Assembly (NCBI RefSeq): GCF_003574655.1
Contig: NZ_QNUM01000001.1
Coordinates: forward strand, 372,001-436,000
Reading direction: 5' to 3'
DNA from: Cohaesibacter haloalkalitolerans
GTDB taxonomy: Bacteria > Pseudomonadota > Alphaproteobacteria > Rhizobiales > Cohaesibacteraceae
Length of the DNA: 64,000 bases
Under the pieces are notes generated by a model that saw only the letters and a list, made by a program, of their open reading frames with translations, searched no databases and was not told where the DNA came from. A program made the position numbers and the translations under genes. Shown here piece after piece: positions 1-64,000 of the stretch (position 1 is the first letter of the stretch; each line of letters begins with the position of its first letter).

Positions 1-371
1 CAGACGCCACCCGGCGCGTGGCCACTGCGTCCCACCGATATGGTATGGCCAAAAAGATCGAACTGGCCATATTCGGGTATAGCCCGGCAGTCATCGGGCA
101 TCATCTGAGGCGGAATATGGCCGAACGCCTTGCTTGTTGCAAAGACCGGCGGGTTGCCGACCTCGCCAAGGCGCGACAGGGAGCCGATGTGGTCGACATG
201 GGCATGGCTGAGGCAGAGGGCGTCGACCCTGCCGATGCTGGCAATGTCGGGATGTTCTCCCGGCTCCAGACCGTCGCCGAAATCGAACAGGATGCGCCGC
301 CCGCCGATCTCGACGAGGAACAGCGCGGCGCTTTTGCGGAACAGGCCGCTGATGGCCGTCAGTCGCGCCAT
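1..371 (-). CDS. MBL-fold metallo-hydrolase, partial (C-terminus outside window)
   Basis: The first 123 residues of a metallo-beta-lactamase-fold protein are visible. After two N-terminal beta strands comes the metal-binding motif SHAHVDHIG, with His56, His58, Asp60 and His61 as expected metal ligands. The start ATG overlaps the end of the upstream permease gene by 13 bp, so the two are almost certainly co-transcribed and translationally coupled. Members of this fold cleave esters, phosphodiesters or lactams. Its place at the end of an ABC importer operon suggests it processes the imported compound, which is inference. The gene runs off the left edge, so the later metal ligands and the subfamily cannot be judged. 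Confidence 0.8.
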   Translation of the reverse strand, partial: MARLTAISGLFRKSAALFLVEIGGRRILFDFGDGLEPGEHPDIASIGRVDALCLSHAHVDHIGSLSRLGEVGNPPVFATSKAFGHIPPQMMPDDCRAIPEYGQFDLFGHTISVGRSGHAPGGV

Positions 372-2098
372 GGCAGCACCCCCTTGGGCAGGTATTTGCT
401 GAAGCAGAGCGAGACCAGCATCAGCGTCAGGATGAGCAGCACCATCAGGCAGCCGACGGCAGCGGCGAGGGTGGAGGATCCGGCTTCCTCAAGAAAGATG
501 ATCATCGGGCCGATGGTCTGGGCGCGTGAGGAGACGAGCAGGACCGAGGTCTGGATTTCGTTGATGGCGGTCATGAACACCAGAATGGCGGCAGCGGCGG
601 CGGAAGGCGCCAGAACCGGCAGCACGATATCCCTGAGGCGTGAGAGAATACCCGCCCCGGCAATCTGGGCGGCCTCGTTGAGCGACCGGTCGACCTGGGC
701 AAAGCCGCCAAGGATCGGCCGCAGGGCAAGGGCCAGATAGTTCGACAGATAGGCGGCGAAAATCACCCAGATGGTGCCATAGATGCTGACATCAATGAAC
801 GGCAGCGGGCGCAGAAAGAACAGGATCATCGCCACTCCGATGATGATGCCGGGCAGGGCATAGGCCAACTCGGAGGCCAGATGCAGAAGGCGCGACAAGA
901 GCCCTGACCGCCAGACCAGAAAATAGCCAAGCGCGATAGAGACGGGGATCAGGATGAAGACCGTGAGACCCGTGAGCAGGAAGCTGGTGGCAAAGGCCTC
1001 GCGGATTCCCTCATGCTGGAACAGCGCGTTGCGGAAATTCTCGAAGGTGATGGTGTCAAGGTTGAGTGGCTGGCCATAGCCGCGCACGAGAGCCGATCCG
1101 GCCAGCGCCGACAGGGGCAGTACCAGAACGGCGGCCAGATAGCCCCATGCCATGGTGGCGACCGGCAGGTGCCAGCGGCCAAGGGTCAGGCGCAGCGTGA
1201 GGCTGGCGCCATCGACCCGCTGGTCACCCTGTCGACCCAGCCACCCGGTGATGGTCATGCCGATGATGGTCAGAACTGCCAACAGCAGGGCCAGCAGCGC
1301 CATGTCATTGAGGGCGGATGGGCCGTAGCTGTTGAGGCGCTGGTAAATCATGGTGATGAGGGTTGGTACGCGGGCGGGAATGCCCAGCATGGCCTGAATG
1401 CCGAAATTGCCGATGGACGAGACAAAGGCCAGAGCAGCCCCGGCGAAGATGCCACTGCGGACCAGCGGCAGGATGATGTCGATAATGACGGGAAGGGGCT
1501 TGGCTCCGGCGCTTTGGGCGGCTTCCAGCAGGTTGGCCGGGACCCGTCTGAGGCTGGCGCGCACGGAGAGGAAGACCAGCGGCGCGTTATAAAGACCAAG
1601 CAGCAGGATGATCCCCCAGGAGGAATAGAGCGGATGGCGCATGCCCGGCTCAAGAGTGAGCCCGAGAGGCGCGAGCAGCGGACTTGCGGGCGAGAAGGAC
1701 TGCACCCAGGCAAGGGCGGTGACCTGTGGCGGGATCATCAGCGGCAGCACGAAACCGAAAACCCAAGCGGTGCGCGCCTTCATGTCGGTCATGCCAACGA
1801 GCAGCGCGGCCAGTGTACCGATGAGGCTGGCAAGCAGCGTCGAGGTCAGCGAAATCCAGATGGTGTTGCCCGTTGCCTGAAGCACGCGGCGACCGCCAAG
1901 CACATGGGCTATACGGTCTAGGTCCAGCGTTCCATCGGTGAAGAAGGCCGCATAGACCAAGCGCCCCAGCGGCGCGATGGACAACAGGCCGACAAACAGG
2001 GCAAGGCAGAGGATCAGGCGCATCTCGCCAGAGGGCTTGAGACGCGACAAGCGGAACGCCCGCGCGGGGCGTTCCTGTTTTAGTGCGAGATCTGACAC
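359..2098 (-). CDS. ABC transporter permease, two fused permease domains (FbpB-like)
   Basis: This inner-membrane protein of 579 residues contains two tandem binding-protein-dependent permease domains, as in iron(III) and related importers. Each half has about six hydrophobic segments and an EAA coupling loop: EAAQSAGA near residue 192 and EAAQIAGA near residue 475. These loops contact the ATPase. I chose the GTG at 2098, four bases after the stop of the binding-protein gene; an open frame continues upstream but lies inside that gene. It is the third gene of the operon. The FbpB-type fold is often called iron-specific, but the same architecture serves phosphonates and other anions, so the substrate is unknown. 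Confidence 0.85.
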   Translation of the reverse strand: MSDLALKQERPARAFRLSRLKPSGEMRLILCLALFVGLLSIAPLGRLVYAAFFTDGTLDLDRIAHVLGGRRVLQATGNTIWISLTSTLLASLIGTLAALLVGMTDMKARTAWVFGFVLPLMIPPQVTALAWVQSFSPASPLLAPLGLTLEPGMRHPLYSSWGIILLLGLYNAPLVFLSVRASLRRVPANLLEAAQSAGAKPLPVIIDIILPLVRSGIFAGAALAFVSSIGNFGIQAMLGIPARVPTLITMIYQRLNSYGPSALNDMALLALLLAVLTIIGMTITGWLGRQGDQRVDGASLTLRLTLGRWHLPVATMAWGYLAAVLVLPLSALAGSALVRGYGQPLNLDTITFENFRNALFQHEGIREAFATSFLLTGLTVFILIPVSIALGYFLVWRSGLLSRLLHLASELAYALPGIIIGVAMILFFLRPLPFIDVSIYGTIWVIFAAYLSNYLALALRPILGGFAQVDRSLNEAAQIAGAGILSRLRDIVLPVLAPSAAAAAILVFMTAINEIQTSVLLVSSRAQTIGPMIIFLEEAGSSTLAAAVGCLMVLLILTLMLVSLCFSKYLPKGVLPWRD

Positions 2099-2102
2099 GC
2101 GA

Positions 2103-3071
2103 TTACATTCCAAAGATGTCGGCGAATTTGGCGCGAACCTCTTCGTTCGCCTTGACTGCGGCGTCGACATCATAGCCGAGCAGCTTCATGGAGGAGAGGG
2201 CCGGGAAGCCTTCCGGGCTGGCAACGCTGGACAGAAGCGGCAGGTTGCCCTGTTTGGAAACCAGTTCCTGGCCTTCCTGGGACAGCAGGAAGTCGACGAA
2301 TTTCTTGGCTTCGGCAACATGCTTGGAGCTTTTCAGGATGGCAACCGGTTCGCCGATGAAGGACACGCCGTCTTCCGGAGCGATATAGTCGATCGGTGAG
2401 CCTTGAGCCTTGGCGCGCAAGGCGTTGGCGTCAACCAGAATGGCATATTTGGCCATGCCGGACGCAACGGCCTTGGTTGCCGGTCCATTGCCGCCTTCCG
2501 GGGCGATGTCGAGCTTGGCGAGACCTTCATAGAAGCTCCAGCCGATTGATTCGTCGCTGATCAGCGCATGCAGGTGGTTGAGGGCTGCACCGGAATAGAG
2601 CGGGCTGGGCACGGCGATCTGGCCACGGTTCTCTTCGGTCAGCAGGTCGGCCCATTTCTTGACCGGCTTGGCGTTGTTGGTGTTGTATGCAATACCGGTG
2701 GTGATGCCCTTGGTGCCGAAGAAGGTCATGTCCTTGTCGTAGGTTGCCTTGTCATAGTCGGCGATCGGGGCTTCCTTGTAGGCCAGCAGCTGATCCTGCG
2801 CCTTCAGCAGACCGAGGTTGATCGGGTCGGCAACCAGCAGGACGTCGGCCTGCACCTGACCGGCTTCGATTTCGGCGCGCATGACGTTCATCAGGGCGGA
2901 GGTGCCGTTGCGGGTCCAGTTGACCTTGATGTCCGGGTTGGCCTTTTCGAAGGCGTCAACGGTTTCCTGAGCCTGCTCGGGAGCCTGGCTGGTGTAAAGG
3001 GTGATGGTGGTTTCGGCGTGGGCTGCCGTTGCTGCCATGAGGGCAAAGGCAGCAAGAGTAAGGGTACGCAT
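2103..3071 (-). CDS. ABC transporter periplasmic substrate-binding protein
   Basis: The protein has 322 residues with a clear signal peptide ending at ATAAHA, followed by a mature part starting ETTITLYTSQ. The mature part resembles the extracellular binding proteins of the Fbp/AfuA and phosphonate-type importers (periplasmic binding protein type II fold). It would capture substrate in the periplasm and pass it to the fused permease encoded next. The start ATG at 3071 gives the signal peptide directly; longer versions add an unlikely N-terminus. Ferric-binding members usually carry a Tyr-Tyr pair near the C-terminus. I do not see one here, which argues mildly against Fe(III). Confidence 0.85.
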   Translation of the reverse strand: MRTLTLAAFALMAATAAHAETTITLYTSQAPEQAQETVDAFEKANPDIKVNWTRNGTSALMNVMRAEIEAGQVQADVLLVADPINLGLLKAQDQLLAYKEAPIADYDKATYDKDMTFFGTKGITTGIAYNTNNAKPVKKWADLLTEENRGQIAVPSPLYSGAALNHLHALISDESIGWSFYEGLAKLDIAPEGGNGPATKAVASGMAKYAILVDANALRAKAQGSPIDYIAPEDGVSFIGEPVAILKSSKHVAEAKKFVDFLLSQEGQELVSKQGNLPLLSSVASPEGFPALSSMKLLGYDVDAAVKANEEVRAKFADIFGM

Positions 3072-3121
3072 GATTTCGTCCTTGAATGACTGATAATGGT
3101 AAGTTTGAGAGAGGGATTGGT

Positions 3122-4198
3122 TCAGGCAAAATGCGGGTCGGGCAGGACCCATCCATCGTTAAGGGCGATGGAGACATGCTGCCCCTGCTCGATGCAGAAG
3201 GGGGGCATGACATTCAGGGTGAGCGAGATATCCGGGGCCGGATCCGGAGCAACTTCGGCCCTCAGATGATCGCCTCGATAGGTGATGCGCTTGACGGTGG
3301 CCGGAATGCCGACACCGGCGTCGGCCAGCGACAGGTCGGAGGGATGGAAGGAAATCCGGGCTTCCGAACGGGCGCGGGCATCTTCGGCACAGCGCAGTCG
3401 GATCGGCTGGCCGAACAGGTGGGCGTGGGCCCTGCCATCATTACCCGGCGTGAGATTGGAAACGTCCATCAGCTTGCCCTCGCCGATGAAGCCTGCCACC
3501 ATTTCGTTGGTCGGTTCCAGATAGAGGGTGCTGGGCGTTGCGAACTGGGCGATCCGGCCCTTGTCCATGACGGCCACCCGATCGGCCAGCGCAAGGGCTT
3601 CGGACTGGTCGTGGGTGATGTAGAACATGGTGGCGCCGGAGCGGCGATGAAAGCGGGAAAATTCCTCTTCCAGCGTTGCCCGCAGATGCACATCAAGGTT
3701 GGCGAGCGGTTCGTCCAGCAACACGACACCGGCCTGCATGGCAAGGCAGCGGGCAAGCGCTACTCGCTGGCGCTGTCCGCCGGAGAGGTCGGCAGGCCGA
3801 CGGGTAGAAAGAGTATCAAGGCCGACCAGTTCGAGGACCTCTCTGGTGCGGCGGGTGCGATCCGGACGGGACATGCCCTTGACCTTGAGGCTGTAGGAGA
3901 CATTCTGCTCGATGCTCATGTGCGGCCAGAGGGCATAATTCTGGAACACGACGCCGATGTTGCGTTCCTCCGGCGACAGGTGCACCTCCTTGCCGGACAG
4001 CAGGCGGCCATCCACATGGATCTCGCCGCCATCCAGTTTTTCAAATCCGGCCAGCGTGCGCAACAGCGTGGTCTTGCCACAACCCGAGGGGCCGAGGACG
4101 GCAACGAATTCACCGGACCTGATCGACAGCGAGATGTCCCTGAGCACCTTGGTCTGCCCGAATGATTTGTGAATGCCAGCAATTTCAATAGCGCTCAT
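3122..4198 (-). CDS. ABC transporter ATP-binding protein (FbpC/PotA-like)
   Basis: This cytoplasmic ATPase of 358 residues is the first gene of the importer operon. Walker A is GPSGCGKTT (36-44), the signature is LSGGQ (138-142), and Walker B is VVLLDEP (158-164), followed by the switch histidine in YITHDQSEAL. The region from about residue 280 is a TOBE-like regulatory domain, typical of the MalK/PotA/FbpC family. A perfect 16-bp palindrome sits 20 bp upstream of the start codon and probably controls the operon. The gap to the binding-protein gene is about 50 bp with no terminator seen. Confidence 0.88.
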   Translation of the reverse strand: MSAIEIAGIHKSFGQTKVLRDISLSIRSGEFVAVLGPSGCGKTTLLRTLAGFEKLDGGEIHVDGRLLSGKEVHLSPEERNIGVVFQNYALWPHMSIEQNVSYSLKVKGMSRPDRTRRTREVLELVGLDTLSTRRPADLSGGQRQRVALARCLAMQAGVVLLDEPLANLDVHLRATLEEEFSRFHRRSGATMFYITHDQSEALALADRVAVMDKGRIAQFATPSTLYLEPTNEMVAGFIGEGKLMDVSNLTPGNDGRAHAHLFGQPIRLRCAEDARARSEARISFHPSDLSLADAGVGIPATVKRITYRGDHLRAEVAPDPAPDISLTLNVMPPFCIEQGQHVSIALNDGWVLPDPHFA

Positions 4199-4542
4199 AG
4201 CGAAGAATCCATCCAGTTTGCACAGCTGTGCAATTCAGTTGGCGGCACTATGGCGACGCATTGCGAAGCTTTCTTTTCGGTTTTGTGTCAGTTTGGTGAA
4301 ATCGCCGGAGACCATATTCAAGCCCTTGAAATGGAGTGGTTATTCATCGATATGCCATTGCGGACAAGGGGAGGCGGGCCTGTTCTGGTGGCTATGATTG
4401 CGGGTATCTGCTCTCTCTTCGTTCCTCATCCGGTGCATGAGTGGCAAAGGGTCTGGGATATGTGCAGGGATTGGGTTACCATTTTCCTCATGCATGCAAA
4501 TGATGGCGAGCCGTCCGGCTCGCACCGCGCAAGGATGATGAT
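4199..4542. other. divergent intergenic region
   Basis: This 344-bp stretch separates the importer operon (minus) from the DUF2301 gene (plus). No convincing gene was found in it. It holds the 16-bp palindrome at 4218-4233 and presumably both promoters. Confidence 0.5.
4218..4233. promoter_or_regulatory. 16-bp perfect palindrome, likely operator of the importer operon
   Basis: TTGCACAGCTGTGCAA is identical to its reverse complement over all 16 bases and ends 20 bp before the ATPase start codon. Its size and place fit a binding site for a dimeric repressor. The regulator is not encoded in the window, so its family is unknown. Confidence 0.55.
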
Positions 4543-5052
4543 TTGGCAGACCCGCATATCAAGCCTGAAATGGACTGGCTCGACTATCTCTCCGTTTGTG
4601 TCTACAGGATGGGTTTTGTGCTGGCGGCTCCCTCGGTGCTGCTGCTGCCATGGGACACGGTCTATCCGGCGCAGAAAATGTGCTTTGTGGCGGCCATCAT
4701 GTGTGCGTCCTGCCTGCATATCTACATGAAGCCGTTTCGTCTGCTGTTGCAGGCGGCAACCTGGGGCGGGCTTGGCTGCGCACTGTTCGGGTTCGAGCTG
4801 TTCGGGCTTGGCGGGGCGTTCATCACCCTCGGTGGCCTTTGCTACAAGGAATATTTCTGCTTCCGGGTGCCCGGCCTGCCGTTGCAGCCGCTGTTTCTGG
4901 CGGGGCTGTGGTTTGCGCTGGCCTTCGGGATTCTGCCATTTGCGCAAATCCTGGCGGCCATCGCGGCACTGCTGTTCCTGATCGTCAGCATCGCGAAATG
5001 GCGGATGCCGCTGCATTTCGACATTGGCGACAAGAGCAAATATGAGGTGTAG
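4543..5052 (+). CDS. DUF2301-like integral membrane protein
   Basis: The protein has 169 residues with about five or six hydrophobic segments and an aromatic, Cys-rich core containing FGFELFGLGGAFITLGG followed by CYKEYFCFR. This motif set resembles the uncharacterised DUF2301 membrane family that I recall mainly from cyanobacteria and proteobacteria. The only start with a good ribosome-binding site is TTG at 4543, preceded by AAGGA at a spacing of 7; nearby ATG codons are out of frame. The function is unknown. It is transcribed away from the importer operon and stands alone. The family name is from memory and should be confirmed by a profile search. Confidence 0.7.
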   Translation: MADPHIKPEMDWLDYLSVCVYRMGFVLAAPSVLLLPWDTVYPAQKMCFVAAIMCASCLHIYMKPFRLLLQAATWGGLGCALFGFELFGLGGAFITLGGLCYKEYFCFRVPGLPLQPLFLAGLWFALAFGILPFAQILAAIAALLFLIVSIAKWRMPLHFDIGDKSKYEV

Positions 5053-5163
5053 CGGCAAGCAAACCCTACCGAAATTTAATTTTTGCCGCCTGTTCAAAGA
5101 CAAAATTTCGCCATAACCACGGCCTTGATAGGGGACGTCCTGTTTTCTTCTGACCTTTGGGCA

Positions 5164-5179
5164 TCCTTCATCTGAAGGA
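5164..5179. repeat. small inverted repeat
   Basis: The arms TCCTTCA and TGAAGGA are separated by two bases. The hairpin lies about 100 bp before the next open frame and has no T tract, so it may be an operator rather than a terminator. Confidence 0.3.
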
Positions 5180-5277
5180 CGTGAGGTGGAGAGGAGGGCA
5201 GACGCGGGGGGAACTTGTCTTGATTGCCAGTCTGTGGCTAACAGCTGGTTGCTCCTGTTTTCTCGTCATTCATCTTA

Positions 5278-5697
5278 ATGCAGACATGCAAGATCATGAT
5301 CAAGAAGCCAGCCAGTCTGATGAAAGCCGATGATGTCCTGCGCCGGATCCGTCTGTGGTCGCGCAGCGCGTCCGGTTTGTTGCTGGCGCTTCTGCTTCTT
5401 GTGTTCTCCATTCCGCAGATGGATCCGGCGAGCGCTGGCAAGGTGCAATGGCTTGGTTCCATGCAGCTGGGCAGCTATCAGGACAGGGTCTATGCCCGGC
5501 CGATTGCCGATGTGGAGGTGCGAGACGACTTGTCGGAGGGTCTCGACCGGTTTGTCCATTCCGACAAGGCTGCTCTGAAACATCCCGATCCTGTTTTCAT
5601 CAAACTGGCGCGGGTCTGGATCACCTCCCTTTTCCATGAAACCTCCTTTTGCGCCGAGCCGCTCAATCGCGGCCCGCCTTCCCTTGTAGAAGCCTGA
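5278..5697 (+). CDS. small exported or membrane-anchored hypothetical protein
   Basis: This open frame of 139 residues begins with a basic stretch, then a single strongly hydrophobic helix (SGLLLALLLLVFSIP, about residues 32-46) followed by a small-residue region, so it looks like a signal peptide or signal anchor. The rest is polar and gives no family match I recognise. Third codon positions are GC-rich, which supports real coding. No clear Shine-Dalgarno precedes the ATG at 5278; a start at the in-frame ATG at 5296 is also possible. It lies upstream of the NEW3/ABC genes on the same strand, so it may belong to that operon. Confidence 0.45.
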   Translation: MQTCKIMIKKPASLMKADDVLRRIRLWSRSASGLLLALLLLVFSIPQMDPASAGKVQWLGSMQLGSYQDRVYARPIADVEVRDDLSEGLDRFVHSDKAALKHPDPVFIKLARVWITSLFHETSFCAEPLNRGPPSLVEA

Positions 5698-5841
5698 AAT
5701 TTGCAATTCCGCTGCATGTGGTCTTTCCATCGCAGCTGCCGTTACGCCATTTGATGAGCGGGTCGGTAGCAGCAGGAAAAGGGCTGGTTTGCGGCAGGTC
5801 TTACCGACTTGAGTTTCAAAGTTTTTACGAGGAAGAGTTCC

Positions 5842-7053
5842 ATGGAATCTCTCGCTAAATGCGCTCGATTGGCGCTGTTCGGGGCCGTTTTGGCCGCTAC
5901 CCCCATTCTGTCTTCCAACGCCTTTGCCGAGGCCTTCACCCAGCCTGCAAGCGGCCCGGCCATTCATGGCTTCTGGCTGACGGCGGATCATCCCGATGTT
6001 GCCGTTTCGGCTGGCAAGACCGTTTCCATTCCGCTGTCGCTGCTCAACGCCCTCGACCAGCCGGTTCGCACCAAGCTTGACGTCAAGGGCCTGCCCGATG
6101 GCTGGACCTATTCCATCAAGGCTGGCGGCTCCGAGGTCACTTCGGCGATGCCGTTGCCCAATGAAATCGACAATCTGACCCTGATGGTGGTGCCACCCAA
6201 GGATGCCAAGAAGCAGGTCTATGACTTCGAGGTGGATGCGGTGGCCAACGGAGACCAGTTCAAGCTGCCGCTCAGCTTGGCGATTGCCGACATTCCGCTC
6301 GGCGATACGACCCTTGTGCCGGAGCTGCCCGCATTGCACGGGACGGTCAACACCAGTTTCGAATACAAGATGAAACTGACCAACGGCTCCAACCACGACA
6401 TTCTGTTCAACCTTGGGGCCGATGCGCCGGACGGCTTCAACACCACCTTCAAGAAGGGTTATGGCACAGAGGAAATCACCGGCATTCCGGTCAAGGCCGG
6501 AGCCACCGAATCGGTCTCGATGACCATCAAGCTCAACCACAATGTCTCCGAGGGTGACTATCCGATCGAGATTTCCGCTGTTGCCGGACCGGATGATCCG
6601 GCTGCCAAGGCCAAGGTCAGCCTGAAGGTCAGCGGCTCACCGCGGCTTGCTCTCAGCGGCCCGAATGAACGGCTGAGCGGCCAGGCCACTGCCGGCACGG
6701 AAACCACCTTCCCGTTCGTGCTGGTCAACAATGGCACGGCAGCGGCCAGCAAGGTCAAGCTTAGCGCCACCTCGCCAAGCGACTGGAAGGTCAGCTTTGA
6801 TCCCAAGGAACTGGACAAGCTTGAAGCAGGCAAGACCCAGAATGTCAACGTCAAGATCCAGCCTTCCAGCAAGGCCATTGCCGGTGACTATATGGTTCAG
6901 ATCCGGGCCAACGGCGACGACGGGGTCTCCAAGGAGGTCGACTATCGTGTGACCGTTGAAACCTCCACCATGTGGGGCATCATCGGTGTGGCCATCATCG
7001 CCATCGCCGTCATCGTTCTGCTGGGTGCCATCTTCCGGTACGGTCGCAGATGA
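5842..7053 (+). CDS. NEW3-domain exported protein of an ABC system
   Basis: This protein of 403 residues has a signal peptide ending near SSNAFA and a long periplasmic part made of repeated immunoglobulin-like beta domains that resemble the NEW3 domain. A single C-terminal membrane helix (about 375-397) is followed by a short basic tail, so it is anchored in the inner membrane facing the periplasm. The start at 5842 follows GAGGAAG at good spacing and directly yields the signal peptide. Its stop codon overlaps the start of the ABC ATPase gene (ATGA), so the three genes form a coupled operon. The role is probably to bind or present the substrate of the ABC complex; the substrate is unknown. 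Confidence 0.75.
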   Translation: MESLAKCARLALFGAVLAATPILSSNAFAEAFTQPASGPAIHGFWLTADHPDVAVSAGKTVSIPLSLLNALDQPVRTKLDVKGLPDGWTYSIKAGGSEVTSAMPLPNEIDNLTLMVVPPKDAKKQVYDFEVDAVANGDQFKLPLSLAIADIPLGDTTLVPELPALHGTVNTSFEYKMKLTNGSNHDILFNLGADAPDGFNTTFKKGYGTEEITGIPVKAGATESVSMTIKLNHNVSEGDYPIEISAVAGPDDPAAKAKVSLKVSGSPRLALSGPNERLSGQATAGTETTFPFVLVNNGTAAASKVKLSATSPSDWKVSFDPKELDKLEAGKTQNVNVKIQPSSKAIAGDYMVQIRANGDDGVSKEVDYRVTVETSTMWGIIGVAIIAIAVIVLLGAIFRYGRR

Positions 7054-7982
7054 GCCGGCCGGTCATTGAAGCCGTAGGCCTTACCAAGCGCTACGGCAAA
7101 TCCACTGTTGTTGACGGGGTCAATATTGCAGTGGATGAAGGCGAGATCGTCGGTCTGCTCGGTCCCAACGGGGCGGGCAAGACCACGACCATCCTGATGA
7201 TCATCGGCCTGACCGAACCCAGTGCGGGCTCGGTTCGGGTGCTCGATCTGGATCCCTTGCGCGATCCGCTGGCGGTCAAGGCACAGGTTGGCTATCTGCC
7301 GGACGCCGTCGGTTTCTACGACGGCATGACGGGGCTGGAAAACCTGCGCTATACAGCAAGGCTCGGTGGCATTCATCCCGACGAGATGGATGACCGGATC
7401 ATGGCTGCGCTGAGGCAGGTGCATCTTGATCATGTGGCGGGCAATCGGGTGGGCACCTACTCACGTGGCATGCGCCAGCGGCTCGGCCTTGCGGAACTGG
7501 CCATGCGCCAGATCCGTGTGGCGGTGCTGGATGAACCCACGTCCGGGCTTGATCCGCGTTCGACCGATGAGCTGCTCGATCTGATCCGGGCCTTTGCCGC
7601 AGACGGCATGACCCTGCTCATCTCCTCTCACATGCTCGACGTGGTGCAGTCCATCTGCACCCGCGTTGCACTGTTCAACCAGGGCAAGATCGGCTTCATG
7701 GGGTCGGTGGAGAAATTCACCAATGACGTGGCCGGAGGGTCCTTCCAGATCGATGTTGCCGCCCGCAAGATCGATCTCAGCGCCTGTACGGATGTCATTT
7801 CCGCCGTCGGCGCTGTCGAACATCTGGACGAGGAGCACTGGAAGGTGTCTGCCACTCACGATGTGAGGCCCGAGCTGGCCCGCCTGATCACCGGCCATGG
7901 CGGGGATCTTCTTTCCCTGCAGGCACACCGGGCGAGCCTTAGCGAAGCGTATAACCGCTTCTTCAGTCAGATAGAGCAGTAA
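7050..7982 (+). CDS. ABC transporter ATP-binding protein (NosF/CcmA-like class)
   Basis: The ATPase has 310 residues with Walker A GPNGAGKT (about 38-45), signature YSRGMRQRLGLAE and Walker B VAVLDEPTSGLD. The signature is the SRGM type common in ABC-2 exporters such as the Nos and gliding systems. A C-terminal region of about 90 residues follows the ATPase core, as in many drug or lipid exporters. The start ATG overlaps the stop of the NEW3 gene, so translation is coupled. It would power the permease encoded 12 bp downstream. What is moved is unknown. Confidence 0.88.
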   Translation: MSRPVIEAVGLTKRYGKSTVVDGVNIAVDEGEIVGLLGPNGAGKTTTILMIIGLTEPSAGSVRVLDLDPLRDPLAVKAQVGYLPDAVGFYDGMTGLENLRYTARLGGIHPDEMDDRIMAALRQVHLDHVAGNRVGTYSRGMRQRLGLAELAMRQIRVAVLDEPTSGLDPRSTDELLDLIRAFAADGMTLLISSHMLDVVQSICTRVALFNQGKIGFMGSVEKFTNDVAGGSFQIDVAARKIDLSACTDVISAVGAVEHLDEEHWKVSATHDVRPELARLITGHGGDLLSLQAHRASLSEAYNRFFSQIEQ

Positions 7983-7994
7983 GGAGACAAGGCA

Positions 7995-8948
7995 ATGAAG
8001 CGAAAAGGTTCTCCTCTCACCGGGGTGACGTCTATTGCCCTCAAGGAGGCTGCCGACCACATGACCAGTGCGCGGATGCATCTGATCATGCTGCTCGTCC
8101 TGCTCACCGCGATCGGGGCGGTCTATGCCGCGATCGGCCAGATCAAGACGACCACGGCGCAGGATGACTATCTGTTCCTCAAGCTGTTCACCGTGGCGCA
8201 GCAACCTCTGCCGTCCTTCTCGTCCTTCATGGGCTTCCTGTTGCCTCTATTGGCAATCGCCCTTGGATTCGATGCGGTGAATGGCGAATTCGGTCGCCGC
8301 ACCATGAGCCGGATCCTGGCCCAGCCGATCTATCGCGATGCGGTTCTGATCGGCAAGTTTCTGGGTGGGCTGATGGTGCTGGCGGTGGCTCTGGTCACCC
8401 TGTGGCTGCTGATGGTCGGGCTTGGCATCCTGTTTCTGGGCTTGCCACCGTCCGGGGCCGATGTGGCGCGGGGGCTGGTCTATCTGGCCGCAACGCTGTT
8501 CTACACCGGGGTCTGGCTGGCGTTGGCGCTGGCCTTCTCGACCATCACCCGGTCGCCGGCCACTTCGGCGCTGGCATCGCTGTCGGTTTGGCTGATCTTT
8601 ACCATCTTCTGGCAGATGATCACGCCGCTATTGGCCAGCGTCATCTCGCCGATCAACCCCTATGATCCGATGACGATGCTGGCCCAGTTCAACACCCAAC
8701 AGGGGCTGGCGCGGATTTCGCCCGCCATTCTCTACGGCGAGATTGCGACCATGCTGCTCGACCCGACCTCTCGCTCGGTCGGGCCGATCTTCATGTCGCA
8801 ATTGCAGGGCGCTCTCATCGGGTCGCCGCTGCCGACCATGCAGAGCATCAAGATCATCTGGCCGCAAATCGCCGGTCTGATCGCCGGGATGCTGTTCATG
8901 TTCACGCTGGCCTATGTCAGCTTCCAGCGGCAGGAAGTCCGCTCATAA
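7995..8948 (+). CDS. ABC-2 type transporter permease
   Basis: The membrane protein has 317 residues with about six hydrophobic segments, including one after the N-terminal amphipathic stretch (LIMLLVLLTAIGAVYAA) and one before the C-terminus. The segment FGRRTMSRILAQPIYRD between the second and third helices is the coupling motif of ABC-2/NosY-type permeases. An AAGGAGAC ribosome-binding site precedes the ATG. With the ATPase and the NEW3 protein it forms a three-part system like those linked to NosDFY or gliding-associated transporters. It is followed by a hairpin that may end the operon. Confidence 0.85.
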   Translation: MKRKGSPLTGVTSIALKEAADHMTSARMHLIMLLVLLTAIGAVYAAIGQIKTTTAQDDYLFLKLFTVAQQPLPSFSSFMGFLLPLLAIALGFDAVNGEFGRRTMSRILAQPIYRDAVLIGKFLGGLMVLAVALVTLWLLMVGLGILFLGLPPSGADVARGLVYLAATLFYTGVWLALALAFSTITRSPATSALASLSVWLIFTIFWQMITPLLASVISPINPYDPMTMLAQFNTQQGLARISPAILYGEIATMLLDPTSRSVGPIFMSQLQGALIGSPLPTMQSIKIIWPQIAGLIAGMLFMFTLAYVSFQRQEVRS

Positions 8949-9253
8949 ACCCCGCCATCGCGGTTGTTTGCCCCCGCGATGGCTTGATGTCTGCTCTCGT
9001 GCACCCCAGAAAGCCACAGTGCGGGAGCAGACATCGCCTATCTTTCTCACCCTTTCCCTCTCATACAGATGTCCTGTGCGACGAAAGAACGGCGCGGGCG
9101 AGCTGTGAAATGCTCTATTCTGTCACAAGGCATTCCGACAGGGGGGGCGTCTGGCCTCTTGCCTTTGGGCGCTGCCTGATCGGGGTGCCGGGACATGGCG
9201 TTGCCGTTGCGGCAGATACTGTCCTGTCTTGTTTTTGGGGGGAGCGAAACGGG
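8949..9253. other. intergenic region with hairpin
   Basis: Apart from the hairpin at 8954-8983 I see no gene. The open frame that extends upstream from the next gene lacks a good start in this region. Confidence 0.4.
8954..8983 (+). terminator. terminator-like hairpin after the NEW3/ABC operon
   Basis: A perfect 10-bp stem (GCCATCGCGG with CCGCGATGGC) with a 10-base loop starts 6 bp after the permease stop. Only a weak T-rich tail follows, so termination may be partial. Confidence 0.5.
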
Positions 9254-9823
9254 ATGACCGACGATCATAGAACCGGTGATCTTCAGTGGGAGATCAATGT
9301 TCCTCTGGCGACCAACAGGCTCGTCCTGCGCCAGCTCGGCCTTATCCTCGTGATCCCTGCCGCCATTGTGGCACTGCTTCTCTTCACCCTCGGTGTCATC
9401 GACAACGACCCCGCTGAAATGCGGGCTGCGGGGCTGGTTTTCCTGCTGGTCGCCGGAATCTTCATCGTGTTGTTGGCCTTTACCATCCTGCTGGTGTTCA
9501 GCAATCGGATGCGTATGACCTTCACGCTTGACGAGGCGGGCGTTCATTCCCTTGTCGTTGACCAGAGGGCAAAGGTCGGGCGCATTCTGGCAATGCTGCT
9601 CGGTTTCCTGACCCTCAATCCGACACTTGCGGGTGCCGGGCTGCTGGCACAGGCCAACCGAGGCAGGAGCACGCCATGGGCAGATGTGCGCAAGATCGAA
9701 CTGATGGAAAAGGACAGGACCATTGTTCTTAGGGGCAAGCGGCTGGTTCTGGATGCCATCTTTTGCAATGAGGAAAATTTCGCTGACGTGCTGGGATTTG
9801 TCCGGGCGCGTCTGAAGGGCTGA
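9254..9823 (+). CDS. membrane-anchored hypothetical protein, first of a tandem paralogous pair
   Basis: The protein has 189 residues. Two adjacent hydrophobic helices (about 29-51 and 64-87) are followed by a cytoplasmic part of about 100 residues that ends with a pattern like STPWADVRKIEL, then RTIVLRGKRLVLDAIF and NFADVLGFVRARL. This layout resembles bacterial PH-like or YcxB-like domains attached to a two-helix anchor. I chose the ATG at 9254 because GGAG lies just upstream and the N-terminus is polar; the open frame continues back to 8984 without support. The next gene encodes a clear relative. Function is unknown. Confidence 0.65.
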   Translation: MTDDHRTGDLQWEINVPLATNRLVLRQLGLILVIPAAIVALLLFTLGVIDNDPAEMRAAGLVFLLVAGIFIVLLAFTILLVFSNRMRMTFTLDEAGVHSLVVDQRAKVGRILAMLLGFLTLNPTLAGAGLLAQANRGRSTPWADVRKIELMEKDRTIVLRGKRLVLDAIFCNEENFADVLGFVRARLKG

Positions 9824-9844
9824 TTTCGAGAAGGGGGAGCGCAG

Positions 9845-10435
9845 ATGGCAGGCGAAACGCCCATGGTCTGGCATGCGCATGTCAAGGCGACGAGCGGCCC
9901 GATGATGAAGCAGATCGTGCCAGCCATCGCCATTCCCTCTCTCATTGTCTGCGGCGGCTTTGCGATCATGACCGGCTACGAGCATGGCGTTGCGGAAGGG
10001 CTCAAGCTGTTTTTTGCCTTCATGGGGATTGTCGTTGCACTCTTCGGCTTCAGCTTTCTGGTGATGGTCCTGTTTGTACGGTCGGACGGAATCCGGACGT
10101 TGTTCCTGATGAATGACAAAGGCATCTATTCCACGGCCGATGACGAGGTGGCGCGCGCGATCATCTCACTGGGAGGTTCTGTGGGTGTTGCAACCGCAGA
10201 CCCGGTGCTGGTTGCCAACAGTCTGGCCAATCAGACCGGTCGGGTGGGCCATGTCGCATGGGCGCAGATCGAGCGGATGGTTGAACGGCCGAGCCGCAAT
10301 TGTCTCGTCTTTTATCGTGGTCGCAAGATGGTTTATGCGATCTATACCAATGACGACAATTTTGTCGATGTCCGGTCCTTCGTGAAGCGGCATCTTGGCA
10401 AGGCGAGAAAGACCGGGGAAGCCCTTTCCGCTTAA
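9845..10435 (+). CDS. membrane-anchored hypothetical protein, second of a tandem paralogous pair
   Basis: The protein has 196 residues and the same plan as the preceding gene: two close hydrophobic helices (about 22-42 and 53-78), then a soluble domain with the matching pattern HVAWAQIERMVE, NCLVFYRGRKMVYAIYT and NFVDVRSFVKRHLGKA. The pair probably arose by duplication and then diverged strongly. Only 21 bp separate them, with a GGGGGAG ribosome-binding site, so they are likely one operon. They may form a hetero-oligomer, which is inference. Confidence 0.65.
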   Translation: MAGETPMVWHAHVKATSGPMMKQIVPAIAIPSLIVCGGFAIMTGYEHGVAEGLKLFFAFMGIVVALFGFSFLVMVLFVRSDGIRTLFLMNDKGIYSTADDEVARAIISLGGSVGVATADPVLVANSLANQTGRVGHVAWAQIERMVERPSRNCLVFYRGRKMVYAIYTNDDNFVDVRSFVKRHLGKARKTGEALSA

Positions 10436-10697
10436 ACGACCTGAAACCACTCTCCGCAACATGCCCTCGAAGCAACCCCTTGAAACAATTCGTCATGGGG
10501 TGAGGATTTTTCGTTTATTGCAATGGCCCGGCAAAAGGGTTTTACTCCTCCATAGTCAAAATCTGTCGCCAAAATCCCGCCCGCCCTCGAGATCCTTTCA
10601 AGCCGCGGCTCCCCGCCGGTCCTCCCCGAGGCGCGATGGGTGTTTGGTGACGGCCTCCTCTGCCTCGCATTTTTCGCTACACTTTAAGGACAGAACA

Positions 10698-11744
10698 ATG
10701 AAATCAATTGGTTATGCAGCGCATTCGGTCGGGGGCGCGCTGGAGCCCTTTTCCTTTGAGCGCCGGGCCCTGCGCGACAATGACGTTGCCATGGACATTC
10801 TCTATTGCGGCGTCTGCCATTCAGACCTGCATTATGTAAAAAACGACTGGGGCAGGACCGTGTATCCCTTCGTTCCCGGCCATGAGATCGTCGGCCGCGT
10901 CAGCGAGATCGGGCCAGATGTCAGCAAATACAAGGTTGGCGACATCGTTGCCGTCGGCTGCATGGTGGACAGCTGTCAGGAATGTGACCAGTGCAGGAAG
11001 GATCACGAGCAATATTGCCGCGAAGGCTGGACCGGCACCTACAATGCTCCGGATCGCCAGACCGGCGACATTACCCGCGGTGGCTATTCCAACAATATCA
11101 TTGTGCGCGAGGAGTTTGTGCTGTCCGTTCCTGAAGGGCTCGATATCAGCAAGGCTGCGCCGCTGCTCTGCGCCGGGATCACCACCTATTCGCCGCTGCG
11201 CGAGTGGAATGTCGGGCCGGGGTCACGCGTCGGTGTTGTCGGCATGGGTGGCCTTGGTCACATGGCCATCAAGCTGGCCCACGCGATGGGTGCCATCGTC
11301 ACGGTGATTTCTCGTTCCGCCGACAAGAAGAAGGATGCGGACGACCTCGGGGCGCATAATTTCCTCGTCTCCAAGGATGCCGAGCAGATGGGCGCCTATG
11401 CCAATGCTTTCGATCTGATCATCGACACGGTTCCGGTGAAGCATGACATCAACCCCTATCTGCCGCTGCTGGATATCGACGGCACGCTGTGTCTGGTGGG
11501 CCAGATCGGGCCGCTGGAAGAGTTGACAACGCCGTTCATGATCCGTGGTCGCCGCCGGGTTGCCGGGTCGATTATCGGAGGCATCAAGGAAACCCAGGAA
11601 TGTCTCGATTTCTGTGCCCGCTTCGGTATCAATCCGGAAGTGGAGATGATTGACATCAAGGATATCAATACCGCCTACGAGCGGATGGAACGCTCGGATG
11701 TGCATTATCGTTTTGTCATCGATATGCAGAGCCTCACCGCCTGA
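10698..11744 (+). CDS. zinc-dependent NAD(P)-dependent alcohol dehydrogenase (CAD/YahK type)
   Basis: This MDR-superfamily enzyme of 348 residues would oxidise alcohols or reduce aldehydes with NADP(H) in the cytoplasm. The catalytic zinc site is CGVCHSDLH plus GHEIVG; the structural zinc site is CQECDQCRKDHEQYC. The nucleotide-binding turn is GMGGLGHMAIKLAHAMG. This combination is typical of the cinnamyl-alcohol dehydrogenase group including YahK. The start at 10698 follows AAGGACAG and matches the family N-terminus; the longer open frame upstream has no family-like sequence. A strong bidirectional terminator follows. The physiological substrate is not indicated by neighbours. Confidence 0.9.
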   Translation: MKSIGYAAHSVGGALEPFSFERRALRDNDVAMDILYCGVCHSDLHYVKNDWGRTVYPFVPGHEIVGRVSEIGPDVSKYKVGDIVAVGCMVDSCQECDQCRKDHEQYCREGWTGTYNAPDRQTGDITRGGYSNNIIVREEFVLSVPEGLDISKAAPLLCAGITTYSPLREWNVGPGSRVGVVGMGGLGHMAIKLAHAMGAIVTVISRSADKKKDADDLGAHNFLVSKDAEQMGAYANAFDLIIDTVPVKHDINPYLPLLDIDGTLCLVGQIGPLEELTTPFMIRGRRRVAGSIIGGIKETQECLDFCARFGINPEVEMIDIKDINTAYERMERSDVHYRFVIDMQSLTA

Positions 11745-11764
11745 AGCCAGGTTGGCCCAAATAG

Positions 11765-11791
11765 AAAACCCCGCCGGTTGGCGGGGTTTTT
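11765..11791. terminator. bidirectional rho-independent terminator
   Basis: A perfect 11-bp stem (AAAACCCCGCC with GGCGGGGTTTT) has a GGTT loop and ends in T's on both strands. It lies between the alcohol dehydrogenase (plus) and the aldo/keto reductase (minus) and serves both. Confidence 0.9.
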
Positions 11792-11819
11792 ATGTTTGAA
11801 GGCCGGGACTGCGTAGGGA

Positions 11820-12803
11820 TCAATAAGCGCCACGGACATGCTGGGCGACCTTTTCCTGATAGAAGGAGATGAGGTCGTCATGCAGTTGTTGCGGCAGCGG
11901 CGAAAGATCGGAGATGACGGCATTGCGCCCGATCTGCTCTGGTCGGCTGGCTCCGGGGATGATGGTGGAAACGGCATCATGATCCAGAATCCAGCGCTGG
12001 GCCATGTCTGCCATGCTCATGCCTTCGGGTAGCATCGCCTTCAGTTCCTCGACCAGCTCAAGCCCCTTCTCATAGGGCAGACCGGCGAAGGTTTCGCCAA
12101 CGTTGAAGAATTGGCCGTCGCGGTTGAAATTGCGGTGGTCATTTTCAGCGAATTTCGTGTCGACAGTGAATTTGCCGGACAGGATGCCACTGGCGAGCGG
12201 CAGGCGAACGATGATGCCGACACCTTTGGCCTTGGCCTGTGGCAACAGCTCATCGGTCAGCTTCTGGCGGAAGATGTTGTAGATCACCTGAAGGCTCAAC
12301 AGGCCTTCCTGTTCGATGCACATCAGGCCTTCCTCGACCGTTTCCACGCTGGCACCGAAATGCTTGATCACGCCTTCGGACTGCAGGGCGCGCAGCCAAT
12401 CGAAAATGGCTCCTTGCCGCATGACCTCGGTCGGAATGCAGTGGAGCTGCACCAGATCAAGGCTGTCCATGCCAAGGCGCTTGCGGGACGCGTCGATACC
12501 GGCCCGCAGGGATTGCTCGGTGTAGCCATTCGGATAGACATCGCCACGGCCGAACTTGGTGGCAACGCGGATGTTCGGACTGTCCTTGCCCTTGAGGAAC
12601 TTGCCGATCAGGCTTTCGCTCTTGCCGTCACCATAAACGTTGGCGGTGTCAAAGAAGGTGACACCCTTCTCAAGGGCGGTTTCAAGAATGGCAAGGCCGG
12701 CTTCCTCTGCCACTGCCGCACCCCAGTCGGCACCCAGTTGCCAACAGCCAAGACCGACTTCGCTGACGCTGAATCCATCTTTTCCCAATTTGCGACTATG
12801 CAT
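11820..12803 (-). CDS. aldo/keto reductase
   Basis: The protein has 327 residues of the NADPH-dependent aldo/keto reductase family, a TIM barrel that reduces aldehydes and ketones. The catalytic set is visible: Asp and Tyr in FFDTANVYGDG, Lys in RVATKFGRG, His in LVQLHCIP. The cofactor-binding end has IIPGASRPEQIGRN. The start at 12803 follows GGGAGGATATC, a strong ribosome-binding site, and begins MHSRKLGKDG as the family does. It converges with the alcohol dehydrogenase gene, sharing a terminator. Substrate cannot be predicted. Confidence 0.88.
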   Translation of the reverse strand: MHSRKLGKDGFSVSEVGLGCWQLGADWGAAVAEEAGLAILETALEKGVTFFDTANVYGDGKSESLIGKFLKGKDSPNIRVATKFGRGDVYPNGYTEQSLRAGIDASRKRLGMDSLDLVQLHCIPTEVMRQGAIFDWLRALQSEGVIKHFGASVETVEEGLMCIEQEGLLSLQVIYNIFRQKLTDELLPQAKAKGVGIIVRLPLASGILSGKFTVDTKFAENDHRNFNRDGQFFNVGETFAGLPYEKGLELVEELKAMLPEGMSMADMAQRWILDHDAVSTIIPGASRPEQIGRNAVISDLSPLPQQLHDDLISFYQEKVAQHVRGAY

Positions 12804-13068
12804 GATATCCTCCCGTAACATGATTCTTTAAGTTCGATTGTCTTCTCAAATAACACTGATCTATATGATCAATCTGACGTATTCTCGAAATATTCACCCC
12901 CGACCCTATATGATTTGGCCACAGACTATTCCTATTGTTGCCAAAGGGAAAGCGACAGGCACTGTCGAATATATGGATCATTCTTTGAACCAGAATAGTC
13001 TGTCCATATAATTGACTGAAATATCTGCATGATTATATGTAGTAAGAAAAACAAGACTGGAATTGACA

Positions 13069-13539
13069 ATGTTTGATAGCCTGATGCAGCTGTTTCGCGA
13101 TCTTGCCGGAGCCTCGGATGAGAGCCATGTCTTCTCCGACAATGATCTGCGGGTGGCAACTGCGGCGCTTCTCGTCCACCTGATGTCAATTGATGGCGAG
13201 GTTGACGATACGGAAGCTGATGAAATCCGCAAGGTGCTGAAGCGTCACTATGCGCTCAGTGATGACGAGACCGATGCCCTGATCGACTTTGCCAGCAAGT
13301 GCGATGAGGAGTCGGTGGACCTCTACAAATTCACCTCGGTGTTGAAGCGCGAGCTTGATGAAAAGGGACGGATCCAGATCATCGAGATGATGTGGCAGCT
13401 TGTCTTTGCCGATGGTCATATTCACGAATTCGAGGACAATCTGGTCTGGCGGGTTTCCGAGCTGCTCGGGGTTTCGCGCCGCGATCGCATCAGGATGCGG
13501 CAGCATGTGCAGGGGCAGATTGAAAAAGAGGCCGAATGA
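13069..13539 (+). CDS. TerB-family protein
   Basis: This small acidic helical protein of 156 residues has the TerB fold marks: ALLVHLMSIDGEVDDTEADEI near the N-terminus and LVFADGHIHEFEDNLVWRV near the C-terminus, two metal-binding-like acidic repeats. The family is named after tellurite resistance but most free-standing members have unknown roles, possibly in stress sensing at the membrane. I chose the ATG at 13069. Its stop overlaps the start of the glutamine amidotransferase gene by four bases, so the two are translationally coupled. Confidence 0.85.
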   Translation: MFDSLMQLFRDLAGASDESHVFSDNDLRVATAALLVHLMSIDGEVDDTEADEIRKVLKRHYALSDDETDALIDFASKCDEESVDLYKFTSVLKRELDEKGRIQIIEMMWQLVFADGHIHEFEDNLVWRVSELLGVSRRDRIRMRQHVQGQIEKEAE

Positions 13540-14240
13540 CGAATGATTTGCGAAAGATACTGATTGTCCTGCATCAGGAGAATTCCACGCCGGGGCGCGT
13601 GGGCTATCTTCTCGAGCAAAGGGGCTTCACGCTTGATATCCGTCGCCCGCGGTTTGGCGATCCATTGCCTCAGAGCATGCAGGAGCACGCCGGGGCCGTG
13701 ATTTTCGGTGGTCCGATGAGCGCCAATGACGAAGAGGACTATGTGCGGCAGGAGATCGACTGGATCTCGGTTCCTCTCAGCGATGACGCGCCGTTTCTCG
13801 GGATCTGTCTGGGAGCGCAAATGCTGTCGCGGCAGCTCGGGGGGCAGGTGGGTCTGCATCCCTGCGGTCTGGTGGAGCGTGGCTATTACGACATCGAGCC
13901 GACCGAACAGGGGCAGACGCTGTTTCCCTGGCCCCAGAAGGTCTATCAGTGGCACAAGGAAGGCTTTTCGCTACCTGCCGGTGCCGAGCAACTGGCGACC
14001 AGCTGTTATTTTCAGAATCAGGCCATGCGCTATGGCCAGAATGCCTATGGCATTCAGTTCCACCCGGAAGTGACCTTGCAGATGATGCATCAGTGGACGA
14101 CTGTTGCCGCCGATCATCTGACAGTTGCCGGTGCCCGCAAGCGGGGCGACCATTTCCGCGAACGCAGTGCGTATGATCCGGATGTCGAGCGCTGGCTGAA
14201 CCGGTTTCTTGACATGTGGATTGGACCCGGTCCCGCGTGA
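13536..14240 (+). CDS. class I glutamine amidotransferase-like protein
   Basis: The protein has 234 residues of the GATase1 (GMP synthase glutaminase-like) fold. The nucleophile elbow is GICLGAQML with the catalytic Cys, preceded by the oxyanion strand VIFGGPMSAND; the His of the triad is in YGIQFHPEVT with Glu two residues later. Stand-alone members release ammonia from glutamine or cleave gamma-glutamyl compounds; the partner is not evident here. Translation is coupled to the terB gene by an ATGA overlap, which points to a shared but unknown task. Confidence 0.85.
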   Translation: MTNDLRKILIVLHQENSTPGRVGYLLEQRGFTLDIRRPRFGDPLPQSMQEHAGAVIFGGPMSANDEEDYVRQEIDWISVPLSDDAPFLGICLGAQMLSRQLGGQVGLHPCGLVERGYYDIEPTEQGQTLFPWPQKVYQWHKEGFSLPAGAEQLATSCYFQNQAMRYGQNAYGIQFHPEVTLQMMHQWTTVAADHLTVAGARKRGDHFRERSAYDPDVERWLNRFLDMWIGPGPA

Positions 14241-14261
14241 TGGACGGCAGGGCTCACTCGT

Positions 14262-14291
14262 GCAAATTGCGAGGTGCGCTTTGCAATTTGC
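14262..14291. repeat. inverted repeat
   Basis: The 9-bp arms GCAAATTGC and GCAATTTGC are separated by 12 bases, 21 bp after the amidotransferase stop. There is no T tract, so it is not a standard terminator. Confidence 0.4.
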
Positions 14292-14468
14292 GGCAGGATT
14301 CCTTACCAAAGCCTTTTTGTTCCTGTCGATATTTCAATATCTTGTATCGTATTTTTGCCTATTCCCACCAGATCTGTCTTCGCGGCTGCTGCCGACCGGT
14401 TGGCACGTCCCTTGCTCTATAGATGGCAAGCTGGCATCTGGTGTTGCGTAGCCAGCATCTTCTTTCAG

Positions 14469-14512
14469 AAAGCTCCGATGCAGCTGTGCTTGCGTATGTA
14501 TCGGGGCTTTTT
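14469..14512 (+). terminator. possible rho-independent terminator
   Basis: AAAGCTCCGAT can pair with ATCGGGGCTTT (one G-U pair) around a loop of about 20 bases, followed by a short T tract. It lies 228 bp after the nearest plus-strand stop, so it could end a longer message or an unrecognised RNA. Confidence 0.45.
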
Positions 14513-14797
14513 GCGCGTCAAGGGGCCGCAAACTGGTGCCTCTTTTCAAAACGTTAAGAGAGTTTTGCGATAAGACAAGCAGGCTTCAGGGCTATTGCTC
14601 ATGGCTTTTGGTGGCATCTGGAGAATTCACAGCACACTCGAATGCCACCATGAATGACCGATCAGGCCTTGCAGGCTCGGGCAGGGATCGCTACATGTCT
14701 GACAACAGGGTTTTCGGCTTGTAAAGGTCGGGGCCAGCACACGATATTCAGAATGGTCTTGTCGGCCTCGAAGACTTTTCTGAAAATGAGGGTACCT

Positions 14798-15076
14798 ATG
14801 ACGGCTTTACTTCTTCTGATCGATCAGATTCTGGCAATCTATACCTATGTGGTGATTGCCTCCGCAGTGTTCTCCTGGCTGTTTGCCTTCAATATCGTCA
14901 ACCCGCGCAACCAGATTGTTTCTTCCATCTATGAAGTCTGCTGGCGTTTGACCGAGCCGGTGCTGGGGCGTATCCGCTCTGTCATCCCGGCCATTGGCGG
15001 GCTGGACCTGTCGCCAGTCATTCTGCTGCTGGCAATCTTTTTCATCCGGAACCTGCTGCGCACCGGCTTCTATTGA
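14798..15076 (+). CDS. YggT family membrane protein
   Basis: The protein has 92 residues with two hydrophobic segments, one at the N-terminus (about 3-30) and one near the C-terminus, around a conserved polar middle with FNIVNPRNQIV, then TEPVLGRIRSVIPAIGGLDLSPVI. This is the YggT pattern. The family is linked to osmotic tolerance, cell division or plastid development in different organisms; the molecular role is unclear. GAGGG precedes the ATG at 14798. It is followed by a terminator shared with ppa on the other strand. Confidence 0.85.
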   Translation: MTALLLLIDQILAIYTYVVIASAVFSWLFAFNIVNPRNQIVSSIYEVCWRLTEPVLGRIRSVIPAIGGLDLSPVILLLAIFFIRNLLRTGFY

Positions 15077-15138
15077 GCCGGGGGTGCTGAAAGAGGCGTC
15101 ACTGGCGCTTCATCCCACAGGACACCCGTTTGTTCATG

Positions 15139-15174
15139 AGAAAGCGCGGAACCGCAAGGTTGCCGCGCTTTCTT
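15139..15174. terminator. rho-independent terminator between yggT and ppa
   Basis: The stem AGAAAGCGCGGAACC pairs with GGTTGCCGCGCTTTCT around a GCAA tetraloop with one bulged G. It lies between convergent genes and could end both transcripts. Confidence 0.75.
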
Positions 15175-15195
15175 GATTCTGGTCGACCTGAAGGC

Positions 15196-15720
15196 TTACT
15201 TCTTCATGTTGTCGATGGAGATCTGGATCATTTCCTTGGCCTTTTCCGGACCGGCCCAGTCTTCGATCTTGACCCATTTGCCGGGTTCGAGATCCTTGTA
15301 GTGCTCGAAGAAATGCTTGATCTGTTCAACGAGGTTCTTGGGCAGATCCTCATAGGTCTTGATGTGATCATAGTGCGTGGTCAGCTTGCTGTGCGGAACA
15401 GCGACGACCTTCTCGTCCTTGCCGCCATCGTCTTCCATGATCAGAACGCCGATCGGGCGGGCGCGCATGACAACGCCCGGGGTCAGCTGTGCGTCGCCGA
15501 CGACCAGCACGTCGATCGGGTCGCCATCATCGGCCAGGGTGTTCGGGATGAAGCCGTAATCACAAGGATAGGCCATCGGGGTGAAGAGGAAGCGATCGAC
15601 GAAGACCGCGCCAGAGGCCTTGTCGACTTCATATTTGACCGAGGAGCCCTTCGGGACTTCGATGACAACGTAGATGTCTTCCGGGGCGTCCTTGCCAGCA
15701 GGGATTTCGCTAATATTCAT
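15196..15720 (-). CDS. ppa: inorganic pyrophosphatase
   Basis: This soluble family I inorganic diphosphatase of 174 residues hydrolyses pyrophosphate to phosphate and pulls biosynthetic reactions forward. The signature DDGDPID around residues 64-70 carries the Mg-binding aspartates, and [11 protein letters not shown] precedes it as usual. The size matches the E. coli enzyme. I chose the ATG at 15720 ([11 protein letters not shown]), preceded by GGAG at good spacing, rather than a longer frame starting 24 bases upstream. A terminator shared with yggT lies just beyond the stop. Confidence 0.95.
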
Positions 15721-16029
15721 AGGTGCAACTCCAATTGAGATCACGAGGTTACAGCCGGTTTAGGGGGTCTTTGGGGTGATGGCAAGACAAACATTCGGTT
15801 TAGGCGCAAGAAGGCGCGAATTTGGTTGAATTTCGGGCTGCGTCCCGTCGTTGCCCTCGGAGGGGGAGATGCGTATCGGGTGGCGCCAATGTCATGGCGC
15901 GTGACGATGCGGACAAAAAAAGAAACCCGTCGGAAGTCCGACGGGTTTCCCCCTCTGGGCCTGTGCAAGTAGGCCGTGGGCTGGTTAGGCGGAGAAGGTG
16001 ATCAGGAGGACTCCGCCTTTGCCCATTTA
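15721..16029. other. intergenic region between ppa and amtB
   Basis: It holds the ppa promoter region and the amtB terminator at 15914-15949. No other gene was seen. Confidence 0.4.
15914..15949 (-). terminator. rho-independent terminator of glnK-amtB
   Basis: A perfect 13-bp stem (GAAACCCGTCGGA with TCCGACGGGTTTC) is followed on the minus strand by a run of T's. It lies about 80 bp after the amtB stop. Confidence 0.85.
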
Positions 16030-17379
16030 TTATACTCGCTGACTGCCAACGCCGAATTCCGGGTAAGCTTCGACACCGATTTCGGCTTTGTCGAGACCCA
16101 TGTATTCTTCTTCTTCGGTGACACGAATGCCCATGGTTGCTTTCAGGATGCCCCAGACGATGAAGGAGCAGACCAGCGTGAAGGCACCGTAGGAGACAAC
16201 ACCGATGAACTGGGTGACGTAGGAGGTCTCGGAGTTGGTGAATGGAACAATCATGGTGCCCCAGATACCGCAGACAAGGTGAACCGGGATGGCACCGACC
16301 ACGTCATCGATTTTCAGCTTGTCGAGAAGCGGAACAACGATGATGACCAGAACAGCGCCGATGGCACCGATGACGATGGATTCGCCGATGGTCGGGTTCA
16401 GAGGTTCAGCAGTGATGGAGACCAAGCCGGCCAGAGCGCCGTTGAGAACCATGGTCACGTCGACCTTCTTGTAAAGGATCTGCAGCAGGATCATTGCGGC
16501 AACCACACCACCGGCAGCAGCCATGTTGGTGTTGGCAAAGATGCGGGAAACGTCGGAAACGTCACCGATGGTGCCCATAGCGAGCTGGGAAGCACCGTTG
16601 AAGCCGAACCAGCCGAGCCACAGGATGAAGGTGCCAAGGGTTGCCAGCGGAATGTTGGAAGCAGGCATCGGGTTGACTGAGCCGTCTGCGCCATATTTGC
16701 CCTTACGAGCACCGAGCAGAAGAACACCAGACAGAGCTGCCCAGCCGCCTACGGAGTGAACGAGGGTGGAGCCTGCGAAATCGGAGAAGCCCATTTCGGA
16801 AAGCCAGCCTGCACCCCACTGCCAGGAACCGGCAATCGGGTAGATGAAGGCGGTCAGGACGCAGGTGAAGATCATGAACGGCCACAGTTTGACGCGCTCG
16901 GCCAGGGTGCCGGAAACAACCGATGCTGCGGTTGCAACGAATACCATCTGGAAGAACCAGTCGGAGCCAGTGGAATAGCCGGTATCGAGAGCGTTGCCGC
17001 CAACCGGATCCAGTTCATACATGAAGGAGAAGGTGCCGATGTAGCCGCCGTCAACACCGACATACATCAGGTTGTAGCCGATGAGGTAGTACATGATGCC
17101 TGCAACGGCATAAAGGGAGACGTTCTTCATGCTCTGCATCGATACGTTCTTGGAGCGAACGAGACCGGCTTCGAGCATGGCAAAGCCCGCGGCCATCCAC
17201 ATCACAAGGAAGCCACCGATCAAGAAGAGCAGGGTGTTGAAGATATATTGCGTATGAGCTGCAGCTTCGCCGGTTGCTGCAGGCGCTGCTGCTGCGGCTT
17301 CTGCAGCTTCCTGTGCGAGGGCCGGACCGGCCACAAGGCTTGCTGCGCCAACAAGAAGGGCAAGGGTTACTTTTGACAT
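16030..17379 (-). CDS. amtB: ammonium transporter
   Basis: The protein has 449 residues, with a signal peptide (ending near GPALAQ) and an Ala-rich linker followed by eleven expected membrane helices. It is the Amt/Rh trimeric channel that brings ammonium into the cell. The twin pore histidines are in LVHSVGGWAAL and VHLVCGIWGT. It is the second gene after glnK, 43 bp downstream of its stop, the classical pair in which GlnK docks on AmtB to shut it. Transcription should follow the sigma-54/NtrC signals upstream of glnK. I chose the ATG at 17379 because it gives the signal peptide. Confidence 0.96.
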   Translation of the reverse strand: MSKVTLALLVGAASLVAGPALAQEAAEAAAAAPAATGEAAAHTQYIFNTLLFLIGGFLVMWMAAGFAMLEAGLVRSKNVSMQSMKNVSLYAVAGIMYYLIGYNLMYVGVDGGYIGTFSFMYELDPVGGNALDTGYSTGSDWFFQMVFVATAASVVSGTLAERVKLWPFMIFTCVLTAFIYPIAGSWQWGAGWLSEMGFSDFAGSTLVHSVGGWAALSGVLLLGARKGKYGADGSVNPMPASNIPLATLGTFILWLGWFGFNGASQLAMGTIGDVSDVSRIFANTNMAAAGGVVAAMILLQILYKKVDVTMVLNGALAGLVSITAEPLNPTIGESIVIGAIGAVLVIIVVPLLDKLKIDDVVGAIPVHLVCGIWGTMIVPFTNSETSYVTQFIGVVSYGAFTLVCSFIVWGILKATMGIRVTEEEEYMGLDKAEIGVEAYPEFGVGSQRV

Positions 17380-17422
17380 TTGATTGTCCTTGTTTTTCAC
17401 TTCTACTTGATTGGGGTTTGGC

Positions 17423-17770
<348 letters not shown>

Positions 17771-17872
17771 TCATGTCCCTCTTATGGGTTTTGTCCCTCT
17801 GACGGGTTTTGCATGTCGTGCCCCAAAATTGATTCACCTGGGGCAAAACTTCTTGTTTTGTGGCTTCTCTCT

Positions 17873-17888
17873 TACAAAAGCCGTGCCA
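17873..17888 (-). promoter_or_regulatory. sigma-54 (RpoN) promoter upstream of glnK-amtB
   Basis: Read on the minus strand the site is TGGCACGGCTTTTGTA. It matches the sigma-54 consensus TGGCACGRNNNTTGCW at all informative positions but one (T for C in the -12 element). It lies about 110 bp before the glnK start. Confidence 0.7.
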
Positions 17889-17985
17889 GTTTCGTAACTT
17901 TTTATTAAGTTATTGAATCTCTGTCTAAAATTCCGATCAGGCTAAAAAATTGATCTTTGCTTCATATTTGGGCAGACAGTGATTG

Positions 17986-18002
17986 TGCAGTAAATATGTG
18001 CA
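17986..18002. promoter_or_regulatory. NtrC-like binding box
   Basis: TGCAGTAAATATGTGCA is a 17-bp dyad (TGCAC-N7-GTGCA with one mismatch), about 100 bp upstream of the sigma-54 site, the usual distance for an NtrC enhancer. Confidence 0.6.
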
Positions 18003-18089
18003 ATTTTCTAAAATTGCCTAATTTTCGTGCACATTTTATGGCTGTTTTGTGGTGAGAGAAAAGTATTGAGTCATTTCAAGGTTTCAATC

Positions 18090-18106
18090 TGCACATTGAT
18101 TGTGCG
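18090..18106. promoter_or_regulatory. NtrC-like binding box
   Basis: TGCACATTGATTGTGCG is a second 17-bp dyad (one mismatch in the last base), about 104 bp further upstream. Two spaced boxes would allow cooperative NtrC binding. Confidence 0.6.
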
Positions 18107-18148
18107 TTGGTACTAAATAATCCGCAGTTTTCCGGCGGAATCCCGCTT

Positions 18149-19012
18149 CTAGTCATCCATTTCCCGGATCAGACCCTCCTGTGCGGCCGAGGCCACCAGC
18201 GTGCCGTCTCGCTTGTAGAGGCTGCCGCGGTTGAAGCTGCGGGCTCCACCTGCCCACGGGCTGTCCTGACAATAGAGCAGCCATTCGTCGGCCCGGAAGT
18301 CACCATGGAACCACATTGCATGGTCAAGGCTTGCCGCGCTGATCGAGGTGCTGAAGACCGACAGACCATGGGCGAACAGCGATGTGTCCAGCAGCGTCAT
18401 GTCGGAGGCATAGGCGAGGGCGCATTTGTGGATCGCCGGGTCATCGGGCAGCTTGGACGTGGTGCGCACCCAGATATATTGCTGCGGCTCCAGCTTTGTA
18501 CGGGTCACATAATGCTCCATGCTGATCGGGCGCAGCTCAATGGGGCGCTCGCGGCGGAAATAGGCCTTGATGTTGTCTGGCGCCTTGGCGACATAGCTCT
18601 CGAAAACCTCGGCCTCGGTGGGCAGGTCTTCCGGGCCCGGAATGTCAGGCATCTCGATCTGGTGGGAGAAGCCTTCTTCCTTCTTGTGGAAAGAAGCGGC
18701 CATATTGAAGATGGCCTTGCCGTGCTGGATGGCCAGAACGCGCCGGGAGGAAAAGGAGCGACCGTCGCGCAGGTTGTCCACCTTGTAGATGATCGGGGTC
18801 TTGGGGTCGCCCGGGCGCATGAAATAGCAGTGCAGGGAATGGGCCCCGCGCTCGGGTGCGACCGTGCGGGAAGCGGCAACGAGCGCCTGACCGATAACCT
18901 GACCACCGAAAACACGCTGCCAGCCATCCTGTGGGCTCATGCCACGGAACAGATCTGTTTCCAGTGTTTCGAGATCGAGAATGTGGAGCAGGGTGTCAAT
19001 TGCGGAAGTCAT
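18149..19012 (-). CDS. tesB: acyl-CoA thioesterase II
   Basis: The protein has 287 residues with the double hot-dog fold of TesB, which hydrolyses acyl-CoA to free fatty acid and CoA in the cytoplasm. Recognisable parts are RVFGGQVIGQALVAA and LHCYFMRPGDP in the first half, and ASLDHAMWFH with the presumed catalytic Asp plus SLYKRDGTLVASAAQEGL with the Gln in the second. The length fits the family. It is divergent from the UbiH-like gene. Its 3' end borders the glnK regulatory region. Confidence 0.93.
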   Translation of the reverse strand: MTSAIDTLLHILDLETLETDLFRGMSPQDGWQRVFGGQVIGQALVAASRTVAPERGAHSLHCYFMRPGDPKTPIIYKVDNLRDGRSFSSRRVLAIQHGKAIFNMAASFHKKEEGFSHQIEMPDIPGPEDLPTEAEVFESYVAKAPDNIKAYFRRERPIELRPISMEHYVTRTKLEPQQYIWVRTTSKLPDDPAIHKCALAYASDMTLLDTSLFAHGLSVFSTSISAASLDHAMWFHGDFRADEWLLYCQDSPWAGGARSFNRGSLYKRDGTLVASAAQEGLIREMDD

Positions 19013-19267
19013 GAAAGGTCCTGAAAAAGTGACGTGAACAAATGGGGGAGGGAGTGCCTGCCGGGAAAGCGGCGACTCTGTTCAAATGCTTATAGCAAAC
19101 TCTCGAGAGACAAAAAAATCCTTTCTCTAGTCAGTTTGTCGAGATCTTCCGGTTTGATCTCACTATATAATGGAAACAGGGCGATGGCCGCGTTATGGTG
19201 CCGCGTCTTCAGCGAACAGGCGGCTTGAGGCAATGCTGCCAGAAAAAAGGCAAGAGGGGCGTAGACC

Positions 19268-20545
19268 ATGATTTCTCCACGACAGGCGGGCACAGCGGCG
19301 ACCGGGGCCAATGAGAACGGGATCCGACTGAAAGACCGCTATGATCTGGTTGTTGCCGGAGGTGGCTATGTCGGACTGTCTCTGGCCCTTGCGGTGCGTC
19401 AGGCCGGGGCGCTGTCGGTGCTGGTGGTGGAGCCGCAGGCAACAGAGGCCATGCGTCGCGATGAGCGCGCCTCTGCCATCGCGTCTGCGGCTACGCGTAT
19501 GCTGCGCGGACTTGGCGTCTGGGACGGGATCGCGCCCGAAGCCGAGCCCATTCGCAAGATGCTGGTTACGGACAGCAAGCTCAAGGATATCGTCCGTCCG
19601 GCGTTGCTGACCTTTGAAGGGGACACCGGGGACGGTGAGCCCTTTGCCTATATGGTACCCAACGGCACGATGGTCGGTGCCCTCGGGGATGCCGCCAGAG
19701 CCATCGGTGTCGACATTCTGGAAGGGGACAGTGTCAAGGATTTCATTGTTGATGGCGCAGCCGCTTCCCTCAAGCTTCAGTCGGGGGCGTCGGTGGAGGC
19801 CAGCCTACTTGTGGCCGCTGACGGGGTTCGCTCCCGTCTGAGGGATCTTGCCGGCATCTCCACCAACCGGTTTGATTATGATCAGGTCGGCATTGTCACC
19901 ACGGTCGAACATGAGCGGCCGCACGAAGGCTGTGCGGTGGAGCATTTTCTGCCCTCCGGCCCGTTTGCCATTCTGCCGCTCAAGGGCAACCGCTCTTCCC
20001 TCGTCTGGAATGAGCGCAAGGATGATGCAAGACGGCTTCTGGCAATGGATGAGTTCACTTTCGGGCTTGAACTCGAACGCCGCTTTGGCAAGCAGCTCGG
20101 CGCGCTCACCGAGAAGGGGCCGCGCAAGGGCTTCCCCCTCGGCATGGTGCTGGCCCGCTCCTATGTGGCGCCGCGCTTTGCTCTTGTCGGCGATGCAGCC
20201 CATGGTATCCACCCGATTGCCGGGCAGGGGCTCAATCTCGGTTTCAAGGATGTGGCTTCTCTTGCGGAGGTCATCGTGGAGGCGGCGCGCCTCGGTCAGG
20301 ACATCGGCTCGCTCACTGTGCTTGAACGTTATCAGTCCTGGCGTCGGTTCGATGTGGTGCAGATGGGAGTGACCTGCGACCTGCTCAACAGGCTGTTCTC
20401 GAACAACAGCAGCGTGCTGCGTCATGTCCGTGATTTCGGCCTAGGTGTTGTGGACCGCCTGCCGGGCATCAAGCGGATGCTCATTGAAGAGGCGGCCGGC
20501 AATCGCGGCGAGGTGCCAAGGCTTCTGCAGGGGGAAGTTCTCTAG
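19268..20545 (+). CDS. UbiH/UbiF/COQ6-family FAD-dependent hydroxylase (ubiquinone biosynthesis)
   Basis: The protein has 425 residues of the aromatic-ring hydroxylase group that adds hydroxyls to the ubiquinone ring. The FAD dinucleotide-binding motif is VVAGGGYVGLSLALA near the N-terminus, the middle DG motif is LLVAADGVRSRLR, and the FAD ribityl-binding segment is GDAAHGIHPIAGQGLNLGFKD. A start at 19268 leaves about 25 polar residues before the Rossmann fold; no earlier or clearly better start was found. The ring position hydroxylated cannot be told from sequence, so no symbol is given. It converges with the trm112 gene. Confidence 0.88.
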   Translation: MISPRQAGTAATGANENGIRLKDRYDLVVAGGGYVGLSLALAVRQAGALSVLVVEPQATEAMRRDERASAIASAATRMLRGLGVWDGIAPEAEPIRKMLVTDSKLKDIVRPALLTFEGDTGDGEPFAYMVPNGTMVGALGDAARAIGVDILEGDSVKDFIVDGAAASLKLQSGASVEASLLVAADGVRSRLRDLAGISTNRFDYDQVGIVTTVEHERPHEGCAVEHFLPSGPFAILPLKGNRSSLVWNERKDDARRLLAMDEFTFGLELERRFGKQLGALTEKGPRKGFPLGMVLARSYVAPRFALVGDAAHGIHPIAGQGLNLGFKDVASLAEVIVEAARLGQDIGSLTVLERYQSWRRFDVVQMGVTCDLLNRLFSNNSSVLRHVRDFGLGVVDRLPGIKRMLIEEAAGNRGEVPRLLQGEVL

Positions 20546-20595
20546 TCATAACTGGCCGGATGGGGCATTGAGCTGGCGTTAGCGTCTAGACGGTT

Positions 20596-20814
20596 TCAGT
20601 CGTCCAGTTTGCGGGCTTCGCTGGGGAGCATGATGGGGACGCCATCCCGGATCGGATAGGCGAGCCTTGCGGCATGGCTGATCAGCTCCTGGGCTTCGGC
20701 ATCATATTTGAGCGTGGTCTTGGTGAGCGGACAGACCAGAATCTCCAGAAGCTTCCGATCCACCGTGCCGGTTTTCTCGCTCTCTGCCTGTGTCGGGACC
20801 TCTTGCTCGCTCAT
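20596..20814 (-). CDS. Trm112 family (YcaR-like) small protein
   Basis: This small protein of 72 residues has the pattern [16 protein letters not shown] followed by [13 protein letters not shown], which defines the bacterial Trm112/YcaR family. Eukaryotic Trm112 activates methyltransferases; the bacterial role is unclear. I chose the ATG at 20814 over a TTG 12 bases upstream because that TTG is too close to its ribosome-binding site. The gene begins 19 bp after the LON-domain gene and is probably in its operon, an arrangement I recall as common in rhizobia. Confidence 0.85.
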
Positions 20815-20833
20815 TGTCCAGTCCAATCCTGTC

Positions 20834-21529
20834 TTACTGCAATGTTTGGGGCGTGTCGCTGCTTTCGCTTGCCAGATGCATCTCGGTCATGGCGATCAGG
20901 GTGTCCGCCCGCAAGGCCAAACTTTCCGCTTCCAGCAGCGCCTGCTTCTCGGCGATGCCATAAGGACTCATCATCGAAAGGGAGTTGACGAGAATCTCGT
21001 TGGAGGATTTTGCTATGCTCTCCCAGTCGGCTTCCATGTCGTTGGCGTCAAGGAAGGCACGGAATACGTCCAGCAAACCTTCCCGATCGACCTGATCTTC
21101 ACCAAGGCCCTCGATCAGGTCGTGGACGAACTCCTCACAATCGATCTCGGCCAGCCGGAACGGCAGGTCGGTCAGAATTTCCTTGACCACCCGGAAGCGG
21201 CAGATGCCGGTCAGGGTGACGAGCACCCGGCCATCGCCCGTTTCGCCGTAGGCCGTCACCCGGCCCAGACAGCCCACCTGCTGCAATTTGGGGGCATAGA
21301 GCTTCTCGGGGGCCTGATCGGTGTCGACCGCCTCTGCCTGCGGCTGAATGATGCCGATGATCCTGTCCTTGTGGATGGCATAATCGACCATCATCAGATA
21401 GCGTTCCTCGAAGATGTTCAACGGCATCTGGGTGCGCGGCAGCAACAGTGCTTCCTCAAGAGGAAACACCGGGATGATGGCCGGAATGTCTCTCGGGCTG
21501 TCATAATATGCGTTGCCTGCCTGAGCCAT
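20834..21529 (-). CDS. LON peptidase substrate-binding domain protein
   Basis: The protein has 231 residues that correspond to the N-terminal LON substrate-binding domain alone, without ATPase or protease domains. The start of the domain is [17 protein letters not shown] with [11 protein letters not shown] soon after, and [23 protein letters not shown] in the middle. Free-standing LON-N proteins may guide substrates or act independently; the function is unproven. The neighbours are cnoX upstream and trm112 downstream, all minus strand. Confidence 0.85.
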
Positions 21530-21644
21530 TGGATCTCCTTGTTATCGCCAGATCTGCTTCGAATTGTCTGTCATGTCAGCCTTTTCGAGTGAGGCTGGTG
21601 ATTGCCCCGCCTGCATGACAAGAGGGGCGACTGTTTGAATGTGC

Positions 21645-22649
21645 CTAGGCGAAGAGAATGGAAGACAACTGTCTGCGGCCGTAGACGCTGGACGGATCCA
21701 TCACGCCCCAGCTTTCGAAAAACTGCAGAAGCTGCTTGCGGGCGCCGTCTTCATTCCATTCGCGATCCCGCTTGATGATGGCGATCAGCTGGTCGACGGC
21801 CTCTTCCCTGCGGTTCTTGCCGTTGAGGGCGATGGCGAGGTCGAACTGGGCCTGATTGTCTTCCGGATTGGCGTCCAGCTTGGCCTGAAGCTCTGCCAGG
21901 TCGCCCAGATCGGCGCTCTGTTCTGCCAGTTCCAGGCTGGCCTTGAGGGCAATCACGTCCTTCTCGCCAAGGCTTTCCTCGGGCAGGCTGTCGAAGATGG
22001 CGCGGGCGCGGTCCACCTGTTCCAGTGCCAGTGCGCCATTGGCCAGCCCGACGATGGATGGGATGTGGTCGGGAACCTGCTGCAGGATGGCGGCGAAAAG
22101 CTGCACGGCTTCGGTGACATTGCCTGCCTTGAGCAGGTCTGTTGCCTGTTCACAGGCCTGATCAAGCGGATCTGCTTCCGGCTCGGTGCCATTCTTGTCG
22201 ATGAAGGCCTTGATCTGGCTGGCAGGCTGGGCACCCATGAAGCCGTCCACCGGGCGGCCATCCTTGAAGGCGACCACGGCCGGAACCGACTGGATACCCA
22301 TTTGCTGGGGGATCGCCGGGTGATCGTCGATGTTGAGCTTGACCAGCTTGACGCGGCCCTTGGCTTCGGCCACTGCCTTTTCGAGGGCAGGCGCCAGCTG
22401 TTTGCAGGGACCACACCACGGTGCCCAGAAATCGACCAGAATCGTCGTGCTTCTGGAGGCCTCGATGACGTCCTGCATGAATTCCTGCGTCGAGGTGTCC
22501 TTGATCAGCGGGCCGGTATCCTTTTGGGGTCTCGGGGCCAACTTCGGAGCGCTGGTTGGCACTGCGCCGAAGGATTGCGATCCGGAACCCTGCGTGGTGG
22601 TGTAGTTTGCGGACATGCCGCTTCCGTAGCCGTAGGTGTTGTTGCTCAT
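21645..22649 (-). CDS. cnoX: thioredoxin-fold co-chaperone CnoX/YbbN with TPR region
   Basis: The protein has 334 residues: a flexible Gly/Ser/Thr-rich N-terminus (1-45), a thioredoxin domain with the active site WCGPC at 78-82, then a helical TPR-like half to the C-terminus. The arrangement is that of CnoX (YbbN), which holds unfolding proteins under oxidative stress and hands them to GroEL. E. coli CnoX has a degenerate active site; the intact WCGPC here suggests oxidoreductase activity as well, as in alphaproteobacterial members. It is followed by the LON-N gene about 115 bp downstream. Confidence 0.88.
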   Translation of the reverse strand: MSNNTYGYGSGMSANYTTTQGSGSQSFGAVPTSAPKLAPRPQKDTGPLIKDTSTQEFMQDVIEASRSTTILVDFWAPWCGPCKQLAPALEKAVAEAKGRVKLVKLNIDDHPAIPQQMGIQSVPAVVAFKDGRPVDGFMGAQPASQIKAFIDKNGTEPEADPLDQACEQATDLLKAGNVTEAVQLFAAILQQVPDHIPSIVGLANGALALEQVDRARAIFDSLPEESLGEKDVIALKASLELAEQSADLGDLAELQAKLDANPEDNQAQFDLAIALNGKNRREEAVDQLIAIIKRDREWNEDGARKQLLQFFESWGVMDPSSVYGRRQLSSILFA

Positions 22650-22879
22650 TTGGACGGTCCTTTTTGTGTGGGACTGTGCCTGTCTTCAGGGTCTGGACAG
22701 TGTCAGGGTCATGGTAGCAAGGCCGGACTGCAAATCAGCTGCAGGCCTCGTGATTTGTCGCCATCAATATGGGATAGCAGCCCATTTTGTTCAATGCCCA
22801 ATTGGCTTGATAGGCCATTAACAGGGGGAACTTCGGGGGAACTGTGGTGCATAGGCGAGGCGGCGGGACGAATCGGCTG

Positions 22880-23398
22880 TTACCCGGCGTCCTTCTCCAG
22901 TGCCAATATGGTAGGCACATGGCCGGTGGCTTCCACAAAGCGCAACAGATCCTCGCTGGTAATGGCGGTGGTTGCCGTGTTTTCCAGCGGGTGGAAGTTG
23001 ACCAGCTCCTCTTTCATCAGATTGGCGTCAAGCACCAGATTGACGGCGTTGTTGTCCTTGTCGTTGATGAGGGCAAAGGGCGTGACCGAGCCGGGGCGGA
23101 CACCCAGATGCTCCCACAACAGATCGGCATTGCAGAAGCTGACGCGGCCGCAGTCATATTTGTGGTGAAAGCTCTTGAGGTCGACTTCGGTGTCGTTGAG
23201 GCAGACCACGAGCACCATCTTTCCCTTCTTGTCCTTCAGAAACAGATTCTTGGTATGACCACCCGGCAGGTGTTGCTTGATCTTGTGGCTTTCGCTGACG
23301 GTGAACACCGCCTCATGATCATAGGTTTTTGTTTCGATATTCAGGGAAACCAGAAAATCGAGCAGATCCTGACGGCTGCATTTGGGAGATGATGACAT
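22880..23398 (-). CDS. YbaK/ProX-type aminoacyl-tRNA deacylase domain protein
   Basis: The protein has 172 residues and the prolyl-tRNA synthetase-associated editing fold. The visible pattern is SLNIETKTYDHEAVFTVSES, GGHTKNLFLKDKKGKMVLVV and FALINDKDNNAVNLVLD, typical of the ProX/PrdX group that removes alanine from mischarged tRNA-Pro. The invariant Lys is in TKNLFLKD. I chose the ATG at 23398 because the extra N-terminus of longer versions is not family-like. It lies upstream of cnoX with a 230-bp gap, so it is probably its own transcription unit. Confidence 0.88.
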   Translation of the reverse strand: MSSSPKCSRQDLLDFLVSLNIETKTYDHEAVFTVSESHKIKQHLPGGHTKNLFLKDKKGKMVLVVCLNDTEVDLKSFHHKYDCGRVSFCNADLLWEHLGVRPGSVTPFALINDKDNNAVNLVLDANLMKEELVNFHPLENTATTAITSEDLLRFVEATGHVPTILALEKDAG

Positions 23399-23766
23399 TT
23401 TCTTCTTCTGGTGATGGGCTCTGGTGATTATGGAGGCGTGATCGGGAGCCACAATACCGCATTGCGAGGCTGTCGGGTGCCTTTTTAACAGCAGCGATGG
23501 ACGGCTGGCTCCTCATTGGTCTACCTGCTCATAGAGCGAAGCGATGGTCTAATCAAGGCAAAGCCTGATGTTTGTCCGGGGGTGGGCCCAGCGACTTTTT
23601 CACCGTTTGTGAAAAAAATGCACATCCAGTGGGAAAAAAACATTTTTTGTAATTTCCCTGTTGCAATTGCTCCTCAGGTCGTACATATAAGCACCCACAG
23701 ACGGCACGGAGCGCCGCAGCGACGCAGCAAGATGTTGCTAAAGGTTTGATAAACCTGACAAGTTTC
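23399..23766. other. intergenic region before tRNA-Gly
   Basis: This AT-rich stretch contains the tRNA promoter (23661-23689). No gene was found. Confidence 0.4.
23661..23689 (+). promoter_or_regulatory. promoter of tRNA-Gly
   Basis: A -35 element TTGCAA is followed after 17 bp by a -10 element CATATA. The predicted start lies about 70 bp before the tRNA, leaving a short 5' leader. Confidence 0.55.
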
Positions 23767-23841
23767 GCGGGTGTAGCTCAGGGGTAGAGCACAACCTTGC
23801 CAAGGTTGGGGTCGTGGGTTCGAATCCCATCGCCCGCTCCA
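23767..23841 (+). tRNA. tRNA-Gly (anticodon GCC)
   Basis: A full cloverleaf is visible. The acceptor arm GCGGGTG pairs with CGCCCGC (one G-U), the D arm holds GCTCAGGGGTAGAGC, the anticodon loop is TTGCCAA with GCC at 23799-23801, and the T arm contains GGTTCGAATCC. The CCA end is encoded. A strong terminator follows five bases later. Confidence 0.95.
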
Positions 23842-23845
23842 TTAT

Positions 23846-23876
23846 AAAAGGCTGCAACTTCGGTTGCGGCCTTTTT
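23846..23876 (+). terminator. terminator of tRNA-Gly
   Basis: AAAAGGCTGCAAC pairs with GTTGCGGCCTTTT around a TTCG tetraloop and ends in a T run, directly after the tRNA. Confidence 0.9.
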
Positions 23877-24132
23877 GCTTTTCAGGGCCGGTTTTCTGCC
23901 GCCGATTGCGGGGCTCTACCGCTTTGGAGCCGTCCTTCTTTTCTCTTGGCTTTCGTGCCGATTTGTTTGTTCGCTGAACCGGATTTTTTGGTACTGCGCC
24001 ATATGCTGGCTGTGCTGGCTGAGCAATCTGCTTTTGTTGCATTTTTTTACGCAAATTTCCCAAGTCTTAAGGTGTTTTGGTTAGGTTCGCTGCAATCCCC
24101 ATTTCTGCCAGACGTGAACCGGAGGGTACCAG

Positions 24133-25260
24133 ATGACAAAGAAACCGGACAGATTTCTTGCATTGGACAGTTGGCGCGGGCTGTGTGCCTGCGCTGTCGC
24201 TCTCTATCATTTTGGCGCTGTCAGCCATCTGCAATCCTTCGGGCTGATACGGGCATCCTATCTGTTTGTTGACTTCTTCTTTGTCCTCAGTGGCTTTGTC
24301 ATCGCTGCCAACTATCGTGACCGGTTGGCGGAAGGCTTTGGCATTGGCCGGTTCATGATGTTGCGCTTTGGCCGGGTCTATCCGCTGCATTTCTTCATGA
24401 TTCTGCCCTTCATTTTCATTGATGCCGCCAAGGACGGGTTGGGGCCGCAGCTCTGGCAGGCGATATCAACAAATGTGTTGTTGATTCACGGGCTCGGCGT
24501 GAATGATGCGCTGTGGCTGAATTTCCCCAGCTGGTCGATCAGCACCGAATTTGCTGCCTATGTGGTGTTCGCGCTGATCATCCCCTATGTGGGGCCTGCC
24601 CTGTGGCCGTGGCTGATCGCGGTGGTTGCCGGGCCGTTGATTCTGGGGCTGGTGAGCCCGGAGGGGATGAACTCGACCTTCGATTATGGTTTCGTGCGCT
24701 GCCTTGAAGGTTTTGCCCTCGGGGTCATCTGCTTCCGGCTGCGAGAGGAATGGCCCGCAATGACCGAGAGGCTGGGTGTTGTTGCCGACAGCCTGATCGA
24801 GATCGGCATCGTGCTGTTGATCGGCGGGTATCTCACGGTATTCTGGCTCACTCCATCCTATTTCCTCGTGGTGCCATTTATGTTCGCCGTTGCCGTGCTG
24901 GTCTTTTCCCGCGAGGCCGGGTTGCTCAGCAGGCTGCTGTTGCTGCGGCCCTTCCTGCTGCTGGGAACGCTCTCCTATTCCATCTATATGGTGCATGCAC
25001 TGGTGCGCGCAGTGGCGCGGGCTGTCGCCATGGTGCTTGAGCATTTCTTCCATGTGACCCTGTTCGGGGACATGCAGCTTGAGCCGTCGGCTGTCTCCGG
25101 CAAGCTGTTGTCCCTGTCGGGCAATCTGTGGCTGGGCGACCTGTTGCAGCTGTTCCTGCTGGCCGTGGCGATCGGGCTTGCCGCCTTCACCTATCGGTTC
25201 ATCGAGGAACCCGGCCGTAACTGGAGCCGCAATCTGGCCCGCCGGGCGCGCACAGCCTGA
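24133..25260 (+). CDS. acyltransferase 3 family membrane protein (OafA/YrhL-like)
   Basis: This membrane protein of 375 residues has about ten hydrophobic segments. The N-terminus carries the acyltransferase-3 marks: LDSWRGLCACAVALYHFGA with the conserved His, then LFVDFFFVLSGFVIAANY. A late RFIEEPGR motif also fits the family. Such enzymes move acetyl or other acyl groups onto sugars of cell-surface polymers or lipids. GGAGGG precedes the start. No polysaccharide genes are nearby, so the acceptor is unknown. It converges with the transglutaminase gene, 72 bp apart. Confidence 0.9.
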   Translation: MTKKPDRFLALDSWRGLCACAVALYHFGAVSHLQSFGLIRASYLFVDFFFVLSGFVIAANYRDRLAEGFGIGRFMMLRFGRVYPLHFFMILPFIFIDAAKDGLGPQLWQAISTNVLLIHGLGVNDALWLNFPSWSISTEFAAYVVFALIIPYVGPALWPWLIAVVAGPLILGLVSPEGMNSTFDYGFVRCLEGFALGVICFRLREEWPAMTERLGVVADSLIEIGIVLLIGGYLTVFWLTPSYFLVVPFMFAVAVLVFSREAGLLSRLLLLRPFLLLGTLSYSIYMVHALVRAVARAVAMVLEHFFHVTLFGDMQLEPSAVSGKLLSLSGNLWLGDLLQLFLLAVAIGLAAFTYRFIEEPGRNWSRNLARRARTA

Positions 25261-25332
25261 AGACCGGCGCTTGGCTTTCCCTTTTGTCGTCGTGATGAGG
25301 TCTGGTTCCGGCAGCTCTGGCAGACTGTCAGG

Positions 25333-26394
25333 TCAATAGGTTCTGTCGGCTGGCAGTGGATCGCCTGGCAGGATCTGGTCAGAGGATTGCGACTGGGATT
25401 GCTCCTGCGCATGGATTGGCGTGGAGCGCTGGGAGAGGGCCTGAGGCTTCAGGGTGTCCTTTTCCAGCATCACGATGCCCGGATTGGTTTGGCTGGAAAT
25501 GGACTGGCCGATCTCGTTGCCATCCTTGTCGATGGGCATGACGTCGACGGAGACATTCACAAAGTGGTTGCCACCGCCAAGGATGATGCCGGAAATGGGG
25601 CTGACGTCGCCAAAGTCCCTGCCGATCGACAGGGTGACATGTTCCTCCGCAATGACCTTGTTGTTGGTCGGGTCAAAGTCGATCCAGCCCGCTTCCGGAC
25701 ACCAGACCGAGATCCAGGCATGGGATGCATCGGCACCGACCAGCCGTGGCTGACCCTTCGGAGGGTAGGTGCGTAGATAGCCCGAAACATAGCGTGCAGG
25801 CAAACCGAGGGCGCGCAGACAGGCGAGCTGGAAATGGGCGAAATCCTGACAGACCCCGCTTTTCATCTCGAATACCTGACTGATCGGCGTGAAGATGTCG
25901 GTGACGGTGCTGTCATACTCGAAATCATTGAAGATCCGGCTGGTCAGCTCCATGACCCCTTCCATCAGCGGTCGCCCCGGAGGGAAGGACTGGGCACCAT
26001 AGGCCGCGATTTCGGACGTCGGATTGGTGAAATTCGAATAGCAGCTGAATTCGGCCTGATCCACATGATTGCGGTCAAACATCATGTCGCGGACGGTTTC
26101 CCATGCGGCCGTTGACTGCTTGAGCAGCGCGGTCTGGTCCCGCGTCACGGTGACAACGGTTACCGCATTGATGGACAACAGCGTGTGGTCTTCTTCCAGT
26201 GTCAGATGAATTGTCGAATTGCCGAAATAGTCCGTGAAGTCCCTGCGGTGAGCAGGCCTTGGTGTGATCAGCAGGTCGTGATCCTCGATAAACTGCCCAT
26301 CGACCTGACAGGGGGTCAGATGCACCAGATGGTTCGACTGGGCGACCGGTGTCGAGTAGCGGTATTCGGTCTTATGAGCTATGCGATAGCGCAT
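25333..26394 (-). CDS. transglutaminase-like protease, short form (second module)
   Basis: The protein has 353 residues. An N-terminal beta domain (RIAHKTEYRY...) of the type found before bacterial transglutaminase cores is followed by the papain-like core with Cys182 in GVCQDFAHF, His225 in DASHAWISV and Asp241 in DFDPTNN. All three catalytic residues are present. The family hydrolyses or transfers at isopeptide or peptide bonds. The C-terminal tail is rich in Gln and Ser (QEQSQSQSS). It is the last gene of the five-gene run and lies 24 bp after the ATP-grasp/alpha-E fusion gene, so it is surely co-transcribed. I chose the ATG at 26394 (MRYRIAHKTE), the usual family start. Confidence 0.9.
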   Translation of the reverse strand: MRYRIAHKTEYRYSTPVAQSNHLVHLTPCQVDGQFIEDHDLLITPRPAHRRDFTDYFGNSTIHLTLEEDHTLLSINAVTVVTVTRDQTALLKQSTAAWETVRDMMFDRNHVDQAEFSCYSNFTNPTSEIAAYGAQSFPPGRPLMEGVMELTSRIFNDFEYDSTVTDIFTPISQVFEMKSGVCQDFAHFQLACLRALGLPARYVSGYLRTYPPKGQPRLVGADASHAWISVWCPEAGWIDFDPTNNKVIAEEHVTLSIGRDFGDVSPISGIILGGGNHFVNVSVDVMPIDKDGNEIGQSISSQTNPGIVMLEKDTLKPQALSQRSTPIHAQEQSQSQSSDQILPGDPLPADRTY

Positions 26395-26417
26395 GATTGG
26401 GAAACCTTCCTGTCCGG

Positions 26418-29066
26418 TCAAATTCGCTGGGTCTGTTCTTCGGTGTGCGTGAAATAGCGCCGTGTCAGCAGCTCGGTCAGCTGGGGCAGTTTGGAGATCT
26501 GGTTGTTCAGCAATTGCTCAAGGCGACATTCTTCCGTGATGACCTGTTCGATTTCCTTGCCCTGCTCCAACTGCGGTATCTGCGCCAGCTTGTGGCCCTC
26601 GGACAATTGCAGTTCGGTCAGCAGCTCCAGAATCAACCGGTTCTCCTCGCTGCGCAGGCCGATTTCCGGCTCCTTGGGCAGATAGTTGATGTGGTCATGC
26701 AGCGCCGAGATCTGGAAGGCAATGGAGCGCGGGTTGGTCTCGTCAAGCAGTAGCAAATCGATCACCGCCGACAGCGTTGGGGTGATGCGATAGCGCGAAC
26801 GGTAGGTGATGAAGCTGTCGGCAACCTCCAGAATGAACATCAGGCGCCGCGGAGCGTCCCATGACATGCCGGGAGCAAAGATGAGCCGGTTGAGCAGGCC
26901 GGAAAGGTTTTCCGCCCGTTCGATGCGGCGACCGATGTCAAGGAACCGCCAGCCATAGTTGCGGGTCATGTTTTCCATGACCATGCCGGAGAAGGCGGCC
27001 AGCACCATCAGGCCCTCATCGAGCAGGTCGATGACATGGCCGGAGTGCATGAAGCCCGGTTCCTTGAACCATTTCTGGTTGGTGAAAAACTCGTTGAGGA
27101 TGCGCAGGGCTTCCGCCGACATGCGGTCGCGGGTGAGGCCTGCCAGCCGGTGCATGTGGGCAAGGCTTTCCTGGAAGCCATAGGCGCGATCCTTGCCATA
27201 AAGGATGGTGCGGACGAGGCGTTCGATCTCATTCATGCCGCCGAATCCGGCGTCAAACACGCGCGCCTTGGGCGCACGCAGAATGAGCGTATTGAGCGCG
27301 GAAACCACCGTCCGCTGATCTTCTTCCGGTCCGCTGTCCTCATTGAGACGCGCCAGCGCCTGACGGCAGAGGCGGAACTGCCATTCCACGCGCTCGACGT
27401 TGCGGCCGAGCCAGAACAGGTTGTCGGCGATGCGGCTCTGCAGGGAACGTCCGGCCCGGGAATAGGAACCCTGCCGGGCGATGCTGGCCCAGATGCTCTC
27501 GAACGGTTCGGGCTGCTTGTCGGAAACTACCCAGACATCGCGGGTCAGGCCTTCGGGCGAATGCAGACCGATGGCCTGTTGGGCACCGACCGACATGGAC
27601 AGGCCCCCGGGCAGGACGTCATAGCCCTGTTCCTTGCGGGAGCTGTAGAAGCGGATGGCGAACGGATGGGGCTTGAGCTGCTCGCCGGTCCAGCTCGGTG
27701 TGGTCGCGTAGCCGGTTTTCTGCTCTGCCACCATGCTATTGCCGAACAGCATGATTCTGTCGACCAGTGCCAGTTTTCCTGCCGGGTCAAGCGTTGTCGG
27801 ATCCGTTGCCGCGCGCGCTTCACCGGGACGGCCCGAGCCTTCGTGGGCTTCCGAAATCAGCATGCTGTCGAGATTTTCGAGCACATGGGCGCGGCTTTTC
27901 GGGTCGCCCAGCCACCAGCGCGGCGCCTCGTGCAGCATCAGCTCCTCGCCGAGCAGATATTTGCAGACCTTCGGCAGGTAAGGCGCCAGAGCCCTGTTTT
28001 CGACGATCGACGTGCCAAGCTGGTTGGCCATGATGATGCCTTTGTCCCGAATGGCCTGAACCATTGAGGTGGTGCCGTGGACACCGTTCGGGTTCAGCTC
28101 CAGCGGGTCGGCATTGAGGCCTTCGATGGAGCGGACGATCAGGTCGATGGGCTTGAGGCCGGCGAGCGTCTTGAGGCAGATCCGGTTGTTCTGGTAGACA
28201 AGGTCTCCCCCCTCGACCAGAAGATAGCCAAGATAGCGGGCCAGATAGGCATGGGAGAAATAATCCGGGTGCTCCGGTCCCGGCGACAGGATGGCGATAT
28301 AGGGGTCTTCCAGCTCGGTGCGCTTGGTCAGCGTCGATTGCAGCTGCTGAAAATAGGAGGCAAGCCGGATGGCCTTGCTTGAGCGGAACAGGTTGCCCTC
28401 GCAATGGGTGATGGCAATGCGGTTGGCCAGCGCAAAGCCGAGGCCTGCCGGGGTTTCAGCATGGTTATCGAGCACGCGCCAGATGCCGTCCGGGCTCTTG
28501 GCAAGGTCGGCAGCATAGAACTGGATGCCGTTGTAGGCGCTCTGGTTGCCGCGCATCGGCCGCAGATAGGACGGATCGCTCAGCACGAGGGCTGCCGGGA
28601 TGAAGCCTTCGTGCAGCAGGCGGCGATGGCCGTAAAGGTCGTTGTGCATCGCATTGAACAGGCGCGCGCGCTGCGTCAGGGCCACACTCAGCCACTGCCA
28701 CTCTTCCGGCGCGATGATGATCGGGGCCAGATCGATCGACCACGGCTGCTTGTTTTCATTGGGGTCGGCAAACAGATCATAGGCAATGCCGGTTTCCCGG
28801 ACGACCTCGTTCAGCTCGTCCCAATTGGCCTTGCGCTGGTTGGGTGACCAGCGGGAAAAGGCATCGTACCACTGTTGCCAATGGGGCATGATGGCGCCGT
28901 TGACGTCCATCATTTCGTCATGGACACCCAGGAGAGTCTGATAGAGAACCGGATCAGCGAGAGGGGGCTGCATGCTGTCCTGCGCGGTGCTCCCTGACAG
29001 TCTGGCTGTCGGGCTCGCTGCCGGATTTCCTGTCGGGCTTGCTGTCGGATTTTTGGCCGTTTCCAA
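26418..29066 (-). CDS. fused circularly permuted ATP-grasp and alpha-E protein
   Basis: This two-domain protein has up to 882 residues. Residues about 30-530 form a circularly permuted type 2 ATP-grasp domain (ILSPGPEHPDYFSHAYLARY, then VLPGGLSMSV). From about 545 onward it is an alpha-E domain (SRIADNLFWLGRNVERVEW). ATP-grasp enzymes of this type are thought to ligate amino acids or peptides. The Gly-rich segment KPVGESGGYG seen in the separate homologue of this window is replaced by SEAHEGSGRPG, so ATP binding may be altered. The N-terminus holds a short Pro/Ser/Thr repeat (TASPTGNPAASPTAR). The start used is TTG at 29066 with GGAG upstream; an ATG at residue 32 is the alternative. Confidence 0.88.
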   Translation of the reverse strand: METAKNPTASPTGNPAASPTARLSGSTAQDSMQPPLADPVLYQTLLGVHDEMMDVNGAIMPHWQQWYDAFSRWSPNQRKANWDELNEVVRETGIAYDLFADPNENKQPWSIDLAPIIIAPEEWQWLSVALTQRARLFNAMHNDLYGHRRLLHEGFIPAALVLSDPSYLRPMRGNQSAYNGIQFYAADLAKSPDGIWRVLDNHAETPAGLGFALANRIAITHCEGNLFRSSKAIRLASYFQQLQSTLTKRTELEDPYIAILSPGPEHPDYFSHAYLARYLGYLLVEGGDLVYQNNRICLKTLAGLKPIDLIVRSIEGLNADPLELNPNGVHGTTSMVQAIRDKGIIMANQLGTSIVENRALAPYLPKVCKYLLGEELMLHEAPRWWLGDPKSRAHVLENLDSMLISEAHEGSGRPGEARAATDPTTLDPAGKLALVDRIMLFGNSMVAEQKTGYATTPSWTGEQLKPHPFAIRFYSSRKEQGYDVLPGGLSMSVGAQQAIGLHSPEGLTRDVWVVSDKQPEPFESIWASIARQGSYSRAGRSLQSRIADNLFWLGRNVERVEWQFRLCRQALARLNEDSGPEEDQRTVVSALNTLILRAPKARVFDAGFGGMNEIERLVRTILYGKDRAYGFQESLAHMHRLAGLTRDRMSAEALRILNEFFTNQKWFKEPGFMHSGHVIDLLDEGLMVLAAFSGMVMENMTRNYGWRFLDIGRRIERAENLSGLLNRLIFAPGMSWDAPRRLMFILEVADSFITYRSRYRITPTLSAVIDLLLLDETNPRSIAFQISALHDHINYLPKEPEIGLRSEENRLILELLTELQLSEGHKLAQIPQLEQGKEIEQVITEECRLEQLLNNQISKLPQLTELLTRRYFTHTEEQTQRI

Positions 29067-29336
29067 CTTTGTTTTCTCTCCGCGATGCTGGCTTCCTGTG
29101 GAACGCTCGTTCTTCTTGTTATTTCGGATTGGCTGCCCGTTTCCAGCTGCAACATTGGAAATGGAGTTACGCTTTTATCATCTGTTGGGTGAAAATACAA
29201 AGTCGCAGTTTCGCATTCCATGTCCCTGATGATTGCTCAAAGGTCGATGACTGCCCTGAATGGGGGCTGAAAAAGCACAGGGCAGGAGCTGATGGCTCCC
29301 GCCCTGTCGGATCGGTGTCATGCTGGCAACGGAGCG

Positions 29337-32300
29337 TCACCTGACCGAAGCAAGGCGCAGGTCCAGCGTATAAGGGAATTCGGCGCTGTCCTCCAGCTTG
29401 ACCGGGTCGGCATAGCCCGGCGTGTGGCCCATCATTTCGAAGCGTGACAGGCGGCGGCTTTCGGCCTCATAGGCGTTGACCGGGAAGACTTCATAGCCGC
29501 GACCACCGGGGTGGGCGACATGATAGCGGCAACCGCCCAGCGAGCGCTTGTGCCACTTGTCCATCAAATCGAAGGTCAGCGGTGTGTGGACGCCGATCAT
29601 CGGATGGAGGCAGGATGGCGGTTGCCAGGCGCGATAGCGGATGCCTGCCACGGCCTCGTCCTGACGTCCGGTCGGATGGAGCGGAACGGCCACCTGGTTG
29701 ACCGACAGGACGTGGCGCTCGGGATTGAGACCCTTGACCTTGACCTGAACACGCTCGAGGGAGCTGTCGACATAGCGGGCGGTGCCGCCGATGACGCCTT
29801 CTTCCCCCAGAACGTTCCATGGCTCCAGTGCCTGCCGCAGCTCGATCTGCACGCCGTCGTAGTTGACCTCGCCATAGCGTGGGAAGCGGAATTCAAAATG
29901 CGGCGCGAACCAGCCTTCGTCGAGTTCCAGCCCGTGCAGGGACAGATCCTTCAGGACATCGCGGAAGTCCTCGCGGATATAGTGCGGCAGCATGAAGCGG
30001 TCATGCAACTGGGTGCCCCAGCGGACCAGCTTGTTGCGATAGGGCCGTTCCCACATGCGGACAATGATGGCGCGCAGCAACAGCTGCTGGGCCAGCGACA
30101 TCTGGGCGTGTGGCGGCATTTCAAACGAGCGAAACTCGATGAGGCCAAGGCGTCCGGTCGGACCATCGGGCGAAAACAGCTTGTCGATGCAGATTTCCGC
30201 CCGGTGGGTGTTGCCGGTCACGTCGATGAGCAGGTTGCGGAACAGGCGGTCGACCTGCCAGTTCGGAATGAAGCCTTCGCCGGGTAGCGGCACCTGCTTG
30301 AGTGCGATTTCCAGCTCGTAGAGATTGTCGTGACGTCCTTCGTCGACGCGCGGGGCCTGAGAGGTCGGACCGATGAAGGTGCCCGAGAAGAGATAGGAAA
30401 GGCTCGGGTGATTCTGCCAGTAGGTGACAAGACTTGCCACCAGATCGGGGCGTCTGAGGAAGGGGCTGTCTGACGGAGTGACGCCGCCGAGCACAATATG
30501 GTTGCCGCCACCGGTGCCGGTGTGGCGGCCATCGAGCATGAATTTCTCTGTGCCGAGGCGGGCCAGACGGGCCTCTTCATAGAGGATCTGGGTGATCTTG
30601 CTGGCTTCCTTCCAGCTTGAGGCCGGCTGGATGTTGACCTCGATGACGCCCGGGTCCGGCGTGACCTTGATGACGTTGAGGCGCGGATCAAACGGCGGTT
30701 CATAGCCTTCGATATGCACTGGTTGCCCAACATCCTTGGCAGCGTCCTCAATGGCGGCGACCATGGCGGCATAGTCTTCGGCATTTTGCAGCGGTGGCAT
30801 GAAGATGCAGAGGTGACCGTCCCGCGGTTCGACCGAAAGGGCCGTGCGGACGTGGCCGGAGACCTCATTCATCGGGATGAAGGTCTGATGCTCGGTCTGG
30901 TGCCACTGTATTTCAGGGGCTTCGAGCAGCTTGGCCGGATCGGTTTTCTTCAGCTTCTCACGCGGCGTGAAGGGCTTGCGGCGATCGCGCAACAGCGCTT
31001 CCCGTGCCGGAAGAGCCGCATGGGCGGCATGGGGATCCATAGGCATCACATGCGGAAACTGCGTCGGTGGCAGATAGGTCAGTGAGCCGAGTGGCAGACG
31101 GAAGCCAACCGGGCTGTCGCCGGGGATGAGGAACAGCTTGTCGCGGCGGAATTTCCAGACCTCGGACATCCATGACCGGCCATAGGCCTGACTGTTCCAG
31201 GCCTGAACCGGCAGCACGAAACCGGCAGGGGTGCCGAGGCCCTTGTCGAACACCTTGATGATGCGCGCCCGTTCGGCCGGATCCTCGATCTTGTTGTTGG
31301 ACGGATCGATATTGACCGGCAGCTTCTGCTCGACCAGCGAGAAATGGGCCGGATCCTCATAGGCGGTCAGCACGCATTTGGGGTCGATCTTGAGCTTCTC
31401 GGCCAGCTTGAACATGAAGCGCTGGGCAATTTTGGCGTTGGCCGGGGTTTGCGGGGTTTCCTGATCGATGAGGGCCGGGTCTTCCCAGAGCGGCTCCTCG
31501 TCGGCGCGCCAGTAGAGCGAGAAGGCCCAGCGGGGCAGCTGTTCGCCCGGATACCATTTGCCCTGACCGAAATGCAACAGGCCGCCGGGGGCGAACCGGT
31601 CGCGCAGGCGGCGAATGAGATTTTCCGCGTAATAGCGCTTGGAAGGACCAACGGCGGCGGTGTTCCACTCGTCGCCCTCATAGTCGTCAATGGACACAAA
31701 GGTCGGCTCGCCACCCATGGTCAGGCGGACGTCGCCGTCCTGAAGACGGACATCAACCGCATCGCCAAGGGTGTTGATGGCCTTCCACTGCTCATCGGTG
31801 TAGGGCTTGGTTACGCGCGGGCGCTCGAAAATGCGCTGCACGTCCATCTCGAATTCGAATTCCACTTCCGCCTTGTCATGGGCTCCGGTGATGGGGGCGG
31901 CCGAGATCGGATGCGGCGTCGCGGCAAGCGGGATGTGGCTTTCGCCGGTCAGAAGGCCCGAGGTCGGGTCAAGGCCGATCCAGCCGGCGCCGGGAATATA
32001 GACCTCGGTCCAGGCGTGCAGATCGGTGAAGTCATGGTCCGTGCCTTCCGGCCCTTCAAGCGGCTTCACATCGGGCTTGAGCTGGATGAGATAGCCGGAG
32101 GTGAAGCGGGCGGCCAGCCCCAGATGGCGCATGACATGGACCAGCAGCCACGAGCTGTCGCGGCAGGAGCCGGAGCATTTGGTAAGCGTCTCTTCGGGGG
32201 ACTGGACGCCGGGTTCCATACGGATAAGATAATCGATCTTGCTCTCGATGAGGTGGTTGACCTGCACCAGAAGGTCGACGGTCTTGATGTTCTTGCCCTT

Positions 32301-32714
32301 GTGGATCGGTTCGATCTCCTTGAGCAGGGCCTCAAGGAGCGGTGACTTCTTGCCCACTTCCAGATAGGGGGCGAGATCCTTCTTTTCGCCTTCGGCATAG
32401 GGGAAGGGGTAGTGCTCGGCGCTTTCCTCGATGAAAAAGTCGAACGGGTTTATAACCGACATGTCGGTGACCAGATCGACGGTCACGGCAAAGGACCGGA
32501 TCTTTTCGGGAAAGACGATGCGGGCCATATAGTTGCCGAACGGATCCTGCTGCCAGTTGATCCAGTGTTCGGCCGGTTCGATCTTCAGGGAATAGGAGAG
32601 AATCTGGTTGCGCGTGTGGGGTGCCGGTCGCAGGCGGATGACTTGCGCACCCATGCCGGTGGGACGGTCATAGATATATTTGGTCTTGTGCGTCAGAGCT
32701 GCATGAATGGACAT
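29337..32714 (-). CDS. transglutaminase/DUF2126 giant protein (first module)
   Basis: The protein has 1125 residues. The N-terminal 290 residues are a transglutaminase-like domain with Cys184 in GSCRDSSW, His233 in DLHAWTEVY and Asp249 in GLDPTSG, all catalytic residues intact. The remaining 800 residues include the DUF2126 region, with conserved stretches such as LTMGGEPTFVSIDD, GTGGGNHIVLGG and RAEICIDKLF that look like a second, amidoligase-type catalytic domain. The combination suggests both cutting and joining of peptide bonds. It is downstream of the alpha-E gene, 111 bp apart, on the same strand. Function is unproven. Confidence 0.92.
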   Translation of the reverse strand: MSIHAALTHKTKYIYDRPTGMGAQVIRLRPAPHTRNQILSYSLKIEPAEHWINWQQDPFGNYMARIVFPEKIRSFAVTVDLVTDMSVINPFDFFIEESAEHYPFPYAEGEKKDLAPYLEVGKKSPLLEALLKEIEPIHKGKNIKTVDLLVQVNHLIESKIDYLIRMEPGVQSPEETLTKCSGSCRDSSWLLVHVMRHLGLAARFTSGYLIQLKPDVKPLEGPEGTDHDFTDLHAWTEVYIPGAGWIGLDPTSGLLTGESHIPLAATPHPISAAPITGAHDKAEVEFEFEMDVQRIFERPRVTKPYTDEQWKAINTLGDAVDVRLQDGDVRLTMGGEPTFVSIDDYEGDEWNTAAVGPSKRYYAENLIRRLRDRFAPGGLLHFGQGKWYPGEQLPRWAFSLYWRADEEPLWEDPALIDQETPQTPANAKIAQRFMFKLAEKLKIDPKCVLTAYEDPAHFSLVEQKLPVNIDPSNNKIEDPAERARIIKVFDKGLGTPAGFVLPVQAWNSQAYGRSWMSEVWKFRRDKLFLIPGDSPVGFRLPLGSLTYLPPTQFPHVMPMDPHAAHAALPAREALLRDRRKPFTPREKLKKTDPAKLLEAPEIQWHQTEHQTFIPMNEVSGHVRTALSVEPRDGHLCIFMPPLQNAEDYAAMVAAIEDAAKDVGQPVHIEGYEPPFDPRLNVIKVTPDPGVIEVNIQPASSWKEASKITQILYEEARLARLGTEKFMLDGRHTGTGGGNHIVLGGVTPSDSPFLRRPDLVASLVTYWQNHPSLSYLFSGTFIGPTSQAPRVDEGRHDNLYELEIALKQVPLPGEGFIPNWQVDRLFRNLLIDVTGNTHRAEICIDKLFSPDGPTGRLGLIEFRSFEMPPHAQMSLAQQLLLRAIIVRMWERPYRNKLVRWGTQLHDRFMLPHYIREDFRDVLKDLSLHGLELDEGWFAPHFEFRFPRYGEVNYDGVQIELRQALEPWNVLGEEGVIGGTARYVDSSLERVQVKVKGLNPERHVLSVNQVAVPLHPTGRQDEAVAGIRYRAWQPPSCLHPMIGVHTPLTFDLMDKWHKRSLGGCRYHVAHPGGRGYEVFPVNAYEAESRRLSRFEMMGHTPGYADPVKLEDSAEFPYTLDLRLASVR

Positions 32715-32825
32715 AGACTATGTGCCTTTGTTTCAAGCCCCGGATCCCTTTCGGACATCTGCCCATGGACGGATCAGGAAAAGATCAGAATGAAAAGGTT
32801 CGGTTGTGCCGGTTCGGGTGCTGCG

Positions 32826-33851
32826 TCAGGACAAGGTCTGGGACTGTGTCTGTGACTTGGTCTGGTTCTGGCATTCCTCTGCCTCTTTTGACCAGTCTGC
32901 ATGACCGAAGAATGACTGCCCCAACTGTTTGGTGATTTCCATCAGCCGGTTTTGCACCATGTCATTGAAGCCGTGGAAGCGGAGATGCAGATGCTGATCC
33001 TTTGCGGCAGCTTCCAGCTCATACTGCAGCATCTCGACCTCTTCATAGCAGCGGGCAACGCGGCGCAGCTGATAACCCATGTAAAGGTCGTTGAGCATGT
33101 CCTGAATCTCGCCGATACAGTGGGTAAGCGAGCGTGGGAAGCTCTGGTTGAACATCAGGAAATTGGCGACTTTCTTCGGGTCCATCCGGCCCGGCCTGTT
33201 GCGCTGGAAGGCGTGATAGGCTTCGAAGGAGTGCAGCAGCAGCTTCCAGAATTCCAGATCTGCCACCGTCTCGGTCTGGTCGAGGCCGTTGTAGTTGGCC
33301 ACCTGGGCAACCTTGACGTCGAGCAGTCGGCTGGTCTGGTCGGCCCGCTCGATCCACAGACCGAGTTGGTAGAAGCGCCAGCCGGCGTCGCGATAATAGG
33401 TGCCTTCGGTGACGCCCATGATGGCGTCGCAGGTGCGGGCGATGGATTCGCAGGTGCGTGACAGGCGCGCCGCATCCAGATCGCGGTCGCTAAGGCTCTT
33501 CATCTCGTTGTAGGAGACGTTGATATAGGACCACATGGAAACGGAGATCAGCGGCCGCAGCAGACGGGCATTCTCACGCGCCGCCCACAGGCAGGAGAGG
33601 ATGGAGCTCGGATTTTCGCGGTCCGTGATGTAGAATTTGGCTACCTTCTGGGCGGTCACCTGACCATAGCGCTCGGTGAAACGGTCGGTGTCGACATAGA
33701 GGGACAGGATCGAGGCCCAGTTTTCCTGATTGGCGTGATCCTGCCAGAAACCGGCCTGTACATTGAGGATGCGCGCCAGACTTGCGGAGCGTTCGATATA
33801 GCGGGCGAACCAGAACAGGGCTTCGGCGTAGCGACTCAACAGCATGCTCAT
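32826..33851 (-). CDS. alpha-E domain protein (first module)
   Basis: The protein has 341 residues and is nearly all alpha-helical. It begins MLLSRYAEALFWFARYIERSASLARIL, the signature of alpha-E proteins, which always accompany circularly permuted ATP-grasp enzymes. The role may be to bind the acceptor or the product. The tail is a short Gln/Ser/Thr repeat (QTKSQTQSQT). Its start overlaps the stop of the ATP-grasp gene by four bases, so the two products are made together. In the second module of this window the same pair is fused into one chain, direct evidence that they act as a complex. Confidence 0.92.
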   Translation of the reverse strand: MSMLLSRYAEALFWFARYIERSASLARILNVQAGFWQDHANQENWASILSLYVDTDRFTERYGQVTAQKVAKFYITDRENPSSILSCLWAARENARLLRPLISVSMWSYINVSYNEMKSLSDRDLDAARLSRTCESIARTCDAIMGVTEGTYYRDAGWRFYQLGLWIERADQTSRLLDVKVAQVANYNGLDQTETVADLEFWKLLLHSFEAYHAFQRNRPGRMDPKKVANFLMFNQSFPRSLTHCIGEIQDMLNDLYMGYQLRRVARCYEEVEMLQYELEAAAKDQHLHLRFHGFNDMVQNRLMEITKQLGQSFFGHADWSKEAEECQNQTKSQTQSQTLS

Positions 33852-35317
33852 GCGTTGCCTCCGTCATTTGAATTGAATTGGTCCTCGGCAAGCACCCAGG
33901 TATCTTTCGTGCCACCCCCTTGCGAGGAGTTGACGATCAGGGAGCCTTCCTTGAGCGCGACGCGGGTGAGGCCGCCGGGCAGGACCCATGTGCCCTTGCC
34001 GGTGATGGCAAACGGGCGCAGGTCGACGTGACGCGGCACCAGTCCGGTTTCTCCCAGTGTCGGGCAGACCGACAGGGAGATCATCGGCTGGGCGATGAAA
34101 TTGCTCGGGTTGGCCAACAGGGCCGCACGGGCTTCATCAAGCTGTTCCCTGGTTGCCTTGGGGCCGATGGTGATGCCGTAGCCACCGGATTCGCCAACCG
34201 GCTTGACCACCAGTTCGTCCAGATGGTCGAGAGTATACTGGAGGGCGTCCTTTTCCCGGCAGATATGGGTTTCGACGTTGGACAGGATCGGTTCTTCATC
34301 GAGATAGTATTTGATGATGCGCGGCATGTAGGCATAGACCGCCTTGTCGTCGGCGACTCCGGTGCCGAGCGCATTGGCAATGGTCACGTTGCCTTTCAGC
34401 ATGGCGTTGACGAGGCCTTTGACGCCGAGCATTGAGTCCGGGCGGAACACCTCGGGGTCGAGGAAGGCATCGTCGATGCGGCGATAGATGACGTCAACCC
34501 GGCGCGGACCGGCGATGGTCTTCATGTAGACCCTGTCCTCGTCACAGAAGAGGTCACTGCCCTCGACAACGGGCACGCCCATTTCGCGGGCGAGAAAGAT
34601 ATGCTCGAAATAGGCCGAATTGAACATGCCCGGCGACATGACGACCACCTGCGGCTCGTCTTTGTCAATGCAGCCGCTCGGGGCAACTTCGCTCAGTTTG
34701 GAGAAGAGGTTGGTGCCATAGTCTGACACCTTGCGCAGCTTGAGGTCGGCCAGAAGGTCCGGGAAGGAGCGTTCCATCAGGTGCCGGTTCTCGACAACAT
34801 AGGACACGCCAGAGGGTGAGCGCACATTGTCTTCAAGCACCAGAAACTGACCGTTGTCGTCGCGGATGATGTCTGTGCCGGAGATATGGGTATAGACCCC
34901 GCAGGCGGGCTGGAAGCCGACCATGACGTCGCGATAGTTGGAATTGCCAAGCACCAGCTCGGCCGGAACGGTGCCGTCGTTCAGGATGTGGCGTTCATTG
35001 TAGATGTCATGCAGGAAGGCATTGATGGCGGAGACGCGCTGGATGACGCCCCGGTCGATGGTGTCCCATTCCCGTGCTGTCAGGACCCTTGGTATGATGT
35101 CAAAGGGCAGAACACGATCGATCACGTCCTTGTCGCTATAGACCGTGAAGGTGACACCGAGATTGAAAAGCTCCAGATCGGCATCCTTGGACCGGGCCGT
35201 GAGATTTTCAAAATCTGCTTCGTCAAACCTTTTCCAGATGTCTTGCAGCTTGGGGCTGCGATTGGACATCTCGCTCGACATTTCGCAAAAAAATGCGCAG
35301 GGGTCGTAGTTACTCAC
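33848..35317 (-). CDS. circularly permuted type 2 ATP-grasp protein (first module)
   Basis: The protein has 489 residues and the full set of motifs for this ligase-like family: VLEDNVRSPSGVSYV, VVMSPGMFNSAYFEHIFLA, VIYRRIDDAFLDPEVF and the nucleotide-binding VVKPVGESGGYGITIG, ending in LPGGLTRVALKEGSLIVN. It would use ATP to form an amide bond with an unknown acceptor. The start used is GTG at 35317 (SNYDP...), which has AAGG eight bases upstream; another GTG lies nine bases further out. It is the first gene of the five-gene run, so the main promoter should be in the 417-bp gap before it. Confidence 0.92.
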   Translation of the reverse strand: MSNYDPCAFFCEMSSEMSNRSPKLQDIWKRFDEADFENLTARSKDADLELFNLGVTFTVYSDKDVIDRVLPFDIIPRVLTAREWDTIDRGVIQRVSAINAFLHDIYNERHILNDGTVPAELVLGNSNYRDVMVGFQPACGVYTHISGTDIIRDDNGQFLVLEDNVRSPSGVSYVVENRHLMERSFPDLLADLKLRKVSDYGTNLFSKLSEVAPSGCIDKDEPQVVVMSPGMFNSAYFEHIFLAREMGVPVVEGSDLFCDEDRVYMKTIAGPRRVDVIYRRIDDAFLDPEVFRPDSMLGVKGLVNAMLKGNVTIANALGTGVADDKAVYAYMPRIIKYYLDEEPILSNVETHICREKDALQYTLDHLDELVVKPVGESGGYGITIGPKATREQLDEARAALLANPSNFIAQPMISLSVCPTLGETGLVPRHVDLRPFAITGKGTWVLPGGLTRVALKEGSLIVNSSQGGGTKDTWVLAEDQFNSNDGGNA

Positions 35318-35734
35318 GCGATGCACCTTTTTGTTGGCGCTTCAATTGCTCGCGTTGTCTGCTTTTCCGCAGCTATCTGTCTCTGCGGCTTATCTGCCTT
35401 ATAAGCTGTTGTTGAGTCAGTTCCGATGCGGAAAACCGTCCTTTTGAGCCTGAAACGTACTAAATGAACTTTTACGCCTTAAGAAAAGCAATTTTTGGAC
35501 CAAGCGTCATAAATTGTGCAAGGGCCTTTCTTTTTAGCATGTTATGCCGTTTCAATGAGGTCTTCCAACCTCTTTAAAACATTTCCAGCCTAAATTTTAC
35601 CCGAAGTTGTACCGTTGCACATGGCAACTCTGCCTGTACTTTGGGCAACTACTTAAAAAATGCGTGAAATTTGAACAATTGCAAGTCTCAACCGGCTTGG
35701 GGCCGGTGAGACTTTGGCAGGGGATGAGAGCTGT
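35318..35734. other. intergenic region before the ATP-grasp operon
   Basis: This AT-rich 417-bp gap holds the hairpin at 35683-35714 and presumably the promoter of the five-gene module. No gene was found. Confidence 0.45.
35683..35714 (-). terminator. hairpin after the sucrose phosphorylase gene
   Basis: AAGTCTCAACCGGC pairs with GCCGGTGAGACTT (one bulged A) around a five-base loop, 20 bp after the stop. No T tract follows, so it may terminate weakly or protect the 3' end. Confidence 0.5.
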
Positions 35735-37201
35735 TCAGGGCTGAACGGCGAAGCTCGCGGCACCCTTCGGGCCGGTGTGGGAAATGGTTGCTGCCATCTT
35801 CGCAAAGTCGACGGACAGCTTGGCCCATTGTCCCTCGGCCTTCCAGATGAGTTCCAGTTCGGAACGGGAAGGCTGAACCAGAGAAAAGGCTCCGTTGAAG
35901 GCAGGATGTTCGTTTCGGAAGCGGATCAGTTTTGTAAGCGCCGATACGACCGGGGTGGCGAGGGCCGTCTCCACTTCGCCCTTCTTGAAGTAATGGCGAT
36001 TGATGTCCCGGCCGACGTCAGTGGCGGCGAGCAGGTCCATGTCATTCCCGGCGGCCAGAAGGCCGACATAATAGACCTGCGGGATGCCGGGTGCAAAGAA
36101 CTGTACAGCCCGGGCGATCAGATAGTCGGTTTCGCGGCGCCCGATCGCATCGAAATAGGTCGAGTTGACCTGATAGAGGTCGAGATTGGAGGCTCTGGCA
36201 CCGGTGGCCTGACGGGAGGTGCCGTCTGAGCGCTCGTGCATGGTCTCCACCAGATTGTGGATCGCGTCGGGGGCCAGAAGGCCCGGGCGGCCGTCGGCGT
36301 GCGCTCCCACGTCGATGACACCGATGCCGTCATGGGTGTCGAGCACTGTCAGTGCATTGCGCGGGCTGACTTCGAGCCAGCGGGCGAGCGGCGCGGCGTC
36401 TGCCGTGAACAGGGCGTGCATGACCAGCGGCGGCAGGGCGAAGTCATAGACCCGGTCGACCTTTTTGGAAATCTCGATCTGGTCTTGGTAGTAGCTATGG
36501 ATCTCGACCAGCACTTCCATGCCGCGCGCCTTGGCCTTGTGGGTCAGTTCGGCGAGAAAATCATAGGTCTCCGGGATCATGAAGCAGCTGGTGCCCGGCT
36601 TCTTGATGGCATAGCCGGCGGCGTCAAGCCGGATGCAGCTGATGCCGGCTTCGGCAAAGCGCGTCAGGATGCTGTCGAGATAGGCTGCGCCCTTCTCGCT
36701 GTGCACATTGATGTCGATCTGCTTGGGCGTGAAAGTCGTCCAGATCAGATGTTTGCTGCCATCGCCAAAGGTCATCTGGTTGAATGGAAGCCCCGGTCTT
36801 GGGCGGTAGATCGAGGTGAGATCGGCTTCGGTGGCGCCATTGGGAAAGACGGACGCATAGGTCAGGAACATGTCCGCATAGTCGGACTGAGCGCCTTTCT
36901 TGAGGAAATCCTGAAAGGCGACGCCGTCTGCCGAAACATGGTTGACGATGAGGTCGGCCATCACGTCAACCGATGTCGACAGGGCGCGCACATCATCCCA
37001 GCTGCCAAGGCGTGGGTCGACGACAGTGTGATCCTTGGGATCGAACCCGGCATCGGCTCCGTCATAGGGGTCGAAAAAGGGTAGGGCGTGCACCGTTCCG
37101 AACAGCCCTGCCAGCGGGCCGTCGATCATGGTCTTGAGGTTGACAAAGCTTCCTCCGGTGAGCCGGTCGACATAGGTGATGAGCTGAACTTTGTTCTTCA
37201 T
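35735..37201 (-). CDS. sucrose phosphorylase (GH13 subfamily 18)
   Basis: The protein has 488 residues and closely follows the known sucrose phosphorylases from start (MKNKVQLITYVDRL) through LGSWDDV, IVNHVSADG and IYRPRPGLPFN. The catalytic set is complete: nucleophile Asp193 in RLDAAGYAIKKPGTS, acid/base Glu233 in LVEIHSYYQ, and Asp291 in VLDTHDGIGV. It converts sucrose and phosphate to glucose-1-phosphate and fructose in the cytoplasm, although relatives act on sucrose-6-phosphate or glucosylglycerate. No sugar transporter, regulator or phosphoglucomutase gene is adjacent, so it is an isolated gene here. Confidence 0.9.
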   Translation of the reverse strand: MKNKVQLITYVDRLTGGSFVNLKTMIDGPLAGLFGTVHALPFFDPYDGADAGFDPKDHTVVDPRLGSWDDVRALSTSVDVMADLIVNHVSADGVAFQDFLKKGAQSDYADMFLTYASVFPNGATEADLTSIYRPRPGLPFNQMTFGDGSKHLIWTTFTPKQIDINVHSEKGAAYLDSILTRFAEAGISCIRLDAAGYAIKKPGTSCFMIPETYDFLAELTHKAKARGMEVLVEIHSYYQDQIEISKKVDRVYDFALPPLVMHALFTADAAPLARWLEVSPRNALTVLDTHDGIGVIDVGAHADGRPGLLAPDAIHNLVETMHERSDGTSRQATGARASNLDLYQVNSTYFDAIGRRETDYLIARAVQFFAPGIPQVYYVGLLAAGNDMDLLAATDVGRDINRHYFKKGEVETALATPVVSALTKLIRFRNEHPAFNGAFSLVQPSRSELELIWKAEGQWAKLSVDFAKMAATISHTGPKGAASFAVQP

Positions 37202-37427
37202 GGCTGCTTCTCCGGAGCCTGATGCTGTTGCGACCAGGAGGGGTTTCGTGGGTAGGGATGTGCGGCCTTGTCTGCCTCACCCGGCCCCCTTCAAAAGGGA
37301 AGGGTTGGGCACTGTTGCCGTTCCTGCCCTGTCGCGGTTTCTGACCTGTTGGGTGGGTTTACTATATTTTGCCGGTTGCCGGAAGCAGATATTCGCGCAG
37401 GTGTCTTTGCCTGCGTGGGCTGTCCGT

Positions 37428-38243
37428 TCAGATCTTGTTCTGGGTGGCTTCCAGAATGGTCTTGAAAATGGCGACCGGCGGGAAGGGATAATCAATGGTC
37501 TTGCCGATGCCAAGTTCCAGCAGGGCCTCGCGCAGATTGTGGTCGACATTGTCCTTGCACAACAGGATCATCTTGCCACGGCCGTGGGTGGCGCGGGTGT
37601 TGATGAGGCCGGTAAGATAATAGTGCACGATCTTGCTGTAGAACAGGAAGACCAGATCATTCTTCTCGATCGCATCCTTACGAACAGCCAGATGCTCTTC
37701 GTGGATGAACTCCACCAGACAGCCCAAATCCTGCAAGGCCTGTTCGATCGGCAGGACAAACTTGTGCGAATTGGCCACGAGGGCAACGGACAGGGGCTCG
37801 GCCGAATGGTTTTCGCGCAGGGCGTGATAGATGCGCTTTAGCTTGGCCTCGTTGGTCTCCCTGATGCGGTTGACCTGTTCGAGGCGGGCCTTGATGGTGG
37901 CTAGCAGCAGATCATAGTCGATGGGTTTGGTGAGATAATCGTCAACGCCCATCTTCTTGCCCACAAGGATGTCCTCCCGCGTGGATTTGGCCGTCAGGAA
38001 GACAAAGGGTACCTCGTTGTGCTGCGGCAGCCGCTCGCGCACGAGCTTGAGGGTCGTCGGACCGTCGATCAGCGGCATCATGATGTCGCACAGGATGAGG
38101 TCGACCGTCTCGTATTTGAGGATTTCAATTGCTTCCTTGCCGTTGCTGGCCTTCAGCGTCAGGTAGCCAGCATCTTGCAATTCCTCGACGATGTCTTCGA
38201 GCAGAAGCGCTTCATCTTCGATGCAAAGAATTTTTTCCGGCAT
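37428..38243 (-). CDS. response regulator with degenerate second receiver, no DNA-binding domain
   Basis: The protein has 271 residues. Residues 1-120 are a canonical receiver domain with acidic residues Glu9/Asp10, phosphorylation site Asp53 in LILCDIMMP and Lys106 in YLTKPID. A helical linker follows, and residues about 150-271 resemble a second receiver fold (VALVANSHKFV... LVFLFYSKIV... KTIDYPFPP) that lacks the phosphorylation site. No helix-turn-helix or enzymatic output domain is seen. It is 25 bp downstream of the histidine kinase gene and is its likely partner. Confidence 0.85.
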   Translation of the reverse strand: MPEKILCIEDEALLLEDIVEELQDAGYLTLKASNGKEAIEILKYETVDLILCDIMMPLIDGPTTLKLVRERLPQHNEVPFVFLTAKSTREDILVGKKMGVDDYLTKPIDYDLLLATIKARLEQVNRIRETNEAKLKRIYHALRENHSAEPLSVALVANSHKFVLPIEQALQDLGCLVEFIHEEHLAVRKDAIEKNDLVFLFYSKIVHYYLTGLINTRATHGRGKMILLCKDNVDHNLREALLELGIGKTIDYPFPPVAIFKTILEATQNKI

Positions 38244-38268
38244 GGGTCTTTCTCCGATATGTCTTCAA

Positions 38269-39876
38269 TCAGGACGCCAATTGATCAGGCTCGGTCTGAT
38301 TGTCCTTCTGCTCAGGATCGCCACTCTCCGACTCTGCAAGGGCAATGGATGCGGGCAGGAAGATGGTGAAGCAGGATCCTTCCCCGAGTTTGCTTCTGAC
38401 TTCAATTCTGCCGCCCTGCTCCTTGAGGGCCATCTGGGTGAAATTGAGGCCGATGCCTGTTCCTGCGATGCCGCTGGAATTGGAGGCCCGATAGTATTTG
38501 TTGAAGATCTTCGGCACCTCCTCTTCGGGGATGCCGATGCCCTGATCGCAGACCTCGATGGTAATGTGTTTGCCAGTGTTACGGCCAATGACCTTGATGG
38601 CGGCTCCTGGTTCGGAATATTTGATCGCGTTGGACAGGATGTTGCTGACACACTGATCGAGCAGATTCTGGTCGAAGCTGGCGTGTTCGGGCAAACCCTT
38701 GAGATCCCACTGGATGTTGGCGGTCTCGCCCATCTCCAGGTGAGTCATGCAGAGGCGCTCGACGGTGCTGCGGAAATTCTGCTTCTTGGCTTCCATCTTC
38801 AGACCGGCGATTTCCTCGCTCGAGAAATCCATGAAGCGATTGATCAGATATTGCATGCGCTCAACCGAGTCGCGAATGTTGGCGATACGGGTCAGCAGCC
38901 GTTCGGTCGGCATGTCCCCGGCCTTGCGTTCGATGCGCTGGGCGTTGCTGTCGATGATGGCGAGCGGCGTCTTGAACTCGTGGGAGGCCATCGAGACAAA
39001 TTCCCGCTGGGTTTCAGACAGGGAGATCTCTTTCTGCAGCAGCTTGACCAGTTTGTTGGTGTGCTGTTGCAGCTTGCTGGTCTGATCCTTGTAGGTGGAA
39101 ATGTCCGAGAAGATGGCGATCTTGCCGCCATTGACGGTGGCCGACTGTTCGATGCGATACCAGTGGTCATCGTGCAGCTTCACCTCGTTGCGGTGACGGC
39201 CGCGGATCACGTCCTCTTCGCTGAAGTCCTCCGCAGTTGGCAGATCGAAGTCCTTGATCTTGGAAATGGGAGACTGCCGGATCAGGTGGCACTTGAGATT
39301 GGGATAGAGATCGAGCATGCGGGTATTTGCCAGCACCAGCCGATCATCCTCGTCAAACAGGATGATGCCATCATCGATGGCGTTGATCGCATTGACGAGC
39401 AGGTCGCGGTTGTAGCGCACTTCACGCAGGCTGTTCTCCAGCTTCAGTTCCAACTCATACTGGATTGCCTCCAGCTTGGCCTCGTAGGCGCGCTGTTCGG
39501 TGACATCAGTGAAGATGGAAACAAAGATGTTTTCGCAAGCAAACTTGCCCTGCAGGCTGATCACGCGTCCATCCGTCGTTTCATGCTCGATGTCGTGAAT
39601 GGCTTCCTGCTGCAACATGGTCATGCGCCGCGTGACGATTTCATCGAGGTCGCCGGGGCCGTAGTCGCCGCGTTCAGCCATGAAACTGATCAGATTTCTG
39701 AGGGAATTGTTTTTCTGCAGGAGGCTGATCGGAATATCCAGCATCTTGCAGGCGGCGCGATTCATGAAGACGATGTTGAGATTGCTATCGGTGACTGAAA
39801 TGCCTTGGTCTACCGATTCCATCAAGAATGAAATCAGGTTGTTCTCAATGTTTTCATTGCTGATGAAGTAAGGCAT
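38269..39876 (-). CDS. soluble PAS-domain sensor histidine kinase
   Basis: The protein has 535 residues and no membrane helix, so it senses a cytoplasmic signal. Two PAS-like domains span about residues 12-130 and 155-262, joined by a coiled coil (EAKLEAIQYELELKLENSL). The dimerisation domain has the phosphorylated His299 in SMASHEFKTPLAII, and the ATPase domain has the N box (NILSNAIKYSE), G1 (CDQGIGIPEEE) and G2 (GTGIGLNF). All elements of an active kinase are present. The response regulator gene follows directly. Confidence 0.92.
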   Translation of the reverse strand: MPYFISNENIENNLISFLMESVDQGISVTDSNLNIVFMNRAACKMLDIPISLLQKNNSLRNLISFMAERGDYGPGDLDEIVTRRMTMLQQEAIHDIEHETTDGRVISLQGKFACENIFVSIFTDVTEQRAYEAKLEAIQYELELKLENSLREVRYNRDLLVNAINAIDDGIILFDEDDRLVLANTRMLDLYPNLKCHLIRQSPISKIKDFDLPTAEDFSEEDVIRGRHRNEVKLHDDHWYRIEQSATVNGGKIAIFSDISTYKDQTSKLQQHTNKLVKLLQKEISLSETQREFVSMASHEFKTPLAIIDSNAQRIERKAGDMPTERLLTRIANIRDSVERMQYLINRFMDFSSEEIAGLKMEAKKQNFRSTVERLCMTHLEMGETANIQWDLKGLPEHASFDQNLLDQCVSNILSNAIKYSEPGAAIKVIGRNTGKHITIEVCDQGIGIPEEEVPKIFNKYYRASNSSGIAGTGIGLNFTQMALKEQGGRIEVRSKLGEGSCFTIFLPASIALAESESGDPEQKDNQTEPDQLAS

Positions 39877-40242
39877 GATACCTCCCGTAGTGATCCTTAG
39901 TAATTTATAATATAAATATTAACGAAAGTGGAATTTAATTGTCTCTTTCTTGTTTTTGTTTGGATATTGTTCAATAAATATTTTGTTTACTATGTTTGTC
40001 GTGGTTGTTTTTTCAGTATAGGGTGGGACTGTCTTGGTGGTTCGTATGCGCAAGGTGTTGGGTGAAGCGGTTCCAGAGCTCTTAAGACCAGACATTTTCC
40101 GTTTTGCTGGCCGATGCCGTATCTGTCAAAAAGTTTCCAAAACTGCCGTTTTTGCAGGTGGAAAGGGCTTGCGACTGCACCTTTAGGCGAATAGGTTGTC
40201 TGCTAATGGTTCGGCCAGATCATCGTTTCGCGAGACATCTTC
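39877..40242. other. divergent intergenic region
   Basis: The part next to the kinase gene (39895-40000) is very AT-rich and likely holds promoters. No gene was found. Confidence 0.4.
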
Positions 40243-40728
40243 ATGCAGCCTGCTCATCCAAAGTCCATTCTGTTCGTTTGCCTTGGCAATATTTGCCGGT
40301 CTCCGCTTGCGGAAGGGGTTTTGCGGCAGAAGGTTAAGGAGAATGGCCTTGCGGACCGGTTCCTTCTGGATAGCGCAGGACTGGGCGCCTGGCACATTGG
40401 CAGCCGCCCGGATAACCGCACCATCACCGTTGCCCGGCAACATGGCACCGACATTACCGACCTCAGGGCGCGCCGGATTGCACCAGAGGACTTCTATGCC
40501 TTCGACCTCATTCTGGCGATGGATCGGGACAACCTGCGCGACATCAGGGCGATGCAGCCACGGGATGGCACGGCGGAAGTGGCGCTCTATCTGGAATATT
40601 GCGGTGTCGGGGTGCTGAAGCGCTCCTATGAAGTGCCCGATCCCTATTATGGCGGGGCGGATGCGTTCGAGGATGTCTATCATCTGATCGACAAGGCCAG
40701 CGACATTTTATTACAAAAACTTCGTTGA
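40243..40728 (+). CDS. low-molecular-weight protein tyrosine phosphatase
   Basis: The protein has 161 residues. The P-loop VCLGNICRSP contains nucleophile Cys13 and Arg19, and the general acid is Asp133 in VPDPYYGG. Both parts are diagnostic of the low-molecular-weight phosphatases that dephosphorylate tyrosine (or arginine) residues of proteins. The start ATG at 40243 is directly before the conserved N-terminal strand. No tyrosine-kinase or polysaccharide gene is nearby, so this is more likely a housekeeping phosphatase. Confidence 0.93.
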   Translation: MQPAHPKSILFVCLGNICRSPLAEGVLRQKVKENGLADRFLLDSAGLGAWHIGSRPDNRTITVARQHGTDITDLRARRIAPEDFYAFDLILAMDRDNLRDIRAMQPRDGTAEVALYLEYCGVGVLKRSYEVPDPYYGGADAFEDVYHLIDKASDILLQKLR

Positions 40729-40816
40729 AAAGTCCGCTTGATTTGATCGAGCAGGCTGTGCAGACTGCGCCTTTATGTTTCTGTATATTCGAAATTACAT
40801 ACATATGGAGAAGGTC

Positions 40817-41530
40817 ATGTCTCGTTTCTTCCGCCCGGTCCTCGCCGCTTCTGTGCTTCTGTGCATGACTTCGGGGGCATTTGCCGATTTCGATTCCGAC
40901 GTTGCCAAGGCCTATGCGCCTTACCGGGTTGCCCTGTTCAAGAGCAACCAGAAGGATGCCGAGGGAGCCAAACAGGCGATTGCCAAGTTCCAGTCGATCT
41001 GGAATGGCACCATTATCAAGACCTACACGGATGTTCCGGCCCGTTATGCCGGTGAGGCCAAATGGTCTGAAACTCTCGCCACCATCGGTTCCATTGCCGA
41101 CAAGGCGGCCGACGCCACGGCGAAAGGCGATGTGCTGGAGGCTCACGATGTGCTGGAAGCCATTCGCGGCGAACTTGACGATCTGCGTGATCGCAACGGT
41201 GTCATGGTGTTCAGCAGCTATGTGAATGCCTATCATGCCTCGATGGAACCCGTTCTCCTGACCAAGGTGAGTGTCGAGGGCTGGTCTGACGCGGTGCGGG
41301 GCGATCTGTTCGAGAAGGTCGGAGTGCTGCGCTACGTGGCCGATAATCTTGCTCGCCATGCCCCTGCGGACCTGATGGCCAACGATGAGTTCAAGGGGCA
41401 GCTCAAGGACCTGAACGCTTCGGTCGAGGGGCTCAGCTCGGCTTTGAAGAGCAATGATCCTGCCGCTGTGGTCGAAGCGATGAAGAAGCTGAAGCCAGCC
41501 TATTCGAAGCTGTTCGTCAAGTTCGGTTAG
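40817..41530 (+). CDS. exported helical hypothetical protein
   Basis: The protein has 237 residues with a signal peptide ending at SGAFA. The mature part is entirely helical with a repeated pattern and no cysteine pairs, so a four-helix-bundle fold like cytochrome c' without haem, or an imelysin-like fold, is possible; I do not recognise the family. GGAGAAGG precedes the ATG at 40817. A strong terminator follows, so it is probably monocistronic or co-transcribed with the phosphatase gene 88 bp upstream. Confidence 0.7.
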   Translation: MSRFFRPVLAASVLLCMTSGAFADFDSDVAKAYAPYRVALFKSNQKDAEGAKQAIAKFQSIWNGTIIKTYTDVPARYAGEAKWSETLATIGSIADKAADATAKGDVLEAHDVLEAIRGELDDLRDRNGVMVFSSYVNAYHASMEPVLLTKVSVEGWSDAVRGDLFEKVGVLRYVADNLARHAPADLMANDEFKGQLKDLNASVEGLSSALKSNDPAAVVEAMKKLKPAYSKLFVKFG

Positions 41531-41581
41531 GCGGCAGTGACGGCGGGTCGGTCGCCGACCCGCATCCCAGCCAGAAAGAGC

Positions 41582-41608
41582 AAAGGGCCGAACAAGCGGC
41601 CCTTTTTT
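41582..41608. terminator. rho-independent terminator
   Basis: AAAGGGCCG pairs with CGGCCCTTT around a six-base loop and is followed by T's. It ends the plus-strand gene before it and lies just beyond thpR on the other strand. Confidence 0.85.
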
Positions 41609-41613
41609 AAAAT

Positions 41614-42153
41614 CTACAGAAGGTCGAAGGTTTCTTCGATCACATAGGGCCCTCCGCCGACGCTGTCGCGGGATGAATAGAGCACAAAGCGCGGAACCCT
41701 GAACTGTTCGGTCTGGAAGCCGCCGCGCAGGGCCAGATAGTTGGCAACGTCGATCGGTTCCGCCGTCTTCTTGAGGCGCGCCAGCGTGACATGGGGCGTG
41801 TAGTCATGCTTGTCCGACCGGAGGCCAAGTTTGCGCATGCGCCGTTCCAGCTCCTGATGCAGGAGCCCCAGATCCTCGTTATTCTGGACCGCGGCAAACA
41901 CCGAATGGGGCTTTCTGGCACCGAACGAGCCAAAGCCCTTGAGAGAAAGCGTGAACTCGGGGCACTGGATCTGGGACATCTGGAAGACGATTTCGTTGGC
42001 AAGCGAATAGTCGACATCCCCCATGAAGCGCAGGGTAATGTGATAATTTGCTTCATCGATCCAGCGCGCACCATAAAGGCCGCCTCTTTGCAGGGACAAC
42101 ATGGTCGTGATGGGTTGGGGGATTTCCAGGCCGGCAAACAAACGTGGCATCAT
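41614..42153 (-). CDS. thpR: RNA 2',3'-cyclic phosphodiesterase
   Basis: The protein has 179 residues of the 2H phosphoesterase family, with the two H-x-T motifs YHITLRF and PHVTLARL placed about 80 residues apart, and the N-terminus PRLFAGLEIP typical of ThpR (LigT). It opens 2',3'-cyclic phosphate ends of RNA. The start could be either of two consecutive ATG codons. It converges with the exported helical protein gene across a shared terminator. Confidence 0.92.
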   Translation of the reverse strand: MMPRLFAGLEIPQPITTMLSLQRGGLYGARWIDEANYHITLRFMGDVDYSLANEIVFQMSQIQCPEFTLSLKGFGSFGARKPHSVFAAVQNNEDLGLLHQELERRMRKLGLRSDKHDYTPHVTLARLKKTAEPIDVANYLALRGGFQTEQFRVPRFVLYSSRDSVGGGPYVIEETFDLL

Positions 42154-42482
42154 TTCGCTCCCGTGTTGGACGAGGGGCTGGACATTTCTGTCGCGGCTGG
42201 ATCTGGTGATCCATTGTTACCGTCGAAATGAATTCGGCCAAAGCAATTGTTAGATCAGTGTCGAATCACTTCGGAGCGGCTGCCCTCAGAGGATAGCCGA
42301 AAAAATGTGACGATGCTTTAAAAGCTTTGGCTGCGGTCTTGTCAGGGGCCGTCCCGACCGGCAAGAAAAAAGCCGCGCCTTACCGGAATGTACGGTAAGG
42401 CGCGGCTTTCATGGCTTTCTGGCTCAGGCCCCGGTCTGTTGAAATCTGCGGCAGATCGGGGTGTTTGCCAACGATTGGCCGA
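42154..42482. other. intergenic region with terminator
   Basis: It holds the aldo/keto reductase terminator (42364-42409) and the thpR promoter region. No gene was found. Confidence 0.4.
42364..42409 (-). terminator. rho-independent terminator of the aldo/keto reductase gene
   Basis: A perfect 17-bp stem (AAAGCCGCGCCTTACCG with its complement) is followed on the minus strand by a run of T's, 74 bp after the stop codon. Confidence 0.92.
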
Positions 42483-43538
42483 TCACGGGCAAGGGTTGGA
42501 ATGCACCCGGTGCACGTTGTTGATGGCTTCTTCCATTTCGGCGGTCAGCACGAAATCATGGCAGGCGATGTCATTTTTCAGCTGCTCCATTTTCGTGGCG
42601 CCAAGGATCACCGACGTGGTGAAGCCGCGGGTGTGCACGAAGGCCAGCGCCATCTGGGCGACATCCACGCCGAAGTCTTCGGCCACCTTGAGATAGCCGC
42701 GGATCGCCGGTTCTGCCCCGAGGGTCTGGTAGCGGGCGCCGAAATTCTTGAACAGGGTCATGCGGGCACCTTCCGGCTGTTTGCCGTCCAGATACTTGCC
42801 GGTGATCGTGCCCTGACCGAGGGACGAATAGGCCAAGAGGCCCACCTGTTCGCGCATGGCGATTTCGGCGAGGTTGATTTCGAAGGTGCGGTTTAGAAGG
42901 CTGTAGGCGTTCTGGATGGAGACAACACGCGGCCCGGTGCCTTTTACCGCCTCGTTGAGATAATTCATCGTGCCCCAGCCGGTCTCGTTGGACAGGCCGA
43001 CATGGCGGACCTTGCCAGCCTTGACCAGCTCGTCCATGGTAGCGATGGTTTCCGCAATCGGGGTTTCGTCGTCGGCCGGTTCCGGATGGGCGTAAATGAT
43101 CGGGTTGGCGCCAAACTGCGAGACCTTCCGGTCCGGCCAATGGATCTGGTAAAGATCGATATAATCGGTCTTGAGGCGCTTGAGGCTCTTGTCGACGGCT
43201 TCGAAGATCTGGGCGCGGTTGAGGCGCGGTTCGATCTCGCCGTCACGGAACCAGTTGCTCATCGAGCGGCCGATGACCTTGGTGGCAAGAATGACGTCGG
43301 AGCGGTTGCCGCGATCCTGCATCCAATCACCGATGATTTCTTCGGTGCGGCCCTGTGTGGCGGCCCTGCTCGGGACAGGATAGAGCTCGGCGGCGTCGAT
43401 GAAATTGATGCCCTGATCCACTGCATAGTCGAGCTGTTCATAGGCTTCTGCCTTGGTGTTCTGCTCACCCCAGGTCATGGTGCCCAGACAAAGGCTACTC
43501 ACTTCAAGGTCCGTACGACCCAGTTTTCTCATTTCCAT
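42483..43538 (-). CDS. aldo/keto reductase (Tas-like)
   Basis: The protein has 351 residues and belongs to the Tas/voltage-channel beta-subunit-like branch of aldo/keto reductases. Catalytic residues lie in NFIDAAELYPVP (Asp, Tyr), VILATKVIGR (Lys) and LYQIHWPD (His). The NADPH-binding end reads SVILGATKMEQLKND. The family includes E. coli Tas, which can stand in for prephenate dehydrogenase in some mutants, but the normal substrate is unknown. It is a single-gene unit with its own terminator. Confidence 0.9.
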   Translation of the reverse strand: MEMRKLGRTDLEVSSLCLGTMTWGEQNTKAEAYEQLDYAVDQGINFIDAAELYPVPSRAATQGRTEEIIGDWMQDRGNRSDVILATKVIGRSMSNWFRDGEIEPRLNRAQIFEAVDKSLKRLKTDYIDLYQIHWPDRKVSQFGANPIIYAHPEPADDETPIAETIATMDELVKAGKVRHVGLSNETGWGTMNYLNEAVKGTGPRVVSIQNAYSLLNRTFEINLAEIAMREQVGLLAYSSLGQGTITGKYLDGKQPEGARMTLFKNFGARYQTLGAEPAIRGYLKVAEDFGVDVAQMALAFVHTRGFTTSVILGATKMEQLKNDIACHDFVLTAEMEEAINNVHRVHSNPCP

Positions 43539-43617
43539 GTCGGAATCCGTTTTTCTATGGCCGGTAAAAGGTGGGAACCGGTCTGATTTTCATGGGACGC
43601 ATGCAAGCTGCACGCGG

Positions 43618-44343
43618 TCAGTTGGTTTGTTTCAGAATATCAATGATGAAAGGTGCTACCTTGGCAACGATGATCTTTATGCCTTCCTCGTTTGGATGCA
43701 TGCCATCCTCAAGGTTCAGATGCGGCTGGGCTGCCACATCTTCCAGAAAGAATGGATATAAAGGAATTTGGTATTCCTTGGCAAGGGCAGGGTAGATGGC
43801 ATCGAAGGACGCAGTGTAATCGGCGCCCATGTTGGGCGGCGCCATCATGCCCATCAGGGCAACCTTGATGCCCTTGGCCTGAAATGTCTCGATCATGGCG
43901 GCCAGATTGGCCCTGGCCCTGTCGATCGGCAACCCCTGAAGGGCATCATTGGCTCCCAGTTCGAGCAGCACCAGATCGACATCGTCCGGGGTTGACCAGT
44001 CCAGTCGCGAAAGGCCGGAGGCGGTGGTATCGCCCGAGACCGCTGCGTTGATCACTTCGGCGTCGAGCCCTTCGGCATTCAGCTTTTCCTGTAGGCGGTC
44101 GGTAAAGCCCGTGCCTGCGGGCAGCTGATATCCGGCCGAGAGGGAATCGCCAAAGGACAGAATGCGGATGGTGTCTGCTCTGGCTGCGGTCATGGCAAAG
44201 ACCCCCAGCAGAAAGAGGAAGAGAAAGGACAGGGCGGCAAGACCGGGAGGCAAAGCCCTTCTGGCTGTCGCGCTTGTGGCAGAGGCGCGCCCGGATCCAA
44301 GCCAATGCGGTTTGCCATCGTGCCATTTATCGTATCTGACCAT
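43618..44343 (-). CDS. tesA: SGNH-family esterase/thioesterase I (arylesterase)
   Basis: The protein has 241 residues, with an N-terminal hydrophobic helix that acts as signal peptide or anchor (about 34-55). The SGNH blocks are RILSFGDSLSAG with nucleophile Ser67, the Gly block AAVSGDTTASG, LELGANDALQG with the Asn, and DGMHPNEEG with Asp and His. This is the TesA type (thioesterase I, lysophospholipase L1, arylesterase) acting in the periplasm. It is divergent from a YbbA/YbbP-like ABC system, a conserved arrangement in proteobacteria. Confidence 0.92.
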   Translation of the reverse strand: MVRYDKWHDGKPHWLGSGRASATSATARRALPPGLAALSFLFLFLLGVFAMTAARADTIRILSFGDSLSAGYQLPAGTGFTDRLQEKLNAEGLDAEVINAAVSGDTTASGLSRLDWSTPDDVDLVLLELGANDALQGLPIDRARANLAAMIETFQAKGIKVALMGMMAPPNMGADYTASFDAIYPALAKEYQIPLYPFFLEDVAAQPHLNLEDGMHPNEEGIKIIVAKVAPFIIDILKQTN

Positions 44344-44495
44344 AACTCTTATCTCTTGTGAATATTACTAAATGCGCCCGAACCGGTCCCTGTCGGCTTT
44401 GATTCCGGTTTTTCAACCCCATATAGAAACCAACATTTTGTCTTCTTTCCGGCATTCCGGGCACATGTTTTCTTGCAATATAGGTTAGGATCCTC

Positions 44496-45296
44496 GTGAC
44501 TTCATCCCTCACACCCGAAGTTTCTGAAACATCGCACCTGTCATCGGCTGATCCGGTCAGCAAGGCGCCGATCATCTCCCTGCATGACGTCTATCTGAGC
44601 CTCGGGGCTGGCCATTCGCGGGTCGATATCCTGCGCGGGATCGATCTTGACATCGAGAGCGGCCATTCGGTCGGGCTTGTCGGACCGTCCGGTTCGGGCA
44701 AGTCGACCCTGTTGATGGTGATGGCAGGGCTTGAACAGGCTGATCGGGGCAAGGTGCTGGTTGAGGGCAGTGACCTGTCGCGCATGGACGAAGACACGCT
44801 GGCGCAGTTTCGCGGCACCCGGATCGGTATCATCTTCCAGTCTTTCCATCTTGTTCCGACCATGACGGCGTTGGAAAACACCGCCATTCCGCTGGAGCTG
44901 GCGGGGCGTCGTGATGCCTTTGATGTCGCCAGGGCAGAGCTTGAAGCCGTCGGGCTGGGGCATCGCGTCCATCATTATCCTGCCGAATTGTCGGGCGGTG
45001 AACAGCAGAGGGTGGCGATTGCCCGTGCACTGGCGCCACGACCTTCGATCCTGATTGCCGATGAACCGACCGGCAACCTCGACAGTGACACCGGTCAGGA
45101 GATTTCCGACCTGATGTTCCGCCTGCACAAACAGCGCGGCATGACCTTGATGCTGGTAACCCACGACCCACGCCTGGCGGACCGTTGCGAGCGGGTGGTG
45201 CGGCTGAAATCAGGCCAGCTGGTGGAAACGCCGCATGAAGAGGCGTATGCGGACGCACTTGCAGATGCGCCTGCTGATGCTCTTTCCGGGGAATAG
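44496..45296 (+). CDS. ABC transporter ATP-binding protein, YbbA/LolD class
   Basis: The ATPase has 266 residues. After a polar N-terminal extension of about 25 residues, Walker A is GPSGSGKST (63-71), the signature is [15 protein letters not shown] and Walker B is [13 protein letters not shown], the typical MacB/LolD/YbbA form. The start is a GTG at 44496 with AGGA just upstream. It lies 5 bp before the FtsX-type permease gene and forms a complex with it. Its place next to tesA matches E. coli ybbA. Confidence 0.9.
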
Positions 45297-45301
45297 GGGG
45301 C

Positions 45302-47914
45302 ATGATGGATCAGATGTCTTCAGGACAGACTGCCGGTGGTGCGGGCTTTGCGCCGGTCGTGGCGGCTGATCGCGGGCTTTGGGCCTCGCTGCGCCTTGCC
45401 TTCCGGTTTGCCTTGCGGGAAATGCGCGGCGGCTTGCGCGGTTTCTATATCTTTCTGGCCTGCATCGCTCTGGGCGTTGCCGCCATCGGTGGCGTTGGGT
45501 CGGCCTCCAAGGCCTTGACTGGCGGGCTCAACGAACAGGGGCGGCAGATCCTGGGCGGCGATCTTTCACTGTCGGCAACGGCCGTGCCTGCAACAGACGA
45601 ACAGCTTGCCTATCTTGGCCAATTTGGCCAGATCGGCCAGATCGGCAGTTTGCGGGCGATGGCGCGAACGGACGATGCTTCCGAGCAATTGCTCATTGAT
45701 ATCAAGGCCGTGGATGGAAATTATCCGATGGTCGGGGCGCTGGTGACGACCAATGGTCATCGGCTGGCGCCCGGATCGGTGATTGTCGATCCGTTGCTGC
45801 TCGAACGGCTGGGGCTTGCTGTCGGTGATCCGCTGGTCATCGGTGTCAGGCATTTCACCATTGCCGACAGCATTGCCGATGAACCGGATGCGCTGGCCTC
45901 GGGTCTGGCCTTCGGCCCACGGGTGATCATGAGCCTTGAGGACCTGCAGACGACCGATCTGTTGCAGCCCGGTGTCATTGTGCGCTGGACCACGCGGATC
46001 AGGATGGCGGGCACACCGTCGCTTTCGCAAATCGATGCGGTGATCGCACAGATCCGTGAGAAATTTCCCGATGCCGGCTGGCGCATTCGCTCGCGGGCCA
46101 ATGCCGCCGAGGGGCTGGCGCGGAACATTGACCGCTTTGCTGCCTTTCTGGTGCTGGTGGGGCTCGCCTCGCTGATCACCGGCGGGGTTGGCATCGCCAA
46201 TGCGGTGCGGGCCTTCATCGCCGGGCGGCAGACGACCATTGCCAGTTATAAATGCCTCGGGGCGCCAAGCTGGCTGATTGTCGGCATCTATCTGATGCAG
46301 ATCCTGTTCATCGCCTTGATCGGCATTGCGATCGGGGTGTTCTTTGCCAGTCTTGTGCCGTTCATCCTGCAAGCGGTGGTGCCGGACAACCTGCCGGTCT
46401 CGTCGGAGCTTTTCCATCCGTTGCAGCTGGGCAAGGCAGCGCTGTTCGGGCTTCTGGCGGCGCTGCTGTTTTCCATCCGGCCACTGCTGCGCACTCGCGC
46501 CATTCCGGCCACCGCGCTGTTTCGCGACCAGATCGCCCCGGTGAAATATCGGGCCAGCAAGCGCGACTGGGGGATCGTGCTGGCGCTGGGGGCGATGCTC
46601 GTGGCGCTGGTGTTGGCGACTGCCGAGGTGCTCTATGTGGCCGCTGCTTTCCTTGTGGGCATGGTGATTGTCTTTGCCCTGTTGCGGCTTGTTGCCTTTG
46701 TCATCATGAAGACGGCTGCCCGTTTGCCGCGCTTCCGCCATGTGGTGCCACGGCTGGCGATTGCCAATCTGCACCGGCCCGGCGCACTGACGCCATCGGT
46801 GGCGCTCTCGCTTGGGCTCGGGCTTAGCCTGCTGGTGACGCTGGTGCTGATTGATCTCAACCTGCAACAGCAGCTGACGGGCAATCTGCAGCAGAAGGCG
46901 CCGAACTTCTTTTTCATGAATATCCAGAATTCCGAGGTTACCCAGTTTGAGGCCGAGCTGGAGAAGCTGGCACCTGAGGGGACGCATCAACGCGTCCCGA
47001 TGCTGCGTGGCCGTCTGGTTTCGCTCAAGGGCATCGATGCCCGCGATTTCAAGGCACCGGACGATGCCCAGTGGGTGTTGCGCGGGGACCGGGGTATCAC
47101 CTATTCGGCGACGTTGCCGGAAAACTCCACGCTGGTCGAAGGCAGCTGGTGGCCAGCGGATTATTCCGGCAAGAATCTGGTGTCCTTCGATGCCGAGCTG
47201 GCCCGACAGATGGGGCTGGCGATCGGCGATACCATCGAAGTGAACGTGCTTGGCCGCACCATTTCGGCGGAGATCCACAATTTGCGGCGGGTCGAGTGGC
47301 AGTCGCTGGCGATCAATTTCGTGATGGTCTTCTCGCCGAATACCTTTGCCGGTGCGCCCCATTCCCATCTCGCGACCCTCAGTCTGGATCCTCAGGGCAA
47401 GGAGAGTGCTGAAGAGGTGAGCCGCCGGGAATCCGGCATCATGAAGGCCATTGTGCAGGATTTCCCGGCGGTCACGACCATCCGGGTTGGGGACGCGCTC
47501 AATACGGTCAATGATCTGGTCCGCCAGCTGGCCTGGGGCATGCGGGCGGCGTCTTCGCTGGCCATCGTTGCATCCATTCTGGTGCTGGCCGGGGCCTTGG
47601 CTGCCGGGCAGAGGGAACGCATCTATGATGCGGTCATCCTCAAGACGCTCGGGGCAACGCGCCGCAAGGTGCTGTTGGCCTATTCGCTGGAATATTGTCT
47701 GCTGGGGGTGATCACGGCGATCTTTGCGCTGCTGATCGGGCACGTTGCGGCCTATCTGGTGCTGACAAACGTGATGGACATGCCCTTCTCGTGGCAGCCG
47801 CTGGTCTCTGCACTCGTCGTTGTGCTTGCCATGCTATTGACAATTTTACTTGGTCTTGTTGGAACGTGGTCAAGTCTTAATCGTAAACCGGCGCAAATAT
47901 TACGCAATGGTTAA
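45302..47914 (+). CDS. FtsX-like ABC permease, YbbP type
   Basis: This membrane protein of 870 residues has the double FtsX architecture: an N-terminal helix (about 35-55), a long periplasmic domain, four helices with RTRAIPATALFRDQIAP between repeats, a second periplasmic domain, and a final set of three helices ending RKPAQILRNG. The size and arrangement are those of YbbP. With the ATPase before it, it is thought to extract or deliver lipids or lipoproteins at the inner membrane, possibly for the adjacent TesA esterase; the substrate is unproven. Confidence 0.9.
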   Translation: MMDQMSSGQTAGGAGFAPVVAADRGLWASLRLAFRFALREMRGGLRGFYIFLACIALGVAAIGGVGSASKALTGGLNEQGRQILGGDLSLSATAVPATDEQLAYLGQFGQIGQIGSLRAMARTDDASEQLLIDIKAVDGNYPMVGALVTTNGHRLAPGSVIVDPLLLERLGLAVGDPLVIGVRHFTIADSIADEPDALASGLAFGPRVIMSLEDLQTTDLLQPGVIVRWTTRIRMAGTPSLSQIDAVIAQIREKFPDAGWRIRSRANAAEGLARNIDRFAAFLVLVGLASLITGGVGIANAVRAFIAGRQTTIASYKCLGAPSWLIVGIYLMQILFIALIGIAIGVFFASLVPFILQAVVPDNLPVSSELFHPLQLGKAALFGLLAALLFSIRPLLRTRAIPATALFRDQIAPVKYRASKRDWGIVLALGAMLVALVLATAEVLYVAAAFLVGMVIVFALLRLVAFVIMKTAARLPRFRHVVPRLAIANLHRPGALTPSVALSLGLGLSLLVTLVLIDLNLQQQLTGNLQQKAPNFFFMNIQNSEVTQFEAELEKLAPEGTHQRVPMLRGRLVSLKGIDARDFKAPDDAQWVLRGDRGITYSATLPENSTLVEGSWWPADYSGKNLVSFDAELARQMGLAIGDTIEVNVLGRTISAEIHNLRRVEWQSLAINFVMVFSPNTFAGAPHSHLATLSLDPQGKESAEEVSRRESGIMKAIVQDFPAVTTIRVGDALNTVNDLVRQLAWGMRAASSLAIVASILVLAGALAAGQRERIYDAVILKTLGATRRKVLLAYSLEYCLLGVITAIFALLIGHVAAYLVLTNVMDMPFSWQPLVSALVVVLAMLLTILLGLVGTWSSLNRKPAQILRNG

Positions 47915-48214
47915 CGTATGATGGTGGTAGACTAGCGGTGATAGTCATGCGTCTTGACCGTTGGTTTCTTGCCCTTTGGGCGAGAAACGACTGGAAAGAC
48001 TCAGGAACCTGTCCAGAGAGCGATGACATTTGCGTGAATTCGACGTCAGAATCCCGATTGTTGCCCAAAAAGGACTTGAGCTGTTGAAGGATGCCCCCCA
48101 TATATTGGGACGAACGTCGGTTTTGAAACTGGTTCCGGCGACCACCAACGTGACAAACCTATTCGGATTGGTCAGTCGAACCGTTCGAGCTTTTGAGTTT
48201 TGTGAGGAGAATCC
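47915..48214. other. intergenic region before the BI-1 gene
   Basis: It contains the heat-shock-like promoter at 48075-48103 and a leader of about 100 bp. No gene or clear terminator was found. Confidence 0.4.
48075..48103 (+). promoter_or_regulatory. heat-shock (RpoH)-like promoter of the BI-1 gene
   Basis: A -35 element CTTGAG is followed after 15 bp by CCCCAT with ATAT behind it, close to the RpoH pattern CTTGAAA-N(11-16)-CCCCATNT. The predicted start leaves a leader of about 105 bases before the gene at 48215. Confidence 0.5.
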
Positions 48215-48991
48215 ATGGTGAATGACTTCCGTCAAAGCGCACATATGAGTGCCCGTGCCGCCGAAATGGCGCGCATCGATCAGGGCCTGCGCAGTTATAT
48301 GCTGAAGGTCTATAACTATATGGCCATTGCGCTGGCAGTGACTGGCGTATTTGCCTATGGCATCTTTACAGTTGCCTTTACTCAGGACCCGTCTCAGGCG
48401 GTGGCCCAGGTTCGCGGTGGCCTTTATGTCACCCAGCTTGGCGCAACCCTGTTCGGTAGCCCGCTCAAGTGGGTGATCATGTTCGCCCCGCTGGCGATGG
48501 TGATGTTCCTGAGCTTCCGTATCCAGCGCATGAGCGCCAGTGCTGCCCAGACCATGTTCTGGGTCTATGCCGCGCTGATGGGTATTTCCCTGTCATCGAT
48601 CTTTGCGGTCTATACCTCGACCTCGATCACGCAGGTGTTCTTCATCACCGCAGCGTCCTTCGCCGGTCTTAGCCTCTATGGCTACACCACGCCGAAGAGC
48701 CTGTCCGGTATGGGCAGCTTCCTGTTCATGGGCCTCATCGGCATCGTGATTGCTTCGATCGTCAACATCTTCCTTGCTTCGAGCGCTCTGGCGTTCGCTG
48801 TTTCCGTCATCGGTGTTCTGGTCTTTGCCGGCCTTACCGCCTATGACACCCAGCAGATCAAGGAAATGTATTTCGAAGGCGACAGCTCTGAAGTCTCCGG
48901 CAAGAAAGCCATCATGGGTGCGCTGCGCCTGTATCTGGACTTCATCAACCTGTTCATCATGCTGCTGCAGCTTCTTGGCAATCGCGACTAA
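48215..48991 (+). CDS. Bax inhibitor-1/YccA-family membrane protein
   Basis: The protein has 258 residues with seven expected membrane helices and the BI-1 C-terminal pattern FAGLTAYDTQQIKEMY followed by ALRLYLDFINLFIMLLQLLG. Bacterial members include YccA, which modulates the FtsH protease, and YetJ, a calcium-leak channel. GGAG precedes the ATG. The heat-shock-like promoter would fit a YccA-type role in membrane-protein quality control, which is inference. A strong terminator follows. Confidence 0.93.
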   Translation: MVNDFRQSAHMSARAAEMARIDQGLRSYMLKVYNYMAIALAVTGVFAYGIFTVAFTQDPSQAVAQVRGGLYVTQLGATLFGSPLKWVIMFAPLAMVMFLSFRIQRMSASAAQTMFWVYAALMGISLSSIFAVYTSTSITQVFFITAASFAGLSLYGYTTPKSLSGMGSFLFMGLIGIVIASIVNIFLASSALAFAVSVIGVLVFAGLTAYDTQQIKEMYFEGDSSEVSGKKAIMGALRLYLDFINLFIMLLQLLGNRD

Positions 48992-49019
48992 GCGCAGAAC
49001 AGCATCGGGCTGAAACAAA

Positions 49020-49051
49020 AGAAGCCGCTCCATTCGGGGCGGCTTTTTTGT
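49020..49051 (+). terminator. rho-independent terminator of the BI-1 gene
   Basis: AAGCCGCTCC pairs with GGGGCGGCTT around an ATTC loop and is followed by T's, 30 bp after the stop. Confidence 0.9.
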
Positions 49052-49231
49052 TTGCATGATCAATATAGTGCCCCGCCGAGGTGGTTTCAATTGGGGCCAT
49101 TCCCGACAGAATCGGTCGCATTGACGCCCCCTCTGCCGACGCGCTAGTGAGCGATGGTGTTGGCTGTCATTGGCATGTCTGGTGGTGTTTCCAGCGCCTG
49201 CATGCCACTACTTGAGGGGGAGGTGGTTTCC

Positions 49232-49657
49232 ATGATCAAACTGATCGCAATCGTCAATTTCGTTGCCGCTGTCGTCCATCTGGTTTTCTGGGGTCTGGTG
49301 TTTGTCCATTTCGGCAATGATCTGACTGGGGCCTCACCATCGCCTGCGCTGGCAACGACCTTTGGCATCGGGGTGGCTGACATCGTATGGTCGGTGCCGC
49401 TGCTGTTGGTCGGCTCGATCGGACTCGCACGCATGAGGCCGCTTGGCTGGCTCTGTGCCCAGATGGCCAACGGGCTCTATGTCTACTCCATGACCTTCAT
49501 TCTGATCAGGGACGGACTGACGGGGGATTTCAAGCCCGGCTCCTATCTCTTCATGCCCTTCACGCTGTTTGCCTTTTGGGCGGCATGGGCACTGTGGAGC
49601 CGGCGCGATCTGTTCTTTGTCGCTAGCTTTCCACGACCTTCAGAAGTTTCTGGTTGA
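49232..49657 (+). CDS. four-helix membrane protein of unknown function
   Basis: The protein has 141 residues with four hydrophobic segments (about 3-26, 42-66, 74-95 and 108-126), short loops and a basic C-terminal end. I do not recognise a family. GGGGGAGG precedes the ATG at 49232; the open frame upstream continues without a family-like sequence. The last 35 bases overlap the end of the convergent DUF2794 gene. Confidence 0.65.
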   Translation: MIKLIAIVNFVAAVVHLVFWGLVFVHFGNDLTGASPSPALATTFGIGVADIVWSVPLLLVGSIGLARMRPLGWLCAQMANGLYVYSMTFILIRDGLTGDFKPGSYLFMPFTLFAFWAAWALWSRRDLFFVASFPRPSEVSG

Positions 49658-50018
49658 GCAGCCGCAGGATCGGGTCCAGCTCCTGGCCGCGCTTCAGTAT
49701 CTGGCCGTGCTGGGAGATGAGGCTGTAGGCGCCCTGTTTTCGGGAAAGCTTCGGGTTCTTCTCGATGCGATAGATCGGCATTTCGCTTGTTCGTCGGAAG
49801 ATGGAAAAGACCGCGCGGTCCTTCAGTGTGTCGATGGCATAATCACGCCATTCCCCTGCAGCCACCATGCGCCCGTAGACGTTGAGGATCGTCGTCAACT
49901 CCAGACGGTTGAAGCAGATCTGCTGGGGTGGTTTGGGCTGGCTGCCTGTGTGGCCAATAACCGTCGCTGGGCGCAGGCTTGCCAGCGAGGTCACACTTTC
50001 ATCCGAACTATCGAGCAA
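49623..50018 (-). CDS. DUF2794 domain protein
   Basis: The protein has 131 residues. The central part ICFNRLELTTILNVYGRMVAAGEWRDYAIDTL and the following RRTSEMPIYRIEKNPKLSRKQGAYSLI are the DUF2794 pattern, a family I know only from alphaproteobacteria and of unknown function. The start is a TTG at 50018 supported by a perfect AAGGAGG five bases upstream; longer frames lack such a site. Its 3' end overlaps the membrane-protein gene on the opposite strand by 35 bases. Confidence 0.85.
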   Translation of the reverse strand: MLDSSDESVTSLASLRPATVIGHTGSQPKPPQQICFNRLELTTILNVYGRMVAAGEWRDYAIDTLKDRAVFSIFRRTSEMPIYRIEKNPKLSRKQGAYSLISQHGQILKRGQELDPILRLLNQKLLKVVES

Positions 50019-50352
50019 GCGACCCTCCTTTTGTTCGCAGTCTTGTGCCAAGACATGTGGACTATTTGGCAACGATCTTCAAAAACTCAAGAGATATGAT
50101 TGCCTTAAAACACGGTCTTGGCAAGAGCGGGGGGCTGGCGGGGAGGAATAAATCGCCTTGCCCGTGGTGAGGGGCGACAGCTTGTTGCGATTGCGCGCAA
50201 GGTTCGTGCGTGCTGGCACAAGATTGTTTTGTGCCAAGGGCCGTCGCAGAGACCGTCGGCTGGTTCGCGCCGAATGGGCTTCATTGGAAAAATCACAAAA
50301 TTGCCTTATTGCAGCCCTTGGAAAGTCGGCCTCGAGGGCCAATATCTAACCT

Positions 50353-50579
50353 GTTGCATCGTGGTACGGTTCACACTCCGAGCGCGGGACTCTGCCCCCT
50401 TTGACTTGTGCTCGTGAACCGGATTGCCATGGTCGGTTGGTTGGACTGTTGCATGTCTGTGGTCCTTCACGCCGATCTGGCAAGCATTCGACAAGACGGT
50501 TTGTCCCTCGAATTCCCGACAGCGGTCAACATCCCAACAGCTCCTTTGCGGGATGCCTCTTGTGCATCCCGTTTTTTTT
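50353..50579 (+). ncRNA. candidate small RNA ending at an orphan terminator
   Basis: A strong rho-independent terminator at 50549-50579 has no gene upstream on its strand. Just before the stem the sequence AGCTCCTTTGC is complementary to a Shine-Dalgarno sequence (AAAGGAG), a feature of trans-acting small RNAs. A possible promoter is TTGGAA at 50318-50323 with AATATC 17 bp later, giving about 227 bases; an alternative TTGACT lies at 50402. The 5' end is therefore uncertain. No known RNA family was recognised. Confidence 0.35.
50549..50579 (+). terminator. orphan rho-independent terminator
   Basis: A perfect 8-bp stem (CGGGATGC with GCATCCCG) with a seven-base loop is followed by eight T's. 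No plus-strand gene precedes it for nearly 900 bp. Confidence 0.85.
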
Positions 50580-50602
50580 GGGCTCTGCTTCCTTCAGATC
50601 AT

Positions 50603-50631
50603 CTTGAAAGTCACCGGCAGCATTGCTAGAT
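50603..50631 (+). promoter_or_regulatory. heat-shock (RpoH)-like promoter of htpG
   Basis: CTTGAAA matches the RpoH -35 element exactly, and CTAGAT follows with the same 19-base spacing from CTTG as in the BI-1 promoter of this window. The -10 differs from CCCCAT but resembles the alphaproteobacterial CTATAT. Confidence 0.45.
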
Positions 50632-50795
50632 CCTGTGCTGAAAACCGGAATTCCTGCGAACCGGCGTCTTTTTGCTCTCTTCGTGCTTTGCGAGGCGGGG
50701 AGGCCGGCGACGGAGCAGGGCGAAGATTGACATGGTTGCCGGATCCGGGCCCTCTGTGGCCGGCTTTGGCGATGCTGAAAGGAAGGACACACGTC

Positions 50796-52727
50796 ATGAC
50801 CGATCAAACGCAAACCGAAGCGGTTGAAACCGAAACCCACTCTTTTGAAGCCGAGGTCTCGCGCCTTCTTCATCTGATGGTGCATGCGGTTTACTCCAAC
50901 AAGGAAATCTTCCTGCGCGAGCTGATTTCCAACGCGGCCGACGCCTGCGAGAAACTGCGCCACACGGCGCTGACCAACCCCGATCTTACCCGCAACGATC
51001 CAACCTTCAAGATCACCCTGTCTGCCGATGGCAAGGCCGGGACACTGAAGGTTGTCGACAACGGCATCGGCATGACCAGGGAAGAGCTGATCGACAACCT
51101 CGGTACGATCGCCCGCTCCGGCACCCGCGCCTTTCTGGACCAGCTGGCCAGCAGCGCCAATGGCGAGGATGGCTCTGCGCTGATCGGCCAGTTCGGTATC
51201 GGCTTCTATTCCGCCTTCATGGTGGCAGACCGCGTCGACGTCTTCTCCCGCAGGGCCGGTGACGCCGAGGCCTGGCGCTGGTCGTCCGATGGCATGGGGT
51301 CATACGAGATTTCCCCGGCCAGCGAGGAGGATGCGCCGGTGCGCGGCACCAAGATCGTTTTGCATCTGAAGGAAGACGAGAAGAGCTTTGCCGATGGCGT
51401 GACCATCCGTCGGGTTGTCCGCGAATATTCCTCTCACGTGCCGGTGCCGATCCGCATGATGACCTATAATGAGGAAGCCAATGCCATCGATGAGGAAGAG
51501 CTGACCGATGGCTCCGCGCTGTGGCTGAAGCCCCGCTCCGACATCACCGAAGAGCAGTATACCGAATTCTATCAGCATACCGCCGGTCAGTTCGACCAAC
51601 CGGCGCTGACGATCCATTATCGTGCCGAAGGGCGGACTGAATACAATGTGCTGGCCTTTGTGCCCGAGCACAAGCCGTTCGACCTGTTCGATCCGAACCG
51701 CAAGGGTCGCGTCAAGCTCTATGTCCGCCGGGTGTTCATCACCGACGATGCCGAAATCATGCCCGCCTATCTGCGTTTTGTGCGTGGCGTGGTTGACAGC
51801 GAGGATATTCCGCTCAACATCTCCCGCGAAATGCTGCAGGACAATCCGATCCTCAATGCCATTTCCAAGGGCGTGACCAATCGCGTTCTCAGCGAGCTGG
51901 AGAAGCTGGCCGACAAGGAAGAAGACAAGTTCAATTCCGTCTGGGAAGCCTTTGGTGCGGTGATCAAGGAAGGCCTCTACGAGGATCCGGAACGGCGTGA
52001 CCAACTGTTCAAGATCGTGCGCTTCAACTCCACCAAGGGGGAAAACCGCACGCTGGCGCAATATGTTGCCGACCTCAAGGAAAACCAGACCGCCATCTAT
52101 TATGCACTGGGTGACAGCAAGGAGGCCATTCTGGCCAGCCCGCAGCTGGAAGGTTATCAGGCCCGTGATGTCGAGGTTCTGCTGCTGTCCGATGCGGTTG
52201 ACGCCTTCTGGGTGCAGACGGCGCTTGGTTTTGATGGCAAGAGCTTCAAGTCGATCTCGCAAGGGGCGGCTGATCTTGATCTCATCGAAAAGCCGGAAAC
52301 CGAAGAGGACAAGGCCAAGAGTGATGAAGAGAAAGCCAAGGAGAAGGGCGATGTTGCCGAACTGGTGACCTTCGTCAAGGAAACCCTTGGCGATGCGGTC
52401 TCCGACGTGCGCATCTCTTCGCGTCTGGCAACCAGCCCGGTCTGTATCGTGGCTCCGGATTACGGCCCGGATCGTCGCTTCGAGAAACTGATGCGCAGTC
52501 AGAAGGGGGCCGATATCGGCATGAAGCCGATCCTTGAAATCAACCCCGATCATGGCCTCATCCGCATGCTGGCCGATCAGCTCAAGGCTGCCAGCGACAA
52601 GGCCAGCGTTGAAGATGGCGCCCGTCTGCTGCTTGATCAGGCGCTCATTCTGGATGGTGAGCATCCGTCCAATCCGGCCGATTTTGCCGCGCGCCTGTCC
52701 AAGGTAATGATGGCTGGCCTCAAGTGA
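50796..52727 (+). CDS. htpG: molecular chaperone HtpG (Hsp90)
   Basis: The protein has 643 residues, the normal length of bacterial Hsp90. The N-terminal ATPase domain has FLRELISNAADACEKLR, VVDNGIGMTREELIDNLGTIARSGT and IGQFGIGFYSAFMVAD; the middle domain has the catalytic-loop region DIPLNISREMLQDN. A short charged linker rich in Glu and Lys precedes the C-terminal dimerisation domain. It refolds and stabilises client proteins under stress. I chose the ATG at 50796 with AAGGAAGG upstream; the open frame continues upstream but lacks family-like sequence. A heat-shock-like promoter lies about 165 bp upstream. Confidence 0.96.
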   Translation: MTDQTQTEAVETETHSFEAEVSRLLHLMVHAVYSNKEIFLRELISNAADACEKLRHTALTNPDLTRNDPTFKITLSADGKAGTLKVVDNGIGMTREELIDNLGTIARSGTRAFLDQLASSANGEDGSALIGQFGIGFYSAFMVADRVDVFSRRAGDAEAWRWSSDGMGSYEISPASEEDAPVRGTKIVLHLKEDEKSFADGVTIRRVVREYSSHVPVPIRMMTYNEEANAIDEEELTDGSALWLKPRSDITEEQYTEFYQHTAGQFDQPALTIHYRAEGRTEYNVLAFVPEHKPFDLFDPNRKGRVKLYVRRVFITDDAEIMPAYLRFVRGVVDSEDIPLNISREMLQDNPILNAISKGVTNRVLSELEKLADKEEDKFNSVWEAFGAVIKEGLYEDPERRDQLFKIVRFNSTKGENRTLAQYVADLKENQTAIYYALGDSKEAILASPQLEGYQARDVEVLLLSDAVDAFWVQTALGFDGKSFKSISQGAADLDLIEKPETEEDKAKSDEEKAKEKGDVAELVTFVKETLGDAVSDVRISSRLATSPVCIVAPDYGPDRRFEKLMRSQKGADIGMKPILEINPDHGLIRMLADQLKAASDKASVEDGARLLLDQALILDGEHPSNPADFAARLSKVMMAGLK

Positions 52728-52767
52728 TCGTTGGGGCGTAAGCCACACCGGCGATCCTGATGAGTGG

Positions 52768-52802
52768 AGCCGCGAAGGAGGGTATCTTTCGCGGCTTTTT
52801 TG
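52768..52802 (+). terminator. rho-independent terminator of htpG
   Basis: AGCCGCGAA pairs with TTCGCGGCT around an 11-base loop and is followed by T's, about 40 bp after the htpG stop. Confidence 0.88.
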
Positions 52803-52959
52803 TTGTACTAACTCGATCCTTCGTCCGGCGAAGGCGTGTCTCCCGGTTTTGGGGGTGGTAATTTGCGCAGAACTTCGCCATATAGAACGAGAAATCAGAG
52901 CGCCTGACGACAGATCGGCACTCTTTCCCAACATCAATATCTGGCAGGAATGGCTGACA

Positions 52960-53850
52960 ATGGCCTCGCACGTGCAATTTTTGAAGATGAATGGTCTTGG
53001 CAACGAATTCATAGTGATAGATGCCCGAAAGACCAAGCCCCAGCTTGGGGCCGATGCCGTGCGCGCGCTTTCCAACCATCAGACCGGACCGGGCTGTGAT
53101 CAGTTCATCACGCTGGAGAATTCCCCGTCAGGGGGCGATGTCTTCATGCGCATTCACAATGCCGATGGCGGCGAGGTGGAAGCCTGTGGCAACGCGACCC
53201 GCTGTATCGGGCGGCTGATGATGGCAGAGAGCGGTCTGGACAAGGCCGTGATCGAAACCGTGGTCGGCAAGCTGATCGGCTATCGCTGCGATGACGAGAC
53301 CATGGTGACCGTCGACATGGGCGTGCCGAAATTTGGCTGGAAGGACATCCCCCTGTCCGAGCCGTTCGAGGACACGCGTGCCATCGAATTGCAGATCGGG
53401 CCAATCGATGCGCCGATCCTGCATTCGCCTTCGGTGGTCAATGTGGGCAACCCGCACGCCATCTTCTGGGTGAAGAATGATGTCGAGAGCTATGGTCTGG
53501 AAGTGAACGGGCCGCTTCTGGAAAATCACATGATCTTTCCCGAGCGCGCCAATATTTCGCTGGCTCAGGTCAACAACCGTGCTGAAATGACCCTCAAGGT
53601 CTGGGAACGCGGTGTGGGCCTGACGCAGGCCTGTGGCACGGCCGCCTGTGCGGCTACGGTGGCTGCCATTCGCAACAACATGACCGACCGCAAGGTTCTG
53701 GTCCATCTGCCCGGTGGTGATCTGACGATCGAATGGCGGCAGGCGGATGACCACATCATGATGTCTGGTGCGACCGAACTGGAATATGCCGGTGAGATTG
53801 ATCTTGCAGATCTCTCCTGGCGCAAGCTGCCCGCTGGCAGCGTGGAGTAA
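52960..53850 (+). CDS. dapF: diaminopimelate epimerase
   Basis: The protein has 296 residues and converts LL- to meso-diaminopimelate for lysine and peptidoglycan synthesis. The two catalytic cysteines are Cys76 in EVEACGNATRC and Cys225 in LTQACGTAAC, each at the centre of a mirrored half. The start at 52960 is preceded by AGGAA and begins just before the conserved FLKMNGLGNEF. It is followed at 6 bp by mtaB in a conserved rhizobial order. Confidence 0.96.
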   Translation: MASHVQFLKMNGLGNEFIVIDARKTKPQLGADAVRALSNHQTGPGCDQFITLENSPSGGDVFMRIHNADGGEVEACGNATRCIGRLMMAESGLDKAVIETVVGKLIGYRCDDETMVTVDMGVPKFGWKDIPLSEPFEDTRAIELQIGPIDAPILHSPSVVNVGNPHAIFWVKNDVESYGLEVNGPLLENHMIFPERANISLAQVNNRAEMTLKVWERGVGLTQACGTAACAATVAAIRNNMTDRKVLVHLPGGDLTIEWRQADDHIMMSGATELEYAGEIDLADLSWRKLPAGSVE

Positions 53851-53856
53851 TCTTAT

Positions 53857-55113
53857 ATGACGATCAAGGTGCTCACCTTCGGATGTCGCCTCAATACCTA
53901 TGAATCCGAAGTGATGAAACAGCAGGCCGCCGAGGCGGGCCTCGACAATACCATTCTGGTCAATACCTGTGCCGTGACCAGCGAAGCCGTACGGCAGGCC
54001 CGTCAACAGATCCGCAAGGCCAAGCGGGAGAATCCCGATGCCCGGATCATCGTGACCGGTTGCGCGGCCCAGACTGAAGCCGGGCGCTTTGCCAGCATGG
54101 AAGAGGTGGATCTTGTCATCGGCAACGAGGACAAGTTGAAGTCCGAAAGCTACAAGGCCATGCCGAATTTCGGCGTGCCGGCGGAAGAAAAGATTCAGGT
54201 CAACGACATCATGAGCGTGCGCGAGACTGCACTGCATCTGATTGAGGGCCTTGAAGGCCGCACCCGGGCGTTTGTCCAGATCCAGAATGGCTGCGATCAC
54301 CGCTGCACCTTCTGCATCATCCCCTTCGGGCGTGGCAATTCCCGCTCGGTGGCCATGGGGCCGGTGGTTGATCAGGTGCGCAAGCTGGTGGAAAACGGCT
54401 ATCGCGAAGTGGTGCTGACCGGGGTCGACATCACCTCCTATGGCACGGATCTGCCGGGCGAACCCAAGTTGGGCAAGCTGGTCAAGAGCATTCTCAAGCA
54501 TGTGCCCGAACTGGATCGTCTCCGTATCTCGTCCATCGACTCGGTGGAAGCGGACAAGGATCTGATGGACTGTATCGCCAACGAGGAAAGGCTGATGCCG
54601 CACATGCATCTGTCCTTGCAGTCGGGCGACAACATGATCCTCAAGCGCATGAAGCGGCGGCACAATCGCGAACACACCATCGCCTTCTGCAATGAGGTGC
54701 GGGCCTTGCGTCCGGATATGGTATTCGGTGCCGATGTCATCGTCGGTTTCCCGACCGAGACCGAAGAAATGTTCCAGCGCAGCCTCGATATTGTCGGGGA
54801 ATGCGGGCTGACCCATCTGCATGTCTTCCCATACTCGGCCCGTCCGGGTACACCGGCATCGCGCATGCCGAAGGTGCGAGGACCGGTCATTCGCGAGCGG
54901 GCTGCACGGTTGCGGGCTCTGGGCGAGGAAGCCTTCCAGACCCATCTCAGAAGCCAGATTGGCAAGGAAGCCAAACTGTTGATCGAAGGCAAGGGATTGG
55001 CTCGGACCGAGCAATTCACGCTGACGGAGATTGCAGAAGGTGAAGCAGGTGATATTGTGGCTGCACGCATTGTTGATGCCAGCCATCGCCATTTGATGGC
55101 TGTCGGGCTGTAG
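53857..55113 (+). CDS. mtaB: tRNA t6A methylthiotransferase MtaB
   Basis: The protein has 418 residues of the radical-SAM methylthiotransferase family. The N-terminal cluster cysteines are Cys10, Cys38 and Cys69; the radical-SAM cluster is CDHRCTFC with Cys146, Cys150 and Cys153. A TRAM-like end follows (around LLIEGKGLARTEQFTLTEI). The N-terminal TFGCRLNTYES identifies MtaB, which converts t6A37 to ms2t6A37 in tRNAs reading ANN codons. It sits between dapF and ftsY. Confidence 0.94.
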   Translation: MTIKVLTFGCRLNTYESEVMKQQAAEAGLDNTILVNTCAVTSEAVRQARQQIRKAKRENPDARIIVTGCAAQTEAGRFASMEEVDLVIGNEDKLKSESYKAMPNFGVPAEEKIQVNDIMSVRETALHLIEGLEGRTRAFVQIQNGCDHRCTFCIIPFGRGNSRSVAMGPVVDQVRKLVENGYREVVLTGVDITSYGTDLPGEPKLGKLVKSILKHVPELDRLRISSIDSVEADKDLMDCIANEERLMPHMHLSLQSGDNMILKRMKRRHNREHTIAFCNEVRALRPDMVFGADVIVGFPTETEEMFQRSLDIVGECGLTHLHVFPYSARPGTPASRMPKVRGPVIRERAARLRALGEEAFQTHLRSQIGKEAKLLIEGKGLARTEQFTLTEIAEGEAGDIVAARIVDASHRHLMAVGL

Positions 55114-55177
55114 CTGCCCGTCACAGACGTATGCCGCCTTGCGCCTTCCGGCGCTTTATCGATCAGGGAGTAGGATC

Positions 55178-56629
55178 GTGGCCAAAAAAGGATTTTTCTC
55201 GCGTTTGTTCGGCTCGTCCGACGAGAGTGCGCCCGAAGAGCAAGTCAAAGAGGGCGTTCTTGAGGCCGAGGGCGAAGGCGCTGTCGATCCTGCCGATCTG
55301 GACAATCTGGTCCCTGATGCGCTGCAAGGGAGCGATGGCCATGATCTGGGTGCCGAGGAAGAGAACGAGGCCGAGGTTGCCGTGATGGGCGGTGATCTTC
55401 CCGCCGGGGCCGTCGAACCTGAGGTTCAGGATGAGGTGGAAGCCGAAGGCCGACAGGCCGAAGGTCTGGCGTCTCAGGTATCCGAGAAGGATCTGGCCGC
55501 GCTTGAAGCTGAAGAGGCTGTTGTTCTTGACGGCGAGGGCGAGACAGAGGCGGTTGTCGCAGTTTCCGATGAGCCGGGGGCTTCGGAAGCCGTCGCAGCG
55601 GGACACGCTGAGGCAAGGGACGCGGCCATCGAGCTTGACGCAGAGGTGAGTGAGGGAGTTGTCGCGCCAACGCCTGTTGAAGCCGCTGCGGGTGCCGAAC
55701 AGCCAGCCAGAAAGCTGTCCTGGTTCGAGCGCCTCAAGCAGGGGCTTTCCCGTTCGTCCGGTGCGTTGGGCGAGGGCATCAGTTCGATCTTTACCAAGCG
55801 CAAGCTTGATGATGACACCCTGCAGGATCTGGAAGACATTCTCATTCAGGCCGACCTTGGCGTCGAGACCGCGATGACGATCACGGATCGTCTTTCCGAG
55901 GGACGCTACAACAAGGAAGTGACCGATCGCGAAGTGCAGGAGATTCTTGCCGAGGAAGTCGACAAGGTGCTTGAGCCCGTGGCCAAGCCGCTGGAGATCA
56001 CCAGACCGGCCAGTGGTCCGCATGTGATCCTGATGATCGGGGTCAATGGCGCTGGCAAGACCACCACCATCGGAAAGCTGGCCCAGAAATTCCGGGCAGA
56101 GGGCAAGAAGGTGATGATGGCGGCTGGCGATACTTTCCGCGCTGCGGCCATCGATCAGCTCAAGGTCTGGGGCGAACGCACCGGTGCGCCTGTGATTGCG
56201 CGCGAGGTGGGATCCGATGCAGCAGGGCTCGCCTATGACGCCATGGCGGAGGCCAAGCAGAAGGGCATGGATGTGCTTCTGATCGACACCGCCGGTCGTT
56301 TGCAGAACCGGACCGAGCTGATGGCCGAGCTTGAAAAGATCGTGCGCGTGATCAAGAAGCATGATCCGGTGGCTCCGCATTCGGTGCTGCTGGTGCTGGA
56401 TGCCACCACAGGTCAGAATGCCCTCAATCAGGTCGAGGTCTTCTCCAAGATGGCGGGCGTCACCGGTCTCGTGATGACCAAGCTTGATGGGACGGCGCGG
56501 GGTGGCATTCTCGTGGCCATTTCGGCCAAGCACAAGGTGCCGGTGCATTTCATAGGCATTGGCGAGGGCGTCGATGACCTTGAACCGTTTGCGTCGCGGG
56601 ACTTTGCACGGGCGATTGCGGGTCTTTGA
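55178..56629 (+). CDS. ftsY: signal recognition particle receptor FtsY
   Basis: The protein has 483 residues. The first 180 or so form an acidic, low-complexity A domain (rich in Glu and Ala) that binds membrane; the remainder is the NG GTPase with Walker A GVNGAGKTTT (about 288-297), GDTFRAAA, DTAGR (about 370) and TKLDGTARGG. It docks ribosome-SRP complexes at the inner membrane. The start is GTG at 55178 (AKKGFFSRLFG) with GGGAG upstream. It follows mtaB by 64 bp. Confidence 0.95.
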   Translation: MAKKGFFSRLFGSSDESAPEEQVKEGVLEAEGEGAVDPADLDNLVPDALQGSDGHDLGAEEENEAEVAVMGGDLPAGAVEPEVQDEVEAEGRQAEGLASQVSEKDLAALEAEEAVVLDGEGETEAVVAVSDEPGASEAVAAGHAEARDAAIELDAEVSEGVVAPTPVEAAAGAEQPARKLSWFERLKQGLSRSSGALGEGISSIFTKRKLDDDTLQDLEDILIQADLGVETAMTITDRLSEGRYNKEVTDREVQEILAEEVDKVLEPVAKPLEITRPASGPHVILMIGVNGAGKTTTIGKLAQKFRAEGKKVMMAAGDTFRAAAIDQLKVWGERTGAPVIAREVGSDAAGLAYDAMAEAKQKGMDVLLIDTAGRLQNRTELMAELEKIVRVIKKHDPVAPHSVLLVLDATTGQNALNQVEVFSKMAGVTGLVMTKLDGTARGGILVAISAKHKVPVHFIGIGEGVDDLEPFASRDFARAIAGL

Positions 56630-56689
56630 GATCCGCCAGACATGAGCGTTGCCCATAGGGGCGCAATTGAAAAGGCAAGTTGGCAAATC

Positions 56690-57334
56690 ATGAGCAATTC
56701 CGAAACGCCCGGTCAGAACGCGACCGAGCCACAACTGGACAAGGCGCAGATCCTGAAGCTGGTGCTGGAACTTGGACCGCTGGGGATCTTCTTCTTTGCC
56801 AATGCCAAGGGCGAGATGCTGGCCAGCTGGATTCCGGCGCTCAACGGCATGAAGCCGATTTTCATTGCCACGGCCTGTTTCATGGTCGCCACCGTGGTGT
56901 CGCTTGTGATTTCCCGCGTCAAGCTGGGCAAGCTGCCTGTCATGCCGATGGTCACCGGTGTCGTGGTGTTCATCTTCGGCGGTTTGACGCTCTATCTGCA
57001 GGATGACACCTTCATCAAGATGAAACCGACCATCGTCAATGTGCTGTTCGGCTCGGTGTTGCTGGGCGGGTTGCTGTTTGGCAAGAGCCTGCTGGGCTAT
57101 GTGTTTGATTCCGTCTTCGAGCTCAATGCCGAAGGCTGGCGGATTCTGACGATCCGCTGGGGAATCTTCTTCTTCGTGCTGGCTTTTCTCAACGAGGTGG
57201 TCTGGCGCAATTTCTCCACCGACATCTGGGTGGATTTCAAGGTGTTCGGCGTGATGCCGCTGACAATGGTCTTCGGCGCCTTCCAGATGCCGCTGCTCAG
57301 CCGCTATGCGCCGGGGAAGGCGAGCGAGGAATAG
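56690..57334 (+). CDS. septation protein A/YciB family inner-membrane protein
   Basis: The protein has 214 residues with five or six membrane helices. Conserved parts are [39 protein letters not shown] and [16 protein letters not shown], which define the IspZ/YciB (septation protein A) family linked to envelope integrity and division. I prefer the ATG at 56690; an in-frame ATG 48 bases upstream would add a poorly coding-like stretch. It follows ftsY by 60 bp and belongs to the same conserved block. Confidence 0.88.
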
Positions 57335-57381
57335 AGGCCGCAAGCAGAGGCCTGCTGTTGCAACAAGGGGACCTTACTGCA

Positions 57382-57885
57382 ATGGCTCGGCACGTTCTGT
57401 TGTTCGATGGGCCGATTGGTGTCGGCAAAAGCACGCTTGGCAAAGCCGTGGCCGAGCGGCTCGGGTTTGCCTTCATCGACGGCGATGATCATTGCAAGAC
57501 GGAGCGTTGGCTTGCTTCCAACCTCAGAACCAACCAGAGCATCGCGTCAGCGAGTTCGGCGTTGCTCGAACGGTTTGCCGGTGTGATTGTCGCCTACCCG
57601 GTGCGGCGGACAAACTGGGTCTTCTTCAGGGAAACATTTGCACGTTCAGGCCATTCCTGCCATTGCATCGGCCTGATTGCACGCCCGGATCATATCGCCG
57701 GACGCGAACGTCCGCTGTCACAGGCGGAATTGGCTCGAAGTGCCGAGATGATCGGACAGGGCTATGGCCAGCGCGCCTTCAGCTCGCTGGTCTTTCGCAC
57801 CGACGAGGCCGATTTCGAGGTCAGTTGCTCCCGCCTCACCGAGCGTCTTCAGGCCTTGCTTGACGTCGACCAGTCCCTTGCCTGA
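57382..57885 (+). CDS. P-loop kinase-like protein
   Basis: The protein has 167 residues. It begins with a Walker A GPIGVGKST (about 10-18) followed by LGFAFIDGDDH, the layout of gluconate or shikimate kinases and related small-molecule kinases. A later acidic region and RRTNW motif do not let me name the substrate. The start at 57382 follows AAGGGGA; a TTG at 57358 is also possible. It is on the plus strand, 47 bp after the septation protein A gene, and converges with ccmG. Confidence 0.7.
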   Translation: MARHVLLFDGPIGVGKSTLGKAVAERLGFAFIDGDDHCKTERWLASNLRTNQSIASASSALLERFAGVIVAYPVRRTNWVFFRETFARSGHSCHCIGLIARPDHIAGRERPLSQAELARSAEMIGQGYGQRAFSSLVFRTDEADFEVSCSRLTERLQALLDVDQSLA

Positions 57886-57889
57886 TGGC

Positions 57890-58555
57890 TCAGTTTGCCT
57901 CGGCGAGAATCTCTTCCAGTTTGGGCACGAAGTTTTCGGCCAGCGAGCTCTTGGTCAGGGCTCCGATATGCTTGTAGCGGATGATGCCCTTGGTATCGAC
58001 GATGAAGGTTTCCGGTGCGCCGTAAACGCCCCAGTCGATGCCGACGCGGCCTGAAATGTCCATCCCGATCTTGTCGAACGGATTGCCGTGGTTCTTGAGG
58101 AAGCGTGCCGAGTTGGCCGGTTCGTCCTTGTAGGCAAGGCCGATGAGGTCGAATCGGTTATCATTGGTCAGATCGATCAGCAGCGGGTGTTCATCGCGGC
58201 AGGTGGGGCACCATGACGCCCAGACATTGACCACGGCGACCTTCTGGTGGAAGTCCTCCGTCTTGAAGCCGGGGATGATGCCGCCATCGGGGCGGCGAAT
58301 GCCGAAGCTGGCGTCCAGCGCCGGAAGATCGAATTCGGGCGCCGGTTTGTTGATCAGAACGCTCGGCACTTCATTGGGGTTGCGGCCAAATTTCATCTGG
58401 TAGCTGAACAGACCGGCCATGCCAACGAAGATCACCAGTGGCATGAGGATGAATATGTTGAAGCGCCGCTTGCGGGGCGCTGCCTCTTCATCGGAAGTGG
58501 TCGCCTTGTTCGGGCCTTTGGACTGGTCTTCTGGCGTCTGGTTTTCTTCGCTCAT
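57890..58555 (-). CDS. ccmG: cytochrome c biogenesis thioredoxin-like protein CcmG/DsbE
   Basis: The protein has 221 residues: a polar N-terminus, one membrane helix (about 32-54) and a periplasmic thioredoxin domain with the active site WCPTC (115-119). It keeps apocytochrome c thiols reduced for haem attachment. The start at 58555 (MSEENQ...) gives the expected short cytoplasmic tail; the open frame upstream is not family-like. It is the last gene of the ccmABCDG set. Confidence 0.93.
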   Translation of the reverse strand: MSEENQTPEDQSKGPNKATTSDEEAAPRKRRFNIFILMPLVIFVGMAGLFSYQMKFGRNPNEVPSVLINKPAPEFDLPALDASFGIRRPDGGIIPGFKTEDFHQKVAVVNVWASWCPTCRDEHPLLIDLTNDNRFDLIGLAYKDEPANSARFLKNHGNPFDKIGMDISGRVGIDWGVYGAPETFIVDTKGIIRYKHIGALTKSSLAENFVPKLEEILAEAN

Positions 58556-58589
58556 GATGTTCGTCTTGCTCGCGGCTGATGACTTCAGG

Positions 58590-58769
58590 TTAGGAGTTGG
58601 CGGCTGCCTTTGCGCGCTCGGAGCGGCGGTGGATACCTCTCTCATGCAATTGGGCCAGAATTTTGGCCTGCTTCTGGCCGTCAAGAATGACCCACAGGAC
58701 CAGCAACAGGATGGTGGCTGCGGTCACGCCGTATGAGGCGAGAATGAAACCGGCATAATTTCCAAACAT
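58590..58769 (-). CDS. ccmD: heme exporter protein CcmD
   Basis: This small protein of 59 residues has one membrane helix (about 10-28, SYGVTAATILLLVLWVIL in part) followed by a basic cytoplasmic tail, as in CcmD. AAGGAGAG lies just upstream of the ATG at 58769, a strong ribosome-binding site. It lies between ccmC and ccmG, 34 bp before ccmG, exactly where CcmD is expected. It holds CcmE with the CcmABC complex during haem loading. Confidence 0.9.
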   Translation of the reverse strand: MFGNYAGFILASYGVTAATILLLVLWVILDGQKQAKILAQLHERGIHRRSERAKAAANS

Positions 58770-58799
58770 GATGGTTCTCTCCTTTGCCTGAGGGCGCTG

Positions 58800-59594
58800 T
58801 CAGCGCTGCGCGACGGACGAGGCGGCCGCCCGGTTGCCTGATGCGACCTGACGGGCGGCCTGCATCTGCATGGAGCGAATACGGCGGCGCAGGATCTCGT
58901 TTTTCATGGCCTTGAAATGAAGCACGGTAAACAGCAGCGTGAAGGCACCGGCCATGACCAGAAGCGGGATCAGCATCGAGTTGTCCATCTTCGGTCCATC
59001 GAGTGTGAAGACGGTAGCAGGCTGATGCAGGGTGCTCCACCAGTCGACCGAGAATTTGATGATGGGGATGATGATGAAGCCGACAAGGGTCAGGATGGCG
59101 ACGGCCTTGCCTGCCTTGAGCGGATCCTCGATGGCATGCCAGAGCGCGATGAGGCCAAGATAGATGATCAGCAGGATGAGCATCGAGGTGAGGCGGGCAT
59201 CCCAGACCCACCATGTGCCCCACATCGGTTTGCCCCAGAAGCTGCCGGTTGTCAGGCAGACGAAGGAGAAGGCGGCACCAAGGGGCGCTGCGGCCTTGGC
59301 CGAGACATCCGCCAGAGGATGTTTCCAGACCAGAGTGCCAAGGGCAGAGACCGTCATCATGGTATAGGCAAACATCGCCAGCCAGGCAGCAGGCACGTGG
59401 ATATACATGATCTTGACGGTTGAGCCCTGCTGATAGTCATCAGGCGAGACAAAAAGCGCCATGTAGAGCCCGACACCAAGCGCGATGATCGTCAGGATCA
59501 GAAGCGGCAGCATGATCTTGTCGAGCAGCGCAAGAAAGCGCGTCGGGTTGGCAAGGTCTCTTATCTGGAACGATTTGGTTTCGGTCTCTGTCAT
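58800..59594 (-). CDS. ccmC: heme exporter protein CcmC
   Basis: The protein has 264 residues with six membrane helices and the tryptophan-rich haem-handling motif GTWWVWDARLTS in a periplasmic loop, flanked by conserved histidines. It attaches haem to CcmE. The start at 59594 (MTETETK...) has AACAGG upstream; longer frames add an unlikely N-terminus. It is followed 30 bp later by ccmD. It lies 221 bp downstream of ccmB, a rather wide gap for this operon. Confidence 0.94.
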   Translation of the reverse strand: MTETETKSFQIRDLANPTRFLALLDKIMLPLLILTIIALGVGLYMALFVSPDDYQQGSTVKIMYIHVPAAWLAMFAYTMMTVSALGTLVWKHPLADVSAKAAAPLGAAFSFVCLTTGSFWGKPMWGTWWVWDARLTSMLILLIIYLGLIALWHAIEDPLKAGKAVAILTLVGFIIIPIIKFSVDWWSTLHQPATVFTLDGPKMDNSMLIPLLVMAGAFTLLFTVLHFKAMKNEILRRRIRSMQMQAARQVASGNRAAASSVAQR

Positions 59595-59815
59595 CCTGTT
59601 TCCCGCGGTCTGGTCACTTGCCGCAAAAGCTTTTCCACCCAAATGGTTTCGGTCTGGAAGCCGGGTGTCGTCGGGGTTCCTAGACAAATATCACGAGATG
59701 GAAGAGGTGCGAATTACGATTTCGTAACAAAGCCGGTTTTGCGAACCGACTTTCTGCCACCCGTTGTCTGCCATCATGTCTTCGGCCTGCCTGTCTTGTT
59801 CTTCTTTCCGGGCTG

Positions 59816-60484
59816 CTATTCCTGCGCACTTCTGAGCGCCGCTGCCGCTGCCACCGGGCCTATGACCAGATAGAGCAGCGAAAGTCCGCACAGGATATAG
59901 AACGGCGTGTCGAACGGTGCCGGGTCCGTGACCGCACCGAGCGCGGCGCTGACGCCGAAGATCAGCACGGGGATTGTCAGCGGCAGGATAAGGATGGACA
60001 GCAGCAGCCCGCCCCGGCGCAGGATGACCGTGAGGGCCGCGCCGACCGCGCCGATCAGCGTCAGGGCCGGTGTGCCAACCATCAGGGTTGCCGTCACGGC
60101 GGCGATGCCGACCGGTTCGATATTGAGGAACAGCGACAACAGCGGCGTGGCAATGACCAGCGGCAGGCCGGTGGAGATCCATTGGGCCGCGCATTTGACC
60201 AGCACTACCAGTTCCAGCGGATGCTCGCCAAGCAGCAGCAGGTCAAGTGTGCCGTCTTCCTGATCGGCCTGGAACAGGCGGTCAAGGCTCAACAGCGTTG
60301 CCAGCAGGGCGCCGATCCAGAGGATGGCCGGGCCGATGCGTGAGAGCAGATTGAGGTCTGGCCCCACCGCAAAGGGAAAGATGGTGACGACGATGAGGAA
60401 GAACAGCACGCCCATCAGCGCGCCGCCGCCGATGCGGACGGACAGTTTCAGATCCCGAACGAAGAGGGCACCCATTGCTGACAT
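59816..60484 (-). CDS. ccmB: heme exporter protein CcmB
   Basis: The protein has 222 residues with six membrane helices and the typical N-terminus LFVRDLKLSVR. LDRLFQADQEDGTLDLLLL is the cytoplasmic loop that contacts CcmA. With CcmA it forms the ABC transporter that releases holo-CcmE from CcmC. The gene follows ccmA by 11 bp. Confidence 0.94.
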   Translation of the reverse strand: MSAMGALFVRDLKLSVRIGGGALMGVLFFLIVVTIFPFAVGPDLNLLSRIGPAILWIGALLATLLSLDRLFQADQEDGTLDLLLLGEHPLELVVLVKCAAQWISTGLPLVIATPLLSLFLNIEPVGIAAVTATLMVGTPALTLIGAVGAALTVILRRGGLLLSILILPLTIPVLIFGVSAALGAVTDPAPFDTPFYILCGLSLLYLVIGPVAAAAALRSAQE

Positions 60485-60495
60485 GTTCTGCTCTC

Positions 60496-61209
60496 CTAGT
60501 GTCCGGTCTCATCATCCGGAGCGTCTTCAGGCTCCGGTGCGGCGGTGTGGTTTCGGTCAAGATGCAGGCGCAGAGGGTCAACGAGCCCCAGCGGTGCGTG
60601 GGTTGCGGCAATGATGAGCCCGCCTTCGGACAGATGCTCGGCCATCAGCACTTCCAGCTGATGTTCGGATGTCTTGTCGAGCGCCGAGGTGGGTTCATCC
60701 AGCAGCCAGAGCGGCCGGGTGCTGACCAGAAGGCGCGCCAGTGACAGGCGGCGGCGCTGACCGGCGGAGAGATAGGCGGCGGGCAGATCGATGAGATCCT
60801 CGATGCCCACCTCGATCATCGCCTGAAAGGGGCTGCGGGCGGGGTGGCCATAATAGACCTGCCAGAATTTGAGGATCTCCCGGCATGTCATGGCGGGCTT
60901 GATGGCGTCGGTATGACCGAAGTAGTGGGCCTGCTGGCCAACGGTGAGATCGTCTTCGCCGCCTTCCAGCATCATGGAACCGGCATGGGCCTTGACGAGC
61001 CCGGCCAGTGTGCGCAACAGCGACGATTTGCCGATGCCGTTCGGGCCGGTTACCACAAGCGCCTTTCCGCCTTGCAGCTCGAAGGAAATATTCTCGATGA
61101 CAGGACGGCCGCCGCGGATGCATCCCAGGTTCTGAACGCTTAAATGCAGTTGATTGTCTTGAAGGGTCACTGGTTGGTTACTCACCGCTGGATCCGAAAT
61201 CGGGACCAA
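60496..61209 (-). CDS. ccmA: heme exporter ATP-binding protein CcmA
   Basis: The ATPase has 237 residues from the start used, with Walker A GPNGIGKSS, signature LSAGQRRRLSLARL and Walker B LWLLDEPTSALD. The signature AGQRRR is typical of CcmA. It powers the release of haem-loaded CcmE. The start could be TTG at 61209 (GAGG six bases upstream) or GTG at 61185. It is the first gene of the ccm set and divergent from the aconitase gene. Confidence 0.92.
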   Translation of the reverse strand: MVPISDPAVSNQPVTLQDNQLHLSVQNLGCIRGGRPVIENISFELQGGKALVVTGPNGIGKSSLLRTLAGLVKAHAGSMMLEGGEDDLTVGQQAHYFGHTDAIKPAMTCREILKFWQVYYGHPARSPFQAMIEVGIEDLIDLPAAYLSAGQRRRLSLARLLVSTRPLWLLDEPTSALDKTSEHQLEVLMAEHLSEGGLIIAATHAPLGLVDPLRLHLDRNHTAAPEPEDAPDDETGH

Positions 61210-61664
61210 ATCTTGCCTCGAATTTCATTCTTTTATCTGGATTTTCCTGCTTGGGGCTGACCCGTTTGGGGGCAGTATAGCCATGATACAAAAAAGCGCA
61301 GTCAAGACCATCGGTTATCTAGCAATCAAGGGGAAAAGATCATAAAAGGAGCGTATTCCATGCCTACGGTTTTACACGGAGGTTGCTGAATTCTACAGCC
61401 CACAGGTTGTGCTTTTGGCCCTCTTGTAAAGTCTCCGTAAGCGTTTTTTTCTCAATGCGTGCGCAACCTGACGCCCTGACCTTGGCCGGGTGACTGCGTT
61501 CGGCACGAGCAGGTGATGATCGGCGACGGGGCAATGTTCTGGCTGTCGAAACCATTGCAAGTCGATCTCATTTCTTTAACGACGGCAGTTGAAATGCCTT
61601 TCTTTTCTCACCAGATCTAGTGAGGCGGGAGGGGTGGAGAGTAATCAAATAAGCTGGGACCATC
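61210..61664. other. divergent regulatory region between ccmA and acnB
   Basis: This 455-bp region contains a nine-codon open frame with a perfect ribosome-binding site (61360-61389) and a possible hairpin with a T tract downstream of it. No other gene was found. Confidence 0.45.
61360..61389 (+). CDS. possible leader peptide upstream of acnB
   Basis: A nine-codon frame (MPTVLHGGC) starts eight bases after a perfect AAAGGAG. Its 3' part contains ACGGAG, which can pair with CTCCGT at 61433-61438, five bases before a run of seven T's. This could form an attenuator-like element, but the stem is short and its loop long. It may also be chance. Confidence 0.25.
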   Translation: MPTVLHGGC

Positions 61665-64000
61665 ATGACCTTATATACAAATTATCTGGACGAAATCGAG
61701 ACTCGCAAGATTCAAGGTTTGCACCCCAAGCCTATCGACGATGCCGCGTTGTTGAATGAGATTATTGAGCAGATCAAGGATCCCGCCAACGCGTATCGCG
61801 CCGATTCCCTCCATCACTTCATTTACAACACCCTTCCGGGCACGACAAGCGCTGCCGGTGCCAAGGCCAAGTTTCTCAAGGAGATCATCCTGGGGGAAGC
61901 CTCGGTTCCCGAAATTTCCGAAGCTTTTGCCTTTGAGCTGCTGTCGCACATGAAAGGCGGTCCGTCGGTTGAGGTGCTGCTCGATCTGGCGCTGGGCGAT
62001 GATGCGTCCATTGCAACGCAGGCCGCAGACGTGCTGAAAACGCAGGTCTTCCTTTATGATGCCGACACCAGCCGCCTTGAGGAAGCCTACAAGGCAGGCA
62101 ATGCGGTGGCCAAGGATGTCCTGCAGAGCTATGCCAACGCCGAATTCTTCACCAAGCTGCCCGACATCGAGGAAGAGGTCGAAGTGGTGACCTATATCGC
62201 CGCTGAAGGCGACATCTCCACTGACCTGTTGTCTCCGGGCAATCAGGCCCACTCCCGTGCCGACCGTGAACTGCATGGCAAATGCATGATCTCGGAAAAG
62301 GCACAGAAGGAAATTCAGGCGCTGAAATTGCAGCATCCGGGCAAGCGCGTGATGCTGATTGCTGAAAAGGGCACCATGGGCGTGGGGTCCTCGCGCATGT
62401 CCGGTGTCAACAACGTGGCGCTGTGGACCGGCAAGCAGGCCAGCCCCTATGTTCCTTTCGTCAACATCGCTCCGGTTGTTGCCGGTACCAACGGCATTTC
62501 GCCGATCTTCCGCACCACGGTCGATGTGACCGGCGGGATTGGCATCGACCTCAAGAACTGGGTCAAGAAGACGGATGAGGATGGCAAGCCGATCCTCAAC
62601 AACGACGGTAACCCTGTTCTCGAACAGAAATATTCCGTTGAAACCGGCACCGTTCTGAAGATCAACACCAAGAACAAGAAGCTCTACAGTGACGATGGCA
62701 AGGAAGAGCTGGCCAATGTGGCCTCTGCCTTCACGCCGCAGAAGGTCGAATTCATGAAGGCTGGCGGCTCCTATGCCGTGGTCTTCGGCAAGAAGCTGCA
62801 GACGGTTGCTGCCGACATCCTCGGCGTCGAGCCGCCGGTTGTCTTTGCGCCTTCCAAGGAAATCACCAAAGAGGGTCAGGGCCTGACCGCCGTTGAAAAG
62901 ATCTTCAACAAGAACGCCGTGGGCGTGAGTTCGAAGCTGCCGCTGCTCGCCGGTTCGGACGTGCGCGTCAAGGTCAATATCGTCGGCTCGCAGGATACCA
63001 CCGGTCTGATGACCGCGCAGGAACTGGAAGCCATGGCCGCAACGGTGATCTCGCCGACGCTGGACGGGGCCTATCAGTCCGGCTGTCACACCGCATCGGT
63101 CTGGGATCTCAAGGCACAGGCCAACATTCCGAAGCTGATGAAATTCATGAACGGCTTTGGTCTGATCACCGGTCGCGATCCGAAGAATGTCTATCCGCCG
63201 CTGACGGACGTCATTCACAAGATGCTGAACGACCTCACCGTGGATGACTGGGATATCATCATCGGCGGCGACAGCCACACCCGCATGTCCAAGGGTGTTG
63301 CCTTTGGTGCCGACTCCGGTACCGTGGCGCTGGCTCTGGCCACCGGTGAAGCTACCATGCCGATCCCTGAATCCGTCAAGGTCACCTTCAAGGGCACAAT
63401 GGCCGATTACATGGACTTCCGCGATGTGGTGCATGCCACTCAGGCCCAGATGCTCAAGCAGCATGGCGACAACGTCTTCCAGGGCCGCATCATCGAAGTG
63501 CATATCGGCACCCTATTGGCCGACCAGGCCTTCACCTTCACCGACTGGACTGCCGAGATGAAGGCCAAGGCCTCCATCTGCATTTCCAACGACGAAACCC
63601 TGATCGGATCGCTGGAACAGGCCAAGAGCCGTATTCAGGTGATGATCGACAAGGGCATGGACAACGAGAAGAAGGTGCTTCAGGGCCTGATCGACAAGGC
63701 AGACAAGCGCATCGCCGAAATCCGATCCGGCGAGAAGCCTGCCCTGCGTCCTGACGACAATGCAAAATACTTTGCCGAAGTGGTTGTCGATCTCGACGAA
63801 ATCGTCGAGCCGATGATTGCCGACCCGGATGTCAACAACGCCGACGTCTCCAAGCGCTATACCCACGACACGATCCGTCCGATCTCCTATTATCATGCGG
63901 AAAAGAAGGTCGATCTGGGCTTCGTCGGTTCCTGCATGGTGCACAAGGGTGACATGAAGATCGTTGCCCAGATGCTGCGCAATCTGGAAGATGAAAAGGG
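61665..64000 (+). CDS. acnB: aconitate hydratase B (AcnB type), partial (C-terminus outside window)
   Basis: The first 778 residues are present. The N-terminal HEAT-like domain (about 1-160) comes before the swivel domain, with GNQAHSRADRELHGKCM, and then the substrate domain, an order that marks AcnB rather than AcnA. Key parts are GTMGVGSSRMSG, VGSQDTTGLMT, GCHTASVWD and GGDSHTRMSKGVAFGADSG; GSCMVHKGDM near the right edge should hold the first iron-sulfur-cluster Cys. The enzyme interconverts citrate and isocitrate. GGGA lies six bases before the ATG. Where rhizobia usually carry acnA, this gene sits divergent from ccmA. Confidence 0.93.
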   Translation, partial: MTLYTNYLDEIETRKIQGLHPKPIDDAALLNEIIEQIKDPANAYRADSLHHFIYNTLPGTTSAAGAKAKFLKEIILGEASVPEISEAFAFELLSHMKGGPSVEVLLDLALGDDASIATQAADVLKTQVFLYDADTSRLEEAYKAGNAVAKDVLQSYANAEFFTKLPDIEEEVEVVTYIAAEGDISTDLLSPGNQAHSRADRELHGKCMISEKAQKEIQALKLQHPGKRVMLIAEKGTMGVGSSRMSGVNNVALWTGKQASPYVPFVNIAPVVAGTNGISPIFRTTVDVTGGIGIDLKNWVKKTDEDGKPILNNDGNPVLEQKYSVETGTVLKINTKNKKLYSDDGKEELANVASAFTPQKVEFMKAGGSYAVVFGKKLQTVAADILGVEPPVVFAPSKEITKEGQGLTAVEKIFNKNAVGVSSKLPLLAGSDVRVKVNIVGSQDTTGLMTAQELEAMAATVISPTLDGAYQSGCHTASVWDLKAQANIPKLMKFMNGFGLITGRDPKNVYPPLTDVIHKMLNDLTVDDWDIIIGGDSHTRMSKGVAFGADSGTVALALATGEATMPIPESVKVTFKGTMADYMDFRDVVHATQAQMLKQHGDNVFQGRIIEVHIGTLLADQAFTFTDWTAEMKAKASICISNDETLIGSLEQAKSRIQVMIDKGMDNEKKVLQGLIDKADKRIAEIRSGEKPALRPDDNAKYFAEVVVDLDEIVEPMIADPDVNNADVSKRYTHDTIRPISYYHAEKKVDLGFVGSCMVHKGDMKIVAQMLRNLEDEK

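Follow-up and report, generated by a model that had tools for sequence, protein, structure and literature searches.

The window, a stretch of 64,000 nucleotides of Cohaesibacter haloalkalitolerans DNA, contains a run of five genes which we read, with about even confidence, as a form of the known Alpha-E/ATP-grasp/transglutaminase amidoligase system that lacks Anbu, contains DUF2126, and makes and recycles a small peptide-like or gamma-glutamyl-type amide under nitrogen shortage. The assignment to the amidoligase family, proposed earlier by a sequence-only reading of this DNA, is borne out by adjacent and fused ATP-grasp and Alpha-E domains, transglutaminase triads and DUF2126. The five consecutive open reading frames lie on the minus strand (25333-35326) and all have strong Pfam matches, which confirms the domains named at that time. 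AG (33848-35326) is a standalone circularly permuted ATP-grasp ligase (PF14403 CP_ATPgrasp_2, E 4e-159) and AE (32826-33851) a standalone Alpha-E helical protein (PF04168, E 2e-74). TGD (29337-32714) combines a transglutaminase-fold domain with DUF2126 (Bact_transglu_N, Transglut_core and PF09899, the latter with 1347 bits), FUS (26418-29066) is a circularly permuted ATP-grasp/Alpha-E fusion (CP_ATPgrasp_2, 7e-105; Alpha-E, 5e-63) and TG (25333-26421) is a short transglutaminase-fold hydrolase/transferase (Bact_transglu_N, Transglut_core). In Pfam terms, PF14403/PF04174 and PF04168 are encoded in adjacent genes and also within one fusion; NCBIfam assigned no family to any of the five proteins. 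Provided that the longest starts are used, AG and AE as well as FUS and TG overlap by 4 nt, while gaps of 111 nt and 270 nt separate AE from TGD and TGD from FUS. From the sequence, AG probably starts at 35281 or 35269; TG probably starts at 26394 and FUS possibly at 28973.

The order AG-AE-TGD-FUS-TG is unchanged in 13 further Cohaesibacter loci that were fetched and compared, and dN/dS, calculated for 7 of these 13 loci with two infinite dS values left out, is low for all five genes. For these reasons the run is not a product of chance. The description as two complete versions of one module, however, has to be narrowed: only ATP-grasp and Alpha-E occur in both a standalone and a fused form, the short TG and DUF2126 are single, and many conserved residues of the first ATP-grasp are missing from the second. 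Profile searches of the genome revealed DUF2126 once and Alpha-E twice, and two Alpha-E genes were found in 14 of 18 Cohaesibacter genomes searched.

Further characterization of the single proteins was done by sequence and structure comparison. Residues 37-480 of AG align with PDB 3n6x, and AG has E165/N167 and a glycine loop. The E-x-N motif has a metal role in ATP-grasp ligases. It is kept in 39 of 39 true AG rows, the set comprising 40 rows and the window AG, from which 2 of 41 were separated as truncated fusions, and 13 of the other 39 coming from the genus. In AE, E20-R21 and E168-R169 are conserved (97-100% of 40 rows); a sequence search for a PDB relative of AE found none. The transglutaminase-fold domain of TGD covers about residues 96-261 and the DUF2126 part about 304-1043 and beyond. 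A catalytic Cys-His-Asp set is present in both transglutaminase-fold partners: C184, H233 and D249 of TGD are invariant in 89 rows (including L001, a copy of the window), and C191, H234 and D250 of TG, whose relative in PDB is 3isr, occur in 95%, 99% and 97% of 74 rows. The predicted model of TGD, of moderate confidence, resembles transglutaminases and glutamine synthetases in fold, and DUF2126 is accordingly interpreted as a glutamine-synthetase-like ligase domain, with 8-12% identity to glutamine synthetases in the alignments listed. Glutamine synthetase and the DUF2126 part thus share a predicted fold, but DUF2126 is fused to a transglutaminase-fold domain. This glutamine-synthetase-like domain is reportedly circularly permuted, according to Iyer et al.

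A sigma-54-type -24/-12 promoter-like element, TGGTCCAAAAATTGCT, lies upstream of AG (35487-35502, minus strand), and one such element is found aligned upstream of AG in 14 of 14 Cohaesibacter loci. In the upstream alignment of the genus, two further windows of 16 columns are equally invariant, so that other conserved sites exist upstream of AG. Since sigma-54 matches over the whole window were fewer than in shuffled sequences, the element was judged by its conservation and by its enrichment in front of such runs in other loci. A site was detected in 10 of 23 AG-first runs and 33 of 76 TGD-first runs versus 9 of 169 run-internal genes and 7.8% of random 460-mers, kinship being uncorrected; an analysis by cluster covered 42 of 43 clusters, each represented by its first usable locus. 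The search for sigma-70 promoters was uninformative (4 found, shuffle mean 3.8). The element is in line with the nitrogen-limitation control reported for homologous clusters, and from promoter and relatives together AG-AE-TGD may be under such control in Cohaesibacter; in a Pseudomonas table, induction persists in an rpoN mutant. Nitrogen limitation is the growth condition in which to study the run.

Behind the TGD stop, a hairpin of 13 pairs is followed by a T-rich stretch (29277-29307, minus strand), a candidate intrinsic terminator which none of 100 shuffles equalled in stability. A terminator scan of 24500-37500 gave 9 sites versus a shuffle mean of 10.9, and because this count is no higher than in shuffles, the case for the hairpin depends only on its strength and its conservation. 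It is present 3′ of TGD in 14 of 14 genus loci. The 9 nt that follow the stem contain 5 T in 6 of 14 rows and 2-4 in the other 8; some of these hairpins may be poor terminators. A conserved non-coding block before FUS (29170-29203, minus strand) could serve as a second promoter; it is conserved in nine closer genus rows and weaker in distant rows (L127). The hairpin suggests two transcripts, split after TGD, and makes a single five-gene transcript, the outcome by which the sequence-only reading was to be checked, less likely.

With regard to the working of the system, we infer substrates, product and order of the steps as follows. A sigma-54 promoter, probably together with NtrC, would turn on AG-AE-TGD. 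The glutathione-synthetase-like AG and its partner AE would convert a carboxylate to an acyl phosphate and couple it to an amine, as the chemistry of the fold family implies. The glutamine-synthetase-like domain of TGD would perform a second ATP-dependent amide ligation, and the transglutaminase-fold domain of the same protein, with its intact triad, would hydrolyse or transfer that amide bond. FUS-TG, which is probably transcribed separately, would act as a specialised partner with an altered ATP-grasp site, TG being a further thiol hydrolase or transferase.

Among the nearest described systems is the Anbu operon (P. putida PP_2685-2688, Yersinia bercovieri), which shares the homologous standalone ATP-grasp and Alpha-E and a transglutaminase-fold partner. 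In contrast to it, no Anbu was found with the window run, which has DUF2126 and a fused ligase in addition; nitrogen-limitation induction is reported for the Anbu operon and is predicted from the promoter for the window run. Pfam shows no Anbu gene among the five, a PF00227 search of the whole genome matched only HslV, and an Anbu protein query, run without a control genome, gave no match in this genome at E≤1; elsewhere, the same query does detect Anbu-like ORFs. In at least 12 sampled genomes, PF00227 listed Anbu-type genes no more than 6 kb away from a standalone Alpha-E, a lower bound for which 13 of the weaker rows were used. In the AG tree (26 rows, with one very long branch, the truncated fusion L087), the window AG falls into one supported group, of six rows, and a different supported group, of nine, contains five rows whose loci also carry Anbu-like ORFs (L086, L098, L101, L103, L104). 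This split is not strict, as the AGs of the Anbu-carrying L034 and L099 fall outside the group of nine. In a genus without detectable Anbu, the product may accumulate or be traced more easily. According to the part of PMC6376114 consulted, purified Anbu did not act as a peptidase towards the substrates that were tried.

A similar domain set is described for Burkholderia cenocepacia I35_5080-5083, where the accessible part of PMC5491218 reports lower expression in an ntrC mutant and lists the genes with sigma-54 targets. Its table gives four genes (a DUF404/DUF407 protein, a DUF403 protein, a transglutaminase and a large transglutaminase) and names no fusion there; the large transglutaminase presumably carries DUF2126. 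Three genes and their order are shared with the TGD-FUS-TG module of Pseudomonas, Azoarcus, Azospirillum, Polynucleobacter and others, beside which AG-AE is not found within the locus DNA compared. The fusion of that module mostly has x-R without the glycine loop, whereas the window fusion has D-x-H and EG[ST]G; L014 (1 of 44) is of the D-x-H type. Glutathione synthetase, glutathionylspermidine synthetase and the YgiC-YjfC ligases share the ATP-grasp fold, with E-x-N in AG but not in FUS. To our knowledge, these ligases have no Alpha-E partner. Fold relatives are stated to make amides in fungi, and peptide-spermidine ligase activity is cited for YgiC/YjfC, in the portion of PMC12568646 consulted. 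The ATP-grasp/inactive-transglutaminase operon of PMC12239564, as far as the available text describes it, is a different operon and was set aside; PMC13207237 and PMC8407117 contributed no firm information. As the sequence-only reading had assumed, no product of the Alpha-E/ATP-grasp system is named in the literature consulted, in which Iyer et al. 2009 is represented through citing papers. Points not contained in that reading are the putative glutamine-synthetase-like nature of DUF2126, the lack of a detected Anbu and the altered FUS site.

The distribution of the genes was analysed in a phylum sample of 150 genomes, drawn evenly and counted without correction for kinship; the Alpha-E/ATP-grasp system is widespread, with 86 of the 150 genomes having it. 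For these counts, a fusion was defined as an open frame of at least 800 aa (the 1145-aa frame G141:C77 was manually classed as standalone), ten split DUF2126 matches were merged by coordinates, and the weak DUF2126 row G002:C95 and the partial Alpha-E row G105:C89 were dropped. A standalone Alpha-E is also present in 49 of 49 fusion genomes and 50 of 50 DUF2126 genomes. In 46 of the 50 DUF2126 genomes, a fusion is found no more than 15 kb from DUF2126; for the standalone Alpha-E this is true of 28 of the 50, and of none of the 16 DUF2126 genomes from the same order, although unlinked genes in draft genomes may reflect contig ends. Among 80 named loci, the best 80 of 532 relatives and as such biased to close kin, TGD-FUS-TG occurs in 44, AG-AE-TGD without FUS in 2 and TGD alone in 14, only 7 of which have 7 kb on both sides, so that an apparent gene absence may lie beyond the locus DNA compared. 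The grouping AG-AE-TGD does exist, but is a minority form. AG-AE is a separate core that is commoner than the TGD-FUS grouping. Hence the earlier notion of two linked halves is supported for the linkage, given the constant standalone Alpha-E, but not for their equivalence, as TGD pairs more with FUS-TG. Since the standalone Alpha-E is present in this sample wherever the add-ons occur, AG-AE is the informative first knockout.

These counts bear on the view that the pathways of AG-AE-TGD and of FUS-TG are independent of each other and merely happen to be adjacent. It could draw on the hairpin between TGD and FUS and on the distance of the standalone Alpha-E from DUF2126 in the same order, but we regard it as quite improbable: in the sample, neither FUS nor DUF2126 is ever without a standalone Alpha-E, and TGD and FUS are usually together, so that the hairpin splits genes that commonly travel together. 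The double occurrence of ATP-grasp and Alpha-E would also fit a single module that was recently duplicated in tandem. Here, AG and FUS differ in the residues specific to their families, and in the trees each clusters with relatives of its own kind from other genera, FUS in a quickly built tree of 63 rows with long branches; judged from residues and similarity, with trees built per family, this origin was rejected as extremely improbable. Protein tagging, in which the ligases would modify proteins with an amine or a short peptide when nitrogen is scarce, to be trimmed or taken off again by the two transglutaminase-fold enzymes, is rather unlikely. It was proposed for the Anbu system by Iyer and colleagues, as summarised in the parts of PMC6376114 and PMC5666114 consulted, and the triads of TG and TGD are compatible with it. 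However, no further gene in the run is able to be the tag protein, the NTN peptidase proposed for tag processing was not found in the genome, and the matched folds are those of small-molecule ligases (glutathione synthetase, glutamine synthetase).

The role of FUS within the preferred amidoligase reading depends on its active site, which consists of D200-x-H202 and an A-H-E409-G-S-G-R-P-G loop. The predicted structure retains the overall ATP-grasp fold, which matches glutathione synthetase, glutathionylspermidine synthetase and the YgiC-YjfC ligases. D-x-H replaces the E-x-N of standalone AGs, the loop is altered, a serine occupies the K375 position, and the second R of R282-R283 and D285-D286 of AG are missing as well. 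The loss of the K375, second-R and D285-D286 positions would suit a pseudoenzyme that scaffolds or regulates the AG-AE-TGD enzymes, as would the 58 fusions outside the lineage, of which 54 have x-R for E-x-N and none an E-[GS]-[GST]-G loop, and the fact that in the 49 fusion genomes a fusion never occurs without a standalone Alpha-E. Such a role is possible, though on the unlikely side: D-x-H and the A-[HQ]-E-G-[ST]-G-[RS]-P-G loop are invariant in all 18 rows of the window lineage (14 Cohaesibacter, one Rhodomicrobium, one Filomicrobium and two MAGs), which suggests that the site is kept rather than lost; seven lineage rows, including L003, a copy of the window, entered the active-site comparison. 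More tentatively, and in our opinion doubtful, the fused ATP-grasp of the Cohaesibacter/Rhodomicrobium/Filomicrobium lineage may have been rebuilt, with an invariant D-x-H-x-E-T and the A-[HQ]-E-G-[ST]-G-x-P-G loop where standalone AGs have the E-x-N site that the other fusions compared also lack. It might then perform non-canonical chemistry with another metal, nucleotide or acceptor, accompanied by an ordinary ATP-grasp and the glutamine-synthetase-like ligase. With all three ligases encoded in Cohaesibacter in a single nitrogen-starvation run, this would be a three-ligase pathway to a nitrogen-storing or nitrogen-salvaging amide. For FUS residues 511-851, structure comparison gave helical matches with scores under 10, from which no inference was drawn. 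The natural rewrite of the active site in FUS separates the roles of the two ATP-grasps.

By ORF calling, a five-gene run lies on the minus strand (25333-35326), and its domains are clear by Pfam: a standalone permuted ATP-grasp (AG), a standalone Alpha-E (AE), a transglutaminase fold with DUF2126 (TGD), a permuted ATP-grasp and Alpha-E fused in one ORF (FUS) and a short transglutaminase fold (TG). Three domains of the gene set are ligase-like and two have a transglutaminase fold, and the system is an Anbu-less variant of known amidoligase gene sets. Passages in PMC5666114 and PMC6376114 describe the peptidase Anbu as part of the standard operon. The PF00227 profile did not find Anbu in the window's genome, where its one gene is HslV, adjoining HslU. 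This profile can detect Anbu, since it matches Anbu-type genes within 6 kb of standalone Alpha-E in at least 12 sampled genomes. Queried with an Anbu protein at E≤1, the window's genome gave no match, in a search that included no control genome; when another Anbu was added to that query, phmmer picked out 11 Anbu-like ORFs among relatives' loci. The locus L099 (genome G053) is an Anbu-containing counterpart of the window's system. There, an Anbu-type gene adjoins DUF2126, FUS-TG is divergent and the DUF2126 frame is interrupted.

In a sample of 150 genomes of the phylum, standalone Alpha-E was found in 86 genomes, as was Alpha-E overall, DUF2126 in 50, the fusion in 49 and fusion and DUF2126 together in 46. 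Since all fusion genomes (49/49) and all DUF2126 genomes (50/50) have standalone Alpha-E, and 37 of the 86 Alpha-E genomes have the standalone form alone, AG-AE looks like a core and TGD-FUS-TG like an add-on. Within 15 kb of DUF2126, the fusion occurs in 46 of the 50 genomes and standalone Alpha-E in 28 (both in 26, fusion only in 20, standalone only in two, neither in two); none of the 16 same-order DUF2126 genomes has standalone Alpha-E nearby. Among named relatives (best 80 of 532), TGD-FUS-TG occurs in 44 loci, TGD alone in 14, AG-AE-TGD in two and the window's order in four (two Cohaesibacter, a Hyphomicrobiales MAG and a Filomicrobium MAG), the remainder being other mixes. The nearest of these are Cohaesibacter marisflavi (TGD 92% identical) and C. 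celericrescens (84%). The window's order is also present in G128, a genome from another class (locus L100), and a Rhodomicrobium genome carries AG-AE and FUS-TG on separate contigs.

The search of 18 genomes from the genus, that of the window among them, found two Alpha-E genes in 14 and none in the other four (one of them only 64% complete) or in the two family genomes from other genera. All 13 further genus loci fetched keep the gene order, with identities to the window of 0.84-0.99 (TGD) and 0.66-0.96 (TG) and, for seven of them, dN/dS of 0.02-0.19, excluding two values with saturated dS.

A hairpin 3' of TGD is found in 14/14 genus loci, none of 100 shuffles of the window's sequence giving one as stable, and about 75 nt past it a block is conserved in the nine closer genus rows shown. 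From these sequence features we infer two transcription units. In all 14 genus loci, AG is preceded by a sigma-54-type TGG[TC]CC-N5-TTGCT element, within a region just 45-96% identical to the window's; two other 16-column windows of this alignment match the sigma-54 window in invariance. Two more genus-conserved blocks, around AAAATTTAGGC-GGAAA and CATAACAT (about 35535-35600, minus strand), are possible activator sites. With TGDs clustered at 75% identity, a single locus taken from each cluster and a scan from -400 to +60 nt of the open frame's start, sigma-54-like sites occur at 12/42 run leaders versus 11/221 flanking ORFs, or 9/129 of those with non-coding upstream regions. Elsewhere in the window, an ammonium transporter gene (PF00909) is preceded by that of a putative P-II-like protein of 112 aa (the pair at 16030-17761, minus strand), with a near sigma-54 match, TGGCACGGCTTTTGTA, beside them (17873-17888, minus strand). 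A small ORF (14654-15076, plus strand) follows about 240 nt after a perfect TGGCAC-N5-TTGCW match (14401-14416, plus strand).

Nitrogen shortage probably induces the gene set. The homologous cluster of B. cenocepacia, listed among sigma-54 targets in PMC5491218, is down in an ntrC mutant, and nitrogen limitation is reported to induce the P. putida operon PP_2685-2688. According to Table 2 of PMC7801951, PP_2686-2688 are still induced 14- to 20-fold in an rpoN mutant (wild type, 11- to 15-fold), and urt genes behave alike. Under nitrogen limitation, the system would make and turn over a small amide or peptide; because induction persists in the rpoN mutant, we lowered our confidence in this reading from slightly better than even to an even chance. 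An association of these domains with urea metabolism domains in marine metagenomes is described in PMC3597751. Protein tagging, the chief alternative for the product, is improbable.

The role of FUS itself can be read in different ways. Standalone AGs are marked by an E-x-N pair and a glycine loop. Of the 58 Alpha-E fusions from other lineages than the window's, in named and fetched loci, 54 have x-R where AGs have E-x-N, and none has the glycine loop. Much of the family may therefore have a pseudoenzyme as its fused ATP-grasp. FUS of the window's lineage carries D-x-H; that it serves as a scaffold is a tentative suggestion, and an enzyme with non-canonical chemistry is unlikely.

Downstream of the run lies an acyltransferase gene on the opposite strand. 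Directly upstream (35735-39876, minus strand) are genes for a sucrose phosphorylase (TIGR03852 match over the cut-off), a response regulator and a PAS histidine kinase, which are also present at the C. marisflavi (L009) and C. celericrescens (L010) loci.
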